NCBI RefSeq assembly: GCF_963675585.1
Contig: NZ_OY776414.1
Span: 1,901,001-1,965,000 of the forward strand
Origin: an uncultured Draconibacterium sp.
Lineage (GTDB): Bacteria > Bacteroidota > Bacteroidia > Bacteroidales > Prolixibacteraceae
Reading direction: 5' to 3'
DNA: 64,000 nt
Shown here: positions 1-64,000 of the stretch, piece after piece
Numbering within the stretch: the first letter of the stretch is position 1
Layout of the letters: each line of letters begins with the position of its first letter
Made by a program: the position numbers and the translations under genes
The notes under the pieces: model-generated
Databases searched by the model: none
Told to the model about the DNA's origin: nothing
Seen by the model: the letters and a program-made list of their open reading frames with translations, nothing else

Positions 1-451
1 AGCCATTTTTCCCGATGGTGTTGTACCAGTGTTTCATGGATTTATCGCCGGCAAAATCAACCATGTAATTCCAGCCGCCTTCGTTACTTTGTCCCCATAT
101 TATTGCCGCTGCCGCTTTTTCGGCCGACTGGTAATAATATTCATTATCGGTTAAACGGTAGGCATCTAAAAATAAATGGCCCATACTAATTGTTCCGGGA
201 TGTTGCAGCCAGATCATCGTTTTGTAGGCTTCCATTTCGCCCCACTGCCTCGAAAAATCAGGCATATAATACCACACATACCCTCCGTTGTTACTCACCG
301 TTTCAACCATGAATTTTGTGGCCTTTAACATGGTTGCCTCAATTTCGTTTTCAAGTTTTTCAGACTGAGCAGAAGCCACAAAAGGAACAGCCAATGCCCA
401 AATAATTGGGAAAAGTAAAATCTTAAGTTTTTGAATTTTTAGTCGTTTCAT
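1..451 (-). CDS. PL10-like pectate lyase, C-terminus cut by window edge
   Basis: Only the first 150 codons are present, starting with ATG at 449-451 (complement). The product opens with a basic N-terminus and a hydrophobic segment ending in a signal-peptidase-like VASA/Q site, so it is exported. The mature part carries GGYVWYYMPDFSRQWGE and a later IWLQHPGT segment, followed by helical repeats with GQSNEGGW. These resemble the alpha/alpha-toroid pectate lyases of family PL10 (Pectic_lyase). Such enzymes cleave polygalacturonan by beta-elimination. It is the last visible gene of the minus-strand operon after three GH28 genes, which fits a homogalacturonan role. The catalytic C-terminal half is not visible, so activity cannot be judged. 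Confidence 0.65.
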   Translation of the reverse strand, partial: MKRLKIQKLKILLFPIIWALAVPFVASAQSEKLENEIEATMLKATKFMVETVSNNGGYVWYYMPDFSRQWGEMEAYKTMIWLQHPGTISMGHLFLDAYRLTDNEYYYQSAEKAAAAIIWGQSNEGGWNYMVDFAGDKSMKHWYNTIGKNG

Positions 452-588
452 TGGTATTAGGTATTAATTGGTTTTAAATAGTATGTGAGCGAATTCTCAT
501 AATCTGGCTGCTGGTGAGCTTGAAAATAAAGTCGCGCCAGTCAACAGTCATGTATTTTTTATGTGAATTCGATTTTTGCATCATTTTA

Positions 589-1935
589 TTAATTCTGATT
601 CGGAATTTGTTTGCCGTTTACCACCACATTCGAAAAAGTTACACCATCAATTAATTCTAAATTGTAAGTCTCATTTTCTGCTTTAATAGTCAGGTTTTTG
701 AAAGTAAAATTCGAAAGTCGGTCATGCTCGGTAATGGCAATATCGAAAAATACACCACAGTCCAAATCAATGTCTTTTAAAGTAATATTTTCAGAGTACG
801 ACAAAGGAACTTCTTCGCGGCCTTTTAAATCGAAAAACTGAGTCCAGGGCTTTACATAAATCATACTATGCGCTTGTCCCTTAATATTTTCAACTGTAAT
901 GTATTCGTATTTTTGAGGTGTATCGGGACGCATTTTTAACCACAAAAGACGTTTGGCCTCATCCACTCTACAGTTTCGCATTAACACATTTTTGTTGTGA
1001 ATGGATTCGCTGCCACAGGTTAATGCCGAATGACAAAATCCGAATTCGCAGTCTTCGATAATTATATTTGTGTTTTCGCCATTGTTTGAATCTGTATCGG
1101 CCCATGGTCCTTTGCCGCCTTTTAAAGCAATGGCATCATCGTTAACCGACATGTAACATCCTTTTACCAACACATTCGAACACACATCAATGTCGATGGC
1201 ATCGGTACTTGGTGCTTTTACCGGCTGGTGTGGTGAGAAAATATGCAGATCAAGAATTTTTACATTGTTGCACTGGTAGTAGTGGCTGCTCCAGAAACCT
1301 GAATTGTGCAATTTTACGTCCTGCACCTGCACATTATCACAATCCCATACAAAAACCAATCGTGGCCTGGAAACCTCCAGGTTGGTACACTTTGGATTTT
1401 CGATCCTCCTTTGCCAAAAAGCTTCCCAGTATGTCAGGCCGTTCCCGTCGATGGTTCCTTTTCCTGAAATGGTAAAACCATCAACCCCGTAGGCATTTAT
1501 TAATGCTGCAAAATAACCGAGGCTTTGACCTTCCATCCTTGAAGGGATATTGGGATAATCACCAATGTTTTCCGAACCTTTTAAAGTTGCTCCTTCGGCC
1601 AGATACAAATGTGTATTCGGTTTAAAAAACAGGGCACCGCTTTTAAATGTCCCTCTGGGAACCACAATTACACCACCTCCTTCATTGCTTGCCTTATCAA
1701 TTACTTTCTGTAATGCTTCCGTTTGTACCAGCGTGCTGTCGATTAAAACGCCAAAATCCACAATGTTGTATTGTGTTCCCAAATCAGCTAATTTCACTTT
1801 GCTAGTATCGGAAAACCAGGCAGGAATTTCTGTTCCATCCGGGAAAAGATCGGTTTGTTTACTTGTGCTGCAACCCGATAGAAGAAGCAGGGAAAGAACA
1901 ACTGATAATAAACTGAATTGATATTTCTGTTTCAT
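589..1935 (-). CDS. GH28-family polygalacturonase-like lipoprotein with degenerate catalytic motifs
   Basis: A 448-residue right-handed beta-helix protein. Residues 1-21 form a lipoprotein signal (LLSGC), so the protein should be anchored at the cell envelope. GH28 hydrolyses galacturonosyl or xylogalacturonan-type linkages with three aspartates. Here they are kept in STDAIDID (243-250) and NDDA (265-268). The usual GHG motif is FCHSA (His302), and the usual RIK motif is LWLK (330-334), so the substrate-binding arginine is missing. It lies 21 bases after the next GH28 gene in the same operon. It may be an exo-acting or side-chain-tolerant GH28, or a binding protein. Family assignment is firm; specificity is unknown. 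Confidence 0.8.
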   Translation of the reverse strand: MKQKYQFSLLSVVLSLLLLSGCSTSKQTDLFPDGTEIPAWFSDTSKVKLADLGTQYNIVDFGVLIDSTLVQTEALQKVIDKASNEGGGVIVVPRGTFKSGALFFKPNTHLYLAEGATLKGSENIGDYPNIPSRMEGQSLGYFAALINAYGVDGFTISGKGTIDGNGLTYWEAFWQRRIENPKCTNLEVSRPRLVFVWDCDNVQVQDVKLHNSGFWSSHYYQCNNVKILDLHIFSPHQPVKAPSTDAIDIDVCSNVLVKGCYMSVNDDAIALKGGKGPWADTDSNNGENTNIIIEDCEFGFCHSALTCGSESIHNKNVLMRNCRVDEAKRLLWLKMRPDTPQKYEYITVENIKGQAHSMIYVKPWTQFFDLKGREEVPLSYSENITLKDIDLDCGVFFDIAITEHDRLSNFTFKNLTIKAENETYNLELIDGVTFSNVVVNGKQIPNQN

Positions 1936-1956
1936 TTTTTATTGTTTTGAATGTGC

Positions 1957-3321
1957 TTATTTAACCGATGACGGAGCATTTGCCAACTCACCAATACGTA
2001 AATTACTGACAATTATATTTTCGGTATCTGTCATACTTACCGGATTTTTTGCAGAATCGATGCTTATGTTTTTAAAATGCACATCGGTAATTTTCTTCTC
2101 CGGAAATCCCTGAATTACAATGCCATAATTTGTAGCCTGTTTGCATGTTATATTTTCAAAAAAGATATTATTGATGTCTGTAACATGCCCCTCTCCTTCG
2201 TTGTGGTAAAACGACGTGATGTAAATACAGTCTTCCACCTCACCAAAGTCAATGTTTTTCAGATAGATATTTTTGATGTATCCACCCCGGTCGGGATTTG
2301 ATTTCAGATAAATTCCACGTTTTAATTTGCCTGCAAAGCTGCAGTTTTCCACAAATACATTTTCAACTCCTGCCGACATTTCGCTGCCAACAACAAGCGC
2401 GTGTAAACCTTTAAAATTACAGTTACGAACCACAATATTTTCAGACCTTACTTTTGATGCCCGGCCTTCATTGTCGCGCCCCGCTTTTATGGCAACATTG
2501 TCATCGGAGTTATTAAAATCTACATTTTCGATCAATACATTTCTGCTGTATTCCGGATCGATACCATCGTTGTTTTTGTTCTGAGCATCGTACCGAACGC
2601 CGCGCACAATCACATTTTCGCAGCGTAAAAGGTGCAAACACCAAAACGGTGAATCTTCCATTTTTACACCTTCCACTTTAATGTTTTTACAGTCGAAAAA
2701 CTGAATGAGCTGAGGACGCAGGTAATGGCCTTCGCCAAATTTACGTTCGCTGACTGGTACACTTTTGTGATTCATTTCGCGGCTTAACAGCTGATCTGTC
2801 TGTTGTTTGTCACGCCAAAGGTTCCACGTTTCCGAGGCCTCTCCATCAATAATTCCTTTGCCGGTAATGGCCACATTTGTACAATTGTTTGCATAAATAA
2901 ATGGGCTGTAATTGTACAAAAAGGTTCCTTCCCAACTTGTACTTACAACAGGCAAATAATCAGCCGGATTTGAACCAAATTTTAAACGAGCCCCTTCATC
3001 CAAAAACAAATTTATGTTGCTCGATAAATGAATGGGACCATTTATTAAATACGTTCCGGCCGGTACAACAAGAGTTCCGCCTCCTTTTTCAATTAATGCT
3101 ACAATTGCATTTTCAAAGGCAACACGGTTGTCGGAAAGCGAATCGGCTACAGCATTAAAATCCAGGATATTTACTGAATAATCAGGAATAACAGGCTCCT
3201 TAATTGCTTTTAGCACTGTTTCTGCTGTAACAATTTCCTGAACAGCTTCGACTTTTGGCGTGTGCTTACACGAGATAAAAAGTACAAACAACAAGAATAT
3301 TATGCCAGATTTTTTATTCAT
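1957..3321 (-). CDS. GH28-family glycoside hydrolase lipoprotein
   Basis: A 454-residue beta-helix enzyme with a lipoprotein signal ending LFISC (Cys18). Catalytic candidates are NNDGIDPE (Asp252), NSDDNVAIKAG (Asp273 and Asp274), LHA (His307, in place of GHG) and RGIYLKS (335-341, in place of RIK). GH28 members with the GIDPE pattern are commonly exo-acting on galacturonides or rhamnogalacturonan fragments, so a periplasmic or surface exo-galacturonidase is likely. It is the middle gene of three tandem GH28 genes, 24 bases downstream of the most canonical copy. The three are diverged from one another, which suggests different linkages rather than a recent duplication. Confidence 0.85.
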   Translation of the reverse strand: MNKKSGIIFLLFVLFISCKHTPKVEAVQEIVTAETVLKAIKEPVIPDYSVNILDFNAVADSLSDNRVAFENAIVALIEKGGGTLVVPAGTYLINGPIHLSSNINLFLDEGARLKFGSNPADYLPVVSTSWEGTFLYNYSPFIYANNCTNVAITGKGIIDGEASETWNLWRDKQQTDQLLSREMNHKSVPVSERKFGEGHYLRPQLIQFFDCKNIKVEGVKMEDSPFWCLHLLRCENVIVRGVRYDAQNKNNDGIDPEYSRNVLIENVDFNNSDDNVAIKAGRDNEGRASKVRSENIVVRNCNFKGLHALVVGSEMSAGVENVFVENCSFAGKLKRGIYLKSNPDRGGYIKNIYLKNIDFGEVEDCIYITSFYHNEGEGHVTDINNIFFENITCKQATNYGIVIQGFPEKKITDVHFKNISIDSAKNPVSMTDTENIIVSNLRIGELANAPSSVK

Positions 3322-3345
3322 ACACCAAATAAATTTTTGGAATTT

Positions 3346-4755
3346 TTATTCAACTACTGATGGCTCGCCGTTTATAGAAACGTTTTCCAAAACCAATCCT
3401 TCAACCGATTCCAAAACATTCTCTTTTTCGATGTTATTAAAAGTACAGTTGATGATTTTTACATTCTCGATGGGCAATTCTTCCAGTCCCATAATCTGAA
3501 TGGCATATTCAGCTTTTTCGCAGCTCAGGTTTTCAATAAAAATGTTCCGGTATGTAGTGTACCTGATTTCTTTCGGTGCAACAATCGAAAAGTAATTCTG
3601 ATTGATTCGAATGGCAGCATTATTAACTTCGCCCACCTTAATATCGCGTACATAAACATTCTCGATAACTCCACCACGGTATTTGTTCGATTTTAAACGA
3701 ATTGCCCGTTCCAAATGCGGACTGCTCATTTCGCAATTGTAAGCATACACATTTCGCACACCGCCCGACGTTTCGCTACCCAAAACAACACCGCCGTGTC
3801 CATCCAGCATTTTACAGTTTCTGATGATCACGTTTTCAGTTGGAATACCCATTTCGTAACCTTGCCGGTTTCTTCCCGATTTTATGGCAATACAATCGTC
3901 GCCTGTATTAAATTCGCAGTCTTCAATTAATACATTTTTGCAACATTCAGGATCGCAACCATCGCCGTTGGGTGCTCCCTGGCTAAATAACTTCACTCCG
4001 CGAACCGTAATATTTTCCGACAAAACCGGATGCAACATCCACATGGGAGGATTGATAAGCGTAACTCCTTCAATCAAAATATTTTTACAATAATAGGGTT
4101 GAAAAAAGCTCGGGCGCAAATAATAACCTTCGCCAAATACACGCTCTGCCGTTGGAACACCTTGCCCCATTAAATCCAACAAACGCGGTACCGAGTTTGG
4201 ATTATTTTGAGAGGGCAAACCTTTAGCCACATTTTCTTTGCTTTGCCAAACCCACAACCACCAATTCTCAATGGAAGCCTGTCCATCCAGAGTCCCCTTT
4301 CCGGTAACGGCAATATTTTCCTGTTTCCACGCGTAAATCAGTGGCGAATAGTTCATCATTTCGCTTCCTTCGAATCGGCTTTGAACTACGGGTAAATAAT
4401 CAGCAGGATCGGTGCTAAAAAGCAGAGTAGCTCCTTCTTCAACATGCAACTCTACATTACTTAGTAAATGAATAGCGCCGGTTAAATAGGTACCTTTTGG
4501 CACTAAAACTCGTCCACCTCCGGCTTGGTTACAAGCAACAATTGCCTGACGAATAGCATCTGTACAAAGGCTGCCATCTGTTTTTGCTCCAAAATCGGTT
4601 ATTACAAATTGTTTATCGGGAAATACCGGAGCCTTAATTTGCTCCAAAATTCCATCCATTGCTTTCCAGCCCTCCTCTATATCGGTATGTTTCGGAACCG
4701 TTGAACAGGCCGAAAGACCAATCAGTATAATTGCACTTAAAATTAATGTTTTCAT
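3346..4755 (-). CDS. GH28-family polygalacturonase/exo-galacturonidase lipoprotein
   Basis: A 469-residue GH28 protein and the most canonical of the three. The lipoprotein signal ends LIGLSAC (Cys17). All family motifs are present: NGDGCDPE (Asp265), GDDCIAIKSG (Asp286 and Asp287), GHG (319-321) and RLKS (353-356). These supply the three acids, the His, and the Arg/Lys pair that binds the galacturonate carboxylate. The likely role is hydrolysis of galacturonic-acid linkages in pectin or in rhamnogalacturonan fragments imported by the SusC/SusD pair upstream. It follows the Gfo/Idh gene by 40 bases in the same transcription direction. Confidence 0.88.
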   Translation of the reverse strand: MKTLILSAIILIGLSACSTVPKHTDIEEGWKAMDGILEQIKAPVFPDKQFVITDFGAKTDGSLCTDAIRQAIVACNQAGGGRVLVPKGTYLTGAIHLLSNVELHVEEGATLLFSTDPADYLPVVQSRFEGSEMMNYSPLIYAWKQENIAVTGKGTLDGQASIENWWLWVWQSKENVAKGLPSQNNPNSVPRLLDLMGQGVPTAERVFGEGYYLRPSFFQPYYCKNILIEGVTLINPPMWMLHPVLSENITVRGVKLFSQGAPNGDGCDPECCKNVLIEDCEFNTGDDCIAIKSGRNRQGYEMGIPTENVIIRNCKMLDGHGGVVLGSETSGGVRNVYAYNCEMSSPHLERAIRLKSNKYRGGVIENVYVRDIKVGEVNNAAIRINQNYFSIVAPKEIRYTTYRNIFIENLSCEKAEYAIQIMGLEELPIENVKIINCTFNNIEKENVLESVEGLVLENVSINGEPSVVE

Positions 4756-4795
4756 TGTCGAATATCTTAGTAGATGAATATGTTTCTGAAAGGTT

Positions 4796-5791
4796 TTATA
4801 TTGTTATCCATTGCCCATTTAATGAGCTTTTGATAATGGCATCAATAACTTTCATATTATTAACCGCATCGGTAAGCGGAGTCGGCACTTCCGTATTTTC
4901 GATTATTGCTTTTGAAAAAGCCTCGCCCTGCAGTGTATATTGATCGATTGGTTCAAAGGCAAAAACCTGTTTTGACTCTTTGGTTTCGAGTGTAATTTTT
5001 ACAGTTTCGGTAGGAGGAGCATTTACCGGAATCTCCACCTCGATTTTTCCCTTGTCGCCAAAAATTATGGCGCGCTGGTAAGGCATAAGTTGAGTTGAAC
5101 AGGTAAAAGTTGATGTTTTCCCTTTCGGAAATTTTAGAATTGCTGAACTTAAACGATCTGTTTTCATAAGCGGATCAAAATCCATGTCGGCAACTAACTG
5201 CTCCGGCTCTTCGTTAAAAATAAACCGTGGAAACGAAATGCAGTAACAGCCAATATCCATTAATGCGCCACCACCAATATCAGCTTGATTTCGAATGTTA
5301 TCGGGCGCAATGTTGTAATAAGAAAAGAATGAGTTGATGGTTGCCACCTCTCCTATTTCTCCGGTCTGAACAAATTCGCGCACCTTTTGCCACTGTGGAT
5401 GAAATCGGTACATAAAAGCTTCCATAACTTTTAAGTGCGGATATTTTTGTGTTGCCTCAAGCAGTAACTGAGCCTCTTGCGCATCCATCCCAATTGGTTT
5501 TTCGCAAAGCACGTGTTTGCCTGCCTCGAGTGCTCTAATGGTCCACGGAACGTGCATGTGGTTGGGTAATGGATTGTAAATTGCGTCGATGTCCGGATCT
5601 TGTAAGAGTTCCTCGTACGATCCATAACTTTTCGAAATGCTTAACAATTCAGCCACTTCTTTTGCTTTTTGCAAGTTGCGCGAAGCAATGGCATCAACCG
5701 ATATTAATTTGCCATTTTGTATGGCAGGAATAACTTTTTGAACACCAATTTTTGCTGTGCTTAAAATTCCCCATCTCACTTTTGCTTCCAT
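4796..5791 (-). CDS. Gfo/Idh/MocA-family oxidoreductase
   Basis: A 331-residue NAD(P)-dependent sugar or dihydrodiol dehydrogenase-like protein with no signal peptide, so cytoplasmic. The N-terminal Rossmann fold starts at WGILSTAKIG. The family signature EKP is at 97-99, followed by EAFMYRFHPQW (124-134) and GGGALMDIGCY (173-183), which line the substrate pocket. The nearest recognisable relatives are dimeric dihydrodiol dehydrogenase/glucose-fructose oxidoreductase-like proteins. The substrate cannot be read from sequence; in this operon of secreted pectinases a released acidic or deoxy sugar is plausible. A few Gfo/Idh proteins are NAD-dependent glycosidases (GH109), but those usually carry export signals, which this lacks. 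Confidence 0.85.
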   Translation of the reverse strand: MEAKVRWGILSTAKIGVQKVIPAIQNGKLISVDAIASRNLQKAKEVAELLSISKSYGSYEELLQDPDIDAIYNPLPNHMHVPWTIRALEAGKHVLCEKPIGMDAQEAQLLLEATQKYPHLKVMEAFMYRFHPQWQKVREFVQTGEIGEVATINSFFSYYNIAPDNIRNQADIGGGALMDIGCYCISFPRFIFNEEPEQLVADMDFDPLMKTDRLSSAILKFPKGKTSTFTCSTQLMPYQRAIIFGDKGKIEVEIPVNAPPTETVKITLETKESKQVFAFEPIDQYTLQGEAFSKAIIENTEVPTPLTDAVNNMKVIDAIIKSSLNGQWITI

Positions 5792-5831
5792 GATTTTGTA
5801 CTTTTATAAATGGATTTTACCAAAGATCAAT

Positions 5832-6545
5832 TTAATCATTTATTGCCATAAAACCTGCCGGATCGAGTACCTTACCGGTAACTTTAACTGTTTTAACCAA
5901 GCCTTTATACCAGCTAACTTTATTCATTCGGCCACCAATTGCTACTTTGCCTTCCGGATTTATAAAAGCCTCTTTGAAGCCAACTTCTCCGCTTAACTGT
6001 TTTTGGCCGTTTATATAGGTGGTTAAGCTGTTATTTTGGTAAGTAACTGCGGCATGTAACCATTCATTGGTCGGATGAACTAATGTTTCGTCGATGAGTA
6101 CTAAACTACCGGTATCGGTTTTTAAATACCCATCGAGGTAACATTTATTTTGTTCATTAATACGCAATTCTATCATCAGACGTTTCTCGCGCGGATCGTT
6201 TGGATCCTGAAAATGAATAAAGCGAGGAGCAGTATTTTCAGGGTAACAGGCTTCAGGCTTAAAAATTACTTCAACGGTAAATTCTGTTGAATTTCCCAAA
6301 GGATTATTATCCACGAGCAGCAAATCGCCATCGCCATCAAACTTAACAGCTTTACCTATTTCTGTTTCTACAATTTCCGGATTTCCGAATACACTAACAT
6401 TGTAACCCCCAATTTTTTCGAGATTATCAATTTCCCAGTGTTCTGTTTTTGTGGTATTGCATCCTTGAAACAAGAGAAATAACACCATAAAAACTCCGGT
6501 AAAACAAGAGCGTTTGTTGGTATGTTTTGAATTTTTGTTCAGCAT
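5832..6545 (-). CDS. LamG/concanavalin A-like lectin-domain lipoprotein
   Basis: A 237-residue protein with a long basic N-terminus, a hydrophobic stretch and a lipobox (LLFQGC), so predicted to be envelope-anchored. The rest is a single LamG-type jelly roll: AVKFDGDGDLLLV, FTVEVIFKPE, EWLHAAVTYQNNSLTTYINGQ and GKVAIGGR follow the strand order of the Laminin_G_3 fold. No catalytic residues of a known hydrolase family are evident. In this position, directly downstream of SusD, it may bind glycan at the cell surface as an auxiliary binding protein. A role in polysaccharide lyase or hydrolase catalysis cannot be excluded. Confidence 0.75.
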   Translation of the reverse strand: MLNKNSKHTNKRSCFTGVFMVLFLLFQGCNTTKTEHWEIDNLEKIGGYNVSVFGNPEIVETEIGKAVKFDGDGDLLLVDNNPLGNSTEFTVEVIFKPEACYPENTAPRFIHFQDPNDPREKRLMIELRINEQNKCYLDGYLKTDTGSLVLIDETLVHPTNEWLHAAVTYQNNSLTTYINGQKQLSGEVGFKEAFINPEGKVAIGGRMNKVSWYKGLVKTVKVTGKVLDPAGFMAIND

Positions 6546-6687
6546 TGGTTTATATTGGTTTAGTTGTTTCTGGTACTGAAGCGATTTTGTTTAGGTATAA
6601 AACTTTAAAAAGAGAGAAAATCCGTCAATGAAACATCAACGGATTTTCCTAATTCAAATTTCAACTAAACTAAAATCTATAAAAATT

Positions 6688-8808
6688 CTATTCCGAAGCA
6701 TGTCCATAGCCTTGGGTAATTAAACCGTTCGACTGAGACAGAGTTTCGTATGGAACTGCTCTTACATAACGAGGAGGCTGGCCAGATGAATAATACGAAT
6801 CCGGGTATCCTTTGAAAATATCAGAGGTGTACTGACTTTCGTTTTCAGTAATATTAATTCCCCAAGGTGATTTTTCGTAACCTTCGGCTTCAAGAGCTGC
6901 AGCTACCGGACCATTCGGATCGATGTATTCGTACAAACCACGAATTGCCAGGTTCACTTTATCACTAGTTAAACTAGCAATATAATCTGTCCACAAATCA
7001 CTTGTACCACGCCATCCCGGTACCAATACCGGATATCTAGGATCGTCCTTGGTTATTCCTTCAGGAGTTTGTGTTGTTAACAGGTTTAATGTTTCATCAA
7101 TCTCTTCCTGAATGTTCACATATTTTGTCCATACATAGTTAGAAATGGTTACACCTGAAGTTGGGAATGTATAATAACCATTCGCTTTTAAACCTTCAAC
7201 CATTGCAATTTGTCTGTCGCGAAGATTTTTGATACGGTCTGGCATTTGACCGTAAAGAATCATATCCCAACGGGTTTTTCCTTCACCTGCCAATTCTAAT
7301 TTACGCTCTAACGCAATCGCATCCAACAAATCCTGACCGGAAAGTCCGGCAACATATGCTGTAACCATTGTAGCCTGATCGGCATCGGAGAAAGCACGGC
7401 TGCGTACCTTTGTTAAATATGTTTTTGCAGTTGCAGCATCGCCTGTTGCAGCAGAAGCATATGCAAGATCCAGCATTACATCGGCCATACGCCATTGTTG
7501 CCAGTTACAACCCGACTGACGTTGTCTGGTAGTGTAAGGATCTGAAAAACGAGACTCATCCAGTTTATTGTTTGATAAACCACCTTTCTCGCGGCTACCG
7601 GGAGTAAAGTTGATCAGTTTTTCAGAAGCTGCTCCCGAGTTGGCAGTTACACATGCAGTAACATCACGACGTTTGTCGCCCGGTACAAAGTCGCCATAAT
7701 AGAAACTGGCATAAATTCTACCTTGTCCGTAGTTTTTACAAGGATAGGCATTTGAACCACCACCGCCAGAGGGACGTCCCCAAGAATATGGGAAATCAGA
7801 GTTCTGACCACGTGTATAACCACATTCGAATAACGATTCAGGACTAACCTGTAAATCCATTAAATATTGGAAATTACGTTGGAACGGATTATCAAATCCT
7901 TCTCCTCGTTCATCTGTTTCAATCAATCGAACAGAACCAGGATTATTAACTACTTTTAAATAATATTCTTTTGCAATGTTCATGTACGTCTGCCAGTCAG
8001 AACGACGAACGTATTTTGCCTGCCATGTTGAGTTGTCAACACCCCACTGATCAAATGATACACTTCCGTAATCGAAATCGGTACGACGCAACTGATAACC
8101 GGCAGCATCAAAAGCCAATCTTCCAATCAATGCATCACCATAAGTACCCGAAAAACGTTCGGCGGTAATGCCACCTTCTCCCATTCGGTACATTAAAGGA
8201 ACTGCTTTTTTAAGCGCTTCAATTTCGCTTTCATAAACCACGTCACGTGAACTTGAACCTAATGAATCAGTCTGCGCTGTAGTTCTGATTGGGTAATTAA
8301 AGTAAGGTACATCGCCAAAATACATAACCAACAGTTTATAACAAGTACCACGTGCAACAACTGCTTCACCATACAGCTGAGTCCAGTCATTCACTTTTCC
8401 TGCAGCAACAGCACTTTGGTATTCTTCTTTTGCTTCAAAAGCTTCAATCATAATGTTACACCTGTTAATAATGGTATAACATTCTTTCCAGGTACCGGTG
8501 CAGTCACCGTCAGTAATTGAATATTCGGTTGCGAATAATCCTTCAGGAATATGACGTCCCTGAGAAGCGTAGTTTTCAGGATGACATTCTGAGTCTGATC
8601 CAACGGACTCCGTTACATAAAATAATCTTTTATCTAAATCGTGCCAAAGGTCGTAAATACCTGCAAGCACTTTTTGAGCTTCGTCTGTTGATGCAAATAC
8701 GAAATCCTCATCCACAGCAGAAGGTGCCTCCACATCTAAAAAATTCTTATCGCAAGCAGTATTCGAAAATAGAAATACGGCAAGCATGATATATATTAAC
8801 TTCTTCAT
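6688..8808 (-). CDS. SusD/RagB-family surface glycan-binding lipoprotein
   Basis: A 706-residue lipoprotein (lipobox FSNTAC) that starts with the usual SusD N-terminus NFLDVEAPSAVDEDFVFAS, followed by TPR-like helices. The C-terminal region contains RWRMADVML-like and LALERKLELAGEGKTRWDMILYG segments typical of SusD_RagB. SusD proteins sit on the extracellular face and form a lid over the SusC barrel, capturing oligosaccharides. It lies 19 bases downstream of its SusC partner. At 706 residues it is longer than the typical 500-600, with inserts in the substrate-facing half that may match a bulky branched pectic ligand. Confidence 0.93.
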   Translation of the reverse strand: MKKLIYIMLAVFLFSNTACDKNFLDVEAPSAVDEDFVFASTDEAQKVLAGIYDLWHDLDKRLFYVTESVGSDSECHPENYASQGRHIPEGLFATEYSITDGDCTGTWKECYTIINRCNIMIEAFEAKEEYQSAVAAGKVNDWTQLYGEAVVARGTCYKLLVMYFGDVPYFNYPIRTTAQTDSLGSSSRDVVYESEIEALKKAVPLMYRMGEGGITAERFSGTYGDALIGRLAFDAAGYQLRRTDFDYGSVSFDQWGVDNSTWQAKYVRRSDWQTYMNIAKEYYLKVVNNPGSVRLIETDERGEGFDNPFQRNFQYLMDLQVSPESLFECGYTRGQNSDFPYSWGRPSGGGGSNAYPCKNYGQGRIYASFYYGDFVPGDKRRDVTACVTANSGAASEKLINFTPGSREKGGLSNNKLDESRFSDPYTTRQRQSGCNWQQWRMADVMLDLAYASAATGDAATAKTYLTKVRSRAFSDADQATMVTAYVAGLSGQDLLDAIALERKLELAGEGKTRWDMILYGQMPDRIKNLRDRQIAMVEGLKANGYYTFPTSGVTISNYVWTKYVNIQEEIDETLNLLTTQTPEGITKDDPRYPVLVPGWRGTSDLWTDYIASLTSDKVNLAIRGLYEYIDPNGPVAAALEAEGYEKSPWGINITENESQYTSDIFKGYPDSYYSSGQPPRYVRAVPYETLSQSNGLITQGYGHASE

Positions 8809-8827
8809 AATTTACAATCGTTAAAAA

Positions 8828-11800
8828 TTAAAATTCAATATTAACACCTAAAGTAAATGAACGATCACGAGGATACGATCCATAATCAAGTCCAGGAGTT
8901 GGGTAACCACCTGTACTTCCAGAGTTTCTTTGATCATCAACACTCACTTCCGGGTCAAAACCGCTATAGCTTGTCCAGGTAAATGCGTTGTAAATTGAAC
9001 CATAAACGCGGAATTTTTCGATACCTATTTTACTAAGAACACTATTAGGAATGGTGTATCCTAACGTTATTGTGTTTAAGCGTAAGAACGAACCGTCTTC
9101 AATTGTGAAAGTTGAGTTTGAGTTACTTTCTGCGTAAGGAATAAAAGTAGTTGAATTGGCATTAAGTGCATCGAGTGCAGCAGGTTCAACAACTGGTGTA
9201 ATTTGACCATTTACTACATCGTAGATTTTATAATGTCCGGCCAATTCCTGATATCTGTTGCGGTACAAACCAGCTTCTTTAATACCCAAATAAGCATTCT
9301 GGTGAGTTGCATTGTAGATATCGTTACCATAACTCCAGTTAAAGTCTAAACCAAAATCAAAAGCTTTGTAATTTCCACTAAAACTAAAACCACCTGTGTG
9401 TGCAGGATTGGTATCACCAATAATAGTAATATCATAATCATCCACAACGCCATCAGCAACTCCGTCGGGACCACTAATGTCTCTGAATTTTTGTACCCCA
9501 GGATAAGCGGTTTGAGAACCTGGTTTATTACTCATTGTACCGTAAATGGTTGAAAGCATTCCACTTGCCATATCAGGTACGCCATCTTTTAAAGTATAAA
9601 TCTGTGTAGATGCATCGTAGTTAAAATCGCTGGTGGTATACATTCCATCCCAAATCCATCCGCGAATTAAACCAACAGGTTGTCCTTCTTCAAGCAAATA
9701 ATCTCCTGAGCCCGGGCTGTAGTGAACACCACCCCAGTTTGAATTGTACTGACCATTAATACTTTCAGCCAACTCATCAACATTATTTTTGTTGATATTG
9801 ATATTTATACTTCCCCGCAAGTTAAAGTCCTGCGAACGAACAATATCACCCATCAAAGAGAATTCAATACCTTTATTACTTGTTTGTCCAATGTTTTCCT
9901 GAGTGTACTGGAAACCAGTAAGGTCTGAAACAGGAGAAACCAAAAGAAGGTCTTTTACTGTATTTTTATACACCTCAATCGATCCACTTAATTTTCCGTT
10001 CAAAACAGCAAAATCAACTCCTAGATTTCGTGTAATTGTTGTTTCCCATTTCAAATCAGGGTTTGCAATTTTGTTTGAAGCAGGAGTATAATTTGGCTGT
10101 TGCGATTCATTAATCGACCATCTTGTAGTTCCAGGTGCCCAACTTTGTTTCCATAGGTCAGCACTGATACCGTCGCTACCAACGCTACCGTATGACAAAC
10201 GAACTTTCAAATTATCCAGCCAGTTTGCATCTTGCAGGAACGATTCTTCTGAAGCACGCCATGCGAACGCTCCGGCAGGGAAATATCCCCAACGATTGCT
10301 TGGTGCAAAACGTGAAGAACCATCAGCACGGAAAGTACCTGTAAATAAATATTTGCCTTTGTAGGTATAATTGGCACGTCCGAAATACGATTGCATACGA
10401 TTTGGAATACCAACGTTTGAATTCAAACCACCCCATACAGGAGGAAGTGAAGTTCCGGTCAGTGGTTCAACCAGAAACTGATCCATGTTTGCAAAAGCAC
10501 GGTCGGCATCATAGGATACTGGATACTTCGATCCCCACTGTTCAGTCCATTCCGATCCGGAATCTGAAACTTCCATACCGGCCAATACATTCAGTTTATG
10601 ATCAACACCTAAACCTTGTACTTCGTAGTTTAAAGTATTTACCCAACGTAAGTTCCATCCTTCCGATGCTCTTACTCTTGCGTTACCCGAATAAGTTGGT
10701 GTTCCGTCAGTCATTAAATAGTTATTTATTACAGCTCCCGACCAATTTTTTTGTCTCGACCAGTTAATACTGTAACCAAGGTCTGTTTTGGCTGTAAGCC
10801 CTTTAATTATTTCCCAGCTTAATGCAGTGTTCACTACCAACGAACGAGAAACTTTTTGTTCTGATCCGTCATTTAACAAGTTAATCGGATCGTACTCATC
10901 CTGAAGAATACTGTTGTAGTCACCAATTTGAGTATTACTTGTAACATCCATATCGCCTAAAACATCGTCAGTTGCAATAGGACGGAAATAATATGCAGTA
11001 GAATTACCTTCGTTTGCTCTGCTGTCTTCAGTAACCTGCGAGAAACGAGTATTTACTGTTAAGTCTAATTTATCTCCTAATTTTTGATCCAGTTTTAATG
11101 AAGCATTTGCTCTTTCATAACCGGAACCAACTTTTGTTCCTTCCTGATCCAGGTAGTTCATCGCCAAAAGGTACTTTGTATCTTTTGTACCGCCACCAAT
11201 GTTGAAATTGTGATTGTGTGTAAAGCCGCTGTTAAATAGTTCTTTGGTATAATCACGACTAGGTACTGATTTATAATGATCAATTCCTGCAGAATTACTT
11301 CCTTCGTAACGACCAATTGCCCACAACTTTTCCCATGCATCGGCATATTGATCACCAATGGCAGATCCATACGCCCAGTTGTAAAGAATGTAATCGTAAC
11401 CATCCATTACGGGAATATATTTCGGAATTGTACTCCATTGCGAGTAACCGTCATAAGTAACAGTCATTTTGCCTTCTAAACCACCTTTAGTAGTTACCAT
11501 AATAACTCCGTTTGCACCACGAGAACCATAAATAGCAGTAGAAGATGCATCTTTTAAAACGTCGATGCTTTTTATCTGGTTGGCCGGAATGTTACTAATT
11601 GAACTAACCGGAAATCCGTCAACAATAAAAAGAGGATCGTTACTTTGTGAAATAGAACCACCTCCTCGTACACGAATCGATACTTCAGCTCCCGGACGTC
11701 CATCCTGGGTTGTAACGTTTACACCTGCCAATTTTCCTTTTAAAGCTTGTGCAACATCGCCAACAGGAGCAGCAGTTAATTGCTCTGTTGAAACTGATGA

Positions 11801-12214
11801 CACAGCACCGGTTATATCTGCCCTGCGTGCAGTACCATAACCGATGGCAACAACCTCACCAAGTTCGGTAATGTTAAGTTTCAGACTTACGTTAATTTGG
11901 GTCCTTCCTTCTACAGGAATCTCCTGCGTATCATACCCAATAAACGAAACAAGTAGAACTGCGTTAGATGAAGGTACTTGCAATGCATAATTACCATCGA
12001 TGTTAGTTACAGTTCCGTTAGTCGTTCCCTGAAGAACAACATTTACTCCAGGCAATGCTTCGCCGGTTGATGCATCAGTTACAGTTCCTTTTACACTTAA
12101 TTCCTGCGAATAAGCCGAAAAAGAAAACATAAACTGTACCGCTGCTAGCAAAACCAAACTACGGATTTTATTTCTCCGAAGTAGTCCTAGCGTTTTTTCC
12201 ATAATGTTTGCCAT
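8828..12214 (-). CDS. SusC/RagA-family TonB-linked outer membrane transporter
   Basis: A 1128-residue TonB-dependent transporter. The order is: signal peptide (about 1-36, ending AYSQ), carboxypeptidase-regulatory-like beta-sandwich (about 40-112, GTVTDASTGEALPGVNVV), a TonB-box-like segment (ELGEVVAIGYGT, 118-128), plug domain with IVDGFPVSSI and DASSTAIYGSRGANGV, then the 22-strand barrel ending VNIEF. It imports oligosaccharides captured by the adjacent SusD. It is the first gene of the leftmost operon, with a long noncoding leader upstream. ATG at 12214 gives a typical signal; an internal ATG four codons later would also work. Confidence 0.95.
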   Translation of the reverse strand: MANIMEKTLGLLRRNKIRSLVLLAAVQFMFSFSAYSQELSVKGTVTDASTGEALPGVNVVLQGTTNGTVTNIDGNYALQVPSSNAVLLVSFIGYDTQEIPVEGRTQINVSLKLNITELGEVVAIGYGTARRADITGAVSSVSTEQLTAAPVGDVAQALKGKLAGVNVTTQDGRPGAEVSIRVRGGGSISQSNDPLFIVDGFPVSSISNIPANQIKSIDVLKDASSTAIYGSRGANGVIMVTTKGGLEGKMTVTYDGYSQWSTIPKYIPVMDGYDYILYNWAYGSAIGDQYADAWEKLWAIGRYEGSNSAGIDHYKSVPSRDYTKELFNSGFTHNHNFNIGGGTKDTKYLLAMNYLDQEGTKVGSGYERANASLKLDQKLGDKLDLTVNTRFSQVTEDSRANEGNSTAYYFRPIATDDVLGDMDVTSNTQIGDYNSILQDEYDPINLLNDGSEQKVSRSLVVNTALSWEIIKGLTAKTDLGYSINWSRQKNWSGAVINNYLMTDGTPTYSGNARVRASEGWNLRWVNTLNYEVQGLGVDHKLNVLAGMEVSDSGSEWTEQWGSKYPVSYDADRAFANMDQFLVEPLTGTSLPPVWGGLNSNVGIPNRMQSYFGRANYTYKGKYLFTGTFRADGSSRFAPSNRWGYFPAGAFAWRASEESFLQDANWLDNLKVRLSYGSVGSDGISADLWKQSWAPGTTRWSINESQQPNYTPASNKIANPDLKWETTITRNLGVDFAVLNGKLSGSIEVYKNTVKDLLLVSPVSDLTGFQYTQENIGQTSNKGIEFSLMGDIVRSQDFNLRGSINININKNNVDELAESINGQYNSNWGGVHYSPGSGDYLLEEGQPVGLIRGWIWDGMYTTSDFNYDASTQIYTLKDGVPDMASGMLSTIYGTMSNKPGSQTAYPGVQKFRDISGPDGVADGVVDDYDITIIGDTNPAHTGGFSFSGNYKAFDFGLDFNWSYGNDIYNATHQNAYLGIKEAGLYRNRYQELAGHYKIYDVVNGQITPVVEPAALDALNANSTTFIPYAESNSNSTFTIEDGSFLRLNTITLGYTIPNSVLSKIGIEKFRVYGSIYNAFTWTSYSGFDPEVSVDDQRNSGSTGGYPTPGLDYGSYPRDRSFTLGVNIEF

Positions 12215-13010
12215 ACTCTTTTTAAGATTTGATTAATAAATAATAATTTGACTATAAATAGATTGTTGGTTATTATCTACCTTACATACTATAAAGAATT
12301 AAAGAAGAATATTGAGAAGAATAAATAATACGATGACCAACAGAAGTATGGACACAAGTATTATTCGATTGGAGTTTTTCAAACTCGGATTCGTCCGTTT
12401 CATTCGTTTAGCTCAATTAGTAGTTTCAATTAATACTGCAATAAAGTACATAAACGGCTTCCAACAGGGTTCGAAACGTACCAAAAAGCAAGGCTATTTT
12501 TCCCTAAAGAGGGCATATTTCCCAAATAGAGGTTTTTAGTAAAAATTAACAGAAATTGTTAAAATTTGCAGACAAAAAACAGTCAAAACCAAGGATACAA
12601 AACAGCAAACACTACAAAACCACCCACTCAATACAACGCTGTATTTCAACGACTTACAATCACATACAAAATTAGCCCGGTACTTTTTTCATGTCTTTAA
12701 AATTGCTGCAACACCCAGGTAAATCCATTTGCTCACCACGCTGAAAACAGCCCTTTATTCCGGGTATTTTTGGGCTGGTACATATATCCCTCTTTCATTT
12801 CTAAGTTAAAAGAACGAATGCGTCCATAATTGAATAAAAATGACTTAACAAAAACCGGATTATGGTTAAAATAACTGTTCATTTTTTATATTCAGAAAAC
12901 ATATTCAAATAACGGGCATGGAATCCTTTGAAAATTTGTATAAAAAAATGCACTTACCACATAAGGTGATAAATGCATCATTAGTTATGGTGTTTAACCG
13001 AAGATGAACT
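12215..13010. other. Noncoding gap between two minus-strand operons
   Basis: About 800 bases without a credible gene. The right end holds a terminator for the gene at 13011. The left end must contain the promoter of the SusC gene at 12214, but I cannot pick a convincing -33/-7 pair. A CAAAATTA at 12667-12674 would read TAATTTTG on the minus strand but lacks a partner and lies far from the start. No operator copies of the LacI-type palindrome were found here. The short plus-strand frames in it have no recognisable features. Confidence 0.6.
12942..12978 (-). terminator. Rho-independent terminator-like hairpin after the GH141-like gene
   Basis: Read on the minus strand, an imperfect hairpin with ATGCA/TGCAT ends and a CACC/GGT core is followed at once by seven T residues (complement of A run 12942-12948). 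It lies about 30 bases after the stop of the gene at 13011-14906. It separates the long upstream block from the SusC operon, which therefore needs its own promoter. Confidence 0.6.
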
Positions 13011-14906
13011 TTAAATGGCTTCCGGTACTTTGTCAGTAATATCCTGAAACTCCGGCTGAATACCGGCAGCATTTTTAATCTCATCAGAAACCTGCGGACC
13101 GTTATTGTCCCACTCGTTACCCGGCCCGGGCGAATTTGAAAAGAACTTGTCCTTCTCCGTCCAGTTATCATGAATTTTCACATAGGTTGATTTCTCATCT
13201 AAATATATGTATTGATAGTGTTCCGGAATATGCGCATATGGCGCTTTTAAAAGATCCTGGATGCGATTGTTGCTGATTTCCATTTTTGGTTGAACAGAAA
13301 GATTGTAGATTCCACCAACATCGTACATCATTTTGGCAAAATGGTGAATGTAATTGGCGTTAATTTTATTGTTACGCTGAATAGAAACTGTTGGAGTCCA
13401 TCCCCAGCCAGTACAAATACCTGAATAATTCAGGTGACTCACTTCGTTGTGTTCGATAGTAATATCGGAAGCAAATCCAAAACTGATTCCCACGCAGCCC
13501 CAGTCTTCGTTGGTGCAATCGGTAACCAGGTTATTTGTAATTTGAATATGATGCACCACTTCCCTGATATCAGAAGGATTGTAGGGTAAATGTGCCTCAA
13601 AAGCATCGTCACCAAAATAACCACCCTGAATACCTGTTCCGCCAATGTCACTGAATACACAACCTTCCACTTTCGATTTGCTGGTGCCTGCAATAAAATC
13701 GATGCCTGTTGCCGCCTGATGTGCAAAATTACAACGTTCGAAATTTACCTGCACCGCATTTATTAATTCCACTGCCCCGGGCTGACGACCAAGCCATGCC
13801 TGGTTCTCCAAACCTGCCTTATCCGGTGTTCCCGGGATTTTAAGTTTGTATGCATCCAACAAATAAAATCCGGCCTGCAGAGGTACATGCCCTGCCTGCG
13901 ACGGCCGTAACCATGTAGTATGTTCAAATCCAATATTTTTAAATGTAACATTCGAAACCGGATTTTCACGTGTTCCTTTCACGCGAACCAACGTTTCCAA
14001 ATAAGGTACAATTACATCGGCATTTTTCAGATTTTCGCCTTCTTTGGGCCAGTAATATACTTTACCGGCTTCCAGATCTTCGTACCATTCTCCTGCCTGA
14101 TTTAACAGTTCAATGGCGCCAACAAAGTAAAACGCGGAATTTCCTCCCGGATTATTTTCTTCGTTAATGTATGGCGCCGGCCATGGATGTTCAAATTCAA
14201 TGCGGCTTTCGGGCTGATGAAAAGAAATAATTGCACTGTCAGCTGAAAACTCCAGGTTTTTTACCCTGAGATTTGCAATTGCCCACCATTGATGAATAAC
14301 AAATTCAAGCTGTTTAATGTCCTCTATTTTAAAGTCGGGAACAGGAATACCAAATGTTTCGTTTTGTTTGTTTACCGAAAGGATACGTGGCAAAACACCA
14401 TCTCCCAATGTGGAAGCCCGTGTTGCCTTGTTTCCATTCACCCACATCTGACGGAACTCAAACCAACGTCCACCAACTTTTGGCAGATCAGCTTCCCAAA
14501 CTTTCCCTTTCGCCTCTGCAGGAAGACCTTTTACAGTACCGGCTTTTTGCCAGCGTGTTATTTTTTTTCCGCCACTCAAAACTGCTTTTTCGCCATCGGC
14601 TCCCATTACTACTGTGGGACTGTGAAAATTACCTGAATCTTCCGGGCGAAAAAATACCGTTTCATCGATGTAATAGGTACCTTCTTTCAAAATAATTTTA
14701 ATTCCATCCTGGATTGAAGGATCGTTCAAACGACGCAGTTCACGGGCTTTCCGTTGTGCCATCAGCAAGGTTGCCATGGGTTCTTCTTTGGTTCCCGGAT
14801 TATTATCGTTTCCATATGGAGCTACCCAAATCTCTTTGGAAGTACCAATAAATACTGAAAAGATAAAAAAAAGTGTAAGAATAAAAGCTTTTAATTTATT
14901 AGTCAT
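13011..14906 (-). CDS. Secreted right-handed beta-helix enzyme, GH141-like
   Basis: A 631-residue exported protein (signal about 1-23). It begins EIWVAPYGNDNNPGT, the opening typical of DUF1565/beta-helix proteins, continues with a SGGKKITRW segment and a strand-rich insert, then long parallel beta-helix coils from about residue 330 to 590 (ITNNLVTDC, ITIEHNEVSHLNYSGI). The pattern resembles family GH141, founded on an RG-II alpha-L-fucosidase of Bacteroides thetaiotaomicron. That would fit the apiosidase-like and rhamnosidase-like genes nearby. Other beta-helix families such as GH120 are possible. The fold is clear; the activity is inferred from similarity and context. It is the last gene of its transcription unit. 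Confidence 0.6.
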   Translation of the reverse strand: MTNKLKAFILTLFFIFSVFIGTSKEIWVAPYGNDNNPGTKEEPMATLLMAQRKARELRRLNDPSIQDGIKIILKEGTYYIDETVFFRPEDSGNFHSPTVVMGADGEKAVLSGGKKITRWQKAGTVKGLPAEAKGKVWEADLPKVGGRWFEFRQMWVNGNKATRASTLGDGVLPRILSVNKQNETFGIPVPDFKIEDIKQLEFVIHQWWAIANLRVKNLEFSADSAIISFHQPESRIEFEHPWPAPYINEENNPGGNSAFYFVGAIELLNQAGEWYEDLEAGKVYYWPKEGENLKNADVIVPYLETLVRVKGTRENPVSNVTFKNIGFEHTTWLRPSQAGHVPLQAGFYLLDAYKLKIPGTPDKAGLENQAWLGRQPGAVELINAVQVNFERCNFAHQAATGIDFIAGTSKSKVEGCVFSDIGGTGIQGGYFGDDAFEAHLPYNPSDIREVVHHIQITNNLVTDCTNEDWGCVGISFGFASDITIEHNEVSHLNYSGICTGWGWTPTVSIQRNNKINANYIHHFAKMMYDVGGIYNLSVQPKMEISNNRIQDLLKAPYAHIPEHYQYIYLDEKSTYVKIHDNWTEKDKFFSNSPGPGNEWDNNGPQVSDEIKNAAGIQPEFQDITDKVPEAI

Positions 14907-14984
14907 TTTGATTTGTTTTCTATTGGTTATTTCTATTAGCTATACACATATACTAAGGCTCTCCCCTAGTTGTATGCACAAAAA

Positions 14985-15887
14985 TTACTGAAAAACTGCT
15001 TTCAAATATTTTGTATTTGCTCCATAATTTCCAACCACATCGCGAACTTTTGTGGCATCGCGCGAGCGTTCAATTACCAACCAGCCCGACCACTGCATTT
15101 CATCTAACGTTTGTTTTACTTTATTCATATCGAGCCGTTTGTTATTCTCAAGCCAAACACCATCGGTATCGGTACAATGAATCTGGCAAATCTGGTCTTT
15201 CCCCAAAAGTTTTAACTCGCTGTACAAGTCACGCCCGGCTTCCAGCGGATTCTGAAAATTGTAATAGATTTTTATTGCCGGAGAATCAATTTCTTCCAAC
15301 AGTTCAATTTCACCCTTTGCATCCAGAGAAGTTTCAATACCTATAATAACTCCGGCGGCCTCAGCTTTTTTCCCGGCCATTTTTAAACGTTCAACCACAG
15401 CAGATCTACGTTCAGGGTATTTAATCAAATCGCCTTCCACGCCAAGTGGTAAAAAGGCCACTTTCACGCCAATCAGATTCATGGTGTTTATACAATCATC
15501 AATCAATCGTTCCACCCCATCGCGTGTGGGAAACGACTGCGAATAAAAGCCTGACATGGCAACTGACGAATATTCGAGATCGTATTCAGCTAATTTATCC
15601 AGGAAAATTTTGCGCTCTACCGGATTCAGCATTTTGTTATCCCAAGTCGGTCGGTTTCCCAATCCGCCCATGTCAAGTTCTATTCCGTCGGCACCAATCT
15701 CATGGGTACGCTCAAAAACACCAAGTTTTTGGCGTTTCAGAATCATCCAGTCGCATACCGCAATTTTATATTGTTGTTCGGCTTCCAATTGCGCTTTTTC
15801 GTCGGTACTTCGTTTTGAGTTACACGCTGAAAAAAACGTACTGCCGAGTACCAGAATTAGTAGTATTTGGACCAAATGCTTCTTCAT
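14985..15887 (-). CDS. Sugar phosphate isomerase/epimerase-like TIM-barrel lipoprotein
   Basis: A 300-residue AP endonuclease 2/xylose isomerase-like barrel with an N-terminal lipoprotein signal (STFFSAC), so it is predicted to act outside the cytoplasm. Barrel-end segments that usually hold metal ligands are visible: GADGIELD, GIETSLD, IYYNFQNP, CQIHCTD and WLVIERSRD. Classical relatives isomerise or epimerise keto sugars in the cytoplasm. Exported versions are common in Bacteroidota PULs but largely uncharacterised; some related proteins act on 3-keto-glycosides. It lies between a BNR protein and the GH141-like gene, so a role in processing an unusual pectic sugar is plausible. Confidence 0.75.
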   Translation of the reverse strand: MKKHLVQILLILVLGSTFFSACNSKRSTDEKAQLEAEQQYKIAVCDWMILKRQKLGVFERTHEIGADGIELDMGGLGNRPTWDNKMLNPVERKIFLDKLAEYDLEYSSVAMSGFYSQSFPTRDGVERLIDDCINTMNLIGVKVAFLPLGVEGDLIKYPERRSAVVERLKMAGKKAEAAGVIIGIETSLDAKGEIELLEEIDSPAIKIYYNFQNPLEAGRDLYSELKLLGKDQICQIHCTDTDGVWLENNKRLDMNKVKQTLDEMQWSGWLVIERSRDATKVRDVVGNYGANTKYLKAVFQ

Positions 15888-15912
15888 TATATTTTTGAAG
15901 TTTATTCGCTAA

Positions 15913-17025
15913 TTACAAAGGCCAAACGCCATTTTCTATCTTTTTCAGAACGAGTTTGGATGGATCAACAACCACATGTTTGATACGCTCGCGACGCCAG
16001 GTATAAATAAAATGAAGCATTCCATCGGAGCTCTGTATGACTGCCGGATATGAATACTGGCTAATTGGTGAAGCCTCCAGAATTAAGGCCGCATACCATG
16101 TTTTGCCATCTTCCGAGACAGCTACATTTAAAGGTGTGCGTGCACCTTTTACTTCTCCGTCGGGTGGCAACACATGGTTATAAACCAGCACCTGCCTGCC
16201 ATCAGCCATGGTCACTGCATCCGTTCCTGAATTGTTATTTGGCAGGTTGGTTACTCCCATTTCCGACCAGGTTTTACCGCCATCATCCGACCACGATTCA
16301 ACAATCGCACGGTTTCTGCTGCGGCAAAGTATTTGTAATTTTCCATCGGGATAAGTTAAAACACTGGGTTGTATGGCTTTTAACACAAATCCGTTAAATT
16401 CCTGGCTATGACCGTCGTTAACCGGTTCGGTTTTGGTCCAGGTCTTTCCAAAGTCATTTGTCATTTCAAGGTGTACACGCCAGCCTTCATCACCTTCGGT
16501 ACTAGTTGGACATAGTAAAGTGCCATCTTCTAAAAGTACCGGCTTGTTTTTTACAGGACCGATAAAACCAGTTGGTAAAGCTTCAGGTTCCGACCAGGTA
16601 TGTCCGTTGTCGGAAGAACGCATGAGCATTCCCCACCAGCTTGATGGATGTGGTCCGACTTTGTAAAACAGCATTAAATCGCCATCCGGAATTTGAAAAA
16701 GCACCGGATTCCAGGTTGGATAACGCAAAGTATCGTTTTGAACACCGTTAATCACTTCAACCGATGGAGTCCATTTTCCATCTTTTAAATGGCTCACCCA
16801 AATTCCTACATCGGGATGACGTTCGTGCGTACCACCAAACCAGGCTGCTACCATTCCTTCAGGTGTTTCGGCAATGGTTGATGCATGGCACGATGGATAA
16901 GGTGCCTCGTTGTACACAAATTCATCAACTATTATTCCCTGTTTCCACCACGGAAGTTGCGCTTTGGCGTAAGTACCCAAAATGAAAATCGTTGCAAATA
17001 CCAGTGTTATCTTCTTTTGTATCAT
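15913..17025 (-). CDS. Secreted BNR_2/sialidase-fold beta-propeller protein
   Basis: A 370-residue exported protein (signal about 1-22) with four Asp-boxes: SSDNGHTW (137-144), TNDFGKTW (189-196), SDDGGKTW (246-253) and SEDGKTW (304-310). These mark a six-bladed BNR propeller as in sialidases. Arginines at 69, 235-239 and 344-345 lie where a carboxylate-binding cluster could form. True sialidases have an FRIP motif that is absent. GH33-fold enzymes act on 2-keto-3-deoxy acids, and RG-II carries Kdo and DHA, so an acidic side-chain sugar is a reasonable but unproved substrate. An alpha-L-rhamnosidase- or lyase-type propeller activity is an alternative. Confidence 0.75.
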   Translation of the reverse strand: MIQKKITLVFATIFILGTYAKAQLPWWKQGIIVDEFVYNEAPYPSCHASTIAETPEGMVAAWFGGTHERHPDVGIWVSHLKDGKWTPSVEVINGVQNDTLRYPTWNPVLFQIPDGDLMLFYKVGPHPSSWWGMLMRSSDNGHTWSEPEALPTGFIGPVKNKPVLLEDGTLLCPTSTEGDEGWRVHLEMTNDFGKTWTKTEPVNDGHSQEFNGFVLKAIQPSVLTYPDGKLQILCRSRNRAIVESWSDDGGKTWSEMGVTNLPNNNSGTDAVTMADGRQVLVYNHVLPPDGEVKGARTPLNVAVSEDGKTWYAALILEASPISQYSYPAVIQSSDGMLHFIYTWRRERIKHVVVDPSKLVLKKIENGVWPL

Positions 17026-17036
17026 ATTATTGTGTT

Positions 17037-19007
17037 TTATTTTTTTGTTGATTTGGCTTGTGCTGCCTTTTTAGCCTTTAAAGCTTTTACATAATCGCTG
17101 TACATTTTTCGCCAGCTCCTGCCATTGGAATCGAGATATTGCTCATTTTTGGTTTTGTAAATCTCAAAAATGGCCGAAATCTGTTTCATACTCTTGTAAT
17201 CTACAGCCATTTCGCGTGCTTCCTTTAAATTTGCAAGAATTGTATTTTCCTCCTCCATCGTCATGTCCGGAACAATTTCGCGGTAAGCTTTCATTGTAAA
17301 TGCCACTTTGCCAATGGTGTACATATCAAGCACCTGTTCTACCTGTTCTTCGTTCAGATCGTTTCGAAGCCCATTCATTAAATCTTCGTGTACCGATTTT
17401 GGTTTTGAAGAGCTGGCAATCATTTCAAGATCAAGTTTTGACAGTTCCTTTCCCGTTTGTGGATTAATTCCGGCAGGTACCGATGAGTATGGATGTTCCA
17501 GATCCCATTGTCGAACCGCATACAAATGCGTATAAAGCACCTTCTCAATTCGTGCTTCTTTCTCTGCATCATTTAACGCCAAAGTGGCGGCCCATTTTTT
17601 TGCTTTTTCAGCCGATTCAAGTTTTGCATTAACGTTTTCATCGCGTACTTTATCGAACATCTTTTCAACTTCATCAAAACTACGAATGGCATTGGCAGGC
17701 ATATTTTGGCCGTTTTCACCAAAACTCAGCATTGTTTCCTGAGATTCAATTTGCACTTTCGATTCATCCAGCATGTTTGCATCCAGACCAAAAGTTTTTA
17801 TAAAAAAATCGTAAACACCGTTTCGTTTGTTTATTCCGAACGAATGTCCTTCATCTGGAATATGCACATTTGAAACCTCGTCAGATGCATCGTAAAACCC
17901 ATAAATACGTTTCAGATACGGCAACTCCAGATCAGGCACTGAAGCGGTCCAGTCTTGTCCATCGGAAATTACACACAATGGTTTGGGAGCAAAAGCCGCC
18001 ATCATTTCGGCATTGTTTGTTCCGCCACAAGCCAGGGTTATTGGCATACCGCTTTCGCAAGGGCAACCGCCGTCGAAATGCGACGAAAGGCTTACTGTTG
18101 GACAAGCTGCTGCAAAACGATCATCTAAAATTGATAACAAAACAGTTTGCGCTCCACCACCGGAACCTCCGTTTGCAGCCACTTTTGTTGCATCGATATC
18201 CGGTAAAGTTAGCATATAATCAAGCAGCGTTAATCCGTTCATTATTTGCACAACATGCGCCACAGAAGTTCTGTGAGCCGCTCCGGTAACCTGTAACACC
18301 GATTCACCCCAGCCAAACAGGTCGTAACTTACACAAGTTGCTCCCATGCAGGCAAGTGTTCCAAAACGATATTGTAAGTCGGTGTTGTAACGACCATTGC
18401 CCCAGTGTCCGTTCGGACAAATAATTAAAGGGTGTTTTCCATCTTTTAACGGACGATAAACAGAACCGCAAACGTACAATCCGGGCAAGGTTTCGAGCGA
18501 AAAATTTTGCACTGAATATCCATCGTAATTTCTGGATTCAGAGAAAGTTGGTTTTGCCTTAACCCGTTTTGCAAGTATGGGATCAATTTGCAAAATCTCC
18601 CGCACTTCTTTGCGTAAACATGCTTTTCGCTGGTTCCATTCGGTGGAATCGCTATACAAAGTGTTTAAATAGGCCAGCATCTTTTCCCCGTCAGCCGGAG
18701 TCCTGCGCGGATATTCGTAACTTTTTATTTTATAGAGTTTATCGTTTTGTTTTACAAATTTATAATCGAACAGCGACAGCACATTGGTCAACGATTCTTC
18801 AAGCGAATACGGACGTATCCGAAAATCGGCAAAGGGAACTACTTTTCCGACTGTATCCACATCGTATTTCAGCCTTACTTCAAATTGTGTCCCAATATCC
18901 TGAAGTACTTTTCCCAAAGGTTTCGAGAAATTATCTTCGTATGTTTGCGCCTCAGCAACAAACACGAAAAAAAATAATACAACAAAACATAAAGCCAGTT
19001 TCTTCAT
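17037..19007 (-). CDS. STN-alpha/beta hydrolase-DUF3826 fusion, probable pectin esterase
   Basis: A 656-residue exported protein (signal 1-20) with three parts. Residues about 24-96 look like an STN domain (PLGKVLQDIGTQFEVRLKYD, then YSLEESLTNVLSLFDYKF), normally found in TonB transducers and FecR proteins. Residues about 110-410 are an alpha/beta hydrolase with nucleophile elbow GGSGG (Ser282), a candidate Asp349 and EGHSFG (His388), like acetyl-xylan-esterase-type enzymes. Residues about 465-645 match the separate DUF3826 protein encoded at 27944-28627. Deacylation of pectin is the likely job. The domain union is unusual. It lies 29 residues' worth of bases or less from its neighbours, in a tight gene run. 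Confidence 0.75.
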   Translation of the reverse strand: MKKLALCFVVLFFFVFVAEAQTYEDNFSKPLGKVLQDIGTQFEVRLKYDVDTVGKVVPFADFRIRPYSLEESLTNVLSLFDYKFVKQNDKLYKIKSYEYPRRTPADGEKMLAYLNTLYSDSTEWNQRKACLRKEVREILQIDPILAKRVKAKPTFSESRNYDGYSVQNFSLETLPGLYVCGSVYRPLKDGKHPLIICPNGHWGNGRYNTDLQYRFGTLACMGATCVSYDLFGWGESVLQVTGAAHRTSVAHVVQIMNGLTLLDYMLTLPDIDATKVAANGGSGGGAQTVLLSILDDRFAAACPTVSLSSHFDGGCPCESGMPITLACGGTNNAEMMAAFAPKPLCVISDGQDWTASVPDLELPYLKRIYGFYDASDEVSNVHIPDEGHSFGINKRNGVYDFFIKTFGLDANMLDESKVQIESQETMLSFGENGQNMPANAIRSFDEVEKMFDKVRDENVNAKLESAEKAKKWAATLALNDAEKEARIEKVLYTHLYAVRQWDLEHPYSSVPAGINPQTGKELSKLDLEMIASSSKPKSVHEDLMNGLRNDLNEEQVEQVLDMYTIGKVAFTMKAYREIVPDMTMEEENTILANLKEAREMAVDYKSMKQISAIFEIYKTKNEQYLDSNGRSWRKMYSDYVKALKAKKAAQAKSTKK

Positions 19008-19013
19008 ACTTTT

Positions 19014-22000
19014 TTACTTTACATCGTATTCGCAGACAAGTCTTGTCAATGTTTCAGCTCTTCCAATCTCCTTTCCATCCATAAGCACAACAAGTCCTTT
19101 CCCCCATCCGTATTTCGAGCCATCTTTGTCCCAAATAATGCTTAGCGATTTTCCGTGATATAAAACATTATCCAAACAGAACCAGTCCCACTTGTTTTCC
19201 GGAACGAGCGGATTTACCTCTATTTTATTATCCGATCGCGGACGTAATCCAACCAAACCGGTAATAAGTACATCGTTGAAAGTTGAATGATTGTAATAAC
19301 GGCTGCGTTCCTGATCACCTTTTAGCCAGTAACCGGTTGTTTCGTCAAGGTACTCGCCAATGTACGGCCTACCGCGGTAGTACTGCGATTCAACATAGGT
19401 TTCCAATAAGTCAAAATAGATCGAGTCGTTCACAACATTCTGATCGTAATTATTTAACAGATTTGCCATTCCAACCAAAGTCTGCGATGTTGAAAACGGC
19501 CACACAGCACCGTCCCATTCGCATTTACAGCATCCGTGCGTACGAAATTCAGGATGACGACGTTCAGCAGTGGTTATGCCAAACGGTGCGTTAAATCCTT
19601 CGGTATCTGTTATCTGCTCCCAGGCTTTTTCAAAACCTTTGGCAGGCAAATTAAAATACCAGGGAATAAATCCAATTTGCTCGCGTACCTCTGCAAAACC
19701 ACCTGTTTCTTTTATCGTTTCAAAAAAGTTACTTTCGGTATTCCACAATTTTTCTTCAACTAGATGTTTCAGCGTATCGGCTTTGGCAGCGTATAGTTTT
19801 TCCCATTCCGAATTTCCGGCCAAATCGGCTATTTTTGAGAGAGCAACAGCATTTCCGTACATATAACTGTTAATGGTTGGGCGCTCGTTTTTAACACGAC
19901 GGCCACCGGAAATCTGTTCTTCCATTCCATCTTTTACATCTTCCTGCCAAAACATACCTGTTGGTTTTCTTCGTTCAGCTTCCCACAAACGGTAATCGTT
20001 TTCCAAATCGGGTAGCATGTCCACAACAAAGTTTTTGTCGCCCGAAAGCAGGTAGTAATTGTACACTGCATCTGCGTTCCAGTTGCTGAATTTATGCAGT
20101 TTACTCATGGGTTTTCCCTCGTTACCACGGTACCAAACTTTTAGGTTTTCGGTAAGGTAAACTGAATTATGCAACCAGCGTGATTCGTAAGTGTGATGTC
20201 CCACAGCACAGGCAATCAAATTGTATTTATCGGAGTATGAACGTTGTACTAAAAACTCAGTTATAGCATTTCCAAGCGGCGTTTCTTTTATGTGCTTGCG
20301 CAAGGTCCACCAGCGGTAATAAAACATCTCTTCGAAATTTGCCTGCGGACATTCAAACAAGGGAATATTCTTTTTCATCCACTCCCACGATTCACTATTT
20401 GGAATGGCCTGAATAATATTTTCATCTTCCATTTTGTTGAAATAATCAACGTAATGTTTAAAGTCATCCACTTTTAATACTGACGACTTATTCTCTGCAT
20501 TTATTGTTTTTATACTTTTTATAAAAAAAGAAGCTTCATCAACCGGTTTTCCGGTTTGCGGCACATCGTAATCCTGATCGGTTGGTGTATCGGCATTGGG
20601 AAAACGCCTGCCTTCGCCGGTGCGAAATACAATTTTATCCAGCTCTTGAACCGGAGCAAAAAACAAACGCCGTAACACCTGTTCTCCGTTCATATAAACG
20701 GTGTAAAAACGGTCGGCAGTTGTTGCAACAATACGAATGGTGTATTCAGTATTGTCCACGTAATCGCTCATATTATTTACACGATAACCTGCTTTGTATT
20801 TTATTTTCCCGTCGTTATCAAAAATCAAACGTAAGGCCGGTGTATTTTTACTGTCCTGCAATTCTATCTGCAAAGTACCTTTATTGTTCTGCCCTGTCTT
20901 TATTGTAAATTCAACATCGGCAGTTTTGCCTGCAGGAAACAAACGAGTTGCTTTCGCATAATCAAATTCATCTTTGTCATTTAAAGCCAGCCATTTTTCG
21001 TTGCCCGTTTTTTCAATTTTCACAGGTGCCCAAACCGGACTGTAAATATTCCAGCTGTCCAGTTCCTGTCCCTCTTTCATTGCCGAAAATACCTCATCAA
21101 CCTGTTGTACTTCTTTGTCCTGAATTGGCACTTTAATACGCGAAATCCACATGTCTTCTTTGTTTACACTGTACGAAACCCACAGGTTTTTATCGGCAGG
21201 AATTCCATTTCCTTCCACAATTCCGCGAACGTATTGCGGACCATACGATTTGTAATTTCCGCCGTAACGCATGGTTGTAATTTCGCCATTTACAAGCAAC
21301 AGTTTATCGTATTCGTAACCGTTACTACTTACCGAAAGTGCCAGTGGCCAGCGAAATTCTGAAGGATTATATACGGTAACATATTTGCCGTCGGAAGTAG
21401 CTTGTCCCCAAATTTTTGCATTTGCATTTACAAAACCCGGCGCCCGAAGCGGAGTTGTCCAGGTTTTTCCCTCATCGGAACTGGTAGCAGTTAACGCATG
21501 TTTCCAAAGTCCAACCACATTTCCATCGGGAGCATGATAAAAACTAAAGGCTTTGTATTGTTCTTTTATCGGAATGAGTGGATCGTCACGATCGGCCTCC
21601 TCCACCCATTGTTGCATCATTAAAGGTTTCGACAACAATTCGTCGCAAGCTGCAACAAAACCTTTGTCTTTGCTTTTCTGATAAAACGGGAACGAAGTAT
21701 TTTTTTTGTCCCAGCCGTGGTTGTAGCGAATAAAATAAATGGGGCCAAAAGTGCCGTCCTTGTATATTTCGCGCACAACCCGTCCAATTCCATTTCCATC
21801 GTTCGGGCTGTCTTTTTTATTTAATGAAATACCGTAATACGCCAAACTCAGCAGTCGGTTGTCAGACGAAACATAAAAGCCCATTCTCTGATGCATGACT
21901 GCGATCAGGTCTTTTGCTACATCGTCCACGTCCTCTTTTGTTGTGCCGTCGGGTATCTGGTATTCAGGAAAAATGGTCACCGGCTTCGTCCAGTTGTATC

Positions 22001-22334
22001 CATCGTCAGATGTTAAAAGCATGGTACGTCCGGGAGGAATGTGCTCACCCACCGGATCGTTCAGGTAATGGTAATAAAACCTGTTGTTCCAATAGGCCAG
22101 ATTTGGTGCATGGTTGTAAGTCCATCCCAAACCATCAGCCGTTTCGGGCAGCTCGCGGTTGGCACGCATAACCTGAATATTATGTACTCCTAATGCAGGG
22201 CTCAGCTGTCCGTGATGATAATCCACGTTTGACTGAGTCGCTCCCACATAATGAACTGTATCTTGCGCATTTATATTCCCCGAAATGAATACAAATAAAA
22301 TTACAACTGAAATATGTACAAATCGTTTTATCAT
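19014..22334 (-). CDS. Multidomain BNR propeller plus six-hairpin glycosidase-like protein
   Basis: An 1106-residue exported protein (signal about 1-23). Residues about 45-400 form a BNR-type propeller with Asp-boxes at 108-115 (TSDDGYNW) and 285-292 (SSDEGKTW). Residues about 420-620 look like a beta-sandwich domain. Residues about 660-1060 look like an (alpha/alpha)6 toroid of the MGH1/GH63-like type (NERPTINSYMYGNAVALSKIADLAG, CEWDGAVWPFSTSQTLVG, YNHSTFNDVLITGLVGLRP). Two potential catalytic modules in one chain suggest a bifunctional enzyme for a branched pectic side chain. I cannot assign a CAZy family. It overlaps the next upstream gene by 4 bases, so the two are probably translationally coupled. 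Confidence 0.7.
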   Translation of the reverse strand: MIKRFVHISVVILFVFISGNINAQDTVHYVGATQSNVDYHHGQLSPALGVHNIQVMRANRELPETADGLGWTYNHAPNLAYWNNRFYYHYLNDPVGEHIPPGRTMLLTSDDGYNWTKPVTIFPEYQIPDGTTKEDVDDVAKDLIAVMHQRMGFYVSSDNRLLSLAYYGISLNKKDSPNDGNGIGRVVREIYKDGTFGPIYFIRYNHGWDKKNTSFPFYQKSKDKGFVAACDELLSKPLMMQQWVEEADRDDPLIPIKEQYKAFSFYHAPDGNVVGLWKHALTATSSDEGKTWTTPLRAPGFVNANAKIWGQATSDGKYVTVYNPSEFRWPLALSVSSNGYEYDKLLLVNGEITTMRYGGNYKSYGPQYVRGIVEGNGIPADKNLWVSYSVNKEDMWISRIKVPIQDKEVQQVDEVFSAMKEGQELDSWNIYSPVWAPVKIEKTGNEKWLALNDKDEFDYAKATRLFPAGKTADVEFTIKTGQNNKGTLQIELQDSKNTPALRLIFDNDGKIKYKAGYRVNNMSDYVDNTEYTIRIVATTADRFYTVYMNGEQVLRRLFFAPVQELDKIVFRTGEGRRFPNADTPTDQDYDVPQTGKPVDEASFFIKSIKTINAENKSSVLKVDDFKHYVDYFNKMEDENIIQAIPNSESWEWMKKNIPLFECPQANFEEMFYYRWWTLRKHIKETPLGNAITEFLVQRSYSDKYNLIACAVGHHTYESRWLHNSVYLTENLKVWYRGNEGKPMSKLHKFSNWNADAVYNYYLLSGDKNFVVDMLPDLENDYRLWEAERRKPTGMFWQEDVKDGMEEQISGGRRVKNERPTINSYMYGNAVALSKIADLAGNSEWEKLYAAKADTLKHLVEEKLWNTESNFFETIKETGGFAEVREQIGFIPWYFNLPAKGFEKAWEQITDTEGFNAPFGITTAERRHPEFRTHGCCKCEWDGAVWPFSTSQTLVGMANLLNNYDQNVVNDSIYFDLLETYVESQYYRGRPYIGEYLDETTGYWLKGDQERSRYYNHSTFNDVLITGLVGLRPRSDNKIEVNPLVPENKWDWFCLDNVLYHGKSLSIIWDKDGSKYGWGKGLVVLMDGKEIGRAETLTRLVCEYDVK

Positions 22335-23269
22335 TGCTTCGCCTTTCTCTCTTCTGATTTCTGAATAATATTGTCCAGAATACCTTGATTTGTTTTAAAA
22401 ATTGTACCGTGTTTGTGTCCTTCCGGCAGATGTACTTTACTCGAAATATCAGTAAATGTTTTAAAGTCTGATGTTTCAACAGCATCGTATGTTTTTTTAC
22501 GATATGCGTCAAAAAATATTAGCCATTTATTCTCCAGTCTCAAAACCGTTGGGCCTTCCGTAAAGTTATCTGTAAAGGGTTCCGATATATTTTCCCATGG
22601 GCCAAGCGGAGTTTTACCGAAGGCCACTTTTATATTTCGTTCCGGACGTGTATTGTCTTTCAAAACCAATACATAATCTCCTTTAGCACGTTTTACTATG
22701 ACACAATCAATTACACTAAAACCGGGATCAAGAAATAATTTCGTATCAGAAAAGGTCTCAAAATCTTTGGTAGTTGTGTAATACATCCTGTGATTGTTTC
22801 TCTCTTCTTCCATTCCCTTTTCAAATAAAAATGGGATGGTTGAAGCCCAAATTATAATGTATTCGTCCTGTTCATCGTCGTAAAAAAGTTCGGGTGCCCA
22901 AACGTTTACCGTAGAAGTATCAAAATCCATTACAGAAACAAACTGCTGTTCCGACCAGTTTACGAGGTCGGTTGAGCTGGCATAACCAAATCCCAAATCG
23001 CCTCGCCACGAAGAAGTCCAAACCATATGAAATGTTCCGTCGGGTCCTTTCACAACCGAAGGATCGCGCATTACTTTCTGCTCACCAATTTCGGGTTTTA
23101 ACCACGAACCACCCAAGTCTTCCCAGTTGTAACCGTCGTAACTGTATGCCAAATACAAACCTTCGTCTGCCGGTTCACGAAAGGTGCTGAACATGTACAC
23201 TTCCTTTTCCTGTTTGCACGAAACAAAAAGTAGAATTACAACCAATGCCAGTAATGATCTCAACTTCAT
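22331..23269 (-). CDS. GH43-like five-bladed propeller lipoprotein
   Basis: A 312-residue lipoprotein. The start chosen is ATG at 23267-23269, which gives MKLRSLLALVVILLFVSC, a perfect lipoprotein signal. The longer frame to 23353 would translate a dispersed repeat and bury that signal. GH43/clan-F-like features are MRDPSVV near the start, VNVWAPELFYD, IDCVIVK and EGPTVLRL, spaced as in five-bladed propeller glycosidases with three acidic catalytic residues. Family members remove arabinofuranose, xylose or galactose from side chains. It ends by overlapping the start of the 1106-residue gene by 4 bases. Confidence 0.7.
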   Translation of the reverse strand: MKLRSLLALVVILLFVSCKQEKEVYMFSTFREPADEGLYLAYSYDGYNWEDLGGSWLKPEIGEQKVMRDPSVVKGPDGTFHMVWTSSWRGDLGFGYASSTDLVNWSEQQFVSVMDFDTSTVNVWAPELFYDDEQDEYIIIWASTIPFLFEKGMEEERNNHRMYYTTTKDFETFSDTKLFLDPGFSVIDCVIVKRAKGDYVLVLKDNTRPERNIKVAFGKTPLGPWENISEPFTDNFTEGPTVLRLENKWLIFFDAYRKKTYDAVETSDFKTFTDISSKVHLPEGHKHGTIFKTNQGILDNIIQKSEERKAKQ

Positions 23270-23295
23270 TTGTTTATGTTTTAGTCTTTTTTTCG

Positions 23296-23340
23296 TTGTC
23301 ATTTCGAAGGAGGAATCCCGAGTATTCGGGAAGAAATCTG
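23296..23340. repeat. Dispersed short repeat (TTGTCATTTCGA...GGAATC type), copy 1
   Basis: The stretch begins TTGTCATTTCGAAGGAGGAA and contains a small hairpin CCCGA/TCGGG (317-330) followed by GAAATCTG. A related copy in opposite orientation is at 60739-60794. Such intergenic palindromic pieces are common in Bacteroidota genomes. It fills most of the gap between the GH43-like and GH140-like genes. Confidence 0.5.
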
Positions 23341-23395
23341 TTTTGTTTGACACAGTTTTCTCCGCATCTTATCGAAAGGACACTTTAATTGTTTA

Positions 23396-24793
23396 TTACT
23401 TCACCGAATCAAGAACCAATACCCAGTCGTTACCGTCTTCAATTTCTCCGGGAGGATCGAAGTTTTGTGTTCCGTTATTTTCGTATTCTCCAATTTCGGT
23501 AATTTCGCCGTTGCGCGGATTAAACCAGGACGCTGTAACTTTTTCTCCTGAAATTTTTCCCATGGAAATTTTCATTTCACGGCCATTGTAGGTATAAATC
23601 AGTGCAAAATCATTGCCCCGTGTTGCAACCTGGTAATCGTATTTTTCGCCTTGGCCATCTGCAATCAACGACTGATCGGGCACTCTATCCAAATAAGGTT
23701 TGGAAAGAATCAGGTCTTTCAGGAAATGCATTTGAGTGGCACCCGGCATATCAAGGGCTTCTGTCCAGTACTCGCGTGCTCCGTAGGCTGCGTTTTTATC
23801 TTCCGGCTTGTGCATTTGCATAACCGCACTGTTTCCGTAGGTAAAACCAAAAGCACCTGCAAATACCGACCAGTAAGCATATCTGCGTAAATCAGCATCG
23901 TTCCAAAATGGTTCAGCAGGATCGTGTAATCCCTGTGGAATTCCTTCATACGATGGCTCTCCGTCAATTGTTGGTTTTTGAGGGATCATTTTGTAATCAT
24001 CCTGAACGTATTTGTAATTGTCTTGACCATACCCATTTTCAGTGTCATCCTGATCGTATCGACGATGACCCGACTGAAACATGTTAAAATCGAGCCAGTC
24101 GGCATCGTGAAACCACAACGATGATTGTTTTCTACCAAACGGATGAAATGTTTCCAAATGATTTGTTGCATAACGGTGTATGTTTTCGCCGATTATATTC
24201 CAGGTATCCGTAGAATCGCTTCCCATTGTATCGCCACCATTCAACCATATAATATTTGATTTTCCGGCATAACGTTTGGCCAAAAAAGTAGAATATTTAT
24301 CTGCCTGCTCGCGGCTTACATCGCCGGCTTTAACATTTGTTCCCCAAACCGGAACCAAAGCCATGTACAAACCTCTTTTTTCAGCCTCATCAACAATAAA
24401 ATCTGCATGATCCCAGAAATCATAGGCTTCTGCATCGTCAAAATTATTTCCTTCGGTAACTGCCGGCTGTGATACATCTCCTTGTACAAGTGCCGAATCA
24501 CCATAAATATTCGATACGTTTAAGCTGTGAACCACCATTACCTGAATGACGTTAAATCCCTTTTCAACACGGTTATCCAGGTATTTTATGGCCTCTTCCC
24601 TGTCTAATTTTGAGAAAAGCAACCAGCCGGTATCTCCTAACCAAAAGAAAGGATTTCCCTCTTCATCCAAAAGGAAACGTTTATTTTCTGAAACTTTCAG
24701 CAATGGTAATTTCTGCTGCTCAGCTTCTTTTTTTACCGGTTGTGCACATCCAAACAACACTACCAACACTAATAAAACAATTCGAATCTTCAT
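23396..24793 (-). CDS. GH140-like apiosidase lipoprotein
   Basis: A 465-residue lipoprotein (lipobox VLFGC). It matches the DUF4038/GH140 pattern: NPFFWLGDTGWLLFSKLDRE (48-67), NVIQVMVVHS, LVPVWGTN, IIWLNGGD with Asp188, and PTIDGEPSYEG with Glu279, the two positions expected for acid/base and nucleophile. The C-terminal 90 residues form the beta-sandwich of the collagen-binding-like type usual in this family. The founding GH140 enzyme (BT1012) cleaves apiose-galacturonic acid linkages at the base of RG-II side chains. Product apiose would feed the isomerase-kinase-transketolase operon at 59210-64000. Confidence 0.82.
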   Translation of the reverse strand: MKIRIVLLVLVVLFGCAQPVKKEAEQQKLPLLKVSENKRFLLDEEGNPFFWLGDTGWLLFSKLDREEAIKYLDNRVEKGFNVIQVMVVHSLNVSNIYGDSALVQGDVSQPAVTEGNNFDDAEAYDFWDHADFIVDEAEKRGLYMALVPVWGTNVKAGDVSREQADKYSTFLAKRYAGKSNIIWLNGGDTMGSDSTDTWNIIGENIHRYATNHLETFHPFGRKQSSLWFHDADWLDFNMFQSGHRRYDQDDTENGYGQDNYKYVQDDYKMIPQKPTIDGEPSYEGIPQGLHDPAEPFWNDADLRRYAYWSVFAGAFGFTYGNSAVMQMHKPEDKNAAYGAREYWTEALDMPGATQMHFLKDLILSKPYLDRVPDQSLIADGQGEKYDYQVATRGNDFALIYTYNGREMKISMGKISGEKVTASWFNPRNGEITEIGEYENNGTQNFDPPGEIEDGNDWVLVLDSVK

Positions 24794-24796
24794 ATT

Positions 24797-27700
24797 TTAT
24801 TTCTTTTTTATCCAGATAATTATTTTTTCCGAAGCAGGCAGTTTCAATTCAAGTTCTTTACCACCGTCAACTTCCTCTTTTTCGCTTAGCAGCTCGCCGT
24901 TTAATGGTTTCAGGTAGCGAACCTCGTATTTTCCACTGTACTTTTTAAGGTCAACTGAAATACTTTGTTTTTGCGATGCAAACAAAATCATCCCCTCATT
25001 TTCGTTTTGCAGGCCAACAAGTTTGCTGTCGCCGGTTGAAAAGGGGTGCATATAAATTGCTGCCTTTAAGAACTCTTTATTTGTTTTTTGAGGCAAAACC
25101 GGCAAAGAACCGCCTGCCATAAAAATTGCCCAACCGTAGTCGGTATAATGTCCTTCGGAATGAATCACAACTTTATCCGGAAATTTTGTACGGTATTCAG
25201 AAACTCCTCTGTACACACTGTCGAACGATCGTTTTCCGGGTTTAATTTTGCGTGCATGCTGCCGCGGTGCCAGGTTTTTTCCGCCTTCGGGAGCATAAAC
25301 GGTTCCATTTGCACGATAGGCCCAATACCTGATATCGATTATATCAACTAATTTGGAACGAACATTATCCGCTAAAATGGCATCCTGCACATCTTTTGTA
25401 GTGCTAAGTGCTACCAACACATTATTACCGGTCTCCTGCTCCCACTCCGAAATTACGTCGAGCCAAAATTCAACAAAATGCAAGGGCCCTGTATACTCGG
25501 CACTAAGCGATTGAATTACATTTGAATGCCCTTTAAAATTATCCAAACATTGACGGATGTACATCCGATGCAATTCTCTTCGAATAGGGTGTGTTATGTC
25601 GTAAAATTGTTCGGCTACATAAATTCGTTTATCGCCTGCGTATGGCGGTGGTTCGGGAAAACCGGTATCGTTAATATTGTTTGCAGGTCGCCAGGGCGAA
25701 TCTGTCCAATGTGCTCCGGCCTCTAAAATATTGTGCTGAAAATAGTTCTGATGAATTAAAATCTTTCCTTTTTCTTCTGCCAGATCTGCAAATTCTTTCA
25801 AACGGTTCCAGTAAAACGGATTGTATTTTGTAAGGTCGTATTTACTTAATTTGTCCCAGGCCTCGCCCTGCCCGCTTCGTGAAAAAGGTTGCTCGTAAAA
25901 AGGAGCCCACGACTCACTATCGAAGCGTTTTACCCGTTCATGATCGTCGCGGCGACGGTCGTACCAAAGCCCGTAATTGTGATGAATTGCAACACTGTTT
26001 CGTTCAACCATTTGGTCAACGACCTGCTGCAGGTCGTCGGTGTACCCTTTGCCAACACGGCCGGGCACGTATCGTGTTATGGCCGGTCTCGCCTTTTCTG
26101 CAGCAAAAGGACGTGGATTACCCCTCCACCATGGAACATCGAGTCTAAAGCCTTTCAGAATATTTTCGCCTTGCACCAACCAGCCGTTATCAATGGAAAC
26201 CGGTGTAACAATTGGTTTTAGATTTTCAGTATTAATCTTCACATCAGAAATCGACACAGCATTTTGAGTGCTAAGTGAAATTGGATTTTTTTGCGTGGCA
26301 GACCGAATAAGATCGGTAAGTTGAAGTGGGGAAACAAAAGATTTAGCAGTTAATTCTCTGGCTTGCTCGATTGTTGGACTGCTGGTAGATTCACCTTCGA
26401 AAGGTAAAATTTCGTTTTGAAATGCACTCATATTTTTTCCGGTGCGTGCTGCCAGCTGAGCAAAGAATAAGCTGCGTGGTTTTATGTGACTGTTTTCTTC
26501 GTGCCAAATTCCGGTACCTGCAAATTGCGACCATGCACCATACGCGTAATTTTGTGCTGTTGGCGGAGCATAACATTCAATCCTTCCGGCAGAACATTGC
26601 CAAAACATTGAATTGGCGGCGGTCCACCCCGCACCTTGTCCGTCCTGTCCCCGGTTTTTAAAGCTCAGGGCTTGTCCGTCGGCTGTTACAATGTCAAACA
26701 ATACTCCTGTTGCCCAACTGTCAATTGCACCACTAAAACTGCTTGCATTTACCGATTCGCACTGAACAAATGCATTTGGCCCGGCGGCACAAAAACCTGT
26801 TGCAAAATCGTGCACACCATTTTCGGCATAACAACGCAAAAACAGCGTTTGCTGCCCCATTGTAAAAAATGTATTCCTGCGCTGACCGGCAATTTCGGAT
26901 ATCGGCTCAGTTGAAATACAATCTTCCACAGTAATACGGCTGCCACTTTCGTAAATGGCCACCGCTGAACCTGCAAAATGGCGAAACTGAACCTGGCGTA
27001 CCCAGGCATCCTTGCAGTTTTCCATCGTAATGGCAAACCAGCAATGATTTTCATCTTTCGGATTAGAATTATCGTATTCCGATTCCAGAGTAAGGTTTTC
27101 AATTCCAATATTTGAAATTCGACCTGGCCATGTTACCGAAGTGATTTTACCACTTCCGTATTTTTCTTCCATTGAAGCAGTTAACGGTGCATTCAGGATG
27201 ATTGTGTTTCCTTTTACCTGAGCGATTTCTCTTTCCCAAACAATATCGCGTTGTCCGGGTTTCCATCCCAGCCAACCTGTTTCTCCGCCAAAATCGTTCA
27301 TTCTAAGTTTGTCAATCCATGCTTTTGTCGATGGCCTGCGAATAAAAACAGATTCTCCTGCGTGAAAATCATTTCCGTTATCCACTTTTAACTCATATGA
27401 ATTTACCGGAACGTATGAATTTAAAATAGCCGTTGAATGTTTCGTTCTAAAATCTTTTGTACCAAGCACCCGAATGAGAGTTTCCCTGTTAACGCCTGCA
27501 GCTTTTAAGATGGTTTTTTCGCCACTTCCCCGAAGTACAATACCGGAAGCAGTAATTTTTAAACGACCGGCAAGCGAATACACCCCGTCTTTTAAAAGAA
27601 CTGCGCCACGAAATCCATCCGGATTAAGCGGTAAACCAGCCACATAGTTGATGGCGTTTTGAATATCCTGTGTTGCATCTGAACTCCTGTATTCAACAAC

Positions 27701-27940
27701 AACTTTTACAGGCACCTGTGGAATTTTCGTCTCTGATAAACGATAACCACAATAAGAATAATCGGGAATTTTGTTGCCCAGACTATCTGCTTTATAGACC
27801 AATTGATTTTTATTGTAGCGAATCGAAGGCAATTCATTCTTTTGAGCAAAAACCACAGCGGGTATCAACAAAAAAAGAAGAGGTAAAATACATAATCTAC
27901 CTTTTAAAAGTAAGTTTTTGTTGAAGTTTAGGCTATACAT
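24797..27940 (-). CDS. Large beta-helix plus barrel protein (DUF4955/DUF6298-like), unknown activity
   Basis: A 1047-residue exported protein. Residues about 60-480 form a parallel beta-helix resembling pectate lyase-type proteins (DIQNAINYVAGLP, LTIES-like coils). Residues about 590-960 look like a TIM-barrel glycosidase domain with VAIHHNYGLWYDRRRDDHER, ILIHQNYFQHNILEAGAHW, QSLSAEYTGPLHFVEFWLDV (a candidate catalytic Glu) and VVIHSEGHYTDYGW (another). The last 85 residues resemble the C-terminal beta-sandwich of the neighbouring GH140 protein. The layout matches uncharacterised DUF4955/DUF6298 proteins. It sits between GH140 and DUF3826 genes, so a pectic side-chain activity is inferred. 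It ends 4 bases before the GH140 start. Confidence 0.65.
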   Translation of the reverse strand: MYSLNFNKNLLLKGRLCILPLLFLLIPAVVFAQKNELPSIRYNKNQLVYKADSLGNKIPDYSYCGYRLSETKIPQVPVKVVVEYRSSDATQDIQNAINYVAGLPLNPDGFRGAVLLKDGVYSLAGRLKITASGIVLRGSGEKTILKAAGVNRETLIRVLGTKDFRTKHSTAILNSYVPVNSYELKVDNGNDFHAGESVFIRRPSTKAWIDKLRMNDFGGETGWLGWKPGQRDIVWEREIAQVKGNTIILNAPLTASMEEKYGSGKITSVTWPGRISNIGIENLTLESEYDNSNPKDENHCWFAITMENCKDAWVRQVQFRHFAGSAVAIYESGSRITVEDCISTEPISEIAGQRRNTFFTMGQQTLFLRCYAENGVHDFATGFCAAGPNAFVQCESVNASSFSGAIDSWATGVLFDIVTADGQALSFKNRGQDGQGAGWTAANSMFWQCSAGRIECYAPPTAQNYAYGAWSQFAGTGIWHEENSHIKPRSLFFAQLAARTGKNMSAFQNEILPFEGESTSSPTIEQARELTAKSFVSPLQLTDLIRSATQKNPISLSTQNAVSISDVKINTENLKPIVTPVSIDNGWLVQGENILKGFRLDVPWWRGNPRPFAAEKARPAITRYVPGRVGKGYTDDLQQVVDQMVERNSVAIHHNYGLWYDRRRDDHERVKRFDSESWAPFYEQPFSRSGQGEAWDKLSKYDLTKYNPFYWNRLKEFADLAEEKGKILIHQNYFQHNILEAGAHWTDSPWRPANNINDTGFPEPPPYAGDKRIYVAEQFYDITHPIRRELHRMYIRQCLDNFKGHSNVIQSLSAEYTGPLHFVEFWLDVISEWEQETGNNVLVALSTTKDVQDAILADNVRSKLVDIIDIRYWAYRANGTVYAPEGGKNLAPRQHARKIKPGKRSFDSVYRGVSEYRTKFPDKVVIHSEGHYTDYGWAIFMAGGSLPVLPQKTNKEFLKAAIYMHPFSTGDSKLVGLQNENEGMILFASQKQSISVDLKKYSGKYEVRYLKPLNGELLSEKEEVDGGKELELKLPASEKIIIWIKKK

Positions 27941-27943
27941 TTT

Positions 27944-28627
27944 TTAATTCTTTTTCTGTTCTTCCAAACGTTTTTCCCAGTTCTCCCGCTCCTTTTGGAG
28001 GTCGTACCCGCGAGCAGAAAGGTAGTTGTTTATGCGGCCTTTATATTTTCCAAACCACCCATGTTTTTCCCTGGACGAACCACCGTCAATGGCATGCTCC
28101 CGCGCTTCCAGCAGCCAAACATATATCTGCTGTTTTTCTTCGTCGGTCAGGCTCGGAACCATTTCCTGCATGGCTACATAAGTTACATTTAAAACATTGT
28201 AAGTTAATCCATCTTTAACCTGGTCTATTTGTTCTTCGCTTGCAATTTCTTTCAACTGTGCTAAAAAAGCAAAATGATGATCGCGAACCTTAAGTTCCTG
28301 TTCTGCTTTGCGAAGATCGATTTTGGCATCGCGTAATTCTTTATTATCGGCAAATTCCTCACGAATTTTTGCTATATCTTCATTTCTGGCCTCTTCGGCA
28401 TCGTTTAAAAAACGATAATGTTCAACAATAATATCGCGAACCTGCGTTTTTTCCGCCTCACTTGCAAATTCAATTTCATCAACAATTTTATCTGCCCGCC
28501 CCGTAATAACTTTAGTGTATTCATCTAAAGGCGCCTCCTGTTTATCCTGCGCACAGGATAAAACAGAAGTACCTACACTAAATATTAATAATAAAACTAC
28601 TATTCCAGTTTTTTTAATCATCTCCAA
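27944..28627 (-). CDS. DUF3826 lipoprotein
   Basis: A 227-residue, highly helical and charged lipoprotein (TSVLSC). The region EEQIDQVKDGLTYNV, AMQEMVPSLTDEEKQQIY and LLEAREHAID aligns by eye with EEQVEQVLDMYTIGK, YREIVPDMTMEEENTIL and LKEAREMAVD in the C-terminal part of the esterase fusion at 17037-19007, so the two share a domain (DUF3826). No catalytic motif is visible. DUF3826 is recurrent in Bacteroidota pectin loci and its function is unknown. The gene is separated from the next by 3 bases. The acidic coiled-coil nature suggests a periplasmic scaffold or binding role. Confidence 0.8.
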   Translation of the reverse strand: MEMIKKTGIVVLLLIFSVGTSVLSCAQDKQEAPLDEYTKVITGRADKIVDEIEFASEAEKTQVRDIIVEHYRFLNDAEEARNEDIAKIREEFADNKELRDAKIDLRKAEQELKVRDHHFAFLAQLKEIASEEQIDQVKDGLTYNVLNVTYVAMQEMVPSLTDEEKQQIYVWLLEAREHAIDGGSSREKHGWFGKYKGRINNYLSARGYDLQKERENWEKRLEEQKKN

Positions 28628-28678
28628 TAAAATTTTACTCTTTACCTTTTCTTAAAATTTATTAGCAATACATTTCGA

Positions 28679-30373
28679 TTATAAAACGCCGCCATTTTTA
28701 GTTAAAGTATCAAAGTTATTTTCCAGATTTTTCCAATTTACTTTTTTAGTTGGATCAATACCATTGATGTATTTTTCAATATTTGTATATCCGTCGCCGC
28801 TAAAATCTTTATTGGCATCACTCGGATCATTCGGATCAAAACCCACTTTCTTGTATTTTATTTCCCACTCATCCGGCATTCCGTCCTTATCCGTGTCAAC
28901 ATAAGGTTTTCCGTCGTATTCAGGATAGCCACCAACTTGTCTGATATCGGTGATAATACCGTTTTTGTAAGAATCTTCAGGAAGTCTGCGGTGTTTAAAT
29001 TTTGGAACATCCGAATTGTCCACATTTTCTACATACTCAGGAATTCCTGTTTTAACGGTACGACTGATTCGCTGATCTACTTCATCGCGTTTTGGAAACA
29101 AAGCTCCTGCGTTGTCGAGAACAAAATCAAACGCTTCTTCGGCAGAAGTAATGGTCATGTATGGCATTGGGTGTGGTCTGTTTACGCGGATGTATTTTGT
29201 AAACTCACCGGCGTCTTCCATATTTTCAATCTGTACACCACCATTCCAGTTGTCCTTACTCACTGCTTCATTTCCTTCAACAATATTTCCGTTCACATAA
29301 ACCAGTCCGTAAACTTTACGGCCATTCATTGTAAAACGCGATTCAGGTTTTAAAATACGATGTCCTACAGGTTTATCGGTTGGTGTTAAGGGACCCGGTT
29401 TGTAGTAATTGTTAATTAAATTGTAACGTGCTGTTTGATCGCCACCGTCAACCGAACGATGCACCCAGTTAAACATTACGTTGTTTGCAAAATTAAAAAC
29501 ACCGTTCCAACCAATGGATGGATTTCGTCCGGTGTTGTTTGCCCACAGGTTGCGCATAAACGAACAGTTTTCGCCACCAATGGTACTTCCGAAAGCGTGA
29601 TTCCATGTGTCAAGTCCTTCCGAGAAAATTGAGTTTTGAATGGTAATATTCACGGTTCCCATTTTTTCTTCCGGTTTACGCGGGTCGGTTAAATACATGT
29701 GGCGATAAATCGACATGTTTTCGTCTAATCCCCAACTTGCCGAAATATGATCAAGCATAATGTTTCCTACCGGGTTTCCACCAATTGCATCATCGCGTCG
29801 TCCTACCCAGGTTTCGCCACGACGGAAACGCATGTGTCTGATGATTACATCGTGTGTATTGATCCAAACAGTTTCACCTGCAATACAAATACCTTTTCCG
29901 GGAGCAGTTTGCCCTGCAATGGTAAGATATGGCGCACGAATGATTAAAGGTGATTTTAGGCGTATAATTCCGGCTACATTAAATACAATTGTGCGGGCTC
30001 CACCTTGCTCACAAGCTTCACGCAAAGTACCCGGGCCATCGTCTTCCAAACTGGTAACGATAATAACTTTTCCGCCACGGCCACCATAGGTATACATACC
30101 ACCACCTTCGGCCCCAGGGAATGCAGGAATTTCGGCCTGTGGTAAATCATAAGGACGTTTTGCCCATGGAATATACGGTTTCCCGTTTGCGGCATCTTCT
30201 TCAATAAAAGGAATTGCTTTCTCCCACATCATATCAGAATGTGCACGGGCCTCGTGCATTAGTTCTTCCGATGCTTTTTTTACATCGTCGGTTATGGTTG
30301 GATATTGGGCAAAACTTTTTTGTGTTACTGCCATTGCAGCGATTACTGATACTATTAAGATTAATCGTTTCAT
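28679..30373 (-). CDS. PL1-family pectate lyase with calcium-binding C-terminal segment
   Basis: A 564-residue exported lyase (signal about 1-22). After an 80-residue helical linker, the PL1 beta-helix begins FPGAEGGGMYTYGGRGGKV, with YLTIAGQTAPGKGICI, VIIRHMRFRRGE, NIMLDHISASWGLDEN (the calcium-binding Asp motif) and WNHAFGST. PL1 cleaves homogalacturonan by beta-elimination, leaving unsaturated ends that the GH105 at 52756 can remove. The tail has a TSP3/EF-like repeat DTDKDGMPDEWE and DANKDFSGDGYTNIEKYI. Unlike the second PL1 gene it has no T9SS domain, so periplasmic or standard outer-membrane routing is likely. Confidence 0.88.
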   Translation of the reverse strand: MKRLILIVSVIAAMAVTQKSFAQYPTITDDVKKASEELMHEARAHSDMMWEKAIPFIEEDAANGKPYIPWAKRPYDLPQAEIPAFPGAEGGGMYTYGGRGGKVIIVTSLEDDGPGTLREACEQGGARTIVFNVAGIIRLKSPLIIRAPYLTIAGQTAPGKGICIAGETVWINTHDVIIRHMRFRRGETWVGRRDDAIGGNPVGNIMLDHISASWGLDENMSIYRHMYLTDPRKPEEKMGTVNITIQNSIFSEGLDTWNHAFGSTIGGENCSFMRNLWANNTGRNPSIGWNGVFNFANNVMFNWVHRSVDGGDQTARYNLINNYYKPGPLTPTDKPVGHRILKPESRFTMNGRKVYGLVYVNGNIVEGNEAVSKDNWNGGVQIENMEDAGEFTKYIRVNRPHPMPYMTITSAEEAFDFVLDNAGALFPKRDEVDQRISRTVKTGIPEYVENVDNSDVPKFKHRRLPEDSYKNGIITDIRQVGGYPEYDGKPYVDTDKDGMPDEWEIKYKKVGFDPNDPSDANKDFSGDGYTNIEKYINGIDPTKKVNWKNLENNFDTLTKNGGVL

Positions 30374-30412
30374 GCTGTCGAAATATTTTTAATTTTTTGG
30401 TTTCTGAAAATT

Positions 30413-30439
30413 CGTAGCAGGAACTTCTCCCTTCCTACG
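30413..30439 (-). terminator. Imperfect hairpin between the two PL1 genes
   Basis: CGTAG-CA-GGAA pairs with TTCCTACG (bulge of two bases, 8-base loop). On the minus strand it is followed by AATTTT, a weak T tract. It lies about 70 bases after the stop of the upstream PL1 gene and could attenuate readthrough. Confidence 0.3.
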
Positions 30440-30505
30440 TTTAAATGTTTATGTGTTTTTATAACAGTGCACTCACACCATTCACGACACTTCTATTCAA
30501 GGTTT

Positions 30506-32290
30506 TTACTTCTTTACTAATTTCTGATTGAAATACTGATTATCTGCTGATACCGCTTTTACAAGATATATACCAGTTTGCAGGTGACTAATTGAAATTG
30601 ATTCAATTCCTGAAGAATCTTTTATTGTTTTGAGTTTTTTTCCTGTTAGGTCATACACTTCAACTTGTACAATTGCTTTTGTGCTGAGTACTCTGAAAAT
30701 TCCGGTGCCGGGATTTGGATAAATCTCAAAACGTTCGTCATTTTTAATGGCATCTGCCGATACCACAAAGTCGTTTTCATTCAAAAAATTCTCCAGGTTA
30801 CTGTATCCGTTTTCAGCAATTAAGCGCCCATCGGTAATATCGTTTGGATCCAGGTTTTTTTCGAGTTCCCACTCATCCGGTATTCCGTCGTGATCCGTAT
30901 CAACGTATCCGTCGGTTGAAGATTTATATACGTCCCATGCAGTAACAGAGTCTTGTTTATCTTCAGGTACTAAATTATTTTGTGTATCAATAATTCCTGA
31001 AGCAAGTCCTTTGTCAGGAGTTACCTGACCATCGCCGGTTGTATATTGATACCGAACAATGTCAACACTTCCGTCAAGCTCTCCAATTACACGAGTATCA
31101 ATTACATCACGTTTTGGCAAAGTTGCACCAACGTGTAATATAACCGATTGTAAAGCTTCATCTGCTGTTTCTGTATAAGCATCATAATCTTCAAGCACAC
31201 CGTCCGATTTTACTGCAACAACATCCGACTTAATATTTTGAATACCGCCCACGTTGTCGCCGTTTACGCCCAGCCAGTTGTCAGTGGTAAGGTCAGCGTG
31301 ATTTTCCATTGTATTTCCATCAAAAAACCATTGTCCGTATCCATCAACCTGAACTCCGCTTCGGTTGTACGAAGGCCGCGCAAAATAAACACTTGAACTG
31401 GTTGCAGGACCCGGAATAAAATAATTATTCACCACATTGGTTTTACAAAAACCTTGTCCGTTGGTACCTTCCCATTCGCCACCGTAAAACGCACCCGAAC
31501 TACCCCAGTTGTAATTTACATTGTTTCTGTAATCAACCAAAGCTTCAATGTCATTGTCGTTCGATCCGTTTATGCGAGGCATTCTGGAATTATGGTGTGC
31601 CAATAAATTGTGATGGTAACTTGCATATTCGCCTCCCCATTGTGTGGCGTATCCGCGGGCACCTTTTTTATGAACAGAGTTGTACAACGATTCGCTTATG
31701 ATACACCACTGAACAGTGGAATTTTCGTTACTGGAAAAATGCGTTGTTTCTTCTATGGCCCAACTCATGGAGCAATGGTCGATGATAAAATCGCCACCAT
31801 TCTCGATTCGAAAAGCTGAGGTTTCCTGTCCCAACTCATCGCCGGGCCGGAAACGTACGTAACGAACAATCACATTTTTTGATCCTGAAAAATTAACCGT
31901 TGCTCCGCGAATACAAATACCATCGCCCGGAGCTGTTTGTCCTGCAATGGTTACATAATTGCGCATTACCCGAAGCTCGTCTTTTAAGTTGATTACACCA
32001 CCAACCTTAAATACCACTGTTAATGGCCTTTTTACGGAAATATTTCCATATATCGGATGAACGATAACTTCGGTTGCCTGCGAAAATGCCCAACGTAAAC
32101 TTCCTTCTATCGGATTTTCCGCATCATCTTCAAGTGTGGTTACTTCCACAACCCGCCCGGTAGTTCCGTCTCCGCGACCACCTGATGCGAACCGGCCGTA
32201 ACCTTCTGCTCCGGGAAATGCAAGTTGCTGTGCATTTGTCCCCAAACAGCCAAAAAATATCAAACTTAGTATTATTGCTAGTCGTGTCAT
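30506..32290 (-). CDS. PL1-family pectate lyase with T9SS C-terminal sorting domain
   Basis: The start chosen is ATG at 32288-32290, giving MTRLAIILSLIFFGCLGTNA, a clean signal peptide; an upstream in-frame ATG at 32335 would add 15 polar residues before it. The PL1 domain runs FPGAEGYGRFASGGRGDG, VTIAGQTAPGDGICI, VIVRYVRFRPGDE and FIIDHCSMSWAIEE. A TSP3-like DTDHDGIPDEWELEKNLD follows. The last 75 residues (FEIYPNPGTGIFRV to YFNQKLVKK) are a type A T9SS sorting domain, so this lyase should be exported through the type IX system and released or attached at the surface. It would make the first cuts in pectin, ahead of SusC/SusD uptake. Confidence 0.87.
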   Translation of the reverse strand: MTRLAIILSLIFFGCLGTNAQQLAFPGAEGYGRFASGGRGDGTTGRVVEVTTLEDDAENPIEGSLRWAFSQATEVIVHPIYGNISVKRPLTVVFKVGGVINLKDELRVMRNYVTIAGQTAPGDGICIRGATVNFSGSKNVIVRYVRFRPGDELGQETSAFRIENGGDFIIDHCSMSWAIEETTHFSSNENSTVQWCIISESLYNSVHKKGARGYATQWGGEYASYHHNLLAHHNSRMPRINGSNDNDIEALVDYRNNVNYNWGSSGAFYGGEWEGTNGQGFCKTNVVNNYFIPGPATSSSVYFARPSYNRSGVQVDGYGQWFFDGNTMENHADLTTDNWLGVNGDNVGGIQNIKSDVVAVKSDGVLEDYDAYTETADEALQSVILHVGATLPKRDVIDTRVIGELDGSVDIVRYQYTTGDGQVTPDKGLASGIIDTQNNLVPEDKQDSVTAWDVYKSSTDGYVDTDHDGIPDEWELEKNLDPNDITDGRLIAENGYSNLENFLNENDFVVSADAIKNDERFEIYPNPGTGIFRVLSTKAIVQVEVYDLTGKKLKTIKDSSGIESISISHLQTGIYLVKAVSADNQYFNQKLVKK

Positions 32291-32429
32291 TATCCCTTCA
32301 TAAATTTGAAAAACCCCACATTTAGTATTACACATAATTGTGTTTACTTCCCTAGTCAGTAGAATTATTTTTTCTTCTATCTGTTTACCAATCTTTCGAT
32401 TGTAATTATATAGTAATCCTGTTGGCTTT

Positions 32430-34274
32430 CTATTCAGCCAAAGGATCGAAAGTTCCGTTTAACCAACCAATGGTTTGTTCTACAGCCGGGCTTTTCTCAA
32501 TAATAGATGATGGAATTGCAAAAAAGTCGTACAACTCCAGGTAATTGATTTCCTGATTAACTCCAAGATAAATATCGAGTGTTTTGTTCGATTGCAAAAA
32601 ATACTGGTCGGATATTGTTTTGTCATTTAAGTCTAAATGACCATTGTATAGCGCACTATCAATTCTTAATGCCCCGTAAAATGGAGATGACTCATCGTTA
32701 ATCACAGAACTCCAGCCACTTAAAGCCCGGTACGAAAATCCTGTACGATACGTTCCATTCAGTTTTTTTACGTATTCCCCCATGTCTTCGCGGAAAAGTG
32801 TACGACGACGAATATCCCAGTAACGTTTGTTTTCGAATGCGAATTCAACCTGACGTTCAACCATAATTATTTGTCTGAGTACATCCTGAGAGACACCGTT
32901 ATCAATACCGTAGGTATCTCCATTCGATTCAATTCCGGCACGAGCTCTAATCATTCGCACTTTTTCAAGTGCTTCAGCTGTACTTCCAATCTCGTTGGCA
33001 CATTCGGCAAAGTTGAGTAACACTTCGGCATATCGAAGTTCAATCCAGGAGGTACTTGTCTGGCTGATATCTTCGCGTGCAATGGTTGCATCAGAGGCTT
33101 TTTTGTTGTAAAACCCCGAACTTGGAGTTCGGTTTAATTCCAGGCTATTCCTAAAAGCCCAAATATTTGTCTGATCTCTGCCGGTCATATCCCATTCAGA
33201 ACCATTGTAAGCAAGGGTAGCGTAAAAACGTGGATCGCGGTTTTGCCAGTAATAGGTTTCATCGTAACCCGATCCTGCCTGGTTGGTTAATTTACCATTT
33301 GCCATTGGAAACGCCGAAATTAATTGCCAGGTTGGTGTAAAACCTCCGTTACCACCTCCTGAAGGAGGACGCACACTGTTTTCCCAACCATGTGTATAAC
33401 TGGTTCCTGCACCTAAACTAAAACGTTTGTATATAATCGCTTCAACATTATTTAAAACATTGCCGGTAAAAATAGTACCAAAGTCAGGATGTAAATCCCT
33501 TGGAATATTCATATCTGCCAGAATATTGAGAGCTTCATTATTTGCATCGTATGCTCTTTGCCATTTCGCCTGATCGTTAGAAGGATTAAAAAGCGGACTT
33601 GCATAAGTTAAAAGAATACGACCTTTAAATGCAGCTGCTGCCCCACTGGTTATTCTTCCTAAGTCATCGGTTAAGGTCCAATCAACAGGTAATAATGCAA
33701 TTGCCTCATCCAAATCGGCTACAATTTCATTAATTGTTTCCGCAGCACTGCTTCTTGGCACATTCAAATCGTCGTTGTATGGATCCTGAACTGTTTTTAC
33801 AATAGGGATACCTCCGTATAAGCGGGCCATTTCCCAATGGCGCCAGGCTCTGAAAAACAAGGCCTGTCCCATCAATGGAGCTTTCACATCGTCGCTAAGC
33901 GTAGATGCTTCCAAACCTTCAATTGCAATGTTAATGCGTCGAATTAAAGCATATTTGTCTTTGTGCATTACAGTAACAGCGTTAATATCGCTGGCAGTAG
34001 TAAATCCGTATATTAAGCTTGTATACGTTTCATCTGCCGAATATGTCTCGTCAGATAATTGACTATTTGTTCCAAAGTAATCGTTTGGCATGTTCTCGTC
34101 GTACAAATTATTTATGTACAAACCGGCCTGAGCTTCGTCTTCCCAAATTCCTTCGTTTAAAACATTCAAATCATGTTTATCCAAAACGCTTTCGCAGGAA
34201 ACAGCTCCCAAAAGCAGGATGGCAATACCTAAAACAAAAGGAAGAGATTTGATATATTGTGTTATGATCTTCAT
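32430..34274 (-). CDS. SusD/RagB-family surface glycan-binding lipoprotein
   Basis: A 614-residue lipoprotein (LLGAVSC) with the SusD layout: N-terminal LDKHDLNVLNEGIWEDEAQAGLYINNLYDE, TPR-like AFFRAWRHWEMARLYGGIPIV, and the C-terminal half with ELRYAEVLLNFAECANEIG and IIMVERQVEFAFENKRYWDIRR. It is 43 bases downstream of its SusC and would present substrate to it. It differs strongly from the SusD at 6688-8808, so the two uptake systems probably take different pectic fragments. Confidence 0.94.
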   Translation of the reverse strand: MKIITQYIKSLPFVLGIAILLLGAVSCESVLDKHDLNVLNEGIWEDEAQAGLYINNLYDENMPNDYFGTNSQLSDETYSADETYTSLIYGFTTASDINAVTVMHKDKYALIRRINIAIEGLEASTLSDDVKAPLMGQALFFRAWRHWEMARLYGGIPIVKTVQDPYNDDLNVPRSSAAETINEIVADLDEAIALLPVDWTLTDDLGRITSGAAAAFKGRILLTYASPLFNPSNDQAKWQRAYDANNEALNILADMNIPRDLHPDFGTIFTGNVLNNVEAIIYKRFSLGAGTSYTHGWENSVRPPSGGGNGGFTPTWQLISAFPMANGKLTNQAGSGYDETYYWQNRDPRFYATLAYNGSEWDMTGRDQTNIWAFRNSLELNRTPSSGFYNKKASDATIAREDISQTSTSWIELRYAEVLLNFAECANEIGSTAEALEKVRMIRARAGIESNGDTYGIDNGVSQDVLRQIIMVERQVEFAFENKRYWDIRRRTLFREDMGEYVKKLNGTYRTGFSYRALSGWSSVINDESSPFYGALRIDSALYNGHLDLNDKTISDQYFLQSNKTLDIYLGVNQEINYLELYDFFAIPSSIIEKSPAVEQTIGWLNGTFDPLAE

Positions 34275-34317
34275 GATAAATTATTTACTGGTTAATAAAT
34301 ACTTTTCCTTATTTCGT

Positions 34318-37300
34318 TTAGATTTTAAAATTAAGACCGAAACTGAATGTTTTCAACAGCGGATAAGTGTTATATCTTGCAATGGCATCTTCCTTGTAAT
34401 CAAATGTTTGAATTGGTGACCACAGGTTAGTTCCTACAAAATACACCCGAAGTTCAGGAATACCAATTTTACGCGAAAGGTCTTTTGGTACGTTGTACGA
34501 AATATTTACATTCCTGAGTCGCAGCGAAACCACATCTTTCATCCAAAAAGTAGAAACCCATTGGTTTGAACTTGCATATTGCGGACTTGGGTAAACTGCA
34601 TCCGGATTTTCAGGAGTATAAAAATCAGCCCAAAAAGCCGGAGAACTTTTGGCTACCAAACCATCGGATGTTTCAGAAACACTTGGAACTGTTCGAGCCA
34701 GCTTATCAACGGCCTGATTACGAATTCCATATTCCATGGTCCAGAGTAATTTTACTTTTAAGTCTTTCCAACCACCACCCATCGAAATACTGGTGGGCAG
34801 CATGTGTTTCCATGTAAATTTATCACCCACACGTTCTACATAAGTTTTATCGTATTCGTTAATTACACCATCGGGTTCGAATACGGTACGTGGCTCGCCG
34901 GCACCTGTATTTCCCGGACGGCCAATGTCTTCAAATATCATGGCACCCAAACCTACCGGAGTACCTTCAATGCGATAACCGTGTCCGTAAAGTGCTTCCC
35001 ATTCCGCATTTAACGCATCTAACTGCTCCTGGGTACGAATAAATCCGTGCGAAATAAATCCTTCTTCGCGACCGGCTGCACTGGTACTTTGCCCAATTGG
35101 ATAACGAAAATCTTCAGGAATATATTCGGTTGGTCTTTCAATTACCCTGTTTGTTCCGTAACCAAAAATTGCACTCACATCGTAGGTGATATCATTTGTA
35201 ATTTTTCCGTGATAATTTACCGATGCATCATATCCCCAGGCTTCCAGTCTCCCCAGGTTCTCACCTGGCATTTGTCCCAGACCTGCTGTTTCAGGAAACT
35301 CAACGGTACGTTTGTCCAGAATATCGTATTGGTAAGTATAGTAGGCATCAACAGAAACTCCGATTTTGCTGTCGAAGAATCGCATATCCATCCCCAGGTT
35401 GTGCATTCTCGATTTCTCCCAGGTTACACCCGAACTCACCACATCTGTTTTACCTCCAATTCCAATTCCTCCAACCGGAGAGTCGCCTCCAAACAAATAA
35501 CGATCGCCACTTGTTTTTAATGCATATTGCAATTCGTATTCATAAGCACCAACCGATGCATAACCGGTTAATCCCATTGAGAACCGCATTTTTAAGAAGT
35601 TGACATTCGGGAGGTTGTCTTTTATGAAATTTTCTTCGGAAACAACCCAACCGATCGATGCGGAAGGAAATAAACCGGCACGCTCACCCGGAGCAAACTT
35701 TGTAGTGGTTTCGTAGCGAACAGCCGATTCGAATAAATATTTACTCGCATACGAATAATTTAAACGAAATACACCGCCAAGGTCACCACTTTCACGCATT
35801 GATCCACCTGTAGTTTTTGTTTGAAATGCATTTTGTATTTCCAGTCCATAGGTTTCAATGTTCTCACCTCTGGCCTCGAAAGAATATCCTTCTCCTTCTG
35901 ACTGCTCGTAAGTTAAAAAGGATGAAATATCGTGTTTACCAAACGTACGCGCATAATTTAAACTCACATTTAACTGGTAATTATCGCCATAGCCGTAGGT
36001 TTCGTTAATACGGTTGTTGTTTTGCACCAATCGTACCGGATCTTCTTTTAAGTTATTACTTAACAAGTATTTGTATTCTTCTCCCGGTTGATCGAACAAA
36101 TAAAGATTGTAGGGAACCAAATAATCTTTGTTATAGCTGTGTGATTCTCTTCGGCTGTAGGAAGCAGAAGCTACAAGTCCTTCCACTTTTTCGAAGTCAT
36201 ACGACAAGCGGAAATTAACTGTATTTCCCTTGTCAACCGATTTTTTGTAACTGTTTGTATCAAACAAATACAAAGGATTAAAATCGAGGTTATTGGCTAC
36301 CGGATGTCCGTCGATGTAGGCAGGAACCCATTTCGGGGCCTGAAGAACTTCTTCGAAATAATCTTCCATTGTGTTGGAACCAACACCTGAAATATATGGA
36401 CGTTTGTAGTCCCGGTTATCCAACGATATGGTAATATTCGCCTTCAGATTATCGGTAATATTTGCATCCAGTCCCAAACGATACGAATATTTACCAACTC
36501 CCATATCAGGGAAATTACCTTCGGTATAATTGTAGGTACCGCCGGCAAAATATTTTACCCGGTCAGTACCTCCCGAAATATTAATTGTGTGGCGAGTTAC
36601 CATCGATCGTTGCCAGGTTTCATCTAACCAGTTAAAATTTTGGTCATGCATGGCATCCAATTCGGTTTGCGACATTACATACCTCGATGAATCACCTGTA
36701 CTTTTATAACGGGCATTAATCATCCTTCCCAAATCGTAGGCACTTAGCATTTCGGTTTGCATGGTTGCATCAGATATACCGTAACTACCCGAGTAACTAA
36801 CTTTCAATTTCCCTTCTTTTCCACGTTTTGTTTTAATTAATACAACACCGTTTGCACCTTTACTTCCGTAAACTGCTGCCGAAGCATCTTTTAAAACCGA
36901 GAAACTCTCTATTTCCGATGGATCCAGTACATCAAATTCTTCCTGTGAAACTTCGAAACCATCAACAATGTACAAAGGTGCCGGATCTTTTGCTCCTTCT
37001 CCGGCATTTCCAAAAGTAGTTTCGGCACGAATACGAATCCGTGTAGAAGCACCGGGGTTACCAGTTGGTTGAGCAGGAGAAACAGAAACCCCGGCTAATC
37101 TTCCTTCCAATAAATTGGTAAGATTTGTAACAGGAATATCTTCTATTTCATCGGCAGAAATACTGGCAATCGATCCCAGCAAATTTGCACGCTTTACCTC
37201 GCCGTAACCAACAACAACAACCTCTTCAAGATCGGTAACATCTTCTTGTAAAACAACATCGATAAGGGTACGGCCATTCACAGGAATTTCCTGTTTTACA

Positions 37301-37596
37301 AAACCGATAAAAGATACCTGCAAAGTTTCGTTTGCACCTACTTTTATTGAATACTCCCCATCAACATTGGAAACAGTACCGTTGGTTGTATTTGCCACCA
37401 CAACATTAACCCCAACCATGGTCTCTCCTTTGGTGTCGGTTATTTTACCGCTAACCGTAATCTGACCAGTGTTCTGCGCTAACAGTACAGAAGCAAATAA
37501 TAACTGGGCAATGAAGACCAACAAGACAATAGCAGCAGTCTTTAAGTATTGCCGAATTTCATTTTTTAATAATCTTTTCTCAAGTATAGTTTTCAT
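34318..37596 (-). CDS. SusC/RagA-family TonB-linked outer membrane transporter
   Basis: A 1092-residue transporter: long signal-bearing N-terminus (about 1-41), carboxypeptidase-regulatory-like domain (about 45-118, SGKITDTKGETMVGVNVVV), TonB-box-like DLEEVVVVGYGE (122-133), plug with YIVDGFEVSQEEFDVL and KDASAAVYGSKGANGVVLI, then the barrel ending FSFGLNFKI. It imports oligosaccharides delivered by the SusD at 32430. The upstream gap of 78 bases shows no clear promoter, so it may be cotranscribed with the T9SS protein and symporter before it. Confidence 0.95.
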   Translation of the reverse strand: MKTILEKRLLKNEIRQYLKTAAIVLLVFIAQLLFASVLLAQNTGQITVSGKITDTKGETMVGVNVVVANTTNGTVSNVDGEYSIKVGANETLQVSFIGFVKQEIPVNGRTLIDVVLQEDVTDLEEVVVVGYGEVKRANLLGSIASISADEIEDIPVTNLTNLLEGRLAGVSVSPAQPTGNPGASTRIRIRAETTFGNAGEGAKDPAPLYIVDGFEVSQEEFDVLDPSEIESFSVLKDASAAVYGSKGANGVVLIKTKRGKEGKLKVSYSGSYGISDATMQTEMLSAYDLGRMINARYKSTGDSSRYVMSQTELDAMHDQNFNWLDETWQRSMVTRHTINISGGTDRVKYFAGGTYNYTEGNFPDMGVGKYSYRLGLDANITDNLKANITISLDNRDYKRPYISGVGSNTMEDYFEEVLQAPKWVPAYIDGHPVANNLDFNPLYLFDTNSYKKSVDKGNTVNFRLSYDFEKVEGLVASASYSRRESHSYNKDYLVPYNLYLFDQPGEEYKYLLSNNLKEDPVRLVQNNNRINETYGYGDNYQLNVSLNYARTFGKHDISSFLTYEQSEGEGYSFEARGENIETYGLEIQNAFQTKTTGGSMRESGDLGGVFRLNYSYASKYLFESAVRYETTTKFAPGERAGLFPSASIGWVVSEENFIKDNLPNVNFLKMRFSMGLTGYASVGAYEYELQYALKTSGDRYLFGGDSPVGGIGIGGKTDVVSSGVTWEKSRMHNLGMDMRFFDSKIGVSVDAYYTYQYDILDKRTVEFPETAGLGQMPGENLGRLEAWGYDASVNYHGKITNDITYDVSAIFGYGTNRVIERPTEYIPEDFRYPIGQSTSAAGREEGFISHGFIRTQEQLDALNAEWEALYGHGYRIEGTPVGLGAMIFEDIGRPGNTGAGEPRTVFEPDGVINEYDKTYVERVGDKFTWKHMLPTSISMGGGWKDLKVKLLWTMEYGIRNQAVDKLARTVPSVSETSDGLVAKSSPAFWADFYTPENPDAVYPSPQYASSNQWVSTFWMKDVVSLRLRNVNISYNVPKDLSRKIGIPELRVYFVGTNLWSPIQTFDYKEDAIARYNTYPLLKTFSFGLNFKI

Positions 37597-37674
37597 TGTT
37601 CCCAGTATTATTTATTAATTACCAAGTGCTTACATTCCAATTTTGTGACAAAAAAACTAAATGTAAAAACCAAC

Positions 37675-38712
37675 TTATTTTATTACTACTTTCGTTGAAT
37701 TCAATTTTGCTCCAACCTGAGCTTTTACAATATAAACGCCAACAGGACAGTTATCCATTGAAATCATATCCGTATTATCAGCCATACGAACCAGAGTACC
37801 GGTTACACTGTAAACAGCCACTTTTGCAGGTTCTGAGATGATAATTTTCTTATTCGTACTGAATATTTTAATGCTGTTGTCGCGAATATCAGTAACGGCA
37901 GTTGGAATGTATTCTCCATAAACTTTTAAGTCGTGAATACGAACAGTCTGGATAGCACCAGCCGGTGGTCTTGCCTCTTCGAAACGAAGAATAACATTGC
38001 TGGCATAAACTCCGTCTTCCCAGGTCATTCCATAAGCAGCAGGATCGCAACGATATCCATTTGATGTTTTTACACCTGTTGTAATGTCTTTTGTGAAACT
38101 GTATCCCCACAATTCGCCCGGTTGGTATCTTAGTGTATCCCAGGTAGCGCGGTCGTCGATTGAGATTTTACACATTGCACCGCGTTTTGTACCACCTGTA
38201 CTTGAATGTGTCCATTGAATTACTTCGACAAAATCAAGGGCGCGTAAATCAACTTCCAAATAACCGTTAATTGTTGGAATGGTGGAATAAGTAGTATCAA
38301 AACGACTAATTTCGACAAAACCATCAGTCACATTTTGTGTTTGACCACCTGCATCTCTAAATGCGTAAGCTGTTGCCCATTCAGGAGCAAAAGCACACTC
38401 ATGAAAATCGTAAGTAATTTTTCCACTTGCACTTCCAAGAATAGAAGTTTCAACTGTATCGCTTTTGTAACCCGGAATAACTGTAAATCCATCATCAGCA
38501 AAAGTATGCTCGCTGTTTCCTTCATCAGGAGAAGCATCTGAATGGAAAAATTCGAATCCCTGGAAATTCTCGCTCAATACCAAAGGTGTTCCCGGAGAAA
38601 GTTGCCCCCAGGGAGTACCCGTTGTCAGATTTATCTGAGCGTTAACACTTAAATTCCCCAAAAGAAGAATTGCAGAAAAAAAAGTAAAAATTTTGGCTTT
38701 CATAGTTTTCAT
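37675..38712 (-). CDS. T9SS-exported protein of unknown function
   Basis: A 345-residue protein with a signal peptide (ending SVNAQ) and a C-terminal T9SS sorting domain of about 75 residues (VAVYSVTGTLVRM, GVYIVKAQVGAKLNS). The middle, about residues 30-265, is rich in beta strands and aromatic residues (SENFQGFEFFHSDASPDEG, YLEVDLRALDFVEVIQWTHS, ASNVILRFEEARP). It looks like a jelly-roll carbohydrate-binding or DUF5017-type domain, but I do not recognise a family. It lies between the symporter and the SusC gene, a position often used for surface glycan-binding proteins. Confidence 0.6.
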   Translation of the reverse strand: MKTMKAKIFTFFSAILLLGNLSVNAQINLTTGTPWGQLSPGTPLVLSENFQGFEFFHSDASPDEGNSEHTFADDGFTVIPGYKSDTVETSILGSASGKITYDFHECAFAPEWATAYAFRDAGGQTQNVTDGFVEISRFDTTYSTIPTINGYLEVDLRALDFVEVIQWTHSSTGGTKRGAMCKISIDDRATWDTLRYQPGELWGYSFTKDITTGVKTSNGYRCDPAAYGMTWEDGVYASNVILRFEEARPPAGAIQTVRIHDLKVYGEYIPTAVTDIRDNSIKIFSTNKKIIISEPAKVAVYSVTGTLVRMADNTDMISMDNCPVGVYIVKAQVGAKLNSTKVVIK

Positions 38713-38761
38713 TTTTAATTATTAATATTCATTTAGTAGTTATTTACGTATTGAATGTAAA

Positions 38762-40336
38762 TCAGTTCCTGATTTTATTTTCCCTCTTTAATTTTAACCA
38801 ACCATAGTAAGTTAATGTTTCATCTACCGGTTTTTCTTTAAAAATATAACTGGCCACAATTCCCACAAACATCAGCACCAAATGGCTGTACACGCCAATC
38901 ATATATTTATGCTGGTTAAAATTCAAATTGCCCAGATCGAGTAGCAATATTTTAGTATCGCCAAATGTCATTGGTGTAGAAGACAACAGGGCGTAAAGGG
39001 TAAATAAAATACTTGCCAGTATTCCGAAATAAATTGCTTTTTTATTTACTCTTCGGCTAAAAATACCCAGCAAGAACATTCCGGCAATTCCGCCCGAAAA
39101 GATGGAATAAAGTGTAAAAATTATTCCGAGCACCCCGGTTCCTCCGGCATGAATGTAGAACATGGCAACTGCAATTGCTCCAACTCCGGCCAAAACGATA
39201 AACATCCTACTCAGGAACATCTGCTTTTTTTCAGACGTATTTGGTCTCCATCGCAAATAATAATCTTCCAGACAAATGGCAGAAAGACAATTTAAATCAG
39301 AATCGAGACTGGAAAAGGCAGCAGCAATAAGTGCCGACAGAATTAAACCAATAACACCAACAGGTAATTTTGTGGTAATAAAAATCGGGAATACTTCTTC
39401 CGGTTTTATATCGGCAGGCAGCGGGCTACCTGTAATTTTATAATAAGCAAACAATGCTGTTCCGATAAACATAAACAAAGCCCAAACCGGCACACTAAGC
39501 AGCACTCCAATCAACGATGCTTTTATCGCTTCCTTGTCTGATTTTGCGGTTAAATAACGCTGTATAATTGTTTGATCGGTTCCGTATTTCTGAATGGCAT
39601 AAAATATACCGTTTAATGCCATTACCCAAAAAGTAAGATTTACAAATTCCAGATCGAAGGGGCCAAAACCAATTCGTCCGTTTTCCATTGCAACCTGCCA
39701 AATGGCGCCCGGTCCGCCTTCCACCGAAAACAAAAGGATACCCAATGAAACCAAACCACCGGCAATTAGCATAAATCCCTGAATAACATCGAGCCAGATA
39801 ACAGCTTCCATACCACCCAGCATGGTTATTAATACCACAACAATTCCTATAATCAAAACAATGTAAACAGTGTCAACACCAGTCATACCAGACAAAGCCA
39901 GCGAAATGATGTAAAAAACCGTTCCCATTTTTGCGAAATGATTTAATACAAAACCAAGTGATGCATACAAACGGGCAAGAAAACCAAATCTTCGTTCGAA
40001 ATATTCGTAGGCACTTAAACGAATTACTTTTCGGAAAAGAGGTACAATAATTCCAACAATAAAAACAAGTACCAAAGGCACCATTAATCCCTGCACCAAA
40101 CGAATCCAGTTTGAAGAATACCCCTCGCCCGGATAAGCTAAAAATGTTACACTACTAATAAGTGTTGCCAAAATAGACATACCAATTGCCCACGAAGGAA
40201 TTTTACCGCCTGCTTTAAAATAGTTGCCGGTATCTTTCTGATTCTTCGAGAAACGTAATCCAACAACAATTGAAACAACAAACGTTGCTATTATTATAGC
40301 ATAGTCGACAATATGTAACGAAATGGTTCTATCCAT
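38762..40336 (-). CDS. Sodium:solute symporter (SSS family)
   Basis: A 524-residue inner-membrane protein with about 13-14 hydrophobic segments and the SSS pattern DTGNYFKAGGKIPSWAIGMSILATLISSVTFLAYPG near the start, plus AAAFSSLDSDLNCLSAICLEDYY later. Members couple sodium entry to uptake of sugars, sialic acid or organic acids. Its start overlaps the stop of the acid-sugar kinase by 8 bases, so the two are translationally coupled. The substrate is likely the acid handled by that cassette, such as a 2-keto-3-deoxy aldarate, a tetronate or an unsaturated uronide. Confidence 0.88.
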   Translation of the reverse strand: MDRTISLHIVDYAIIIATFVVSIVVGLRFSKNQKDTGNYFKAGGKIPSWAIGMSILATLISSVTFLAYPGEGYSSNWIRLVQGLMVPLVLVFIVGIIVPLFRKVIRLSAYEYFERRFGFLARLYASLGFVLNHFAKMGTVFYIISLALSGMTGVDTVYIVLIIGIVVVLITMLGGMEAVIWLDVIQGFMLIAGGLVSLGILLFSVEGGPGAIWQVAMENGRIGFGPFDLEFVNLTFWVMALNGIFYAIQKYGTDQTIIQRYLTAKSDKEAIKASLIGVLLSVPVWALFMFIGTALFAYYKITGSPLPADIKPEEVFPIFITTKLPVGVIGLILSALIAAAFSSLDSDLNCLSAICLEDYYLRWRPNTSEKKQMFLSRMFIVLAGVGAIAVAMFYIHAGGTGVLGIIFTLYSIFSGGIAGMFLLGIFSRRVNKKAIYFGILASILFTLYALLSSTPMTFGDTKILLLDLGNLNFNQHKYMIGVYSHLVLMFVGIVASYIFKEKPVDETLTYYGWLKLKRENKIRN

Positions 40337-41510
40337 TATTTAATTCTATTTTATCGGTATTCTTAAAACTTATGTTTTTGGGCCAGGAATAACTACCGGG
40401 TTTTGTTGTTATACAAAGGTTTGGATATTCATCTACCCGCATTTGAATAATCCCAAAATCGAGTTCCTTTACCGGATATAATTTTTCAATATTTAATTCA
40501 CCTAAAATCTGAGATGTTGTTGCACCGCCCTCAATAAACAAATCATCAAGTTCAACATTCAACATTACCTCTTTCACCAATTGTGCCACCAGCTTTTTTA
40601 CGCGCAGTGCTCTGTTTTCTCCCGACGTATTTTCATGGTCAACAGAAATTATAACTTTCTGATTGTTATTTAAAGCATGGAGCACATCTTCAACCCAGTT
40701 CTCAAAATATTCAGGAGCGAAATCCTGTTGAGAATAAACTTCCTCAGGCATATTTTTAGTGGCTATTCCGCAATTCTCCATCCAATCAAGTACTTCCCTG
40801 GTTTTTGGGAAAGCACTTCCCGACACCAGGAGAGTTTTTTCGCCTGTCAAAACCGGCTCAACCGAAGCATTCAGTTGAATGGAGAACTCTCTGCTTAGCA
40901 GTATATCAAAAAAGCCCGATCCACCTGCTGCAACTGTTGTATTATCAATGTATTCAGACCATTGTTTAAGTTCTGTACTGTTGGTAACGTTTCCAATTAT
41001 CAACCCACTTTGAGGTAAATCCTGAGTTACCGATTTTGATATAACATCGTAAGTATTCCGGCCAATAATTTCAATTACAGATGATGATTTTACCGGAAAA
41101 TCGGGATCGTTTACAAATTGTGTTTTGTTTAGCGGAATTGAATCGATGGTGTAATTTCCATTTTCAATTATTCTACCCAAAAAAGGATTTCCGGCAACAA
41201 CGATGGCTCTTTTTCTTCCACAAGCCGACATTTGCGCCAGTAATTCTTCGGCAATATTTCCTCTAAGTACAGAATCCAGTTTTTTGTAAATGTATTGCGG
41301 TTTAAGTTGAATAAGCTTTTGTGTTATTTTAGCAACTTCCTGCGCTGCATCATTTGCTGTTAAAGAACGAGTGTCGGTAGCAATTATTAACAGATCTACA
41401 TCAGAAGCATCAATTACTTCTGTCTCAATACGAACCTCAAGGCCGTATTTTAATCCAATCCCCCCTATTTCCGCTGCACCTGTAAAATCATCTGCAATAA
41501 CTGCAATCAT
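40329..41510 (-). CDS. Four-carbon acid sugar kinase (DUF1537/OtnK-DtnK family)
   Basis: A 393-residue cytoplasmic kinase with the family marks ADDFTGAAE (6-14), YKKLDSVLRGN (75-85), GNPFLGRIIENG (107-118) and the C-terminal FIEGGATTSQIL nucleotide-binding segment. DUF1537 kinases phosphorylate D-threonate, D-erythronate or 3-oxo-tetronates at the 4-hydroxyl. The following partner decides the route: next to a PdxA2 homologue, as here, the pair is the one shown to convert D-threonate or D-erythronate to dihydroxyacetone phosphate. Another family member phosphorylates 3-oxo-isoapionate, but then a RuBisCO-like protein is expected nearby and none is present. Confidence 0.85.
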   Translation of the reverse strand: MIAVIADDFTGAAEIGGIGLKYGLEVRIETEVIDASDVDLLIIATDTRSLTANDAAQEVAKITQKLIQLKPQYIYKKLDSVLRGNIAEELLAQMSACGRKRAIVVAGNPFLGRIIENGNYTIDSIPLNKTQFVNDPDFPVKSSSVIEIIGRNTYDVISKSVTQDLPQSGLIIGNVTNSTELKQWSEYIDNTTVAAGGSGFFDILLSREFSIQLNASVEPVLTGEKTLLVSGSAFPKTREVLDWMENCGIATKNMPEEVYSQQDFAPEYFENWVEDVLHALNNNQKVIISVDHENTSGENRALRVKKLVAQLVKEVMLNVELDDLFIEGGATTSQILGELNIEKLYPVKELDFGIIQMRVDEYPNLCITTKPGSYSWPKNISFKNTDKIELNNG

Positions 41511-41529
41511 AATATATCAATTAACAAAA

Positions 41530-42558
41530 TTAATTTTTATAGAGTTTAACGGCATAATTAATTGCATAAACCAAAGCCTCCGGGCTTGCGATTCCGTTAC
41601 CTGCAATTTCAAACGCAGTACCGTGATCAACCGAAGTACGTATTATGGGTAAGCCCAAGGTAATATTTACTCCTTTTACACTTTTCATAGTTCCATTCTT
41701 ATCGTCCCACACAAAACCAATTAATTTAAATGGAATGTGCCCCTGATCGTGATACATCGCAACACAACCATCAAACTTTCCTCCTGCGGCCAAAGCATAC
41801 AATGTATCCGGAGGAAAAGGTCCTTCCACATTAAATCCTTTTTCATTCGCTTCTTTTACGGCAGGAATAATTTCTTTTATTTCTTCGTCTCCAAACAAAC
41901 CTTCATCTCCGGCATGTGGATTTAATCCTGCCACTCCAATCCGAGGATTTTTAATTCCCAGTCTTTTTAATCCTTCATCCAGAATGTGAACAACATCCAG
42001 AATACGATTTTTTTGTACCAGATCGCATGCTTTTCGTAAAGAAACATGTGTACTTACATGAATAACTTTAAGTTTTTCGTCGGCAAGTAACATGGCATAT
42101 TTTGGTGTATTGGTATAGTGGGCGTAAATTTCGGTATGACCCGAAAAATGATGCCCTGCCGTATTTATAGCTTTCTTGTTTATAGGATTTGTAACCGTAC
42201 CATCCACCTCGCCACTTAAGGCCAGTTCAATGGCTTTTACAACCGAACGAAAAGCAATATCGCCGGCACTTGCCGAAATTTGTCCGTATTTAATTGAATC
42301 CGGATTCTCGACATCCAGATTTAAAACGTCAATCTCCCCAAAACGAAAACCGGCTTCGCTTGCATTTGCAATTGCATTAACTTTTAATTCCGATTTAAGT
42401 TCTTCAACAATGCGCAACATAATGGCGGCATTTCCAATTAATAAAGGTTTACAAACCTTATGAACCTCAGCATCTTCAAAAGCTTTAACTGCAATTTCAG
42501 GTCCAATCCCTGCCGGATCGCCCATGGTAACAGCTAATATTGGCTTTGTTTTACTCAT
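41530..42558 (-). CDS. pdxA2: PdxA2-like 4-phospho-D-threonate/erythronate 3-dehydrogenase
   Basis: A 342-residue PdxA-family enzyme: TMGDPAGIGPEI (11-22), then metal ligands His171 (VSTHVSL), His215 (GLNPHAG) and His270 (MYHDQGH), and SVDHGTAFEIAG near the end. PdxA proper serves pyridoxal phosphate synthesis; PdxA2 paralogues beside a DUF1537 kinase oxidise 4-phospho-D-threonate or -erythronate at C3, after which loss of CO2 yields dihydroxyacetone phosphate. The gene lies 19 bases upstream of the kinase and 9 bases after the aldolase, with no other pyridoxine genes near, so the catabolic role is preferred. Confidence 0.82.
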   Translation of the reverse strand: MSKTKPILAVTMGDPAGIGPEIAVKAFEDAEVHKVCKPLLIGNAAIMLRIVEELKSELKVNAIANASEAGFRFGEIDVLNLDVENPDSIKYGQISASAGDIAFRSVVKAIELALSGEVDGTVTNPINKKAINTAGHHFSGHTEIYAHYTNTPKYAMLLADEKLKVIHVSTHVSLRKACDLVQKNRILDVVHILDEGLKRLGIKNPRIGVAGLNPHAGDEGLFGDEEIKEIIPAVKEANEKGFNVEGPFPPDTLYALAAGGKFDGCVAMYHDQGHIPFKLIGFVWDDKNGTMKSVKGVNITLGLPIIRTSVDHGTAFEIAGNGIASPEALVYAINYAVKLYKN

Positions 42559-42567
42559 CTAATAACT

Positions 42568-43473
42568 TTATAAATCCAATGCGTCGCGCATCAGTGCTTT
42601 GTATTTTAATTCTTCGTTGTGTTCCATTCTTAGCATTGGAGGCATAACTTCCGGCGTACACAATCCTTTCAGCGACATCAATACTTTCATTGCCGGAATT
42701 GATTGACTGATATTTCTTCCTTTTTGGCAAAGCGCTGCAATTGCATTAGCCTGCTCCTGCATTTTTTCGGCCATTTCAAAATTTCCGTTCTCACATTCCA
42801 CCACAAGTTGTGCATAAACTTCAGGGACCAGGTTACCAACACTTGGCACAATTCCGTTTGCTCCGTTTTGCATTCCGTAAGCAGACATTGCAGCCCATCC
42901 CACAAGAAAAATAAAGTCGTCACGGTCTTTCCACCTGCTCAACGATTCGCTTAATCTTTCTTTGTTTTGTTCCGAGTCTTTTATTCCGATAATATTATTG
43001 TGGTGACTAAGTTCTTCGGCAATATCCAACGGTATTGAATGATGCGTTGTAGCCGGAATATTGTACAAAAACAGGGGCAATGGAATAGTATCGGCCAGCT
43101 TTTCAAACCATTTCAGCATTTGGGTACCATCCGATGGATAATAATTGGGAACAGTTGCCACAAGTGCGTCAACTCCCAAATCAGCAAACTTTTTCCCTTC
43201 ATCAATCGATGTGAATATCGAGTTGCTTCCAATTCCGGCCAATAAAGGTTGTTTCCCGCCGAGGGCTTTTACCGATGTATTTATCAGGTCGGTTTTTTGG
43301 GAAGATGAAAGTGAAGAAGCTTCACCGGTTGTTCCAAGCACAAAAGGTTTAACATCATTCTCGATAAACGAATTCAAGATGACAGAAACTGCATCAGAAT
43401 CAATGGAATAGTCAGCTTTAAACGGACTAACCATTGGAACAATTGCACCTTTGTATATATTTTTAAACTCCAT
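42568..43473 (-). CDS. DHDPS-family class I aldolase for a 2-keto-3-deoxy acid
   Basis: A 301-residue barrel of the dihydrodipicolinate synthase/N-acetylneuraminate lyase family. GTTGE (47-51) binds the pyruvate carboxylate, Tyr137 (LYNIPATT) is the proton relay and Lys165 (GIKDSEQN) forms the Schiff base. Members cleave 2-keto-3-deoxy acids into pyruvate plus an aldehyde, or run in reverse. A lysine-biosynthesis role is unlikely in this catabolic operon. Placed with a reductase, an acid-sugar kinase and PdxA2, the expected aldehyde is a C4 acid, pointing to 3-deoxy-heptulosarate (DHA) as substrate. KDG-type substrates remain possible. Confidence 0.8.
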   Translation of the reverse strand: MEFKNIYKGAIVPMVSPFKADYSIDSDAVSVILNSFIENDVKPFVLGTTGEASSLSSSQKTDLINTSVKALGGKQPLLAGIGSNSIFTSIDEGKKFADLGVDALVATVPNYYPSDGTQMLKWFEKLADTIPLPLFLYNIPATTHHSIPLDIAEELSHHNNIIGIKDSEQNKERLSESLSRWKDRDDFIFLVGWAAMSAYGMQNGANGIVPSVGNLVPEVYAQLVVECENGNFEMAEKMQEQANAIAALCQKGRNISQSIPAMKVLMSLKGLCTPEVMPPMLRMEHNEELKYKALMRDALDL

Positions 43474-43475
43474 AG

Positions 43476-44657
43476 TTACGATGCTTTCATATAAATATAG
43501 ATGGCGTTCATCAATGTTATTTCACGAACATTGTTTTTTAGCAATCGTTGTATTTTCATTGCCGAGTAGGCCATTTCTTCTATTTCAATATTGGGGATGT
43601 TTAACTGCGACAACTTTGCCGGTATTCCGAAATGACGAATAAGTTCACGTATCTTTTCAATACCTAACAGGGCTGTTTCTTCGTTATCCATTCCGTCAGA
43701 AACACCAAGTGCACGACCAACATTTGCATATTTTTCAATTGCCTCCTGTAAATTATATTCCATTACAAAAGGCAATAAAAGCGCATTTGAAACGCCATGA
43801 GCAATTTTGTATTTACTACCAAGCGGGTAAGCCAATGCATGCACTGCAGCTGTATTTACCGGACCAAGACACATTCCGCCATACATGCTGCCTAGCGCAA
43901 CTTTTTCGCGGGCGGCTATATCTTTTCCATTATCAAAAGCTCTTTTCAAATTTCTTCCGATTAGTTTTATTCCCTCAAGGGCCAACAAGTCGGTGTGTGG
44001 ATGTGCAAACTTATTAACGTAGGCCTCGATACAATGTGTTAAGGCATCGAGACCTGTAGCAGCGGTAACGGCAGGAGGAACTCCAATTGTTAACTCAGGA
44101 TCGATATAGGTTGCATCTGTCACAAGCGCAGGGCTAATTACTCCGATTTTAAGATTACTTTCCGGATCGAAAAAAATCGCATTGGGCGACATTTCGCTAC
44201 CGGTACCGGCAGTAGTTGGCAAACAAGCCAGATATACATCGCGCTTTAAAAGAGAATTATCAGCGATGATTTCGCTTACACTTACGGTATTATTTATTGT
44301 TGCAGCAATTAATTTAGCCGTATCCAAAACACTTCCTCCACCAATTCCTACAACACTGTCAGCATTAAAGTCGCGAGCTTGTTTCAAAATTCTCTCGTAA
44401 TCTTCAAACAAAGGCTCGTCCTTTATTTCGTCGTTAAGCAAAACAGAAATCCCAACTTCATTTAGCTTTGCAAGCTCGTTTTCTATTTTTTCTTTTAAAA
44501 CAGAAATGGTAAGTACAAACAGTTTCCGGCAGCCTGTCTTTTCAAAGTCTTCAGCAAATCGGAAAAAGCTTTTGTTCCCAAAAACAACCTTTGATGGATT
44601 TTGAATGGTAATATCATTCACCAGTTCACTTTTCTCTATTAGTTTTGTTAGTTGCAC
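43476..44657 (-). CDS. Iron-containing alcohol dehydrogenase, probable aldehyde reductase
   Basis: A 393-residue group III dehydrogenase, first gene of the acid-sugar cassette. GIGGGSVLDTAK (104-115) binds NAD(P); LPTTAGTGSEMS is the family signature; metal ligands are Asp204, His208 (GLDALTHCIEAY), His273 and His287 (KIAHGVSNALLLP). Relatives include lactaldehyde reductase FucO and hydroxybutyrate dehydrogenases. With the aldolase start 3 bases after its stop, it probably reduces the aldehyde the aldolase releases: threuronate to threonate in the proposed route, or lactaldehyde/glyceraldehyde if the substrate is different. A promoter and two operator copies lie upstream. Confidence 0.85.
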   Translation of the reverse strand: MQLTKLIEKSELVNDITIQNPSKVVFGNKSFFRFAEDFEKTGCRKLFVLTISVLKEKIENELAKLNEVGISVLLNDEIKDEPLFEDYERILKQARDFNADSVVGIGGGSVLDTAKLIAATINNTVSVSEIIADNSLLKRDVYLACLPTTAGTGSEMSPNAIFFDPESNLKIGVISPALVTDATYIDPELTIGVPPAVTAATGLDALTHCIEAYVNKFAHPHTDLLALEGIKLIGRNLKRAFDNGKDIAAREKVALGSMYGGMCLGPVNTAAVHALAYPLGSKYKIAHGVSNALLLPFVMEYNLQEAIEKYANVGRALGVSDGMDNEETALLGIEKIRELIRHFGIPAKLSQLNIPNIEIEEMAYSAMKIQRLLKNNVREITLMNAIYIYMKAS

Positions 44658-44689
44658 TTAAACAATTTATTAGTTCATCTTTTGTTATG

Positions 44690-44721
44690 CAAATGTAAAC
44701 GTTTTCATTTGTATATGCAAG
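44690..44721 (-). promoter_or_regulatory. Promoter of the acid-sugar cassette, overlapping an operator
   Basis: On the minus strand, CTTG (44718-44721) and TACATTTG (44690-44697) are 20 bases apart and fit the Bacteroidota -33 (TTG) and -7 (TAnnTTTG) pattern. The start codon is about 33 bases further on. The LacI-type operator at 44691-44710 covers the -7 element and spacer, so binding should block transcription. Confidence 0.55.
44691..44710. promoter_or_regulatory. LacI-type operator O1 upstream of the dehydrogenase gene
   Basis: AAATGTAAACGTTTTCATTT is a near-perfect palindrome centred on CG (one mismatched pair). Its core, ATGTAAACGTTTTCAT, is identical to the site at 49344-49359 in front of the local lacI gene. 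LacI-family sites typically have this CG-centred form. Confidence 0.75.
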
Positions 44722-44759
44722 AATCAAAGAGGATTTGAGAGCAAAGAGTTAAAAATAGT

Positions 44760-44775
44760 ATGTAAACGTTATCTT
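44760..44775. promoter_or_regulatory. LacI-type operator O2, second copy upstream of the cassette
   Basis: ATGTAAACGTTATCTT matches the core ATGTAAACGTTTTCAT at 14 of 16 positions. Its centre is 67 bases from that of O1, which would permit cooperative binding or a short loop. Confidence 0.55.
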
Positions 44776-44834
44776 AAAATTAACAAGACACTAAAACACA
44801 GTCGTTTTACGAGTAATACAAACTATAAAAACCG

Positions 44835-44866
44835 AAAAAAGGTGGAGCAATTGAGCTCCACCTTTT
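44835..44866 (-). terminator. Rho-independent terminator after the 1077-residue T9SS gene
   Basis: GGTGGAGC (44841-44848) pairs perfectly with GCTCCACC (44855-44862) across a 6-base loop, flanked by A6 and T4. On the minus strand it ends in six T residues and lies 20 bases after the stop codon at 44886. It can work in both directions. Confidence 0.85.
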
Positions 44867-44885
44867 ATATAAAATTGTATAACTA

Positions 44886-47800
44886 TTACTTCGCAATATT
44901 TAATTTGCCTTTAGCTACATTTTTACCAGCTTCAAGCACATAAATATATAAACCTTCGTTCAGGTTTTGAGTATTTACTTCAATTTCGTTAGTTCCTACA
45001 CTGAAACGCTCTTTGGTTGAGATTTCAATTTTTTGTCCCATCATATTGAACAACGACAGGCTAACGTCAGCAGACTCGGTTAAAGTAAATCTAACTTTTG
45101 CAAAAGTTTTTGCAGGGTTAGGATATACCAATACATCACTTGCTACTTCAGGACGACTGATACCAGTTGTTCCTCCGGCTCCAAGTACCCATTCCAACGA
45201 ACGTACAACAAGTTCATTAAAATCGTTAGTTGCTTCATCTAATCCTTTTGCATTTGCTGCAAAAATAACGATTCTGTTGTCAGTACTCTGACCAGATGCA
45301 CCTAGTGCAGTTCCTCTTGGAATAGCCCACATCATTGGAGCAGTAATCTCTGCATTCTGGTTTTGTCCCAAAGCGATAGCACCAGGCATATCTGTAGTTA
45401 AATCAATTCCCCATGCATAAATATCGCTACTTGCAGCTGCTGAAGATAAAGACACAACCTGATCTACTGCCAAGCCTTCAGTAATATAATGCGTATTGTC
45501 AAGAACTTTCATTTCCATATTTTCGAGACCAGCAACTCTGCTTTCCTGGAAGTTTACATCGTCGGCTAGCCAATCCCATTTACCTACTTTCACTCCAAAA
45601 CCTTCCATCGAAACCAATGGAATTGGGTAGTCATCATCTTTACCGAAAGGTACTACTTTACTCGAACTTGCAGATTCACCTATCACAAGTGCTTCGTAAG
45701 AAGAATAGTCGTATCCGGCAACCAAATCATTATCATCAACATACATCACATTGTAACCTGTATTTGTCAGGTAATCAACCAATAATGAATCACTAGGCTC
45801 CATTGCATCAGCAGCACCTGCACCTGCATAAAGTACATAAGTAATTGTGTCTTCGTATACCCAGCGAGGGTCTCCCAAACCAAAACCTGCCCATGTTTTG
45901 TCGATAATATTGAAATTACCATTTGCAGGATCAGCCCAGAAATCGTATGAACTTCCTGAATAAATATCACTTCCGTCTCCTAATCCTGGAATAGTATCAC
46001 TTGAATATGCAAAGTCACCCATTACAACACTCTGACTCACTTTAATTTCTGTTGACTCAAGACCTTCTTTTCCTTTAATTGCATAATCTTCTTCGCCGCT
46101 CATATTCCATCCATGACCAACAAGAACTTTCTTCATTGAGAAACCACTGAAGATGTTGTTTTTGCCATCACCGCCACGGTATCTGATCAACTGACGACCT
46201 TTTTCAGGAACAGCATAAATAGTACTGCTTTCAATACTCAACGAATTTGAGTTGTTCTTACTTACAATAAAATATTGGAAATGAGAGAAAGTTGAGTTTA
46301 CAATTGTGATATTATTAACCATTGCATCAGCCAAATCAACAGTTAACAAACCGTAACCATTAATCTGATCCATAACACAATCTTTAACAATGTAGTTTTC
46401 AATAGTTGAAGGTTTGTCTTTAATACGAACTACACCACGTAACGATTCAACTTTACATGATTCAAAAACCAAATCTCCAATACTACTTTCCTTGCTCACA
46501 TTGATAACATAATCGCTATCAAACTCACCATCGATGTGTACGTTTCTGAAAACAATGTATGAAACTGCAGCACCTTCTACCATATCAAAGTTAGAATTAC
46601 TAAAGATATGTGGCATTTTTTCATTCATTGGATCCTTCGAGGTAATGATCATTGATTTATCAAATGCATACCCACCAACGTTGTATGTTTTACCAGGAGC
46701 TAACAAAATAATAGAACTATCTGGAACACCTGCTAAAGTATCGGCCAAACTGTACTCATCTTCAACACCTGATAAATCGATAGTTGTAGCACCGGTACCT
46801 TTTACATGTGCCTGATAAAAAATACGAACACCTGCATCAATTTCCATGTTTGCAAAATAAGAAGCAGCTTCCGGAAGAACTTTAAAATAGAACATCAAGT
46901 CATCGTTCGAAGGAGCATCAGGTGCAGCGATCTCAATACTTTGATTTGACCATTCCATGGTTCCCATATCAAGCGTCGCTTTAGTAATAGTATAAGGAAC
47001 CTCAACAGTATAGTTTCCATTTCCATCATTAGCCATCACTCCCAGAGTATCAGGGAAAGTAAGCATTTTGTTGAATTTGTCCCCTTTGTTGTTTTTATAC
47101 AAATTGTCAGTGATTTTTAATGCTGCAACACGACCCTTAATTTTCAAAGGAAGGCCTACAACAGTGGCTTCGCCAATACTTCCCATAAACGGATCATCTG
47201 CATTACTGAATGTTCCACCGTCCAAACCACCGGCTGGCTCAATCCACACAGGAGCAGCAAACGTAACAGTAATATCATCTACAACAATTGTTGGATCGTA
47301 TTTACCTTCTTCAATTGCAGTACCAGTACCGTCAGTACTGATATAAATATGAACTTCGCTCTGACCATTCAATGCCGAAATTGGCAATCCAAATGTTTCA
47401 GCAACATTTACTGATTTTAATCCACTTCCGGTAGTATAGAAATCCTGAATTGTTGTGTCAGTAGAACTAAACTTTAAACGTAAATCATACGAGGCTGTTT
47501 CGCCTGTATTTCCAACATCGTAAGTATTCATTGTAAACGACAAATCAGAAGTTAATACCTGACCTGCAAGTCGTAAAGCAATATCATACTCCAGTTTTTT
47601 ATAAATACCCGGATGCACACCATAAGCCTGGTTTGCAGGATCACCATCTACATCAAAAACACATGCAGAATAGTTTGACAAGGTATTTTTTGCAGAATCA
47701 GATCCAGTATAAACTTCGCCCCATTTAGCTAGAAGTGCCTGCATAGAATCAACACTTGCTACGTGATTTGGATTTTCGTTACTACGGAAACGGTTACTTC

Positions 47801-48119
47801 TCACCTTAAAGTCTTCATTAGGATTAACTGTCGGAGCATTAGCTGTATCAGCAGCCCAAACTGTAACACCAAAACCTTTACCTGTACGCGCTTTACCCCA
47901 CGAAAAAGTTACAGTAGTATCATCAACCTGAGTCCAGGTACTGGTTGGTTGATCTGTATTAAAGTTAATGGTAAAAACGGCAGACTGAGTCTCAGCATCT
48001 TTTACAAAAGATTGTCCTATGGAAGGATAATTTTCTGGTTTTGCCTGACCATTTGAATAGCCTGCTATAAAGACGAAGCAAGCCATCATTAAAATTTTAA
48101 AAGTAAAATTTTTCTTCAT
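44886..48119 (-). CDS. Large T9SS-exported protein: beta-helix (DUF4957/DUF5123-like) plus flavodoxin-like domain
   Basis: A 1077-residue protein with a signal peptide (about 1-24) and a C-terminal T9SS domain (DVLVYPNPAKTFAKVRF onward, about 1000-1077). The N-terminal third is beta-sandwich. Residues about 437-750 form a short parallel beta-helix (LADTLAGVPDSSIILLAPGK, VIN-V-K-SS-I-DLVFESCKV-type coils) as in DUF4957/DUF5123 surface proteins of pectin loci. Residues about 755-990 look like a ThuA/class I amidotransferase-like alpha/beta domain (TYVLYAGAGAADA, YEALVIGESAS). No catalytic motif is certain. It is probably a surface pectin-binding or lyase-like protein. It is monocistronic, with an operator upstream and a terminator after. 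Confidence 0.65.
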   Translation of the reverse strand: MKKNFTFKILMMACFVFIAGYSNGQAKPENYPSIGQSFVKDAETQSAVFTINFNTDQPTSTWTQVDDTTVTFSWGKARTGKGFGVTVWAADTANAPTVNPNEDFKVRSNRFRSNENPNHVASVDSMQALLAKWGEVYTGSDSAKNTLSNYSACVFDVDGDPANQAYGVHPGIYKKLEYDIALRLAGQVLTSDLSFTMNTYDVGNTGETASYDLRLKFSSTDTTIQDFYTTGSGLKSVNVAETFGLPISALNGQSEVHIYISTDGTGTAIEEGKYDPTIVVDDITVTFAAPVWIEPAGGLDGGTFSNADDPFMGSIGEATVVGLPLKIKGRVAALKITDNLYKNNKGDKFNKMLTFPDTLGVMANDGNGNYTVEVPYTITKATLDMGTMEWSNQSIEIAAPDAPSNDDLMFYFKVLPEAASYFANMEIDAGVRIFYQAHVKGTGATTIDLSGVEDEYSLADTLAGVPDSSIILLAPGKTYNVGGYAFDKSMIITSKDPMNEKMPHIFSNSNFDMVEGAAVSYIVFRNVHIDGEFDSDYVINVSKESSIGDLVFESCKVESLRGVVRIKDKPSTIENYIVKDCVMDQINGYGLLTVDLADAMVNNITIVNSTFSHFQYFIVSKNNSNSLSIESSTIYAVPEKGRQLIRYRGGDGKNNIFSGFSMKKVLVGHGWNMSGEEDYAIKGKEGLESTEIKVSQSVVMGDFAYSSDTIPGLGDGSDIYSGSSYDFWADPANGNFNIIDKTWAGFGLGDPRWVYEDTITYVLYAGAGAADAMEPSDSLLVDYLTNTGYNVMYVDDNDLVAGYDYSSYEALVIGESASSSKVVPFGKDDDYPIPLVSMEGFGVKVGKWDWLADDVNFQESRVAGLENMEMKVLDNTHYITEGLAVDQVVSLSSAAASSDIYAWGIDLTTDMPGAIALGQNQNAEITAPMMWAIPRGTALGASGQSTDNRIVIFAANAKGLDEATNDFNELVVRSLEWVLGAGGTTGISRPEVASDVLVYPNPAKTFAKVRFTLTESADVSLSLFNMMGQKIEISTKERFSVGTNEIEVNTQNLNEGLYIYVLEAGKNVAKGKLNIAK

Positions 48120-48231
48120 AAGTAATTATTTTTAAGTTTCACAAAAATTAATTTATTGTTCTATTAGAGTATCGTTTTCTTATTTTAATCTATTGTAATA
48201 CTGTATCTTACATTTCTATTATTTTCATTTT

Positions 48232-48247
48232 ATGATAACGTTTTCAT
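48232..48247. promoter_or_regulatory. LacI-type operator O3 upstream of the T9SS protein gene
   Basis: ATGATAACGTTTTCAT matches the local operator core at 14 of 16 positions and is itself almost palindromic. It lies 113 bases upstream of the ATG at 48119, in the gap after the lacI gene, so it should govern the T9SS gene separately. Confidence 0.65.
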
Positions 48248-48286
48248 TTTTTAAGCCAATAAATGCTTTAAAAAGAATCGTTATTC

Positions 48287-49282
48287 TTAAGACGAACTTC
48301 GTTTCATTAATTCGGTATTCAATGTCATTTGAATACTTGATCTTTCCGGATCCTGAATTCGCTGAATTAAAAGTTCAACCGCTCTTTTTCCAATTTCCAT
48401 TGCGGGCTGCCTTACCGCTGTTAATGGAGGATTTAGCGAACTCGACCATTGCATATCATCAAAACCTATAATAGCAATATCTTCAGGAATTTTCAACTTC
48501 CATTTCTGAATTGTTTCCAGGGCACCAAGTGTAATCAGGTTGTTACCTGTAAAAATGGCATCCGGCGGATTTGGCAATTTTAATAGCTCGTTACAAAGTT
48601 CTACTCCACTTTCGTGTTTTGAGTTACCAAATTTCACAAGTTCCTCATCATAAGCAATACCGTTTTCTTCCAGCGCCTTACGATATCCTTGTTCGCGCAA
48701 ATTACTCGATGGGATTGCTTTTAAACCAGCAATGTATGCTACTCTCTTATATCCTGATTTAATAAGATAATCGACGGCAGTATATGCTCCGGTTACATTA
48801 TCAACCAAAACAACATCAACATTTGCATCCTTTAATCCTCGATCGACACAAACTACCGGTAAACCATCTTTTACCATTTTCTTAAGCAAAGGGTCATCTT
48901 CGTGGGCAGGAGCTACAATTAAGCCATCAATTGCCTCCGATTGCAGAATTTCGAGGTATAATTTTTCCTTTTTTTCATCTTGCCCAAAATTACACATTAT
49001 AATAGCGTAATTGTTATTGTAGGCAAGTTCTTCAATTCCCCGGAGAACGTCAACATAAAATGGATTTTCAATATCGGGAATAAGCACACCCAAAAGATTA
49101 CTTGAAATACTTTTTGAACGCAAACGTTTTGCAACCCTGCTGGGTTGGTATTTCAGGTCTTTAATTGCCTTGTTTATTTTAGCCCGAGTTGCTTCGTTTA
49201 CATTTCCATTGTTATTCAACACTCTTGAAACGGTGGCAATGGAAACTCCTGCTCGCGTAGCAACATCATTCATACTAGCCAT
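48287..49282 (-). CDS. LacI-family transcriptional regulator
   Basis: A 331-residue regulator read from ATG at 49280-49282. The longer frame begins with TTG at 49303, almost on the predicted transcription start, so it is not preferred. The DNA-binding head is NDVATRAGVSIATVSRVLNNNGNVNEATRAKI with the hinge region LRSKSISSNLLGVLIPDIENPFY. The rest is a periplasmic-binding-protein-like sensor (AIDGLIVAPA, DAIFTGNNLITLGALETI, IAIIGFDDMQWSSSLNPPLTAVRQP), so a sugar or sugar acid should act as inducer. Copies of one palindrome occur in front of its own gene, both flanking operons and the T9SS gene, which makes it the likely local regulator. No sensor kinase hybrid regulator is present in the window. 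Confidence 0.92.
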   Translation of the reverse strand: MASMNDVATRAGVSIATVSRVLNNNGNVNEATRAKINKAIKDLKYQPSRVAKRLRSKSISSNLLGVLIPDIENPFYVDVLRGIEELAYNNNYAIIMCNFGQDEKKEKLYLEILQSEAIDGLIVAPAHEDDPLLKKMVKDGLPVVCVDRGLKDANVDVVLVDNVTGAYTAVDYLIKSGYKRVAYIAGLKAIPSSNLREQGYRKALEENGIAYDEELVKFGNSKHESGVELCNELLKLPNPPDAIFTGNNLITLGALETIQKWKLKIPEDIAIIGFDDMQWSSSLNPPLTAVRQPAMEIGKRAVELLIQRIQDPERSSIQMTLNTELMKRSSS

Positions 49283-49310
49283 GTGCAAAGTAGTTTTAGT
49301 CAATAAGCAA

Positions 49311-49318
49311 CAAATTTA
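49311..49318 (-). promoter_or_regulatory. -7 element of the lacI promoter
   Basis: Minus-strand TAAATTTG fits TAnnTTTG and lies 29 bases before the ATG at 49282. A transcription start just after it would fall near 49304, which excludes the TTG at 49303 as a well-led start codon. No strong -33 element is visible; the autoregulatory operator lies just upstream. Confidence 0.4.
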
Positions 49319-49343
49319 GCCTTTTGATTTTTCAGATAGCGCA

Positions 49344-49359
49344 ATGTAAACGTTTTCAT
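49344..49359. promoter_or_regulatory. LacI-type operator O4, upstream of lacI
   Basis: ATGTAAACGTTTTCAT, identical over 16 bases to the core of O1 at 44693-44708. It lies about 62 bases upstream of the lacI start, consistent with autoregulation or with long-range control of the divergent plus-strand genes. Confidence 0.75.
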
Positions 49360-49531
49360 GTAAAAATAAAAATAATTATCTACTTATTTTATCATAAGAA
49401 ATTTAACAAATCAATCAAATCCCCTTTATTTACAGCACATACAAAGAAATAATAAACTTGTCAACAACTTTTGAACGTACGTGCCAAATGTTTGGTTTTT
49501 TTGCAAAATACCCGCTTTTACAAATATAACT

Positions 49532-49547
49532 GTGGTAACGTTTACAT
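49532..49547. promoter_or_regulatory. LacI-type operator O5 upstream of the GH106-like gene
   Basis: GTGGTAACGTTTACAT; its reverse complement matches the operator core at 13 of 16 positions. It lies immediately upstream of the predicted -7 element at 49565 and covers the -33 region, so a bound repressor would block RNA polymerase. Confidence 0.6.
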
Positions 49548-49564
49548 ACTTTCAAAAATCTTTG

Positions 49565-49572
49565 TACTTTTG
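49565..49572 (+). promoter_or_regulatory. -7 element of the plus-strand glycosidase operon
   Basis: TACTTTTG fits TAnnTTTG. A TTTA at 49541-49544 is 20 bases upstream as a weak -33 element and lies inside operator O5. The ATG of the first gene is 22 bases downstream. Confidence 0.5.
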
Positions 49573-49593
49573 AAAATCTAATCAGACGACAAA

Positions 49594-52500
49594 ATGAAAC
49601 GAATCAGCTATTATATTGTACTTTGTGTTTCAATACTTTTTTTTGCATTTAATTCGTGTACGCAAACGAAAAATGCAGACAACTCTGAAAATACAGCCTA
49701 CGAAACTGAAATAAATTACACGAAATTTAAAAATCCTACGAACGAATACCGGTCTTTTCCTTTTTATTCCATTAACGACTCACTTACCGAAAACGAAATT
49801 GCAGAACAGATTCACGGATTTAAGCAGGCCGGTTTTGGCGGTTTTTATTTACATAGCAGATTGGGATTAATTACAGAATTTTTGAGCGACGACTGGTGGA
49901 CAATAATGGGTGCAGCAGTTGATGCGGCCAACGAATCGGGACTTTACGCCATGTTTTACGACGAAGACAAATGGCCAAGTGGCTATGCCGGAGGAATTAT
50001 TCCTGACATGAGCGAAAAATTCCGGGCAAAATGCCTGGCCCGCCTCGATAAAAACACTCCTTTTCCTATTGGATCGGAGTTAATTAAACAAGACGATACC
50101 TACAATTATATTATATACACTGCACAATACGGTTACGACATTTTTAACGGAACCTGTTATGTCGATCTGTTTGACCCTGAAGTTGTAAAGCAATTTATTA
50201 ATGTATCGTACCGGCCCTATGCCGAGAAATACAAAGCCAAAACAACGGATTATACATTTGCAATTTTCTCGGACGAGCCACACATTCATGCACGTTATTT
50301 CGATAAAAACACGCCCAACCACGGTGTACTCTCCTATTCGCCCTGGCTCGAAAAAAAGTTTGAGGAACTTTACGGATATTCATTACGTGATAATTTAAAC
50401 TTGCTTTTTGAAGAAAAAGACAACTGGAGAGAAGTTCGAATGCACTATTACAGAGCAAAGGCATTGCAGTTTGAAGAAGCTTACACAAAACAAATCTCGA
50501 AATTTGCGGCCGAAAATGATTTTGATTACACCGGCCACTATTTAGGCGAGGATGTATTACAAAAGGTGCGCGACCGAATTGGGAACTCGATGCTTCATTA
50601 CAGAAGTATGCAGCAACCCGGCATGGATCATTTGGGACTTTCGATTGCAAACAGGATTTTAACGGCCAAAAGTTTAAGCAGTGTTGCCAATCAATACGAA
50701 AAAAAGAAACGTTTAAGTGAACTCTTCGGAATTAGCGGACAAAACATGAATTTTGAGGACAGAAAGTGGATTGCAGGCTGGCACAGCATTTTAGGTATCA
50801 ATCATTTTTGCCCACACCTTACTTTATACAGTATGAAAGGAGCCCGCAAACGCGACTACCCGCCCACCTTTTCGTACCAGCAACCTTACTGGGAATACAA
50901 CAAAAAAATGGAAGATTATCTTGGGCGGATTTCCTATGCTACCACCGTTGGAACGTACAATCCGCAAATTCTTGTAATTAATCCAATCGAAAGTGAATAC
51001 ATAAAAGGTAATGAAGATGGAGAATTTACTTCCGGAATAAATGCAGTGCTCGAAATTTTACAGGCCAACCATTACGATTATGACCTTGGCGACGAACAAA
51101 TACTGGCTGACACAGCAATTGTTGAAAAGGCGGAATTAAAAGTTGGCGCCATGCATTACAAACATGTTGTTCTGCCCGATATGATTTCCATTCGGCAGTC
51201 AACTTTAAATCTGCTAAAAGAGTTACACAAAAACGGTGGAATTATAATTAGTACCGGCCGTTTTCCAATGTTTGTTGATGGAGTGGAAGACGAAGTTCAG
51301 CTTGCGGAGTTCAATAAACTAGTGATAATAAGCGCACCTGAAGATTTTGAAAATTCTCTTTTGCAAAATATTATTCCGAACGTTTTGATTTCAAGTGAAA
51401 ACAAAGAAAAAATTTGGTCGCAAACCCGCAGCACACAAAACGGCAAATTGCTTCAGTTGTACAATACATCACACACCGAATCAATTCAATTTGAACTCAA
51501 AACTGAGTTTCCGGACAAAAATGTAGTATTGTGGGATCCAGATCTGGCAAAGTGTTTTCAACTGGAACCAAACAACTCCGGGGCTTACGATATTGAAATT
51601 GCTTCATCATCTAATCTTTGGATAACTTCTGGAGATTTGAGCAAAAATGCCATAATTGAAGGGAACTATCTTCTTCCCGAAACAAAACACGATCTTTTCA
51701 CACTTAACAATGGCTGGACAGGAAAACGCCTTTCGCCAAATGCTCTTACACTCGATTTTGCAAGCTACTCAACCAACGAGGGTAAAACCTTTAGCGCCCC
51801 AGAACCTGTTATCGGAATTTTCAGCCGTTTGTCCGACCAGCACTATTACGGTGATTTAATTCTTAAATACGAAGTGCGAATTGATGATCTTCCATCAGCT
51901 TGCAAACTGGTTTTGGAACAACCAAAAATGTACAATTCAATAAAAATTAACGGAAGAGATTTCACATTCAAAAGCAATGGTTTCTATATCGATCACACCT
52001 TTGAAACAACAGAGGTTTTGAGTGCATTAAAAGAAGGTCGTAATACAATTCAACTTGAACTGGATTTTGAACCGATTGATGCAGCTAACAAGGATACCAG
52101 GAAACGTTACGGAACCGAAATTGAAAGCATTTACCTCATTGGTGATTTTGGATTAAAAGCTTTTTCCGATAAAGAAAAATACGAAAGTTACGATACTCAA
52201 AAAAACCGCACAGGAGATTTCCAGAGAAGGCCTGTCAGGGCTTTCACCGGTTTTGCCATTTCAAAAGAAAAAACATTCTTCACAGGATCGTTGGTTTTTG
52301 AAGGTTATCCTTTTTATGCCGGTGCTTTTGAATTAAAACAGAACTTTACCATCGACAAAAAGGACGCGAATAAAAAATATTTTCTGGAATTACCCAATTG
52401 CGAATCCATTGTTTCTATTGTTTCAATCAATGGCCACCAAACCGATTCGTTGGTTTGGACACCCTTTACCACCGACATTACCGAATTTTTGGTTGAAGGT

Positions 52501-52749
52501 GAAAATGAGCTTCAAATTACGCTGGTAAACTCGCTTCGCAATTTGCTTGGGCCACACCACCACAAAGGAGGAGAGCTGGAAAAAGTGGGGCCCAAAAGTT
52601 TTACCGGAGCCGGTGGTTTCCCAGATGGAAAAGGCGAATCGAACTGGTACGACCTGCGTTTGGAAAATAAACCAACCGCCATTTGGACAGATACCTACAA
52701 TCACATTCCATTTGGATTTATCGAACAAGTTAAGATAACTACTAATTAA
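49594..52749 (+). CDS. GH106-like glycoside hydrolase lipoprotein, putative alpha-L-rhamnosidase
   Basis: A 1051-residue lipoprotein (lipobox FAFNSC). Residues about 45-560 look like the GH106 barrel: EIAEQIHGFKQAGFGGFYLHSRLG, WWTIMGAAVDAANESGLYAMFYDEDKWPSGYAGG and FAIFSDEPHIHARYF with a candidate catalytic Glu. The C-terminal part contains two jelly rolls of the GH2 sugar-binding type, ending with VNSLRNLLGPHHHKG, a motif common in GH106 proteins. Family GH106 includes enzymes that remove L-rhamnose from RG-I and RG-II. It heads a three-gene operon with GH105 and a CotH protein, under operator O5. Confidence 0.7.
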   Translation: MKRISYYIVLCVSILFFAFNSCTQTKNADNSENTAYETEINYTKFKNPTNEYRSFPFYSINDSLTENEIAEQIHGFKQAGFGGFYLHSRLGLITEFLSDDWWTIMGAAVDAANESGLYAMFYDEDKWPSGYAGGIIPDMSEKFRAKCLARLDKNTPFPIGSELIKQDDTYNYIIYTAQYGYDIFNGTCYVDLFDPEVVKQFINVSYRPYAEKYKAKTTDYTFAIFSDEPHIHARYFDKNTPNHGVLSYSPWLEKKFEELYGYSLRDNLNLLFEEKDNWREVRMHYYRAKALQFEEAYTKQISKFAAENDFDYTGHYLGEDVLQKVRDRIGNSMLHYRSMQQPGMDHLGLSIANRILTAKSLSSVANQYEKKKRLSELFGISGQNMNFEDRKWIAGWHSILGINHFCPHLTLYSMKGARKRDYPPTFSYQQPYWEYNKKMEDYLGRISYATTVGTYNPQILVINPIESEYIKGNEDGEFTSGINAVLEILQANHYDYDLGDEQILADTAIVEKAELKVGAMHYKHVVLPDMISIRQSTLNLLKELHKNGGIIISTGRFPMFVDGVEDEVQLAEFNKLVIISAPEDFENSLLQNIIPNVLISSENKEKIWSQTRSTQNGKLLQLYNTSHTESIQFELKTEFPDKNVVLWDPDLAKCFQLEPNNSGAYDIEIASSSNLWITSGDLSKNAIIEGNYLLPETKHDLFTLNNGWTGKRLSPNALTLDFASYSTNEGKTFSAPEPVIGIFSRLSDQHYYGDLILKYEVRIDDLPSACKLVLEQPKMYNSIKINGRDFTFKSNGFYIDHTFETTEVLSALKEGRNTIQLELDFEPIDAANKDTRKRYGTEIESIYLIGDFGLKAFSDKEKYESYDTQKNRTGDFQRRPVRAFTGFAISKEKTFFTGSLVFEGYPFYAGAFELKQNFTIDKKDANKKYFLELPNCESIVSIVSINGHQTDSLVWTPFTTDITEFLVEGENELQITLVNSLRNLLGPHHHKGGELEKVGPKSFTGAGGFPDGKGESNWYDLRLENKPTAIWTDTYNHIPFGFIEQVKITTN

Positions 52750-52755
52750 AATACG

Positions 52756-53937
52756 ATGCAACAAAAAGCACTTTCTCTTTTATTCATTTCTCTTTTATTT
52801 TTGAGCGGTTTTTCGTGCAAAACGAGCAAAACAGAAACTCCTGAAAAATGGAGCATAAAAATGGCCGATGCCGTTATGCAGCGATACGATACGCTTGCTT
52901 TTTACAACGGAAGAACACGTGCCGGTTGGTCGTACGATGTCTCTTTACTGGGAGCTGCCATTAACAAACTGGGGGATACTGATCCAAAATATTCGGCCTA
53001 CCTAAAAACATTTATCGATATGTTGGTCGACGAAAATGGGCACATCGAACGCTATGAAATGGACAAATACAACATCGATTTAATTCGTCCGGCCACTACC
53101 CTTTTTACACTCGCCCAAAAAACCGGTGAAGAAAAATACAAAAAAGCCATTCCTCAGTTTGTCACTCAAATGGAAAGTCACCCGAAAACCCAAAATGGCT
53201 GTTACTGGCACAAATTGCGTTATCCTTCGCAGGTTTGGTTGGACGGGGTGTACATGGGCCTTCCTTTTCTGGCTGAATATGCAAAAGAGTATGCTCAGCC
53301 GCAGTGTTTCGACGTTGTAACCCATGAAATTATTACTGTTTATGATGTAACCCTGGATGCGAAAACCGGACTTTTGTACCATGCCTGGGATGAAAGTAAG
53401 GAACAAAAATGGAGCAACAAGGAAACAGGCCAGTCGCCACATTTCTGGAGCCGTGCAATGGGTTGGTATGTAATGGCAATTGTAGATGTGCTCGACTTTT
53501 TGCCGGAAGATCATCCTGAGAGAGGAGAATTAATCAGCATTCTGAAAAAAACACTCGATGCTTTAATTCAGGTTCGCGATCCGAAAACCGGAGTTTGGTA
53601 CCAGGTACTTGATCGTGGTGGCGAAGATCGAAACTATCCGGAGGGATCGGGAACGGCAATGTACATTTATGCCATGGCAAAAGGAGCTAAAATGGGCTAC
53701 ATCGACAATTCGTATCTGGAGCTGGCAAATTCAGCCTTCGATGATATGCTTAAAACCTTTATAATTACTGATGACGACGGAATGCCAGGCATGGTCAACA
53801 TCTGCGGCAGTTGCGGTCTTGGAGGAAATCCATACCGCGATGGATCATATGATTATTATGTTACCGAAAAAATTGTAAAAAACGATACAAAAGGAGTTGG
53901 CCCGTTTATTTTGGCGGCAATTGAACTCGACCGCTAA
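52756..53937 (+). CDS. GH105 unsaturated rhamnogalacturonyl hydrolase lipoprotein
   Basis: A 393-residue lipoprotein (LSGFSC) with the (alpha/alpha)6 barrel of family GH105 (YteR/RhiN). VWLDGVYMGLPFLAEYA contains the catalytic Asp163 in the WxDGxYM motif; LLYHAWDES and SPHFWSRAMGWYVMAI line the active site. These enzymes remove the unsaturated galacturonic acid left at the non-reducing end by pectate or rhamnogalacturonan lyases, so it acts after the PL1/PL10 enzymes. It starts 6 bases after the GH106-like stop and ends 15 bases before the CotH gene. Confidence 0.92.
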   Translation: MQQKALSLLFISLLFLSGFSCKTSKTETPEKWSIKMADAVMQRYDTLAFYNGRTRAGWSYDVSLLGAAINKLGDTDPKYSAYLKTFIDMLVDENGHIERYEMDKYNIDLIRPATTLFTLAQKTGEEKYKKAIPQFVTQMESHPKTQNGCYWHKLRYPSQVWLDGVYMGLPFLAEYAKEYAQPQCFDVVTHEIITVYDVTLDAKTGLLYHAWDESKEQKWSNKETGQSPHFWSRAMGWYVMAIVDVLDFLPEDHPERGELISILKKTLDALIQVRDPKTGVWYQVLDRGGEDRNYPEGSGTAMYIYAMAKGAKMGYIDNSYLELANSAFDDMLKTFIITDDDGMPGMVNICGSCGLGGNPYRDGSYDYYVTEKIVKNDTKGVGPFILAAIELDR

Positions 53938-53952
53938 ACAACACCTAAAACC

Positions 53953-56685
53953 ATGCAAAAATCACTCCTTTTGAAGTCTTGCCTTTTTATTCTACTGGTA
54001 TTAAATACTACCTTTCTTTTTGCTGAAAGCCAAAAAATTCTGATCAGTGAATTTATGGCCATCAACTCGAATGTTATTGCCGACAAAGATGGCGATTACA
54101 GTGACTGGATTGAATTGTTTAATCCGGGAGAAGAGGATGTAAATTTAAAGGGATGGTTTCTTACAGATAAAGCCGATAATTTACAAAAATGGGAGTTCCC
54201 TGAACTTATACTTGAATCAGGGAAATACCTGCTTGTGTTTGCATCCGAAAAAAAAAGAGATGATCCGGCTGGTGAATTGCACACCAATTTTAAACTTTCG
54301 GGCTCCGGCGAATTCCTGTCCATTGTTGAACCCGATGGCACCATTTCTCATTCGTATGGAGAAATGTATCCGGCACAACGTGAGGATATTTCATATGGAA
54401 TTTACCAGGGGCAGCTTGTGTTTTTTGACAAACCAACTCCCGGAGCACAAAATATTCTGGGAAATCTGGTTCAGGCTCCACAGTTTAGCAAAACCCGAGG
54501 TTTTTATGATGCACCTTTTCAGGCAACACTTTCATCCATTGGCAACGGAAATAAAATATATTACACAACCAATGGCACCCGCCCCACTGTTGAAACCGGA
54601 ACTTTGTATACAGGTACTGTAAATATTACCACCACTACCCCACTCAGCGCAATTGCTGTTAATACTGAAGGAGTAGCCAGCGAGATTATTTCGCATAGCT
54701 ATTTTTTCATAAACGACATTGTAAAACAATCGAATACTCAAACTGGATATCCGGCAACCTGGGGACCATTAAAATTTGGTGCCGGCAATGCCCCCGCCGA
54801 TTACGAAATGGATCCTCAAATATGCAACAGCAACGATTACAAAGATTTGATGGACGATGCATTAACTTCCATACCAACTTTGTCGGTTGTAACAAATCCC
54901 GGCTTCCTTTTTTCTCACGAATTAAACCAGGTAAATGGCGGTATTTACATCTACACCGGAAATACCGGTCAGGGTTATGCCGGAAAAGATTGGGAACGCC
55001 CAGCTTCTGTGGAATATTATGATCCGGCCAGCAACAAACAGTTTCAGGTGAATTGCGGTTTGCGATTGCACGGTGGCAACAGCCGAATTCCGGACAACAG
55101 CGCCAAACATTCGTTCCGCTTGTCGTTTCGAAGTATGTACGGCCCGTCAAAACTAAATTTCAATCTGTTTGATGAAGAAGGTGCTACCAATGAATTTAAC
55201 TCACTTGTGCTGCGTGCCGGATACAATTATTCGTGGATGACAAATGTTCCCGGCTCACGCAGAAATGCACAATTTTTACGCGATCCTTTTGCAAAGGGTG
55301 CACAGCGTGCAATCGGGCAGGTTTCAGCTCAAGAACGATTTGTACATCTGTATTTAAATGGCTTATACTGGGGTTTGTATAACGTTTCAGAAAAATTAAC
55401 CAACGATTTTATGGAATCGTACATGGGAGGAAACGAAGATGATTACGACATTATAAAAGATCATGGCGGACAAGTAGATGGATATTGGCAAGCCTGGAGT
55501 GCTTTGTATAACCAGGCCAAAGCCGGTTTAGCCAGCAATACAAATTATCAAAAGGTTCAGGGCAAAAATCCGGATGGGACAATAAACACAAGTTACGACA
55601 ATCTTCTGGACGTTACTCATCTGATTGGCTACATGCAATACAACATGTACATTGGCAATCTTGACTGGGACCACAACAACTGGATAGCTGCCCGAAACCG
55701 GGTAAGTAACGATGCAGGATTCCGTTTTTTTGCCTGGGATGCCGAAACCTCGTTAACGAGTGTAAATACAAATGTTGTTGACGAAAATAACGAAGGAAAT
55801 CCAAGTTGGTTTTACCAGCTAATGCAAGGCAACGAAGACTTTCGCATGCTATTTGCAGACCAGATTCAAAAGAATTTTTTCGATGGTGGTGCTTTAACTC
55901 CCGAACCGTGTATTGAACGCTACTCGCAACTTGCCAACGAAATTGACCTTGCCATTATTGCTGAATCTGCCCGTTGGGGAGATTATCGAAAAGATGTAAT
56001 GCCCTCTGATAACGACCGCATTTTATACACCCGAAACAATCACTGGCTACCACAGAAGGAATATTTGCTAAACAACTATTTCCCTTACCGGACAGATATC
56101 GTGGTAAATCAGTTTCGCCAAATTGGATTGTTCCCGAACATTGAAGCACCGGTTTTTAGTGAAGAAAGTGGCGAAAAAACCACAGCAATTAACCTGGGAA
56201 TGACTACCAATTACGGCGACATTTATTATACCACCGATGGCAGCGATCCTCGTGAATCAATCACTTCAAATGTTTCGTCAGCGGCACAACTATTTACAAG
56301 CGAGCTCCCATTGTCTACCGATATTACGGTTAAGGCACGGGCAAAGTCGGGTAACGAATGGTCGCCGATAACCATTGGAAATTATATTTTTAAAGGTGTA
56401 ACTGCAGCTGCAGAAATTGATGAAACCGACTTTTCGCATGGAAACTACCCAAATCCATTTCGCGAATCAACACAAATACATTACACGCTTCCTGCTGACG
56501 GGCAACTTCAGATTGACATTATTTCGATGGATGGAAGACTTGTAAAAAGGGTTTTTGACGGCTATCAGCTTCAGGGCTACAATTCGGTAAAATGGACGCC
56601 TGAATCACAGGTGTCTGGCATTTTTATTTATCGCATCAATTATGAGAATGAAAACTATTTTGGAAAAATAATTCGAAAACAATAA
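53953..56685 (+). CDS. CotH-kinase-domain protein with lamin-tail and T9SS domains
   Basis: A 910-residue exported protein. Domains in order: signal (1-24); lamin-tail domain (about 28-140, ISEFMAINSNVIADKDGDYSDW); chitobiase/FN3-like Ig domain (about 185-250, KIYYTTNGTRPT); CotH kinase-like domain (about 290-700, LYWGLYNVSEKLTNDFMESY, FRFFAWDAETSLTSV); a second Ig-like domain (about 735-825, DIYYTTDGSDPR); T9SS sorting domain (about 830-910, GNYPNPFRESTQIHYTL). CotH proteins are atypical kinases that can phosphorylate secreted proteins, or act as structural proteins. Its presence in a pectinase operon is unexplained; a surface scaffold or modifying role is possible. Confidence 0.8.
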   Translation: MQKSLLLKSCLFILLVLNTTFLFAESQKILISEFMAINSNVIADKDGDYSDWIELFNPGEEDVNLKGWFLTDKADNLQKWEFPELILESGKYLLVFASEKKRDDPAGELHTNFKLSGSGEFLSIVEPDGTISHSYGEMYPAQREDISYGIYQGQLVFFDKPTPGAQNILGNLVQAPQFSKTRGFYDAPFQATLSSIGNGNKIYYTTNGTRPTVETGTLYTGTVNITTTTPLSAIAVNTEGVASEIISHSYFFINDIVKQSNTQTGYPATWGPLKFGAGNAPADYEMDPQICNSNDYKDLMDDALTSIPTLSVVTNPGFLFSHELNQVNGGIYIYTGNTGQGYAGKDWERPASVEYYDPASNKQFQVNCGLRLHGGNSRIPDNSAKHSFRLSFRSMYGPSKLNFNLFDEEGATNEFNSLVLRAGYNYSWMTNVPGSRRNAQFLRDPFAKGAQRAIGQVSAQERFVHLYLNGLYWGLYNVSEKLTNDFMESYMGGNEDDYDIIKDHGGQVDGYWQAWSALYNQAKAGLASNTNYQKVQGKNPDGTINTSYDNLLDVTHLIGYMQYNMYIGNLDWDHNNWIAARNRVSNDAGFRFFAWDAETSLTSVNTNVVDENNEGNPSWFYQLMQGNEDFRMLFADQIQKNFFDGGALTPEPCIERYSQLANEIDLAIIAESARWGDYRKDVMPSDNDRILYTRNNHWLPQKEYLLNNYFPYRTDIVVNQFRQIGLFPNIEAPVFSEESGEKTTAINLGMTTNYGDIYYTTDGSDPRESITSNVSSAAQLFTSELPLSTDITVKARAKSGNEWSPITIGNYIFKGVTAAAEIDETDFSHGNYPNPFRESTQIHYTLPADGQLQIDIISMDGRLVKRVFDGYQLQGYNSVKWTPESQVSGIFIYRINYENENYFGKIIRKQ

Positions 56686-56719
56686 CCGGTGTTTCCATAT
56701 ACGTTTTCCCCACTTTTCT

Positions 56720-56754
56720 ATTCGATTTTTGCTGTTTTAAGGTAAAAATCGAAT
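56720..56754 (+). terminator. Inverted repeat after the CotH gene, possible terminator
   Basis: ATTCGATTTTT and AAAAATCGAAT are perfect 11-base arms separated by 13 bases, 34 bases after the CotH stop. The stem is A+T-rich and no long T run follows, so it may be a weak terminator or a regulatory palindrome ahead of the DeoR gene. Confidence 0.4.
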
Positions 56755-56889
56755 GGATTATTTCTTAAAAACACAAAAAGACACTGAAATTTTATTCTTA
56801 CAGCCATTATAAACACCTGTAATTGTTAGCAATTAATTAGGAATCAACAATTTTATTCTTATTTGTTTTTACTTTCGATTTTTTTCGTT

Positions 56890-56897
56890 TAGTTTTG
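56890..56897 (+). promoter_or_regulatory. -7 element in front of the DeoR gene
   Basis: TAGTTTTG fits TAnnTTTG and lies 22 bases before the ATG at 56920. A TTTG at 56862-56865 is 24 bases upstream, slightly farther than usual. It would start a separate transcript for the apiose genes. Confidence 0.4.
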
Positions 56898-56919
56898 AAT
56901 AACCAAAATAACGAAAGAA

Positions 56920-57693
56920 ATGCTTGCAAATCAACGTCGCGATAAAATACTTGAACTTCTGAAAGAAGATGGTTCGGCTAAAGTGATTAAACTGGCCAAA
57001 ATTTTTAAAGTTTCCGAAGTAACAATCCGTCAGGATCTGGAAAAACTCGAAAAGGATGGTTTTATAAAACGCGAACACGGAGGTGCTTTCCTGAAAAATG
57101 TGGAAGACAGTGTAAAATCGTTTATTCCGCTTAACAAAGACAACCTGGACAAAAAACAGATTATTGGCAAAGTAGCTGCCGATCTGATTGAAACAGGTGA
57201 AATCATCATTCTGGATTCGGGTTCTACAACCACTGAGATTGCCAAAAACCTGATTGGTCGCAAAGGAATTACCGTAATTACAAATGCTTTGAACATTGCG
57301 TTAATGCTTGGTGCAGAATCGGGAATTGAAGTAATTGTTACCGGTGGAGAATTTAAACCTCCAACACTTTCACTTACCGGCCAAAAGGCGGCTACCTTTT
57401 TCGAAGACATTCATGTTGACAAGTTATTTCTTGCAACAGCCGGGATTTCATTACGATCGGGTCTTACCTACCCCAGTATAAGCGATATTGTTGTAAAAAA
57501 GGCAATGATCGATGCAGCCGACACGACATATCTGGTGGCCGACTCAAGTAAGATTGGGAAAAATGCTTTTGCAAGTTTGGGTGCACTTTCGTTAATCGAT
57601 TTCATCATCACCGATGAAGCCATTGATAAAAATCGGCTTCAGCTTTTCCGCGATCACGAGATAGAGATATTAATTGCCAAAGAAGACAAATAA
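56920..57693 (+). CDS. DeoR/GlpR-family transcriptional regulator
   Basis: A 257-residue regulator. The winged helix is at about 6-58 (RRDKILELLKEDGSAK, EVTIRQDLEKLEKDGFIKREHGGA). The effector domain, related to phosphosugar isomerases, has ILDSGSTTTEIAKNL and VIVTGGEFKPPTLSLTG. DeoR proteins usually repress a sugar operon and are released by a phosphorylated intermediate. It heads the gene run for DUF1593, FGGY kinase, isomerase and transketolase, and so probably senses apulose phosphate or a related ester. It is separated from the CotH gene by 234 bases holding an inverted repeat and a promoter candidate. Confidence 0.92.
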   Translation: MLANQRRDKILELLKEDGSAKVIKLAKIFKVSEVTIRQDLEKLEKDGFIKREHGGAFLKNVEDSVKSFIPLNKDNLDKKQIIGKVAADLIETGEIIILDSGSTTTEIAKNLIGRKGITVITNALNIALMLGAESGIEVIVTGGEFKPPTLSLTGQKAATFFEDIHVDKLFLATAGISLRSGLTYPSISDIVVKKAMIDAADTTYLVADSSKIGKNAFASLGALSLIDFIITDEAIDKNRLQLFRDHEIEILIAKEDK

Positions 57694-57701
57694 CCCGGCT
57701 T

Positions 57702-59144
57702 ATGAAAAAAGTATTTATTCTCTTTGCTTTCATCCCCTTTTTAATTGCTCAAATAAATGCACAAACAAATCAAAAACAACGATTAATAGTACTAACCGAC
57801 ATTGAAGCCGATCCGGACGACTCGCAAAGTCTTGTCCGACTGCTGCTTTATTCCAATCAAATTGAAATTGAAGGTTTAATAGCCACAACTTCGATCCACC
57901 AGAAAGCCAGAGTTGCACCGGAAACAATTCACAGCATTTTAGGTGCCTACGAAAAAGTTCAGCCGAATTTATTAAAGCACGAAACGGGTTTTCCTGCGGC
58001 GAGCGATTTGCACAAGATTGTAAAACAAGGCTTGCCGGTTTTTGGCATGAACGGGGTTGGAAAAGGCAAGGATTCTGAAGGATCGGAATGGATTATTAAA
58101 GTTCTGGAAAAGGACGACAACAGACCTGTGTGGATTTCGGTCTGGGGCGGCCCAAATACCTTGGCACAGGCACTTTGGAAAATCAAAGAGCGTAAAAGTA
58201 AACGCGAAGCAAAACGATTGATCAGTAAATTGAAAGTTTATACCATTTCAGATCAAGACGACACAGGAATTTGGATTCGTAAAAACTTCCCTGAACTGTT
58301 TTATATCGTTAGCATAGGAAATTATTGGGATGCAACCTGGAACGCAATCAACTCGGTAATAGACGGTGCCAACAATGAAGTTATCAGCAACAACTGGCTT
58401 GCAAAAAATATTCAGCAAGGCCATGGTCCGCTTGGGGCACAATATCCTGATGTTGCTTACGGTATGGAAGGAGACACACCGGCCTGGTTAATGTTGATTC
58501 AAAACGGATTAAACAATGAAGCCAACCCAAACTGGGGAAGTTGGGGCGGACGATATGAATTATACATTCCTGAACCCTTAAAAGAGCCCATTATTCCTGT
58601 ATTTATTGGAGGCGCCGAATACGAACCTGAAAGCCGCCCAATCTGGACCAATGCCGATGATACGTTTACACCACGACTTCCGAACAAATACGGAAGAGCA
58701 ATTCGCAAAGACACGGCTACGTACACAAATAACAAAGTAACCTTGTGGCGATGGAGAGAAGATTTTCAGAATGATTTTGCCGCCAGAATGGATTGGTGCA
58801 CCTCGTCGTTTGAAGAAGCAAACCATCCACCTGTTCCGGCATTGGGGCACCCCGACAAAATAACAGTAAAATCAGGCGAAATATTTAGTCTTGATGCCAG
58901 TGGAACTACCGATCCGGATGGAGATAATTTAAGTTATTGGTGGTTTCAATACCCCGAAGCAGGTTCGTATTCGAAAACGATAAGTTTTGATCCTTATTCC
59001 GAAAATCTTTACAACCTGCACACCATAGTTGCTCCGGAAGTTGAGAAAACCGAAACGGCGCATTTTATTTTAAAAGTCACCGACAAAGGAACACCAGCTT
59101 TGTCAAGATACAAAAGAGTAATTGTAACAATACTGCCCAACTAG
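57702..59144 (+). CDS. Secreted DUF1593 nucleoside-hydrolase-like protein
   Basis: A 480-residue exported protein (signal 1-20, ending INAQ). Residues about 26-300 match the DUF1593/Sde182 nucleoside-hydrolase-like domain: LTDIEADPDDSQSLVRLLLY (31-50) carries the Asp cluster that binds calcium in nucleoside hydrolases, then WGGPNTLAQALW and ISDQDDTGIWIR. The last 90 residues (KSGEIFSLDASGTTDPDGDN onward) are a PKD/Ig-like sheet found in Sde182 relatives. Nucleoside hydrolases cleave ribofuranosides. As it lies between the DeoR gene and the kinase, a secreted hydrolase of a furanosidic sugar such as apiofuranose is worth testing. No characterised activity is known to me. Confidence 0.8.
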   Translation: MKKVFILFAFIPFLIAQINAQTNQKQRLIVLTDIEADPDDSQSLVRLLLYSNQIEIEGLIATTSIHQKARVAPETIHSILGAYEKVQPNLLKHETGFPAASDLHKIVKQGLPVFGMNGVGKGKDSEGSEWIIKVLEKDDNRPVWISVWGGPNTLAQALWKIKERKSKREAKRLISKLKVYTISDQDDTGIWIRKNFPELFYIVSIGNYWDATWNAINSVIDGANNEVISNNWLAKNIQQGHGPLGAQYPDVAYGMEGDTPAWLMLIQNGLNNEANPNWGSWGGRYELYIPEPLKEPIIPVFIGGAEYEPESRPIWTNADDTFTPRLPNKYGRAIRKDTATYTNNKVTLWRWREDFQNDFAARMDWCTSSFEEANHPPVPALGHPDKITVKSGEIFSLDASGTTDPDGDNLSYWWFQYPEAGSYSKTISFDPYSENLYNLHTIVAPEVEKTETAHFILKVTDKGTPALSRYKRVIVTILPN

Positions 59145-59209
59145 CAGGAGCTTGGGAAAGAGCAAAAATGATTTAAATTTTTTAAGGAATGTTTTAACAA
59201 ACCAGTACA

Positions 59210-60709
59210 ATGAGTTCTACTGAAAAAAAATACATAATAACCATCGATCAAAGTACATCGGCAACAAAAGTAATGCTGTTTAATAAAAAGGCTGAACTGG
59301 TCGAACGAATCAGCATTCCGCATCAGCAGTACTACCCGCAGGATGGTTTTGTTGAACACGATGCCGAAGAAATATTCAGCAATGTGATTTCAGGCTTAAA
59401 TATTTTGATTTCGAAAACAAAAGTGCAGGAATCGGACATTGCAGGAATTGGCATTACCAACCAACGTGAAACCTCGCTGATTTGGGATAAAACCACTGGG
59501 AAGCCGGTTGCAAATGCTGCGGTTTGGCAATGCCAGCGCGGAGCTGCACTTTGCAAAGAGCTACTTGAAACCGAATGGAGTGAAAAGATTCAAAAGAAAA
59601 CAGGTTTACGAATCGACCCCTATTTTTCGGCAAGTAAATTAAGCTGGATAATGAAAAACACTGCGGGACTGGCAGAAAAAGCCCAAAACGGCGATTTAAT
59701 GCTGGGAACAATGGACAGTTGGTTGTTGTACAAGCTTACTGCGGGGAAAGTGCATGCCACCGATTATTCGAACGCCTGCCGCACTATGCTTTTCAACATA
59801 CATACCTTGGACTGGGATAGCGAAATTCTGGACTTGTTTCAGTTACATGCTTCCATGTTTCCTGAAGTAAAATTTAGCGACGAAGTTTTTGGATACACTG
59901 ATTCTTCGGTTGTTTTCGAAAATCCAATCGCCATTTCCGGATTGATTGGAGACTCGCACGGTGCCTTGTTCGGTCAGAATTGTTTTACTCCCGGCATGGC
60001 TAAATCTACTTACGGAACCGGTTCTTCGATGATGATGAACATTGGCGAAGAAGCTCTGGCAGCTCCTGATGGTCTGGTAACATCGGTGGGATATGGCCGC
60101 GATAAAAAAATACATTACGTTTTTGAGGGAAATATACATTGTACAGGAGACACACTAAACTGGTTAAAAAATGAAGTTCAGCTCATTACCGATGCATCAG
60201 AAACTGAGCCGCTGGCCAATTCTGTTGAAAATAACAACGGCGTGTACTTTGTGCCGGCTTTTGTTGGTTTGGGCGCTCCATACTGGGACAATGAGGCGCG
60301 TGCCTGTCTGTCGGGGATGCCTCGAAACACAAGCAAAGCACACATTGTGAGAGCTGCGTTGGAAAGTATTGCCTACCAGGTAAAAGATCTGGTTTCGTTG
60401 ATGGAAGAAAAAGGTGGTATTCCCTTAAAAGAACTACGTGTTGATGGTGGGCCAACCCGTAATAATTTTTTGATGCAGTTTCAATCGGATATACTAAGCC
60501 GCGAAGTAGTTTGTTCCGACATTGAAGAAATATCGGCACTTGGTGCAACTTTTTTGGCCGGACTTGCCACCGGTTTTTGGAACGGTTTAAATGAAATAAA
60601 AGCGCTTCGAAAAGCAGGAAAAGTATTCGAACCAAAAATGGAAAAAGAAACAATAGCTCTGCTGGGTGCCGGATGGGAAAAAGCGGTTGAACGAGCACGA
60701 TTATACTAA
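59210..60709 (+). CDS. aplK: FGGY kinase, probable D-apulose kinase
   Basis: A 499-residue cytoplasmic FGGY kinase, close to glycerol kinase in overall pattern: DQSTSATK (13-20), GITNQRE (81-87), Trp106, DPYFSASKLSW, TDYSNACRTML and VDGGPTRNNFLMQFQSDIL. The catalytic-base motif is GDSHGALFGQ (Asp248) where glycerol kinase has GDQQ, so a substrate-contacting residue differs. With a FucI-type isomerase and split transketolase directly downstream, the set equals the known apiose pathway, in which AplK phosphorylates D-apulose at C4. Glycerol kinase is the alternative but fits neither the context nor the active-site change. Confidence 0.7.
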   Translation: MSSTEKKYIITIDQSTSATKVMLFNKKAELVERISIPHQQYYPQDGFVEHDAEEIFSNVISGLNILISKTKVQESDIAGIGITNQRETSLIWDKTTGKPVANAAVWQCQRGAALCKELLETEWSEKIQKKTGLRIDPYFSASKLSWIMKNTAGLAEKAQNGDLMLGTMDSWLLYKLTAGKVHATDYSNACRTMLFNIHTLDWDSEILDLFQLHASMFPEVKFSDEVFGYTDSSVVFENPIAISGLIGDSHGALFGQNCFTPGMAKSTYGTGSSMMMNIGEEALAAPDGLVTSVGYGRDKKIHYVFEGNIHCTGDTLNWLKNEVQLITDASETEPLANSVENNNGVYFVPAFVGLGAPYWDNEARACLSGMPRNTSKAHIVRAALESIAYQVKDLVSLMEEKGGIPLKELRVDGGPTRNNFLMQFQSDILSREVVCSDIEEISALGATFLAGLATGFWNGLNEIKALRKAGKVFEPKMEKETIALLGAGWEKAVERARLY

Positions 60710-60738
60710 TAACAATGTAAAAATTGAATGAATGATAA

Positions 60739-60794
60739 AGATTCCTCATTTCATTCGGAATGACAATTTACATGCTTATTTATGGAAGGAATCT
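60739..60794. repeat. Dispersed short repeat, copy 2, with flanking inverted arms
   Basis: AGATTCCTCATTTCATTCGG, followed by AATGACAA, is the inverse of the repeat at 23296-23340 (TTGTCATT...GGAATC). AGATTCCT (60739-60746) and AGGAATCT (60787-60794) form an 8-base inverted pair around it, so the whole can fold as a hairpin in the kinase-isomerase gap. Confidence 0.5.
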
Positions 60795-60829
60795 CAGTAA
60801 AACAAAAATAAAATCATAAAAAAAATACA

Positions 60830-62245
60830 ATGAAACAGACAAAACAAACATTTGGCGTAATCATCGCCACTCGTAACATTTTTAATTCGAAACTGGCAAC
60901 CGATGCACGGGCCAAAGTTTTGGACAAACTCAACAAAATGGGTTTTGACACCGTTATTTTACCATCGGAAGAAACTCCCACAGGAAACATTGAAGGATAT
61001 GCTGATGCAGTAAAATGTGCAAAATATTTCAAAGACCATGCTGATGTTATTGAAGGTATCGTGGTGGTTCTTCCTAATTTTGGTGATGAACTTGGCGTGG
61101 TAAATTCCATTAAAATGTCGGGCTTAAACGTACCGGTTTTGGTTCAGGCAGTTGACGACGACAATGACAAAGTGGATGTTAAAAGCCGTCGCGACGCGTT
61201 TTGCGGAAAACTTTCGGTTTGTAACAACTTTTATCAGTACGGAATTAAATTTACCGATACCATTTACCACACTTACAGTCTCGACAGTGAAGAATTTACA
61301 ACAGACATCAATAAATTTGCAGGCATTTGCCGCGTTGTAAAAGGGTTGCAGGGCTTGCGTGTTGGCGCCATCGGAACCCGTCCTATTGGTTTTCAAACCA
61401 TGCGTTTCAGCGAAAAATTATTGCAAAAATACGGCATTACCATTGTTCCGGTTGATATGTCGGAGATTATTGCTGCTGCCGAAAAAATCAGCGATACCGA
61501 CCCGGCTGTTCTCGCTAAAGTGGAAGACATTCAAAACTACGGAACCTGCTCCATTGCACACAAAGGCAAAATTGCAAAACAAGCACGTTTTGGCTTGGCC
61601 GTTGAAAACTGGATTCAGGAAAATAACATTGATATCTCAGCCATTCAATGTTGGGAATCGCTGGAGAAAAACTTTGGTTGTGCAGCCTGTGTAACCATGA
61701 GTATGATGGGCGAAAAACTGATGCCGTCGGCTTGTGAAGTGGATGTGGCCGGAACCATTTCGATGTACGCACTGGCACTGGCAGCGCAAACTCCATCGGC
61801 TATTTTAGACTGGAACAACAATTTTGCACAAGACCGCAACAAAGTTGTTTGTACGCATTGTAGCAATTACCCAAAATCATTTTTTCAGAATGAAATTGAA
61901 ATTGGAAGCCTCGACGTACTAGGAACTGTTTTGGGTAGCGAAGACACTTTTGGTGCAGTAAAAGGAAAAGTGGCAGCCGGAAATATGACCTACTTCCGTA
62001 TCTCAACCGATGATACTAAAGGTTTGATAAAATCGTACCTGGGTGAAGGAGAAATGACTGACGATCCTTACGGAATGGATGGAGGTATTGCAGTTTGCGA
62101 AATTCCAAATCTGCAAAACCTGATGAAATACATGTGCAAAAACGGATTTGAACACCACGTTGCAATGGTTCGTGGTAACGTTTCTGAAATTCTGGAAGAA
62201 GCGATCGGAAACTACCTTGGCTGGGATTTGTACAAGCACGAATAA
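60830..62245 (+). CDS. L-fucose isomerase-family enzyme, probable D-apiose isomerase
   Basis: A 471-residue cytoplasmic protein of the FucI/AraA isomerase fold. Metal ligand candidates are Glu276 (CWESLE), Asp305 (ACEVDVAGT) and His343 (CTHCSN). The N-terminal domain has VVVLPNFGDELG, and the middle GAIGTRPIGFQTMRFSE as in other members. Such enzymes interconvert aldoses and ketoses with manganese. Directly followed by an AptAB-like transketolase and preceded by an FGGY kinase, the substrate is most likely D-apiose, giving D-apulose. L-fucose or L-arabinose are less likely because a matching aldolase or epimerase is lacking. Confidence 0.72.
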   Translation: MKQTKQTFGVIIATRNIFNSKLATDARAKVLDKLNKMGFDTVILPSEETPTGNIEGYADAVKCAKYFKDHADVIEGIVVVLPNFGDELGVVNSIKMSGLNVPVLVQAVDDDNDKVDVKSRRDAFCGKLSVCNNFYQYGIKFTDTIYHTYSLDSEEFTTDINKFAGICRVVKGLQGLRVGAIGTRPIGFQTMRFSEKLLQKYGITIVPVDMSEIIAAAEKISDTDPAVLAKVEDIQNYGTCSIAHKGKIAKQARFGLAVENWIQENNIDISAIQCWESLEKNFGCAACVTMSMMGEKLMPSACEVDVAGTISMYALALAAQTPSAILDWNNNFAQDRNKVVCTHCSNYPKSFFQNEIEIGSLDVLGTVLGSEDTFGAVKGKVAAGNMTYFRISTDDTKGLIKSYLGEGEMTDDPYGMDGGIAVCEIPNLQNLMKYMCKNGFEHHVAMVRGNVSEILEEAIGNYLGWDLYKHE

Positions 62246-62324
62246 GAAAGGAAAAAGGCTAAAGGCAAAAGTAAAAAGTAAAAAGGTAAAAGTGAGAATC
62301 TTTGATCTTTGATCTTGAATCTTG
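62246..62324. repeat. Low-complexity intergenic repeat
   Basis: The first 50 bases are almost all A and G with repeated AAAGTAAAAAG-like units; then ATCTTTGATCTTTGATCTTG shows a 7-base tandem TTTGATC. It lies between the isomerase and transketolase genes. It makes no open frame of note. Confidence 0.45.
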
Positions 62325-62366
62325 TACAATTTACTGCCTTTAATCCAAACCTTAAATCAAATAGAA

Positions 62367-63206
62367 ATGAAGAAATATACGGATCTGGAGCTCCAGATAA
62401 AATCTGTTAATTACAGAAAAGCACTTTTAAAATACATCAAAATAGCCAATGCCGGACACACAGGAGGAAGCCTTTCGTGTACCGACATTTTGAATGTTTT
62501 ATACAACGATGTAATGAATGTTTCGCCCGAAAATTTTCACGACAACAACCGCGACCGGTACATTCAAAGCAAGGGGCATTCGGTAGAAGCATTTTACGTG
62601 GTGTTGGCTGACAAAGGATTTTTCCCTGAAAGCGATCTGAAAACCATGTGTAAATATCAGTCGAAATACATTGGACACCCTACCCGGAAAGTGAACGGTA
62701 TTGAATTTAACACCGGCGGCCTTGGCCACGGTTTGCCGATTAGTGCAGGTATTGCCAAAGCCGGAAAAATGGACAATGCGCAGTACAAAGTATATACACT
62801 ACTTGGCGACGGCGAACTGGCAGAAGGATCGAACTGGGAAGGTGCCATGATGGCGGCTCATTACAAACTGGACAATCTTGTTGCTATTCTGGACCATAAT
62901 GCTTTGCAAATTACAGGCACCAACCGCGAAGTATGTAGCCCCTATCCCATTGATGAAAAATTTAAAGCATTTGGCTGGGAAGTTCTGGAGGTGGATGGAA
63001 ACAACATTTCTCAATTAAGAGAAGTATTTGCAAAAGTTCCTTCGGTAAAAGGTAAACCAACCTTAATTATTGCCAACACAGTAAAAGGGAAAGGTGTGAG
63101 TTTTATGGAAGATGTAAAAAAATGGCACCACGGAGTTCCTTCCAACGAACAATACGAACAAGCCATTAACGAACTAGATGCAGAACTGGAAAAATTAGAA
63201 GCATGA
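62367..63206 (+). CDS. aptA: Transketolase N-terminal subunit, probable apulose-4-phosphate transketolase A
   Basis: A 279-residue thiamine-diphosphate subunit. The start is ATG at 62367-62369; the TTG-initiated longer frame at 62322 runs through the low-complexity repeat. Conserved are HTGGSLSCTD (31-40), SKGHSVEAFY (His71), His104, LGDGELAEGSNWEGA (cofactor motif GDG to N) and LDHNALQITG. Split transketolases are found in several sugar pathways. Here, with an isomerase and an FGGY kinase, the AptAB reaction is likely: apulose 4-phosphate donates a two-carbon unit to glyceraldehyde 3-phosphate, giving dihydroxyacetone phosphate and xylulose 5-phosphate. The stop overlaps the next start (ATGA). 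Confidence 0.78.
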   Translation: MKKYTDLELQIKSVNYRKALLKYIKIANAGHTGGSLSCTDILNVLYNDVMNVSPENFHDNNRDRYIQSKGHSVEAFYVVLADKGFFPESDLKTMCKYQSKYIGHPTRKVNGIEFNTGGLGHGLPISAGIAKAGKMDNAQYKVYTLLGDGELAEGSNWEGAMMAAHYKLDNLVAILDHNALQITGTNREVCSPYPIDEKFKAFGWEVLEVDGNNISQLREVFAKVPSVKGKPTLIIANTVKGKGVSFMEDVKKWHHGVPSNEQYEQAINELDAELEKLEA

Positions 63207-64000
63207 CAGCAACAAAATTAGATATGGGCAGAGCCAACCTGGAAGAATTTTCTGCCACTTTGATTGAATTAGGAAAGAACGATAAAAACATTATTGCTGT
63301 AACAAGCGATTCAAGAGGTTCCGGAAAATTGGTACCTTTTGGTGAGCAGTTGCCGGAACAGATTGTAGAAGTTGGTATTGCCGAACAAAATCTGGTTGGC
63401 GTAGCTGCCGGTCTTGCATCGGCACAAAAAAAGGTATTTGCAGTTTCGCCGGCCTGTTTTCTTACCGCCCGTTCGTTGGAACAGGCTAAAAACGATGTGG
63501 CCTACTCAAACATGCCGGTTACTTTAATCGGAATCAGTGCCGGAGTAAGTTACGGAGCGCTGGGTTCTACGCACCATTCCTTGCACGATGTAGCCGTATT
63601 TCGGGCCATTAATAACATCGATATTATTGTTCCGGCCGATAATTTCGAAACCCGCGAAGCAATTATAGCAGCCTCAAAATCTGAAAAACCCATTTTTATA
63701 AAATTTGGAAAAAAGGCGATGCCTGTACTTCCTCGTTTGGAACAGTCATTTGAAATAGGGAAAGCATCAACCATTTGCGAAGGTAACGATGTTGCATTTA
63801 TTGCCTGTGGCGAAACAGTTGCGCCGGCTTACGAAGCAGTTGAAATGCTAAAAGACAAAGGAATCAGTGCCGAAGTAATAAGCATGCACACCATAAAACC
63901 ACTTGATAAAGAAGCAGTAATAAAATCAGCATTAAAATGCAAAGCCATTATTACGGTTGAAGAACACAGTGTTTATGGGGGCCTTGGAGAGGCTTGCGCA
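63203..64000 (+). CDS. aptB: Transketolase C-terminal subunit, probable apulose-4-phosphate transketolase B, cut by window edge
   Basis: An open frame from ATG at 63203, overlapping the aptA stop by 4 bases (ATGA), runs to the last base (266 codons). It carries the transketolase pyrimidine domain: VGIAEQNLVGVAAGLASA with the catalytic Glu, SPACFLTARSLEQ, GSTHHSLHDVAVFRAI (His pair), and the start of the C-terminal domain DVAFIACGETVAPAYEAVE and TVEEHSVYGGLGEA. It pairs with the upstream subunit to form one active transketolase. About 40-50 residues are expected to be missing at the end. Overlapping stop and start suggest balanced, coupled synthesis. Confidence 0.8.
   Translation, partial: MTATKLDMGRANLEEFSATLIELGKNDKNIIAVTSDSRGSGKLVPFGEQLPEQIVEVGIAEQNLVGVAAGLASAQKKVFAVSPACFLTARSLEQAKNDVAYSNMPVTLIGISAGVSYGALGSTHHSLHDVAVFRAINNIDIIVPADNFETREAIIAASKSEKPIFIKFGKKAMPVLPRLEQSFEIGKASTICEGNDVAFIACGETVAPAYEAVEMLKDKGISAEVISMHTIKPLDKEAVIKSALKCKAIITVEEHSVYGGLGEACA

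Follow-up and report, generated by a model that had tools for sequence, protein, structure and literature searches.

A five-gene cassette in a Draconibacterium RG-II locus: a proposed route for DHA breakdown via D-threonate

Several described systems resemble the genes considered here. Work by Zhang et al. in 2016 is said to have described the catabolism of D-threonate by the DUF1537 kinase DtnK together with PdxA2. In the breakdown of galactarate and glucarate by GarL, GarR and GarK, a 2-keto-3-deoxy aldarate is cut to pyruvate and an aldehyde acid, and a reductase and a kinase follow. DapA (4-hydroxy-tetrahydrodipicolinate synthase) joins pyruvate and a C4 aldehyde acid, aspartate semialdehyde, to a 2-oxo-3-deoxy-heptanedioate. 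RG-II loci of B. thetaiotaomicron containing BT1020 were reportedly described by Ndeh et al. in 2017.

The enzymes that dismantle RG-II are known, and the route proposed below would fill a gap for DHA (3-deoxy-D-lyxo-2-heptulosaric acid), a rare acidic sugar and one of those diagnostic of the plant polymer rhamnogalacturonan II (RG-II). No description of intracellular DHA catabolism was found in the literature searched, which for broad searches means the top-ranked papers. The window, that is, the whole stretch of DNA analysed, comprises 64,000 nt of contig NZ_OY776414.1 from an uncultured Draconibacterium sp., and positions count from its first letter. Five packed genes occupy 38762-44657 on its minus strand:

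38762..40336, minus strand: SSS-family sodium/solute symporter, proposed DHA importer (SSF 133 bits; TIGR00813 236 bits, cut-off 184)
40329..41510, minus strand: DUF1537 four-carbon acid sugar kinase (KIN) of a short lineage, proposed D-threonate 4-kinase (SBD_N 121, NBD_C 46 bits)
41530..42558, minus strand: PdxA2-type dehydrogenase, proposed to oxidise and decarboxylate 4-phospho-D-threonate to DHAP (PdxA 357 bits)
42568..43473, minus strand: class I pyruvate aldolase of the DHDPS family (ALDO), proposed to cleave DHA (PF00701, DHDPS, 170 bits)
43476..44657, minus strand: Fe-dependent alcohol dehydrogenase (Fe-ADH), proposed D-threuronate reductase (ADH_Fe_C 186, Fe-ADH 126 bits)

An earlier note on this DNA had claimed five adjacent, co-oriented genes with these identities. 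Open reading frames were found at these positions, all on the minus strand, and each protein gives strong Pfam matches. The symporter and kinase frames share 8 bases, and the gaps that follow measure 19 (kinase-PdxA2), 9 (PdxA2-aldolase) and 2 bases (aldolase-Fe-ADH). When frames without a homologue in the window are ignored, the same run, with Fe-ADH at one end and the symporter at the other (Fe-ADH, aldolase, PdxA2, kinase, SSS), is kept in 30 of 39 loci checked, a count in which one genome was entered twice (L067 and L186); an order so often kept is far beyond chance. The exceptions are L071-L074 and the planctomycete L198, where the kinase has no cassette aldolase adjacent, together with L065 (no Fe-ADH), L148 (no adjacent SSS gene), L193 (different order) and L197 (broken frames).

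Judged from the observed gene content and order, conservation, catalytic residues and linkage to GH143, the cassette probably breaks down DHA via D-threonate to pyruvate and DHAP, with all substrates, transport and regulation inferred. GH143 would liberate DHA on the outer side of the inner membrane, for import by the SSS symporter. Lys165 of the aldolase would form a Schiff base at C2 of DHA, and cleavage between C3 and C4 would yield pyruvate and D-threuronate (2,3-dihydroxy-4-oxobutanoate). Fe-ADH could then reduce the aldehyde of D-threuronate to give D-threonate, which the DUF1537 kinase would convert to 4-phospho-D-threonate; oxidation and decarboxylation by PdxA2 would give DHAP and CO2. 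Each cassette enzyme would thereby receive a single testable reaction. The earlier note had already assigned the four enzymes in this way, and its reading is supported, short of proof. The enzymes could also aid in making and measuring DHA, for which standards are lacking according to a passage in PMC12168206.

Set beside D-threonate catabolism by DtnK and PdxA2, the cassette shares the two enzyme families and the proposed final two steps to DHAP. It differs in placing a pyruvate aldolase and an Fe-ADH first, so that D-threonate would be an intracellular product of a C7 diacid. Its kinase, unlike DtnK, is short and divergent and scores 123.3 bits against the DtnK model NF047819 (best over residues 2-154), under the cut-off of 450. 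The GarL-GarR-GarK route has the logic of aldolase cut, reductase and kinase that is proposed for the cassette, but starts from a C6 substrate and yields a C3 acid where the cassette would handle C7 and C4; its enzymes belong to other families, and the cassette adds PdxA2. DapA shares family and fold with ALDO and has the kind of C4 aldehyde-acid partner and the 2-oxo-3-deoxy-heptanedioate skeleton proposed for it. The proposed aldol step on DHA corresponds to the DapA reaction in hydroxylated form, with ALDO working in the direction of cleavage.

ALDO is assigned to the DHDPS superfamily by PF00701, by a Schiff-base Lys with a Tyr and by the TIM-barrel fold of its predicted structure; the AlphaFold model (pLDDT 94.5) has the DHDPS/NAL fold. 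The catalytic residues named in the earlier note, Tyr137 and Lys165, proved invariant across 34 aligned cassette aldolases, an alignment in which the genome of L067 and L186 is again present twice. The relatives of ALDO form a clade with 100/100 support. Against the NCBI equivalog models ALDO remains under the cut-offs (in brackets) for DapA at 164 bits (206), NanA at 115 bits (281) and KDG aldolase at 100 bits (390). The Arg of DapA is absent from these lineage A aldolases, 30 of 34 having Thr instead. Arg or Lys occurs at position 253 in 33 of the 34, and is proposed from the alignment as a substitute for the DapA Arg. Labels such as DapA, NanA or lactaldehyde reductase in loci of this kind may be wrong names.

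In the kinase, D7, D8, K76, K77, D79, S80 and R83 are invariant (33 sequences). The top PDB matches of the PdxA2-type protein are dehydrogenase 2 (2hi1, 311.6 bits) and D-threonate 4-phosphate dehydrogenase (6e85, 304.5 bits), both above 1ps7 (195.4 bits), and it scores 362.9 bits against NF002891 (D-threonate 4-phosphate dehydrogenase), whose cut-off is 583. Fe-ADH is classed as an Fe-dependent alcohol dehydrogenase by its Fe-ADH domains and a conserved Asp/His site: D204, H208, H273 and H287, which we take to be metal ligands, are invariant (28 sequences).

Around the cassette, the window contains the following genes:

13011..14906, minus strand: GH141 RG-II-type enzyme (PF21231 204.5 bits)
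15913..17025, minus strand: BNR_2 sialidase-like protein (PF13088 325 bits)
19014..22334, minus strand: full-length BT1020 homologue, GH143 propeller plus GH142 (PF24067 420 bits)
22331..23353, minus strand: GH43-like arabinosidase (PF22847 above cut-off, PF04616 just under)
23396..24793, minus strand: GH140-type apiosidase (PF13204 374 bits)
30506..32335, minus strand: pectate lyase-like protein (PF00544)
32430..34274, minus strand: SusD-like protein (read from sequence; kept beside SusC in relatives)
34318..37596, minus strand: SusC-like TonB-dependent transporter (read from sequence)
44886..48119, minus strand: DUF4957-DUF5123 protein with C-terminal sorting domain (PF16318, PF18962)
48287..49303, minus strand: LacI-family regulator, candidate cassette regulator (PF00356, PF00532)

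The earlier note had staked its reading on a link to RG-II enzymes in this genome, and the cassette does lie inside an RG-II utilisation locus. The BT1020 homologue, about 16 kb from the cassette, belongs like further RG-II enzymes to the co-oriented run that holds the cassette, and matches 5mqr with 1595.9 bits over residues 23-1104. The earlier note makes no mention of this gene or of the GH140-type and GH141 genes of the window. The homologue is proposed to release DHA and its L-arabinofuranose, the GH143 part of BT1020-type proteins being the DHA hydrolase. The locus is assigned to the BT1020-type RG-II loci by this homologue (GH143/GH142), by GH140 and GH141 and by a SusC/SusD pair, the pair relied on being the Pfam-scanned one at 6688-12214. 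It resembles the B. thetaiotaomicron loci in its GH143/GH142, GH140 and GH141 type enzymes and SusCD, and differs from them in adding a cytosolic cassette.

The SusC-like gene at 34318..37596 is kept beside the cassette in several relatives. Homologues of the DUF4957-DUF5123 protein occur in 6 of 16 family loci, adjoining the cassette in some relatives, and homologues of the LacI-family regulator in 11 of the 16. BNR_2 homologues recur beside cassettes and beside a second aldolase in other loci.

An association of the cassette genes with GH143 across genomes had been named in the earlier note as a check, and in the home family the two are linked, co-occurring and often sharing a contig. Among 140 home-family genomes, 31 match PF24067 and 21 match PF07005. 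The kinase-PdxA2-aldolase core is present in all 16 genomes with a PF24067 match of at least 394 bits and in one of the 124 others (Fisher 4e-20, a test that ignores kinship); this cut was chosen post hoc, at a jump of genome best scores from 349 to 394, and with all 31 positives counted the core is found in 16 of 31 versus 1 of 109. Core and GH143 lie on one contig in 14 of the 16, with match starts 5.3-25.4 kb apart, and on separate contigs in the remaining two. The linkage is weaker in a second family of 79 genomes, where 6 have the core, 5 have PF24067 above the cut-off and 3 have both (p 0.002, kinship ignored); the distance is about 10 kb on one contig in G170 and G903, and about 645 kb between cassette and GH143 in G172. 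The core occurs without a PF24067 match in one home-family genome (G033) and three of the second family (G213, G315 and G909), and G134 has GH143 with a cassette that lacks Fe-ADH.

In a sample of the phylum, a cassette was counted only where the short kinase stands together with the aldolase and PdxA2. Three of 21 genomes with PF24067 at 300 bits or more have this combination (G000, G170, G172), versus 2 of 374 (G213, G315). Since the other 18 of the 21 lack the cassette, it would be one DHA route among others. Any PF07005 gene is found in 9 of the 21 (p 1e-8, kinship ignored). A DUF1537 gene by itself was not accepted as a cassette: six of these nine genomes have only a long kinase, and no homologue of the window aldolase or PdxA2 stands beside the six long kinases. 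Six further kinase-positive genomes have no GH143, five of them judged on the roughly 1.5 kb that flank the kinase match to either side. In G342, one of these five, a distant pair of kinase and PdxA2 is present, and the flanks covered hold no aldolase. A class-wide kinase search was positive in 2 of 395 genomes and says little about the home family, because G000 is its sole home-family positive among the matches listed.

A further scan of contigs for cassettes kept the 80 best out of 536 confirmed relatives and is not a census. Within these 80, homologues of RG-II-locus proteins of the window flank 9 of 14 named Bacteroidota/Balneolota cassettes, including L186 of the home family, and four of the five named cassettes without such homologues lie on contigs shorter than 10 kb.

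Co-occurrence with GH143 cannot separate DHA from other parts of RG-II handled by the same locus. KDO, apiose and KDG fit worse as substrates. KDO is also part of RG-II, as a passage in PMC12282258 has it, and the structural relatives of ALDO include N-acetylneuraminate lyases. An aldolase cutting KDO to pyruvate and D-arabinose, with the remaining genes serving something else, is nevertheless improbable: most cassette aldolases have Ala-Ala where E. coli NanA has an Asp-Glu pair, and five RG-II loci (L081, L152, L160, L192, L195) have a different second aldolase, from two separate tree groups, by an SSS symporter or BNR_2 gene. The Draconibacterium genome itself has, besides the cassette, a DapA-like gene and, beyond the window at C3:43.7 kb, another pair of aldolase and SSS genes; this pair is a better KDO candidate. 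Moreover, D-arabinose is not known to lead to a substrate for a DUF1537 kinase and PdxA2. Apiose is likewise an RG-II component, and OiaK/OiaX appear to form a DUF1537-based cassette for this rare sugar in RG-II loci: two long kinases scanned from RG-II loci of relatives match OiaK best, and one adjoins a best match to OiaX, all below the NCBI cut-offs. That the present cassette serves apiose is nonetheless highly improbable, as KIN belongs to another kinase clade and has no match to the OiaK model NF042436 at E 1e-3. Both kinase kinds occur 24 kb apart in G044, so they are not substitutes, and we know of no apiose route that needs a pyruvate aldolase or PdxA2.

A different possibility is that the kinase and PdxA2 do no more than scavenge D-threonate, D-erythronate or 4-hydroxythreonine in free form (vitamin B6 salvage), beside an unrelated KDG-type pair of aldolase and Fe-ADH. 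A passage in PMC10971088, which places DtnK among the DUF1537 kinases, reports activity of such enzymes on these three compounds, and pairs of DUF1537 and PdxA2 genes without the cassette aldolase do occur, as in G084 (L071). Such scavenging is hardly probable in view of the five-gene order kept in 30 of 39 loci, the linkage to GH143, the recurrence of the four enzyme families with another aldolase lineage and a PdxA gene of the genome's own, distinct from that of the cassette. There is also a slim chance that the substrate is a different 2-keto-3-deoxy acid ending in threuronate, for example DHA epimerised at C4, or that the DHA comes from algae and not from plants. DHA is recorded in prasinophyte scales and the Tetraselmis theca in a passage of PMC10762512, and two second-family cassettes adjoin sulfatase genes, whereas the RG-II enzymes of the window indicate a plant polymer.

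All four enzyme families turn up again in Bacillota and Enterobacterales, there with an aldolase of another lineage (B). Among the best 80 of 536 relatives, all four are found in 25 of 66 other loci and at least one is missing from 41; this is the unselected count. A set of 28 loci was picked for showing an aldolase homologue, and its aldolase count is thus no evidence. That all cassette aldolases go back to one origin appears disfavoured (AU p 0.0255, lnL difference 13.2), in a tree with long branches. A wider reading, tentative and with somewhat less than an even chance of being right as a whole, is that DHA catabolism via D-threonate is widespread and was put together on two or more occasions with different DHDPS-family aldolases. 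In Bacteroidota it would belong to RG-II or algal-glycan loci that carry GH143, and a second version would be free-standing in Clostridia of the gut and in Enterobacterales associated with plants. If so, the free-standing version would scavenge DHA freed by RG-II degraders that have GH143 without the cassette. The two lineage B kinases scanned score 181 bits (L200) and 546.8 bits (L219) against the NCBI D-threonate kinase cut-off of 450, the latter above it. In the 27 lineage B aldolases compared (L239 left out), the column of the E. coli DapA Arg is occupied by Arg.

The earlier note had proposed that five adjacent, co-oriented genes degrade 3-deoxy-D-lyxo-2-heptulosaric acid (DHA), a sugar of rhamnogalacturonan II (RG-II). 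These genes are present, closely spaced, in a longer run:

589-49303, minus strand, co-oriented run of RG-II locus genes including the cassette
38762-44657, minus strand, five-gene cassette, co-oriented and tightly packed: SSS symporter, DUF1537 kinase, PdxA2, DHDPS-family aldolase, Fe-alcohol dehydrogenase (Fe-ADH)

By Pfam scan, the run encodes three GH28 proteins, GH141, a BNR_2 protein, a GH43-like arabinosidase, a GH140-type apiosidase, a pectate lyase-like protein and a BT1020 homologue. It holds two SusCD pairs, one domain-scanned and one, adjoining the cassette, read from sequence. Residues 23-1104 of the BT1020 homologue align to PDB 5mqr (1595.9 bits); the end of its gene and the cassette are about 16 kb apart. 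BT1020 itself combines DHA hydrolase (GH143) and arabinofuranosidase (GH142) activities. Because this homologue and other RG-II enzymes are there, the window is read as an RG-II locus from which DHA would be set free. The link to RG-II enzymes that had been set as a check is thus found in the co-oriented run itself (BT1020 homologue, GH140-type, GH141).

DUF3826 and DUF6298 proteins (17037-19007 and 24797-28627) are kept in RG-II loci of several relatives. Adjoining the locus, a plus-strand trio (59210-63206; GlpK-like FGGY kinase, fucose-isomerase-like protein, split transketolase N subunit) is similar to the non-oxidative apiose pathway; in the trio, NCBIfam cut-offs are exceeded only for glycerol kinase models.

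The aldolase residues singled out earlier, Tyr137 and Lys165, occur in all 34 aligned cassette aldolases. Kinase residues D7, D8, K76, K77, D79, S80 and R83 are intact in 33 aligned cassette sequences and Fe-ADH residues D204, H208, H273 and H287 in 28; in these alignments L067 and L186 are one genome, entered twice. The aldolase is modelled with high confidence (pLDDT 94.5, pTM 0.92) and has the DHDPS/N-acetylneuraminate-lyase fold. In an NCBIfam profile scan, the kinase, aldolase and Fe-ADH fall below the cut-offs of all specific NCBI models. For PdxA2 the one cut-off exceeded is that of the general pdxA model TIGR00557 (358 bits versus 290); its score is below that of the NCBI D-threonate model. 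Substrates cannot be read from the names of the cassette proteins.

Co-occurrence with GH143, as predicted, can be found in the home family, Prolixibacteraceae. Among its 140 genomes, 31 match PF24067 (the GH143 propeller) and 21 match PF07005 (the kinase). Best PF24067 scores are 394-425 bits in 16 genomes and at most 349 in 15, a split drawn after the data were seen. Aldolase, PdxA2 and kinase occur together in 16/16 high scorers versus 1/124 others (G033, 86% complete; Fisher p 4e-20, kinship ignored). A PF07005 match is absent from 119 of these 124; in G051, G084, G097 and G110 the kinase is present with no cassette aldolase beside it. The 16 genomes span eight genera; within the genus of the window, strong GH143 matches and the cassette occur in exactly the same five genomes. 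Cassette and GH143 share a contig in 14/16 (match starts 5.3-25.4 kb apart) and lie on separate contigs in G016 and G122. In five genomes (G072, G103-G106) GH140-GH43-GH142/143 directly abuts the cassette; G072 and Gaoshiqia sediminis have identical aldolases. One high scorer, G134, has a cassette without Fe-ADH: none lies between the aldolase and a DUF4957 gene (L065). This cassette would need another reductase.

If reduction of the aldolase's product aldehyde gives D-threonate, that aldehyde would be D-threuronate. By hand in Fischer projection, pyruvate plus D-threuronate makes DHA or its C4 epimer, which agrees with the stereochemistry claimed. DapA joins pyruvate to aspartate semialdehyde, a C4 aldehyde acid. 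Since both partners are C4 aldehyde acids, DHA is a hydroxylated analogue of the DapA adduct. Cassette aldolases of Bacteroidota and Balneolota have Thr at the DapA Arg column in 30/34 and Arg or Lys at 253 in 33/34, a residue that may bind the carboxylate. All 27 compared aldolases of a second lineage, from other loci, keep the Arg, consistent with a DapA-like C4 aldehyde-acid partner; L239 (long branch, no full cassette) was omitted. Chemistry and genomic prediction hold up, and from sequence the cassette is likely to degrade DHA via D-threonate. Searches of openly licensed papers brought up no DHA catabolic route, and the earlier note knew of none.

KDO is another possible aldolase substrate, but its cleavage would yield D-arabinose, which is not known to feed into the kinase and PdxA2 steps. 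Several RG-II loci also have a separate aldolase beside a symporter or BNR_2 protein, and the window's genome has an aldolase-symporter pair elsewhere. Apiose is apparently served by a different DUF1537 clade, and vitamin B6 salvage by kinase and PdxA2 is unlikely because a separate PdxA is present in the same genome.

Other DHDPS-family aldolases, in two tree groups, adjoin an SSS symporter or BNR_2 protein, several in RG-II loci, and are candidates for a KDO pathway:

G000 (window's genome), contig C3, about 42.2-44.7 kb (L268:8195-10674), other aldolase locus
L081, L152, L160, L192, L195, other aldolase loci

The best solved-structure match of the cassette aldolase is PDB 4xky (B. thetaiotaomicron, deposited as DHDPS; 141.6 bits, 31% identity). 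It has His at the DapA Arg position, as do 2/3 members of one of these groups, and may not be a DapA. Long DUF1537 kinases occur in relatives' RG-II loci (L083:3958-6597, L151:9541-10947), with an OiaX best match in L083. These two long kinases match OiaK best (417 and 409 versus a cut-off of 700 bits), one beside the OiaX best match (498 versus 700). These loci probably have an apiose cassette built in.

A scan of genome contigs gave 536 confirmed relatives, the best 80 of which were analysed. These include 14 Bacteroidota/Balneolota cassettes (genera include Gaoshiqia, Marinoscillum, Niastella, Mucilaginibacter, Larkinella and Niabella). In 9/14, proteins encoded in the flank are homologous to those of the window's RG-II locus. 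Of the remaining five, four come from contigs shorter than 10 kb, and L194 has no such homologue in the 14 kb examined. In L193, a MAG labelled Bacteroides sp., the five genes stand in different order on a 9.2-kb contig.

The other 66 loci of the best 80 (L198, L200-L264) have an aldolase homologue in 28, PdxA2 in 45 and Fe-ADH in 26; all four enzyme families occur in 25 and not in 41. The 28 aldolase-bearing loci are mostly from Bacillota and Enterobacterales, with TRAP, SSF or MFS transporters, and 14 of these 28 selected non-Bacteroidota loci encode a BNR_2 protein. BNR_2 sialidase-like proteins lie near cassettes of Bacteroidota, Bacillota and Pseudomonadota (e.g. L207:16658-17857, L224:5009-6187, window 15913-17025). 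In the aldolase tree, Bacteroidota/Balneolota cassettes form one clade (100/100) and the other loci another (99/99). E. coli YagE and a further group of aldolases fall between the two, and the AU test speaks only mildly against one joint clade (p 0.0255). Of two second-lineage kinases scanned, Enterobacter L219 exceeds the D-threonate kinase cut-off (546.8 versus 450) and L200 is under it (181). A second lineage thus also places a pyruvate aldolase and an Fe-ADH next to a probable D-threonate kinase.

Beyond the home family, co-occurrence is partial. Among 395 genomes sampled across the phylum, PF24067 reaches at least 300 bits in 21, PF07005 matches in 17 and both occur in nine, six with the long kinase only. 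Cassettes occur in G000, G170, G172, G213 and G315. Enrichment stands (3/21 GH143 genomes versus 2/374 others, p 0.0012), but 18/21 GH143 genomes, many of genus g32, lack the cassette; no g32 (Bacteroidota) genome with GH143 has it. In G172, about 645 kb separate cassette and GH143.

In the family of G170 (79 genomes), six have the cassette core, five have PF24067 over the cut-off and three both (p 0.002). The distance between the two is about 10 kb in G170 and G903, whereas G910 has them on different contigs. Sulfatases adjoin the cassettes of G170 and G213. Cassette neighbours in this family include sulfatases (L145, L147), an FGE-sulfatase/BNR_2 protein (L147) and a radical SAM/SPASM protein (L148), which suggests that these cassettes serve on sulfated glycans. 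Prasinophyte scales and Tetraselmis theca contain DHA, according to passages of PMC10762512, so that the sulfatase-flanked cassettes could plausibly draw on algal DHA.
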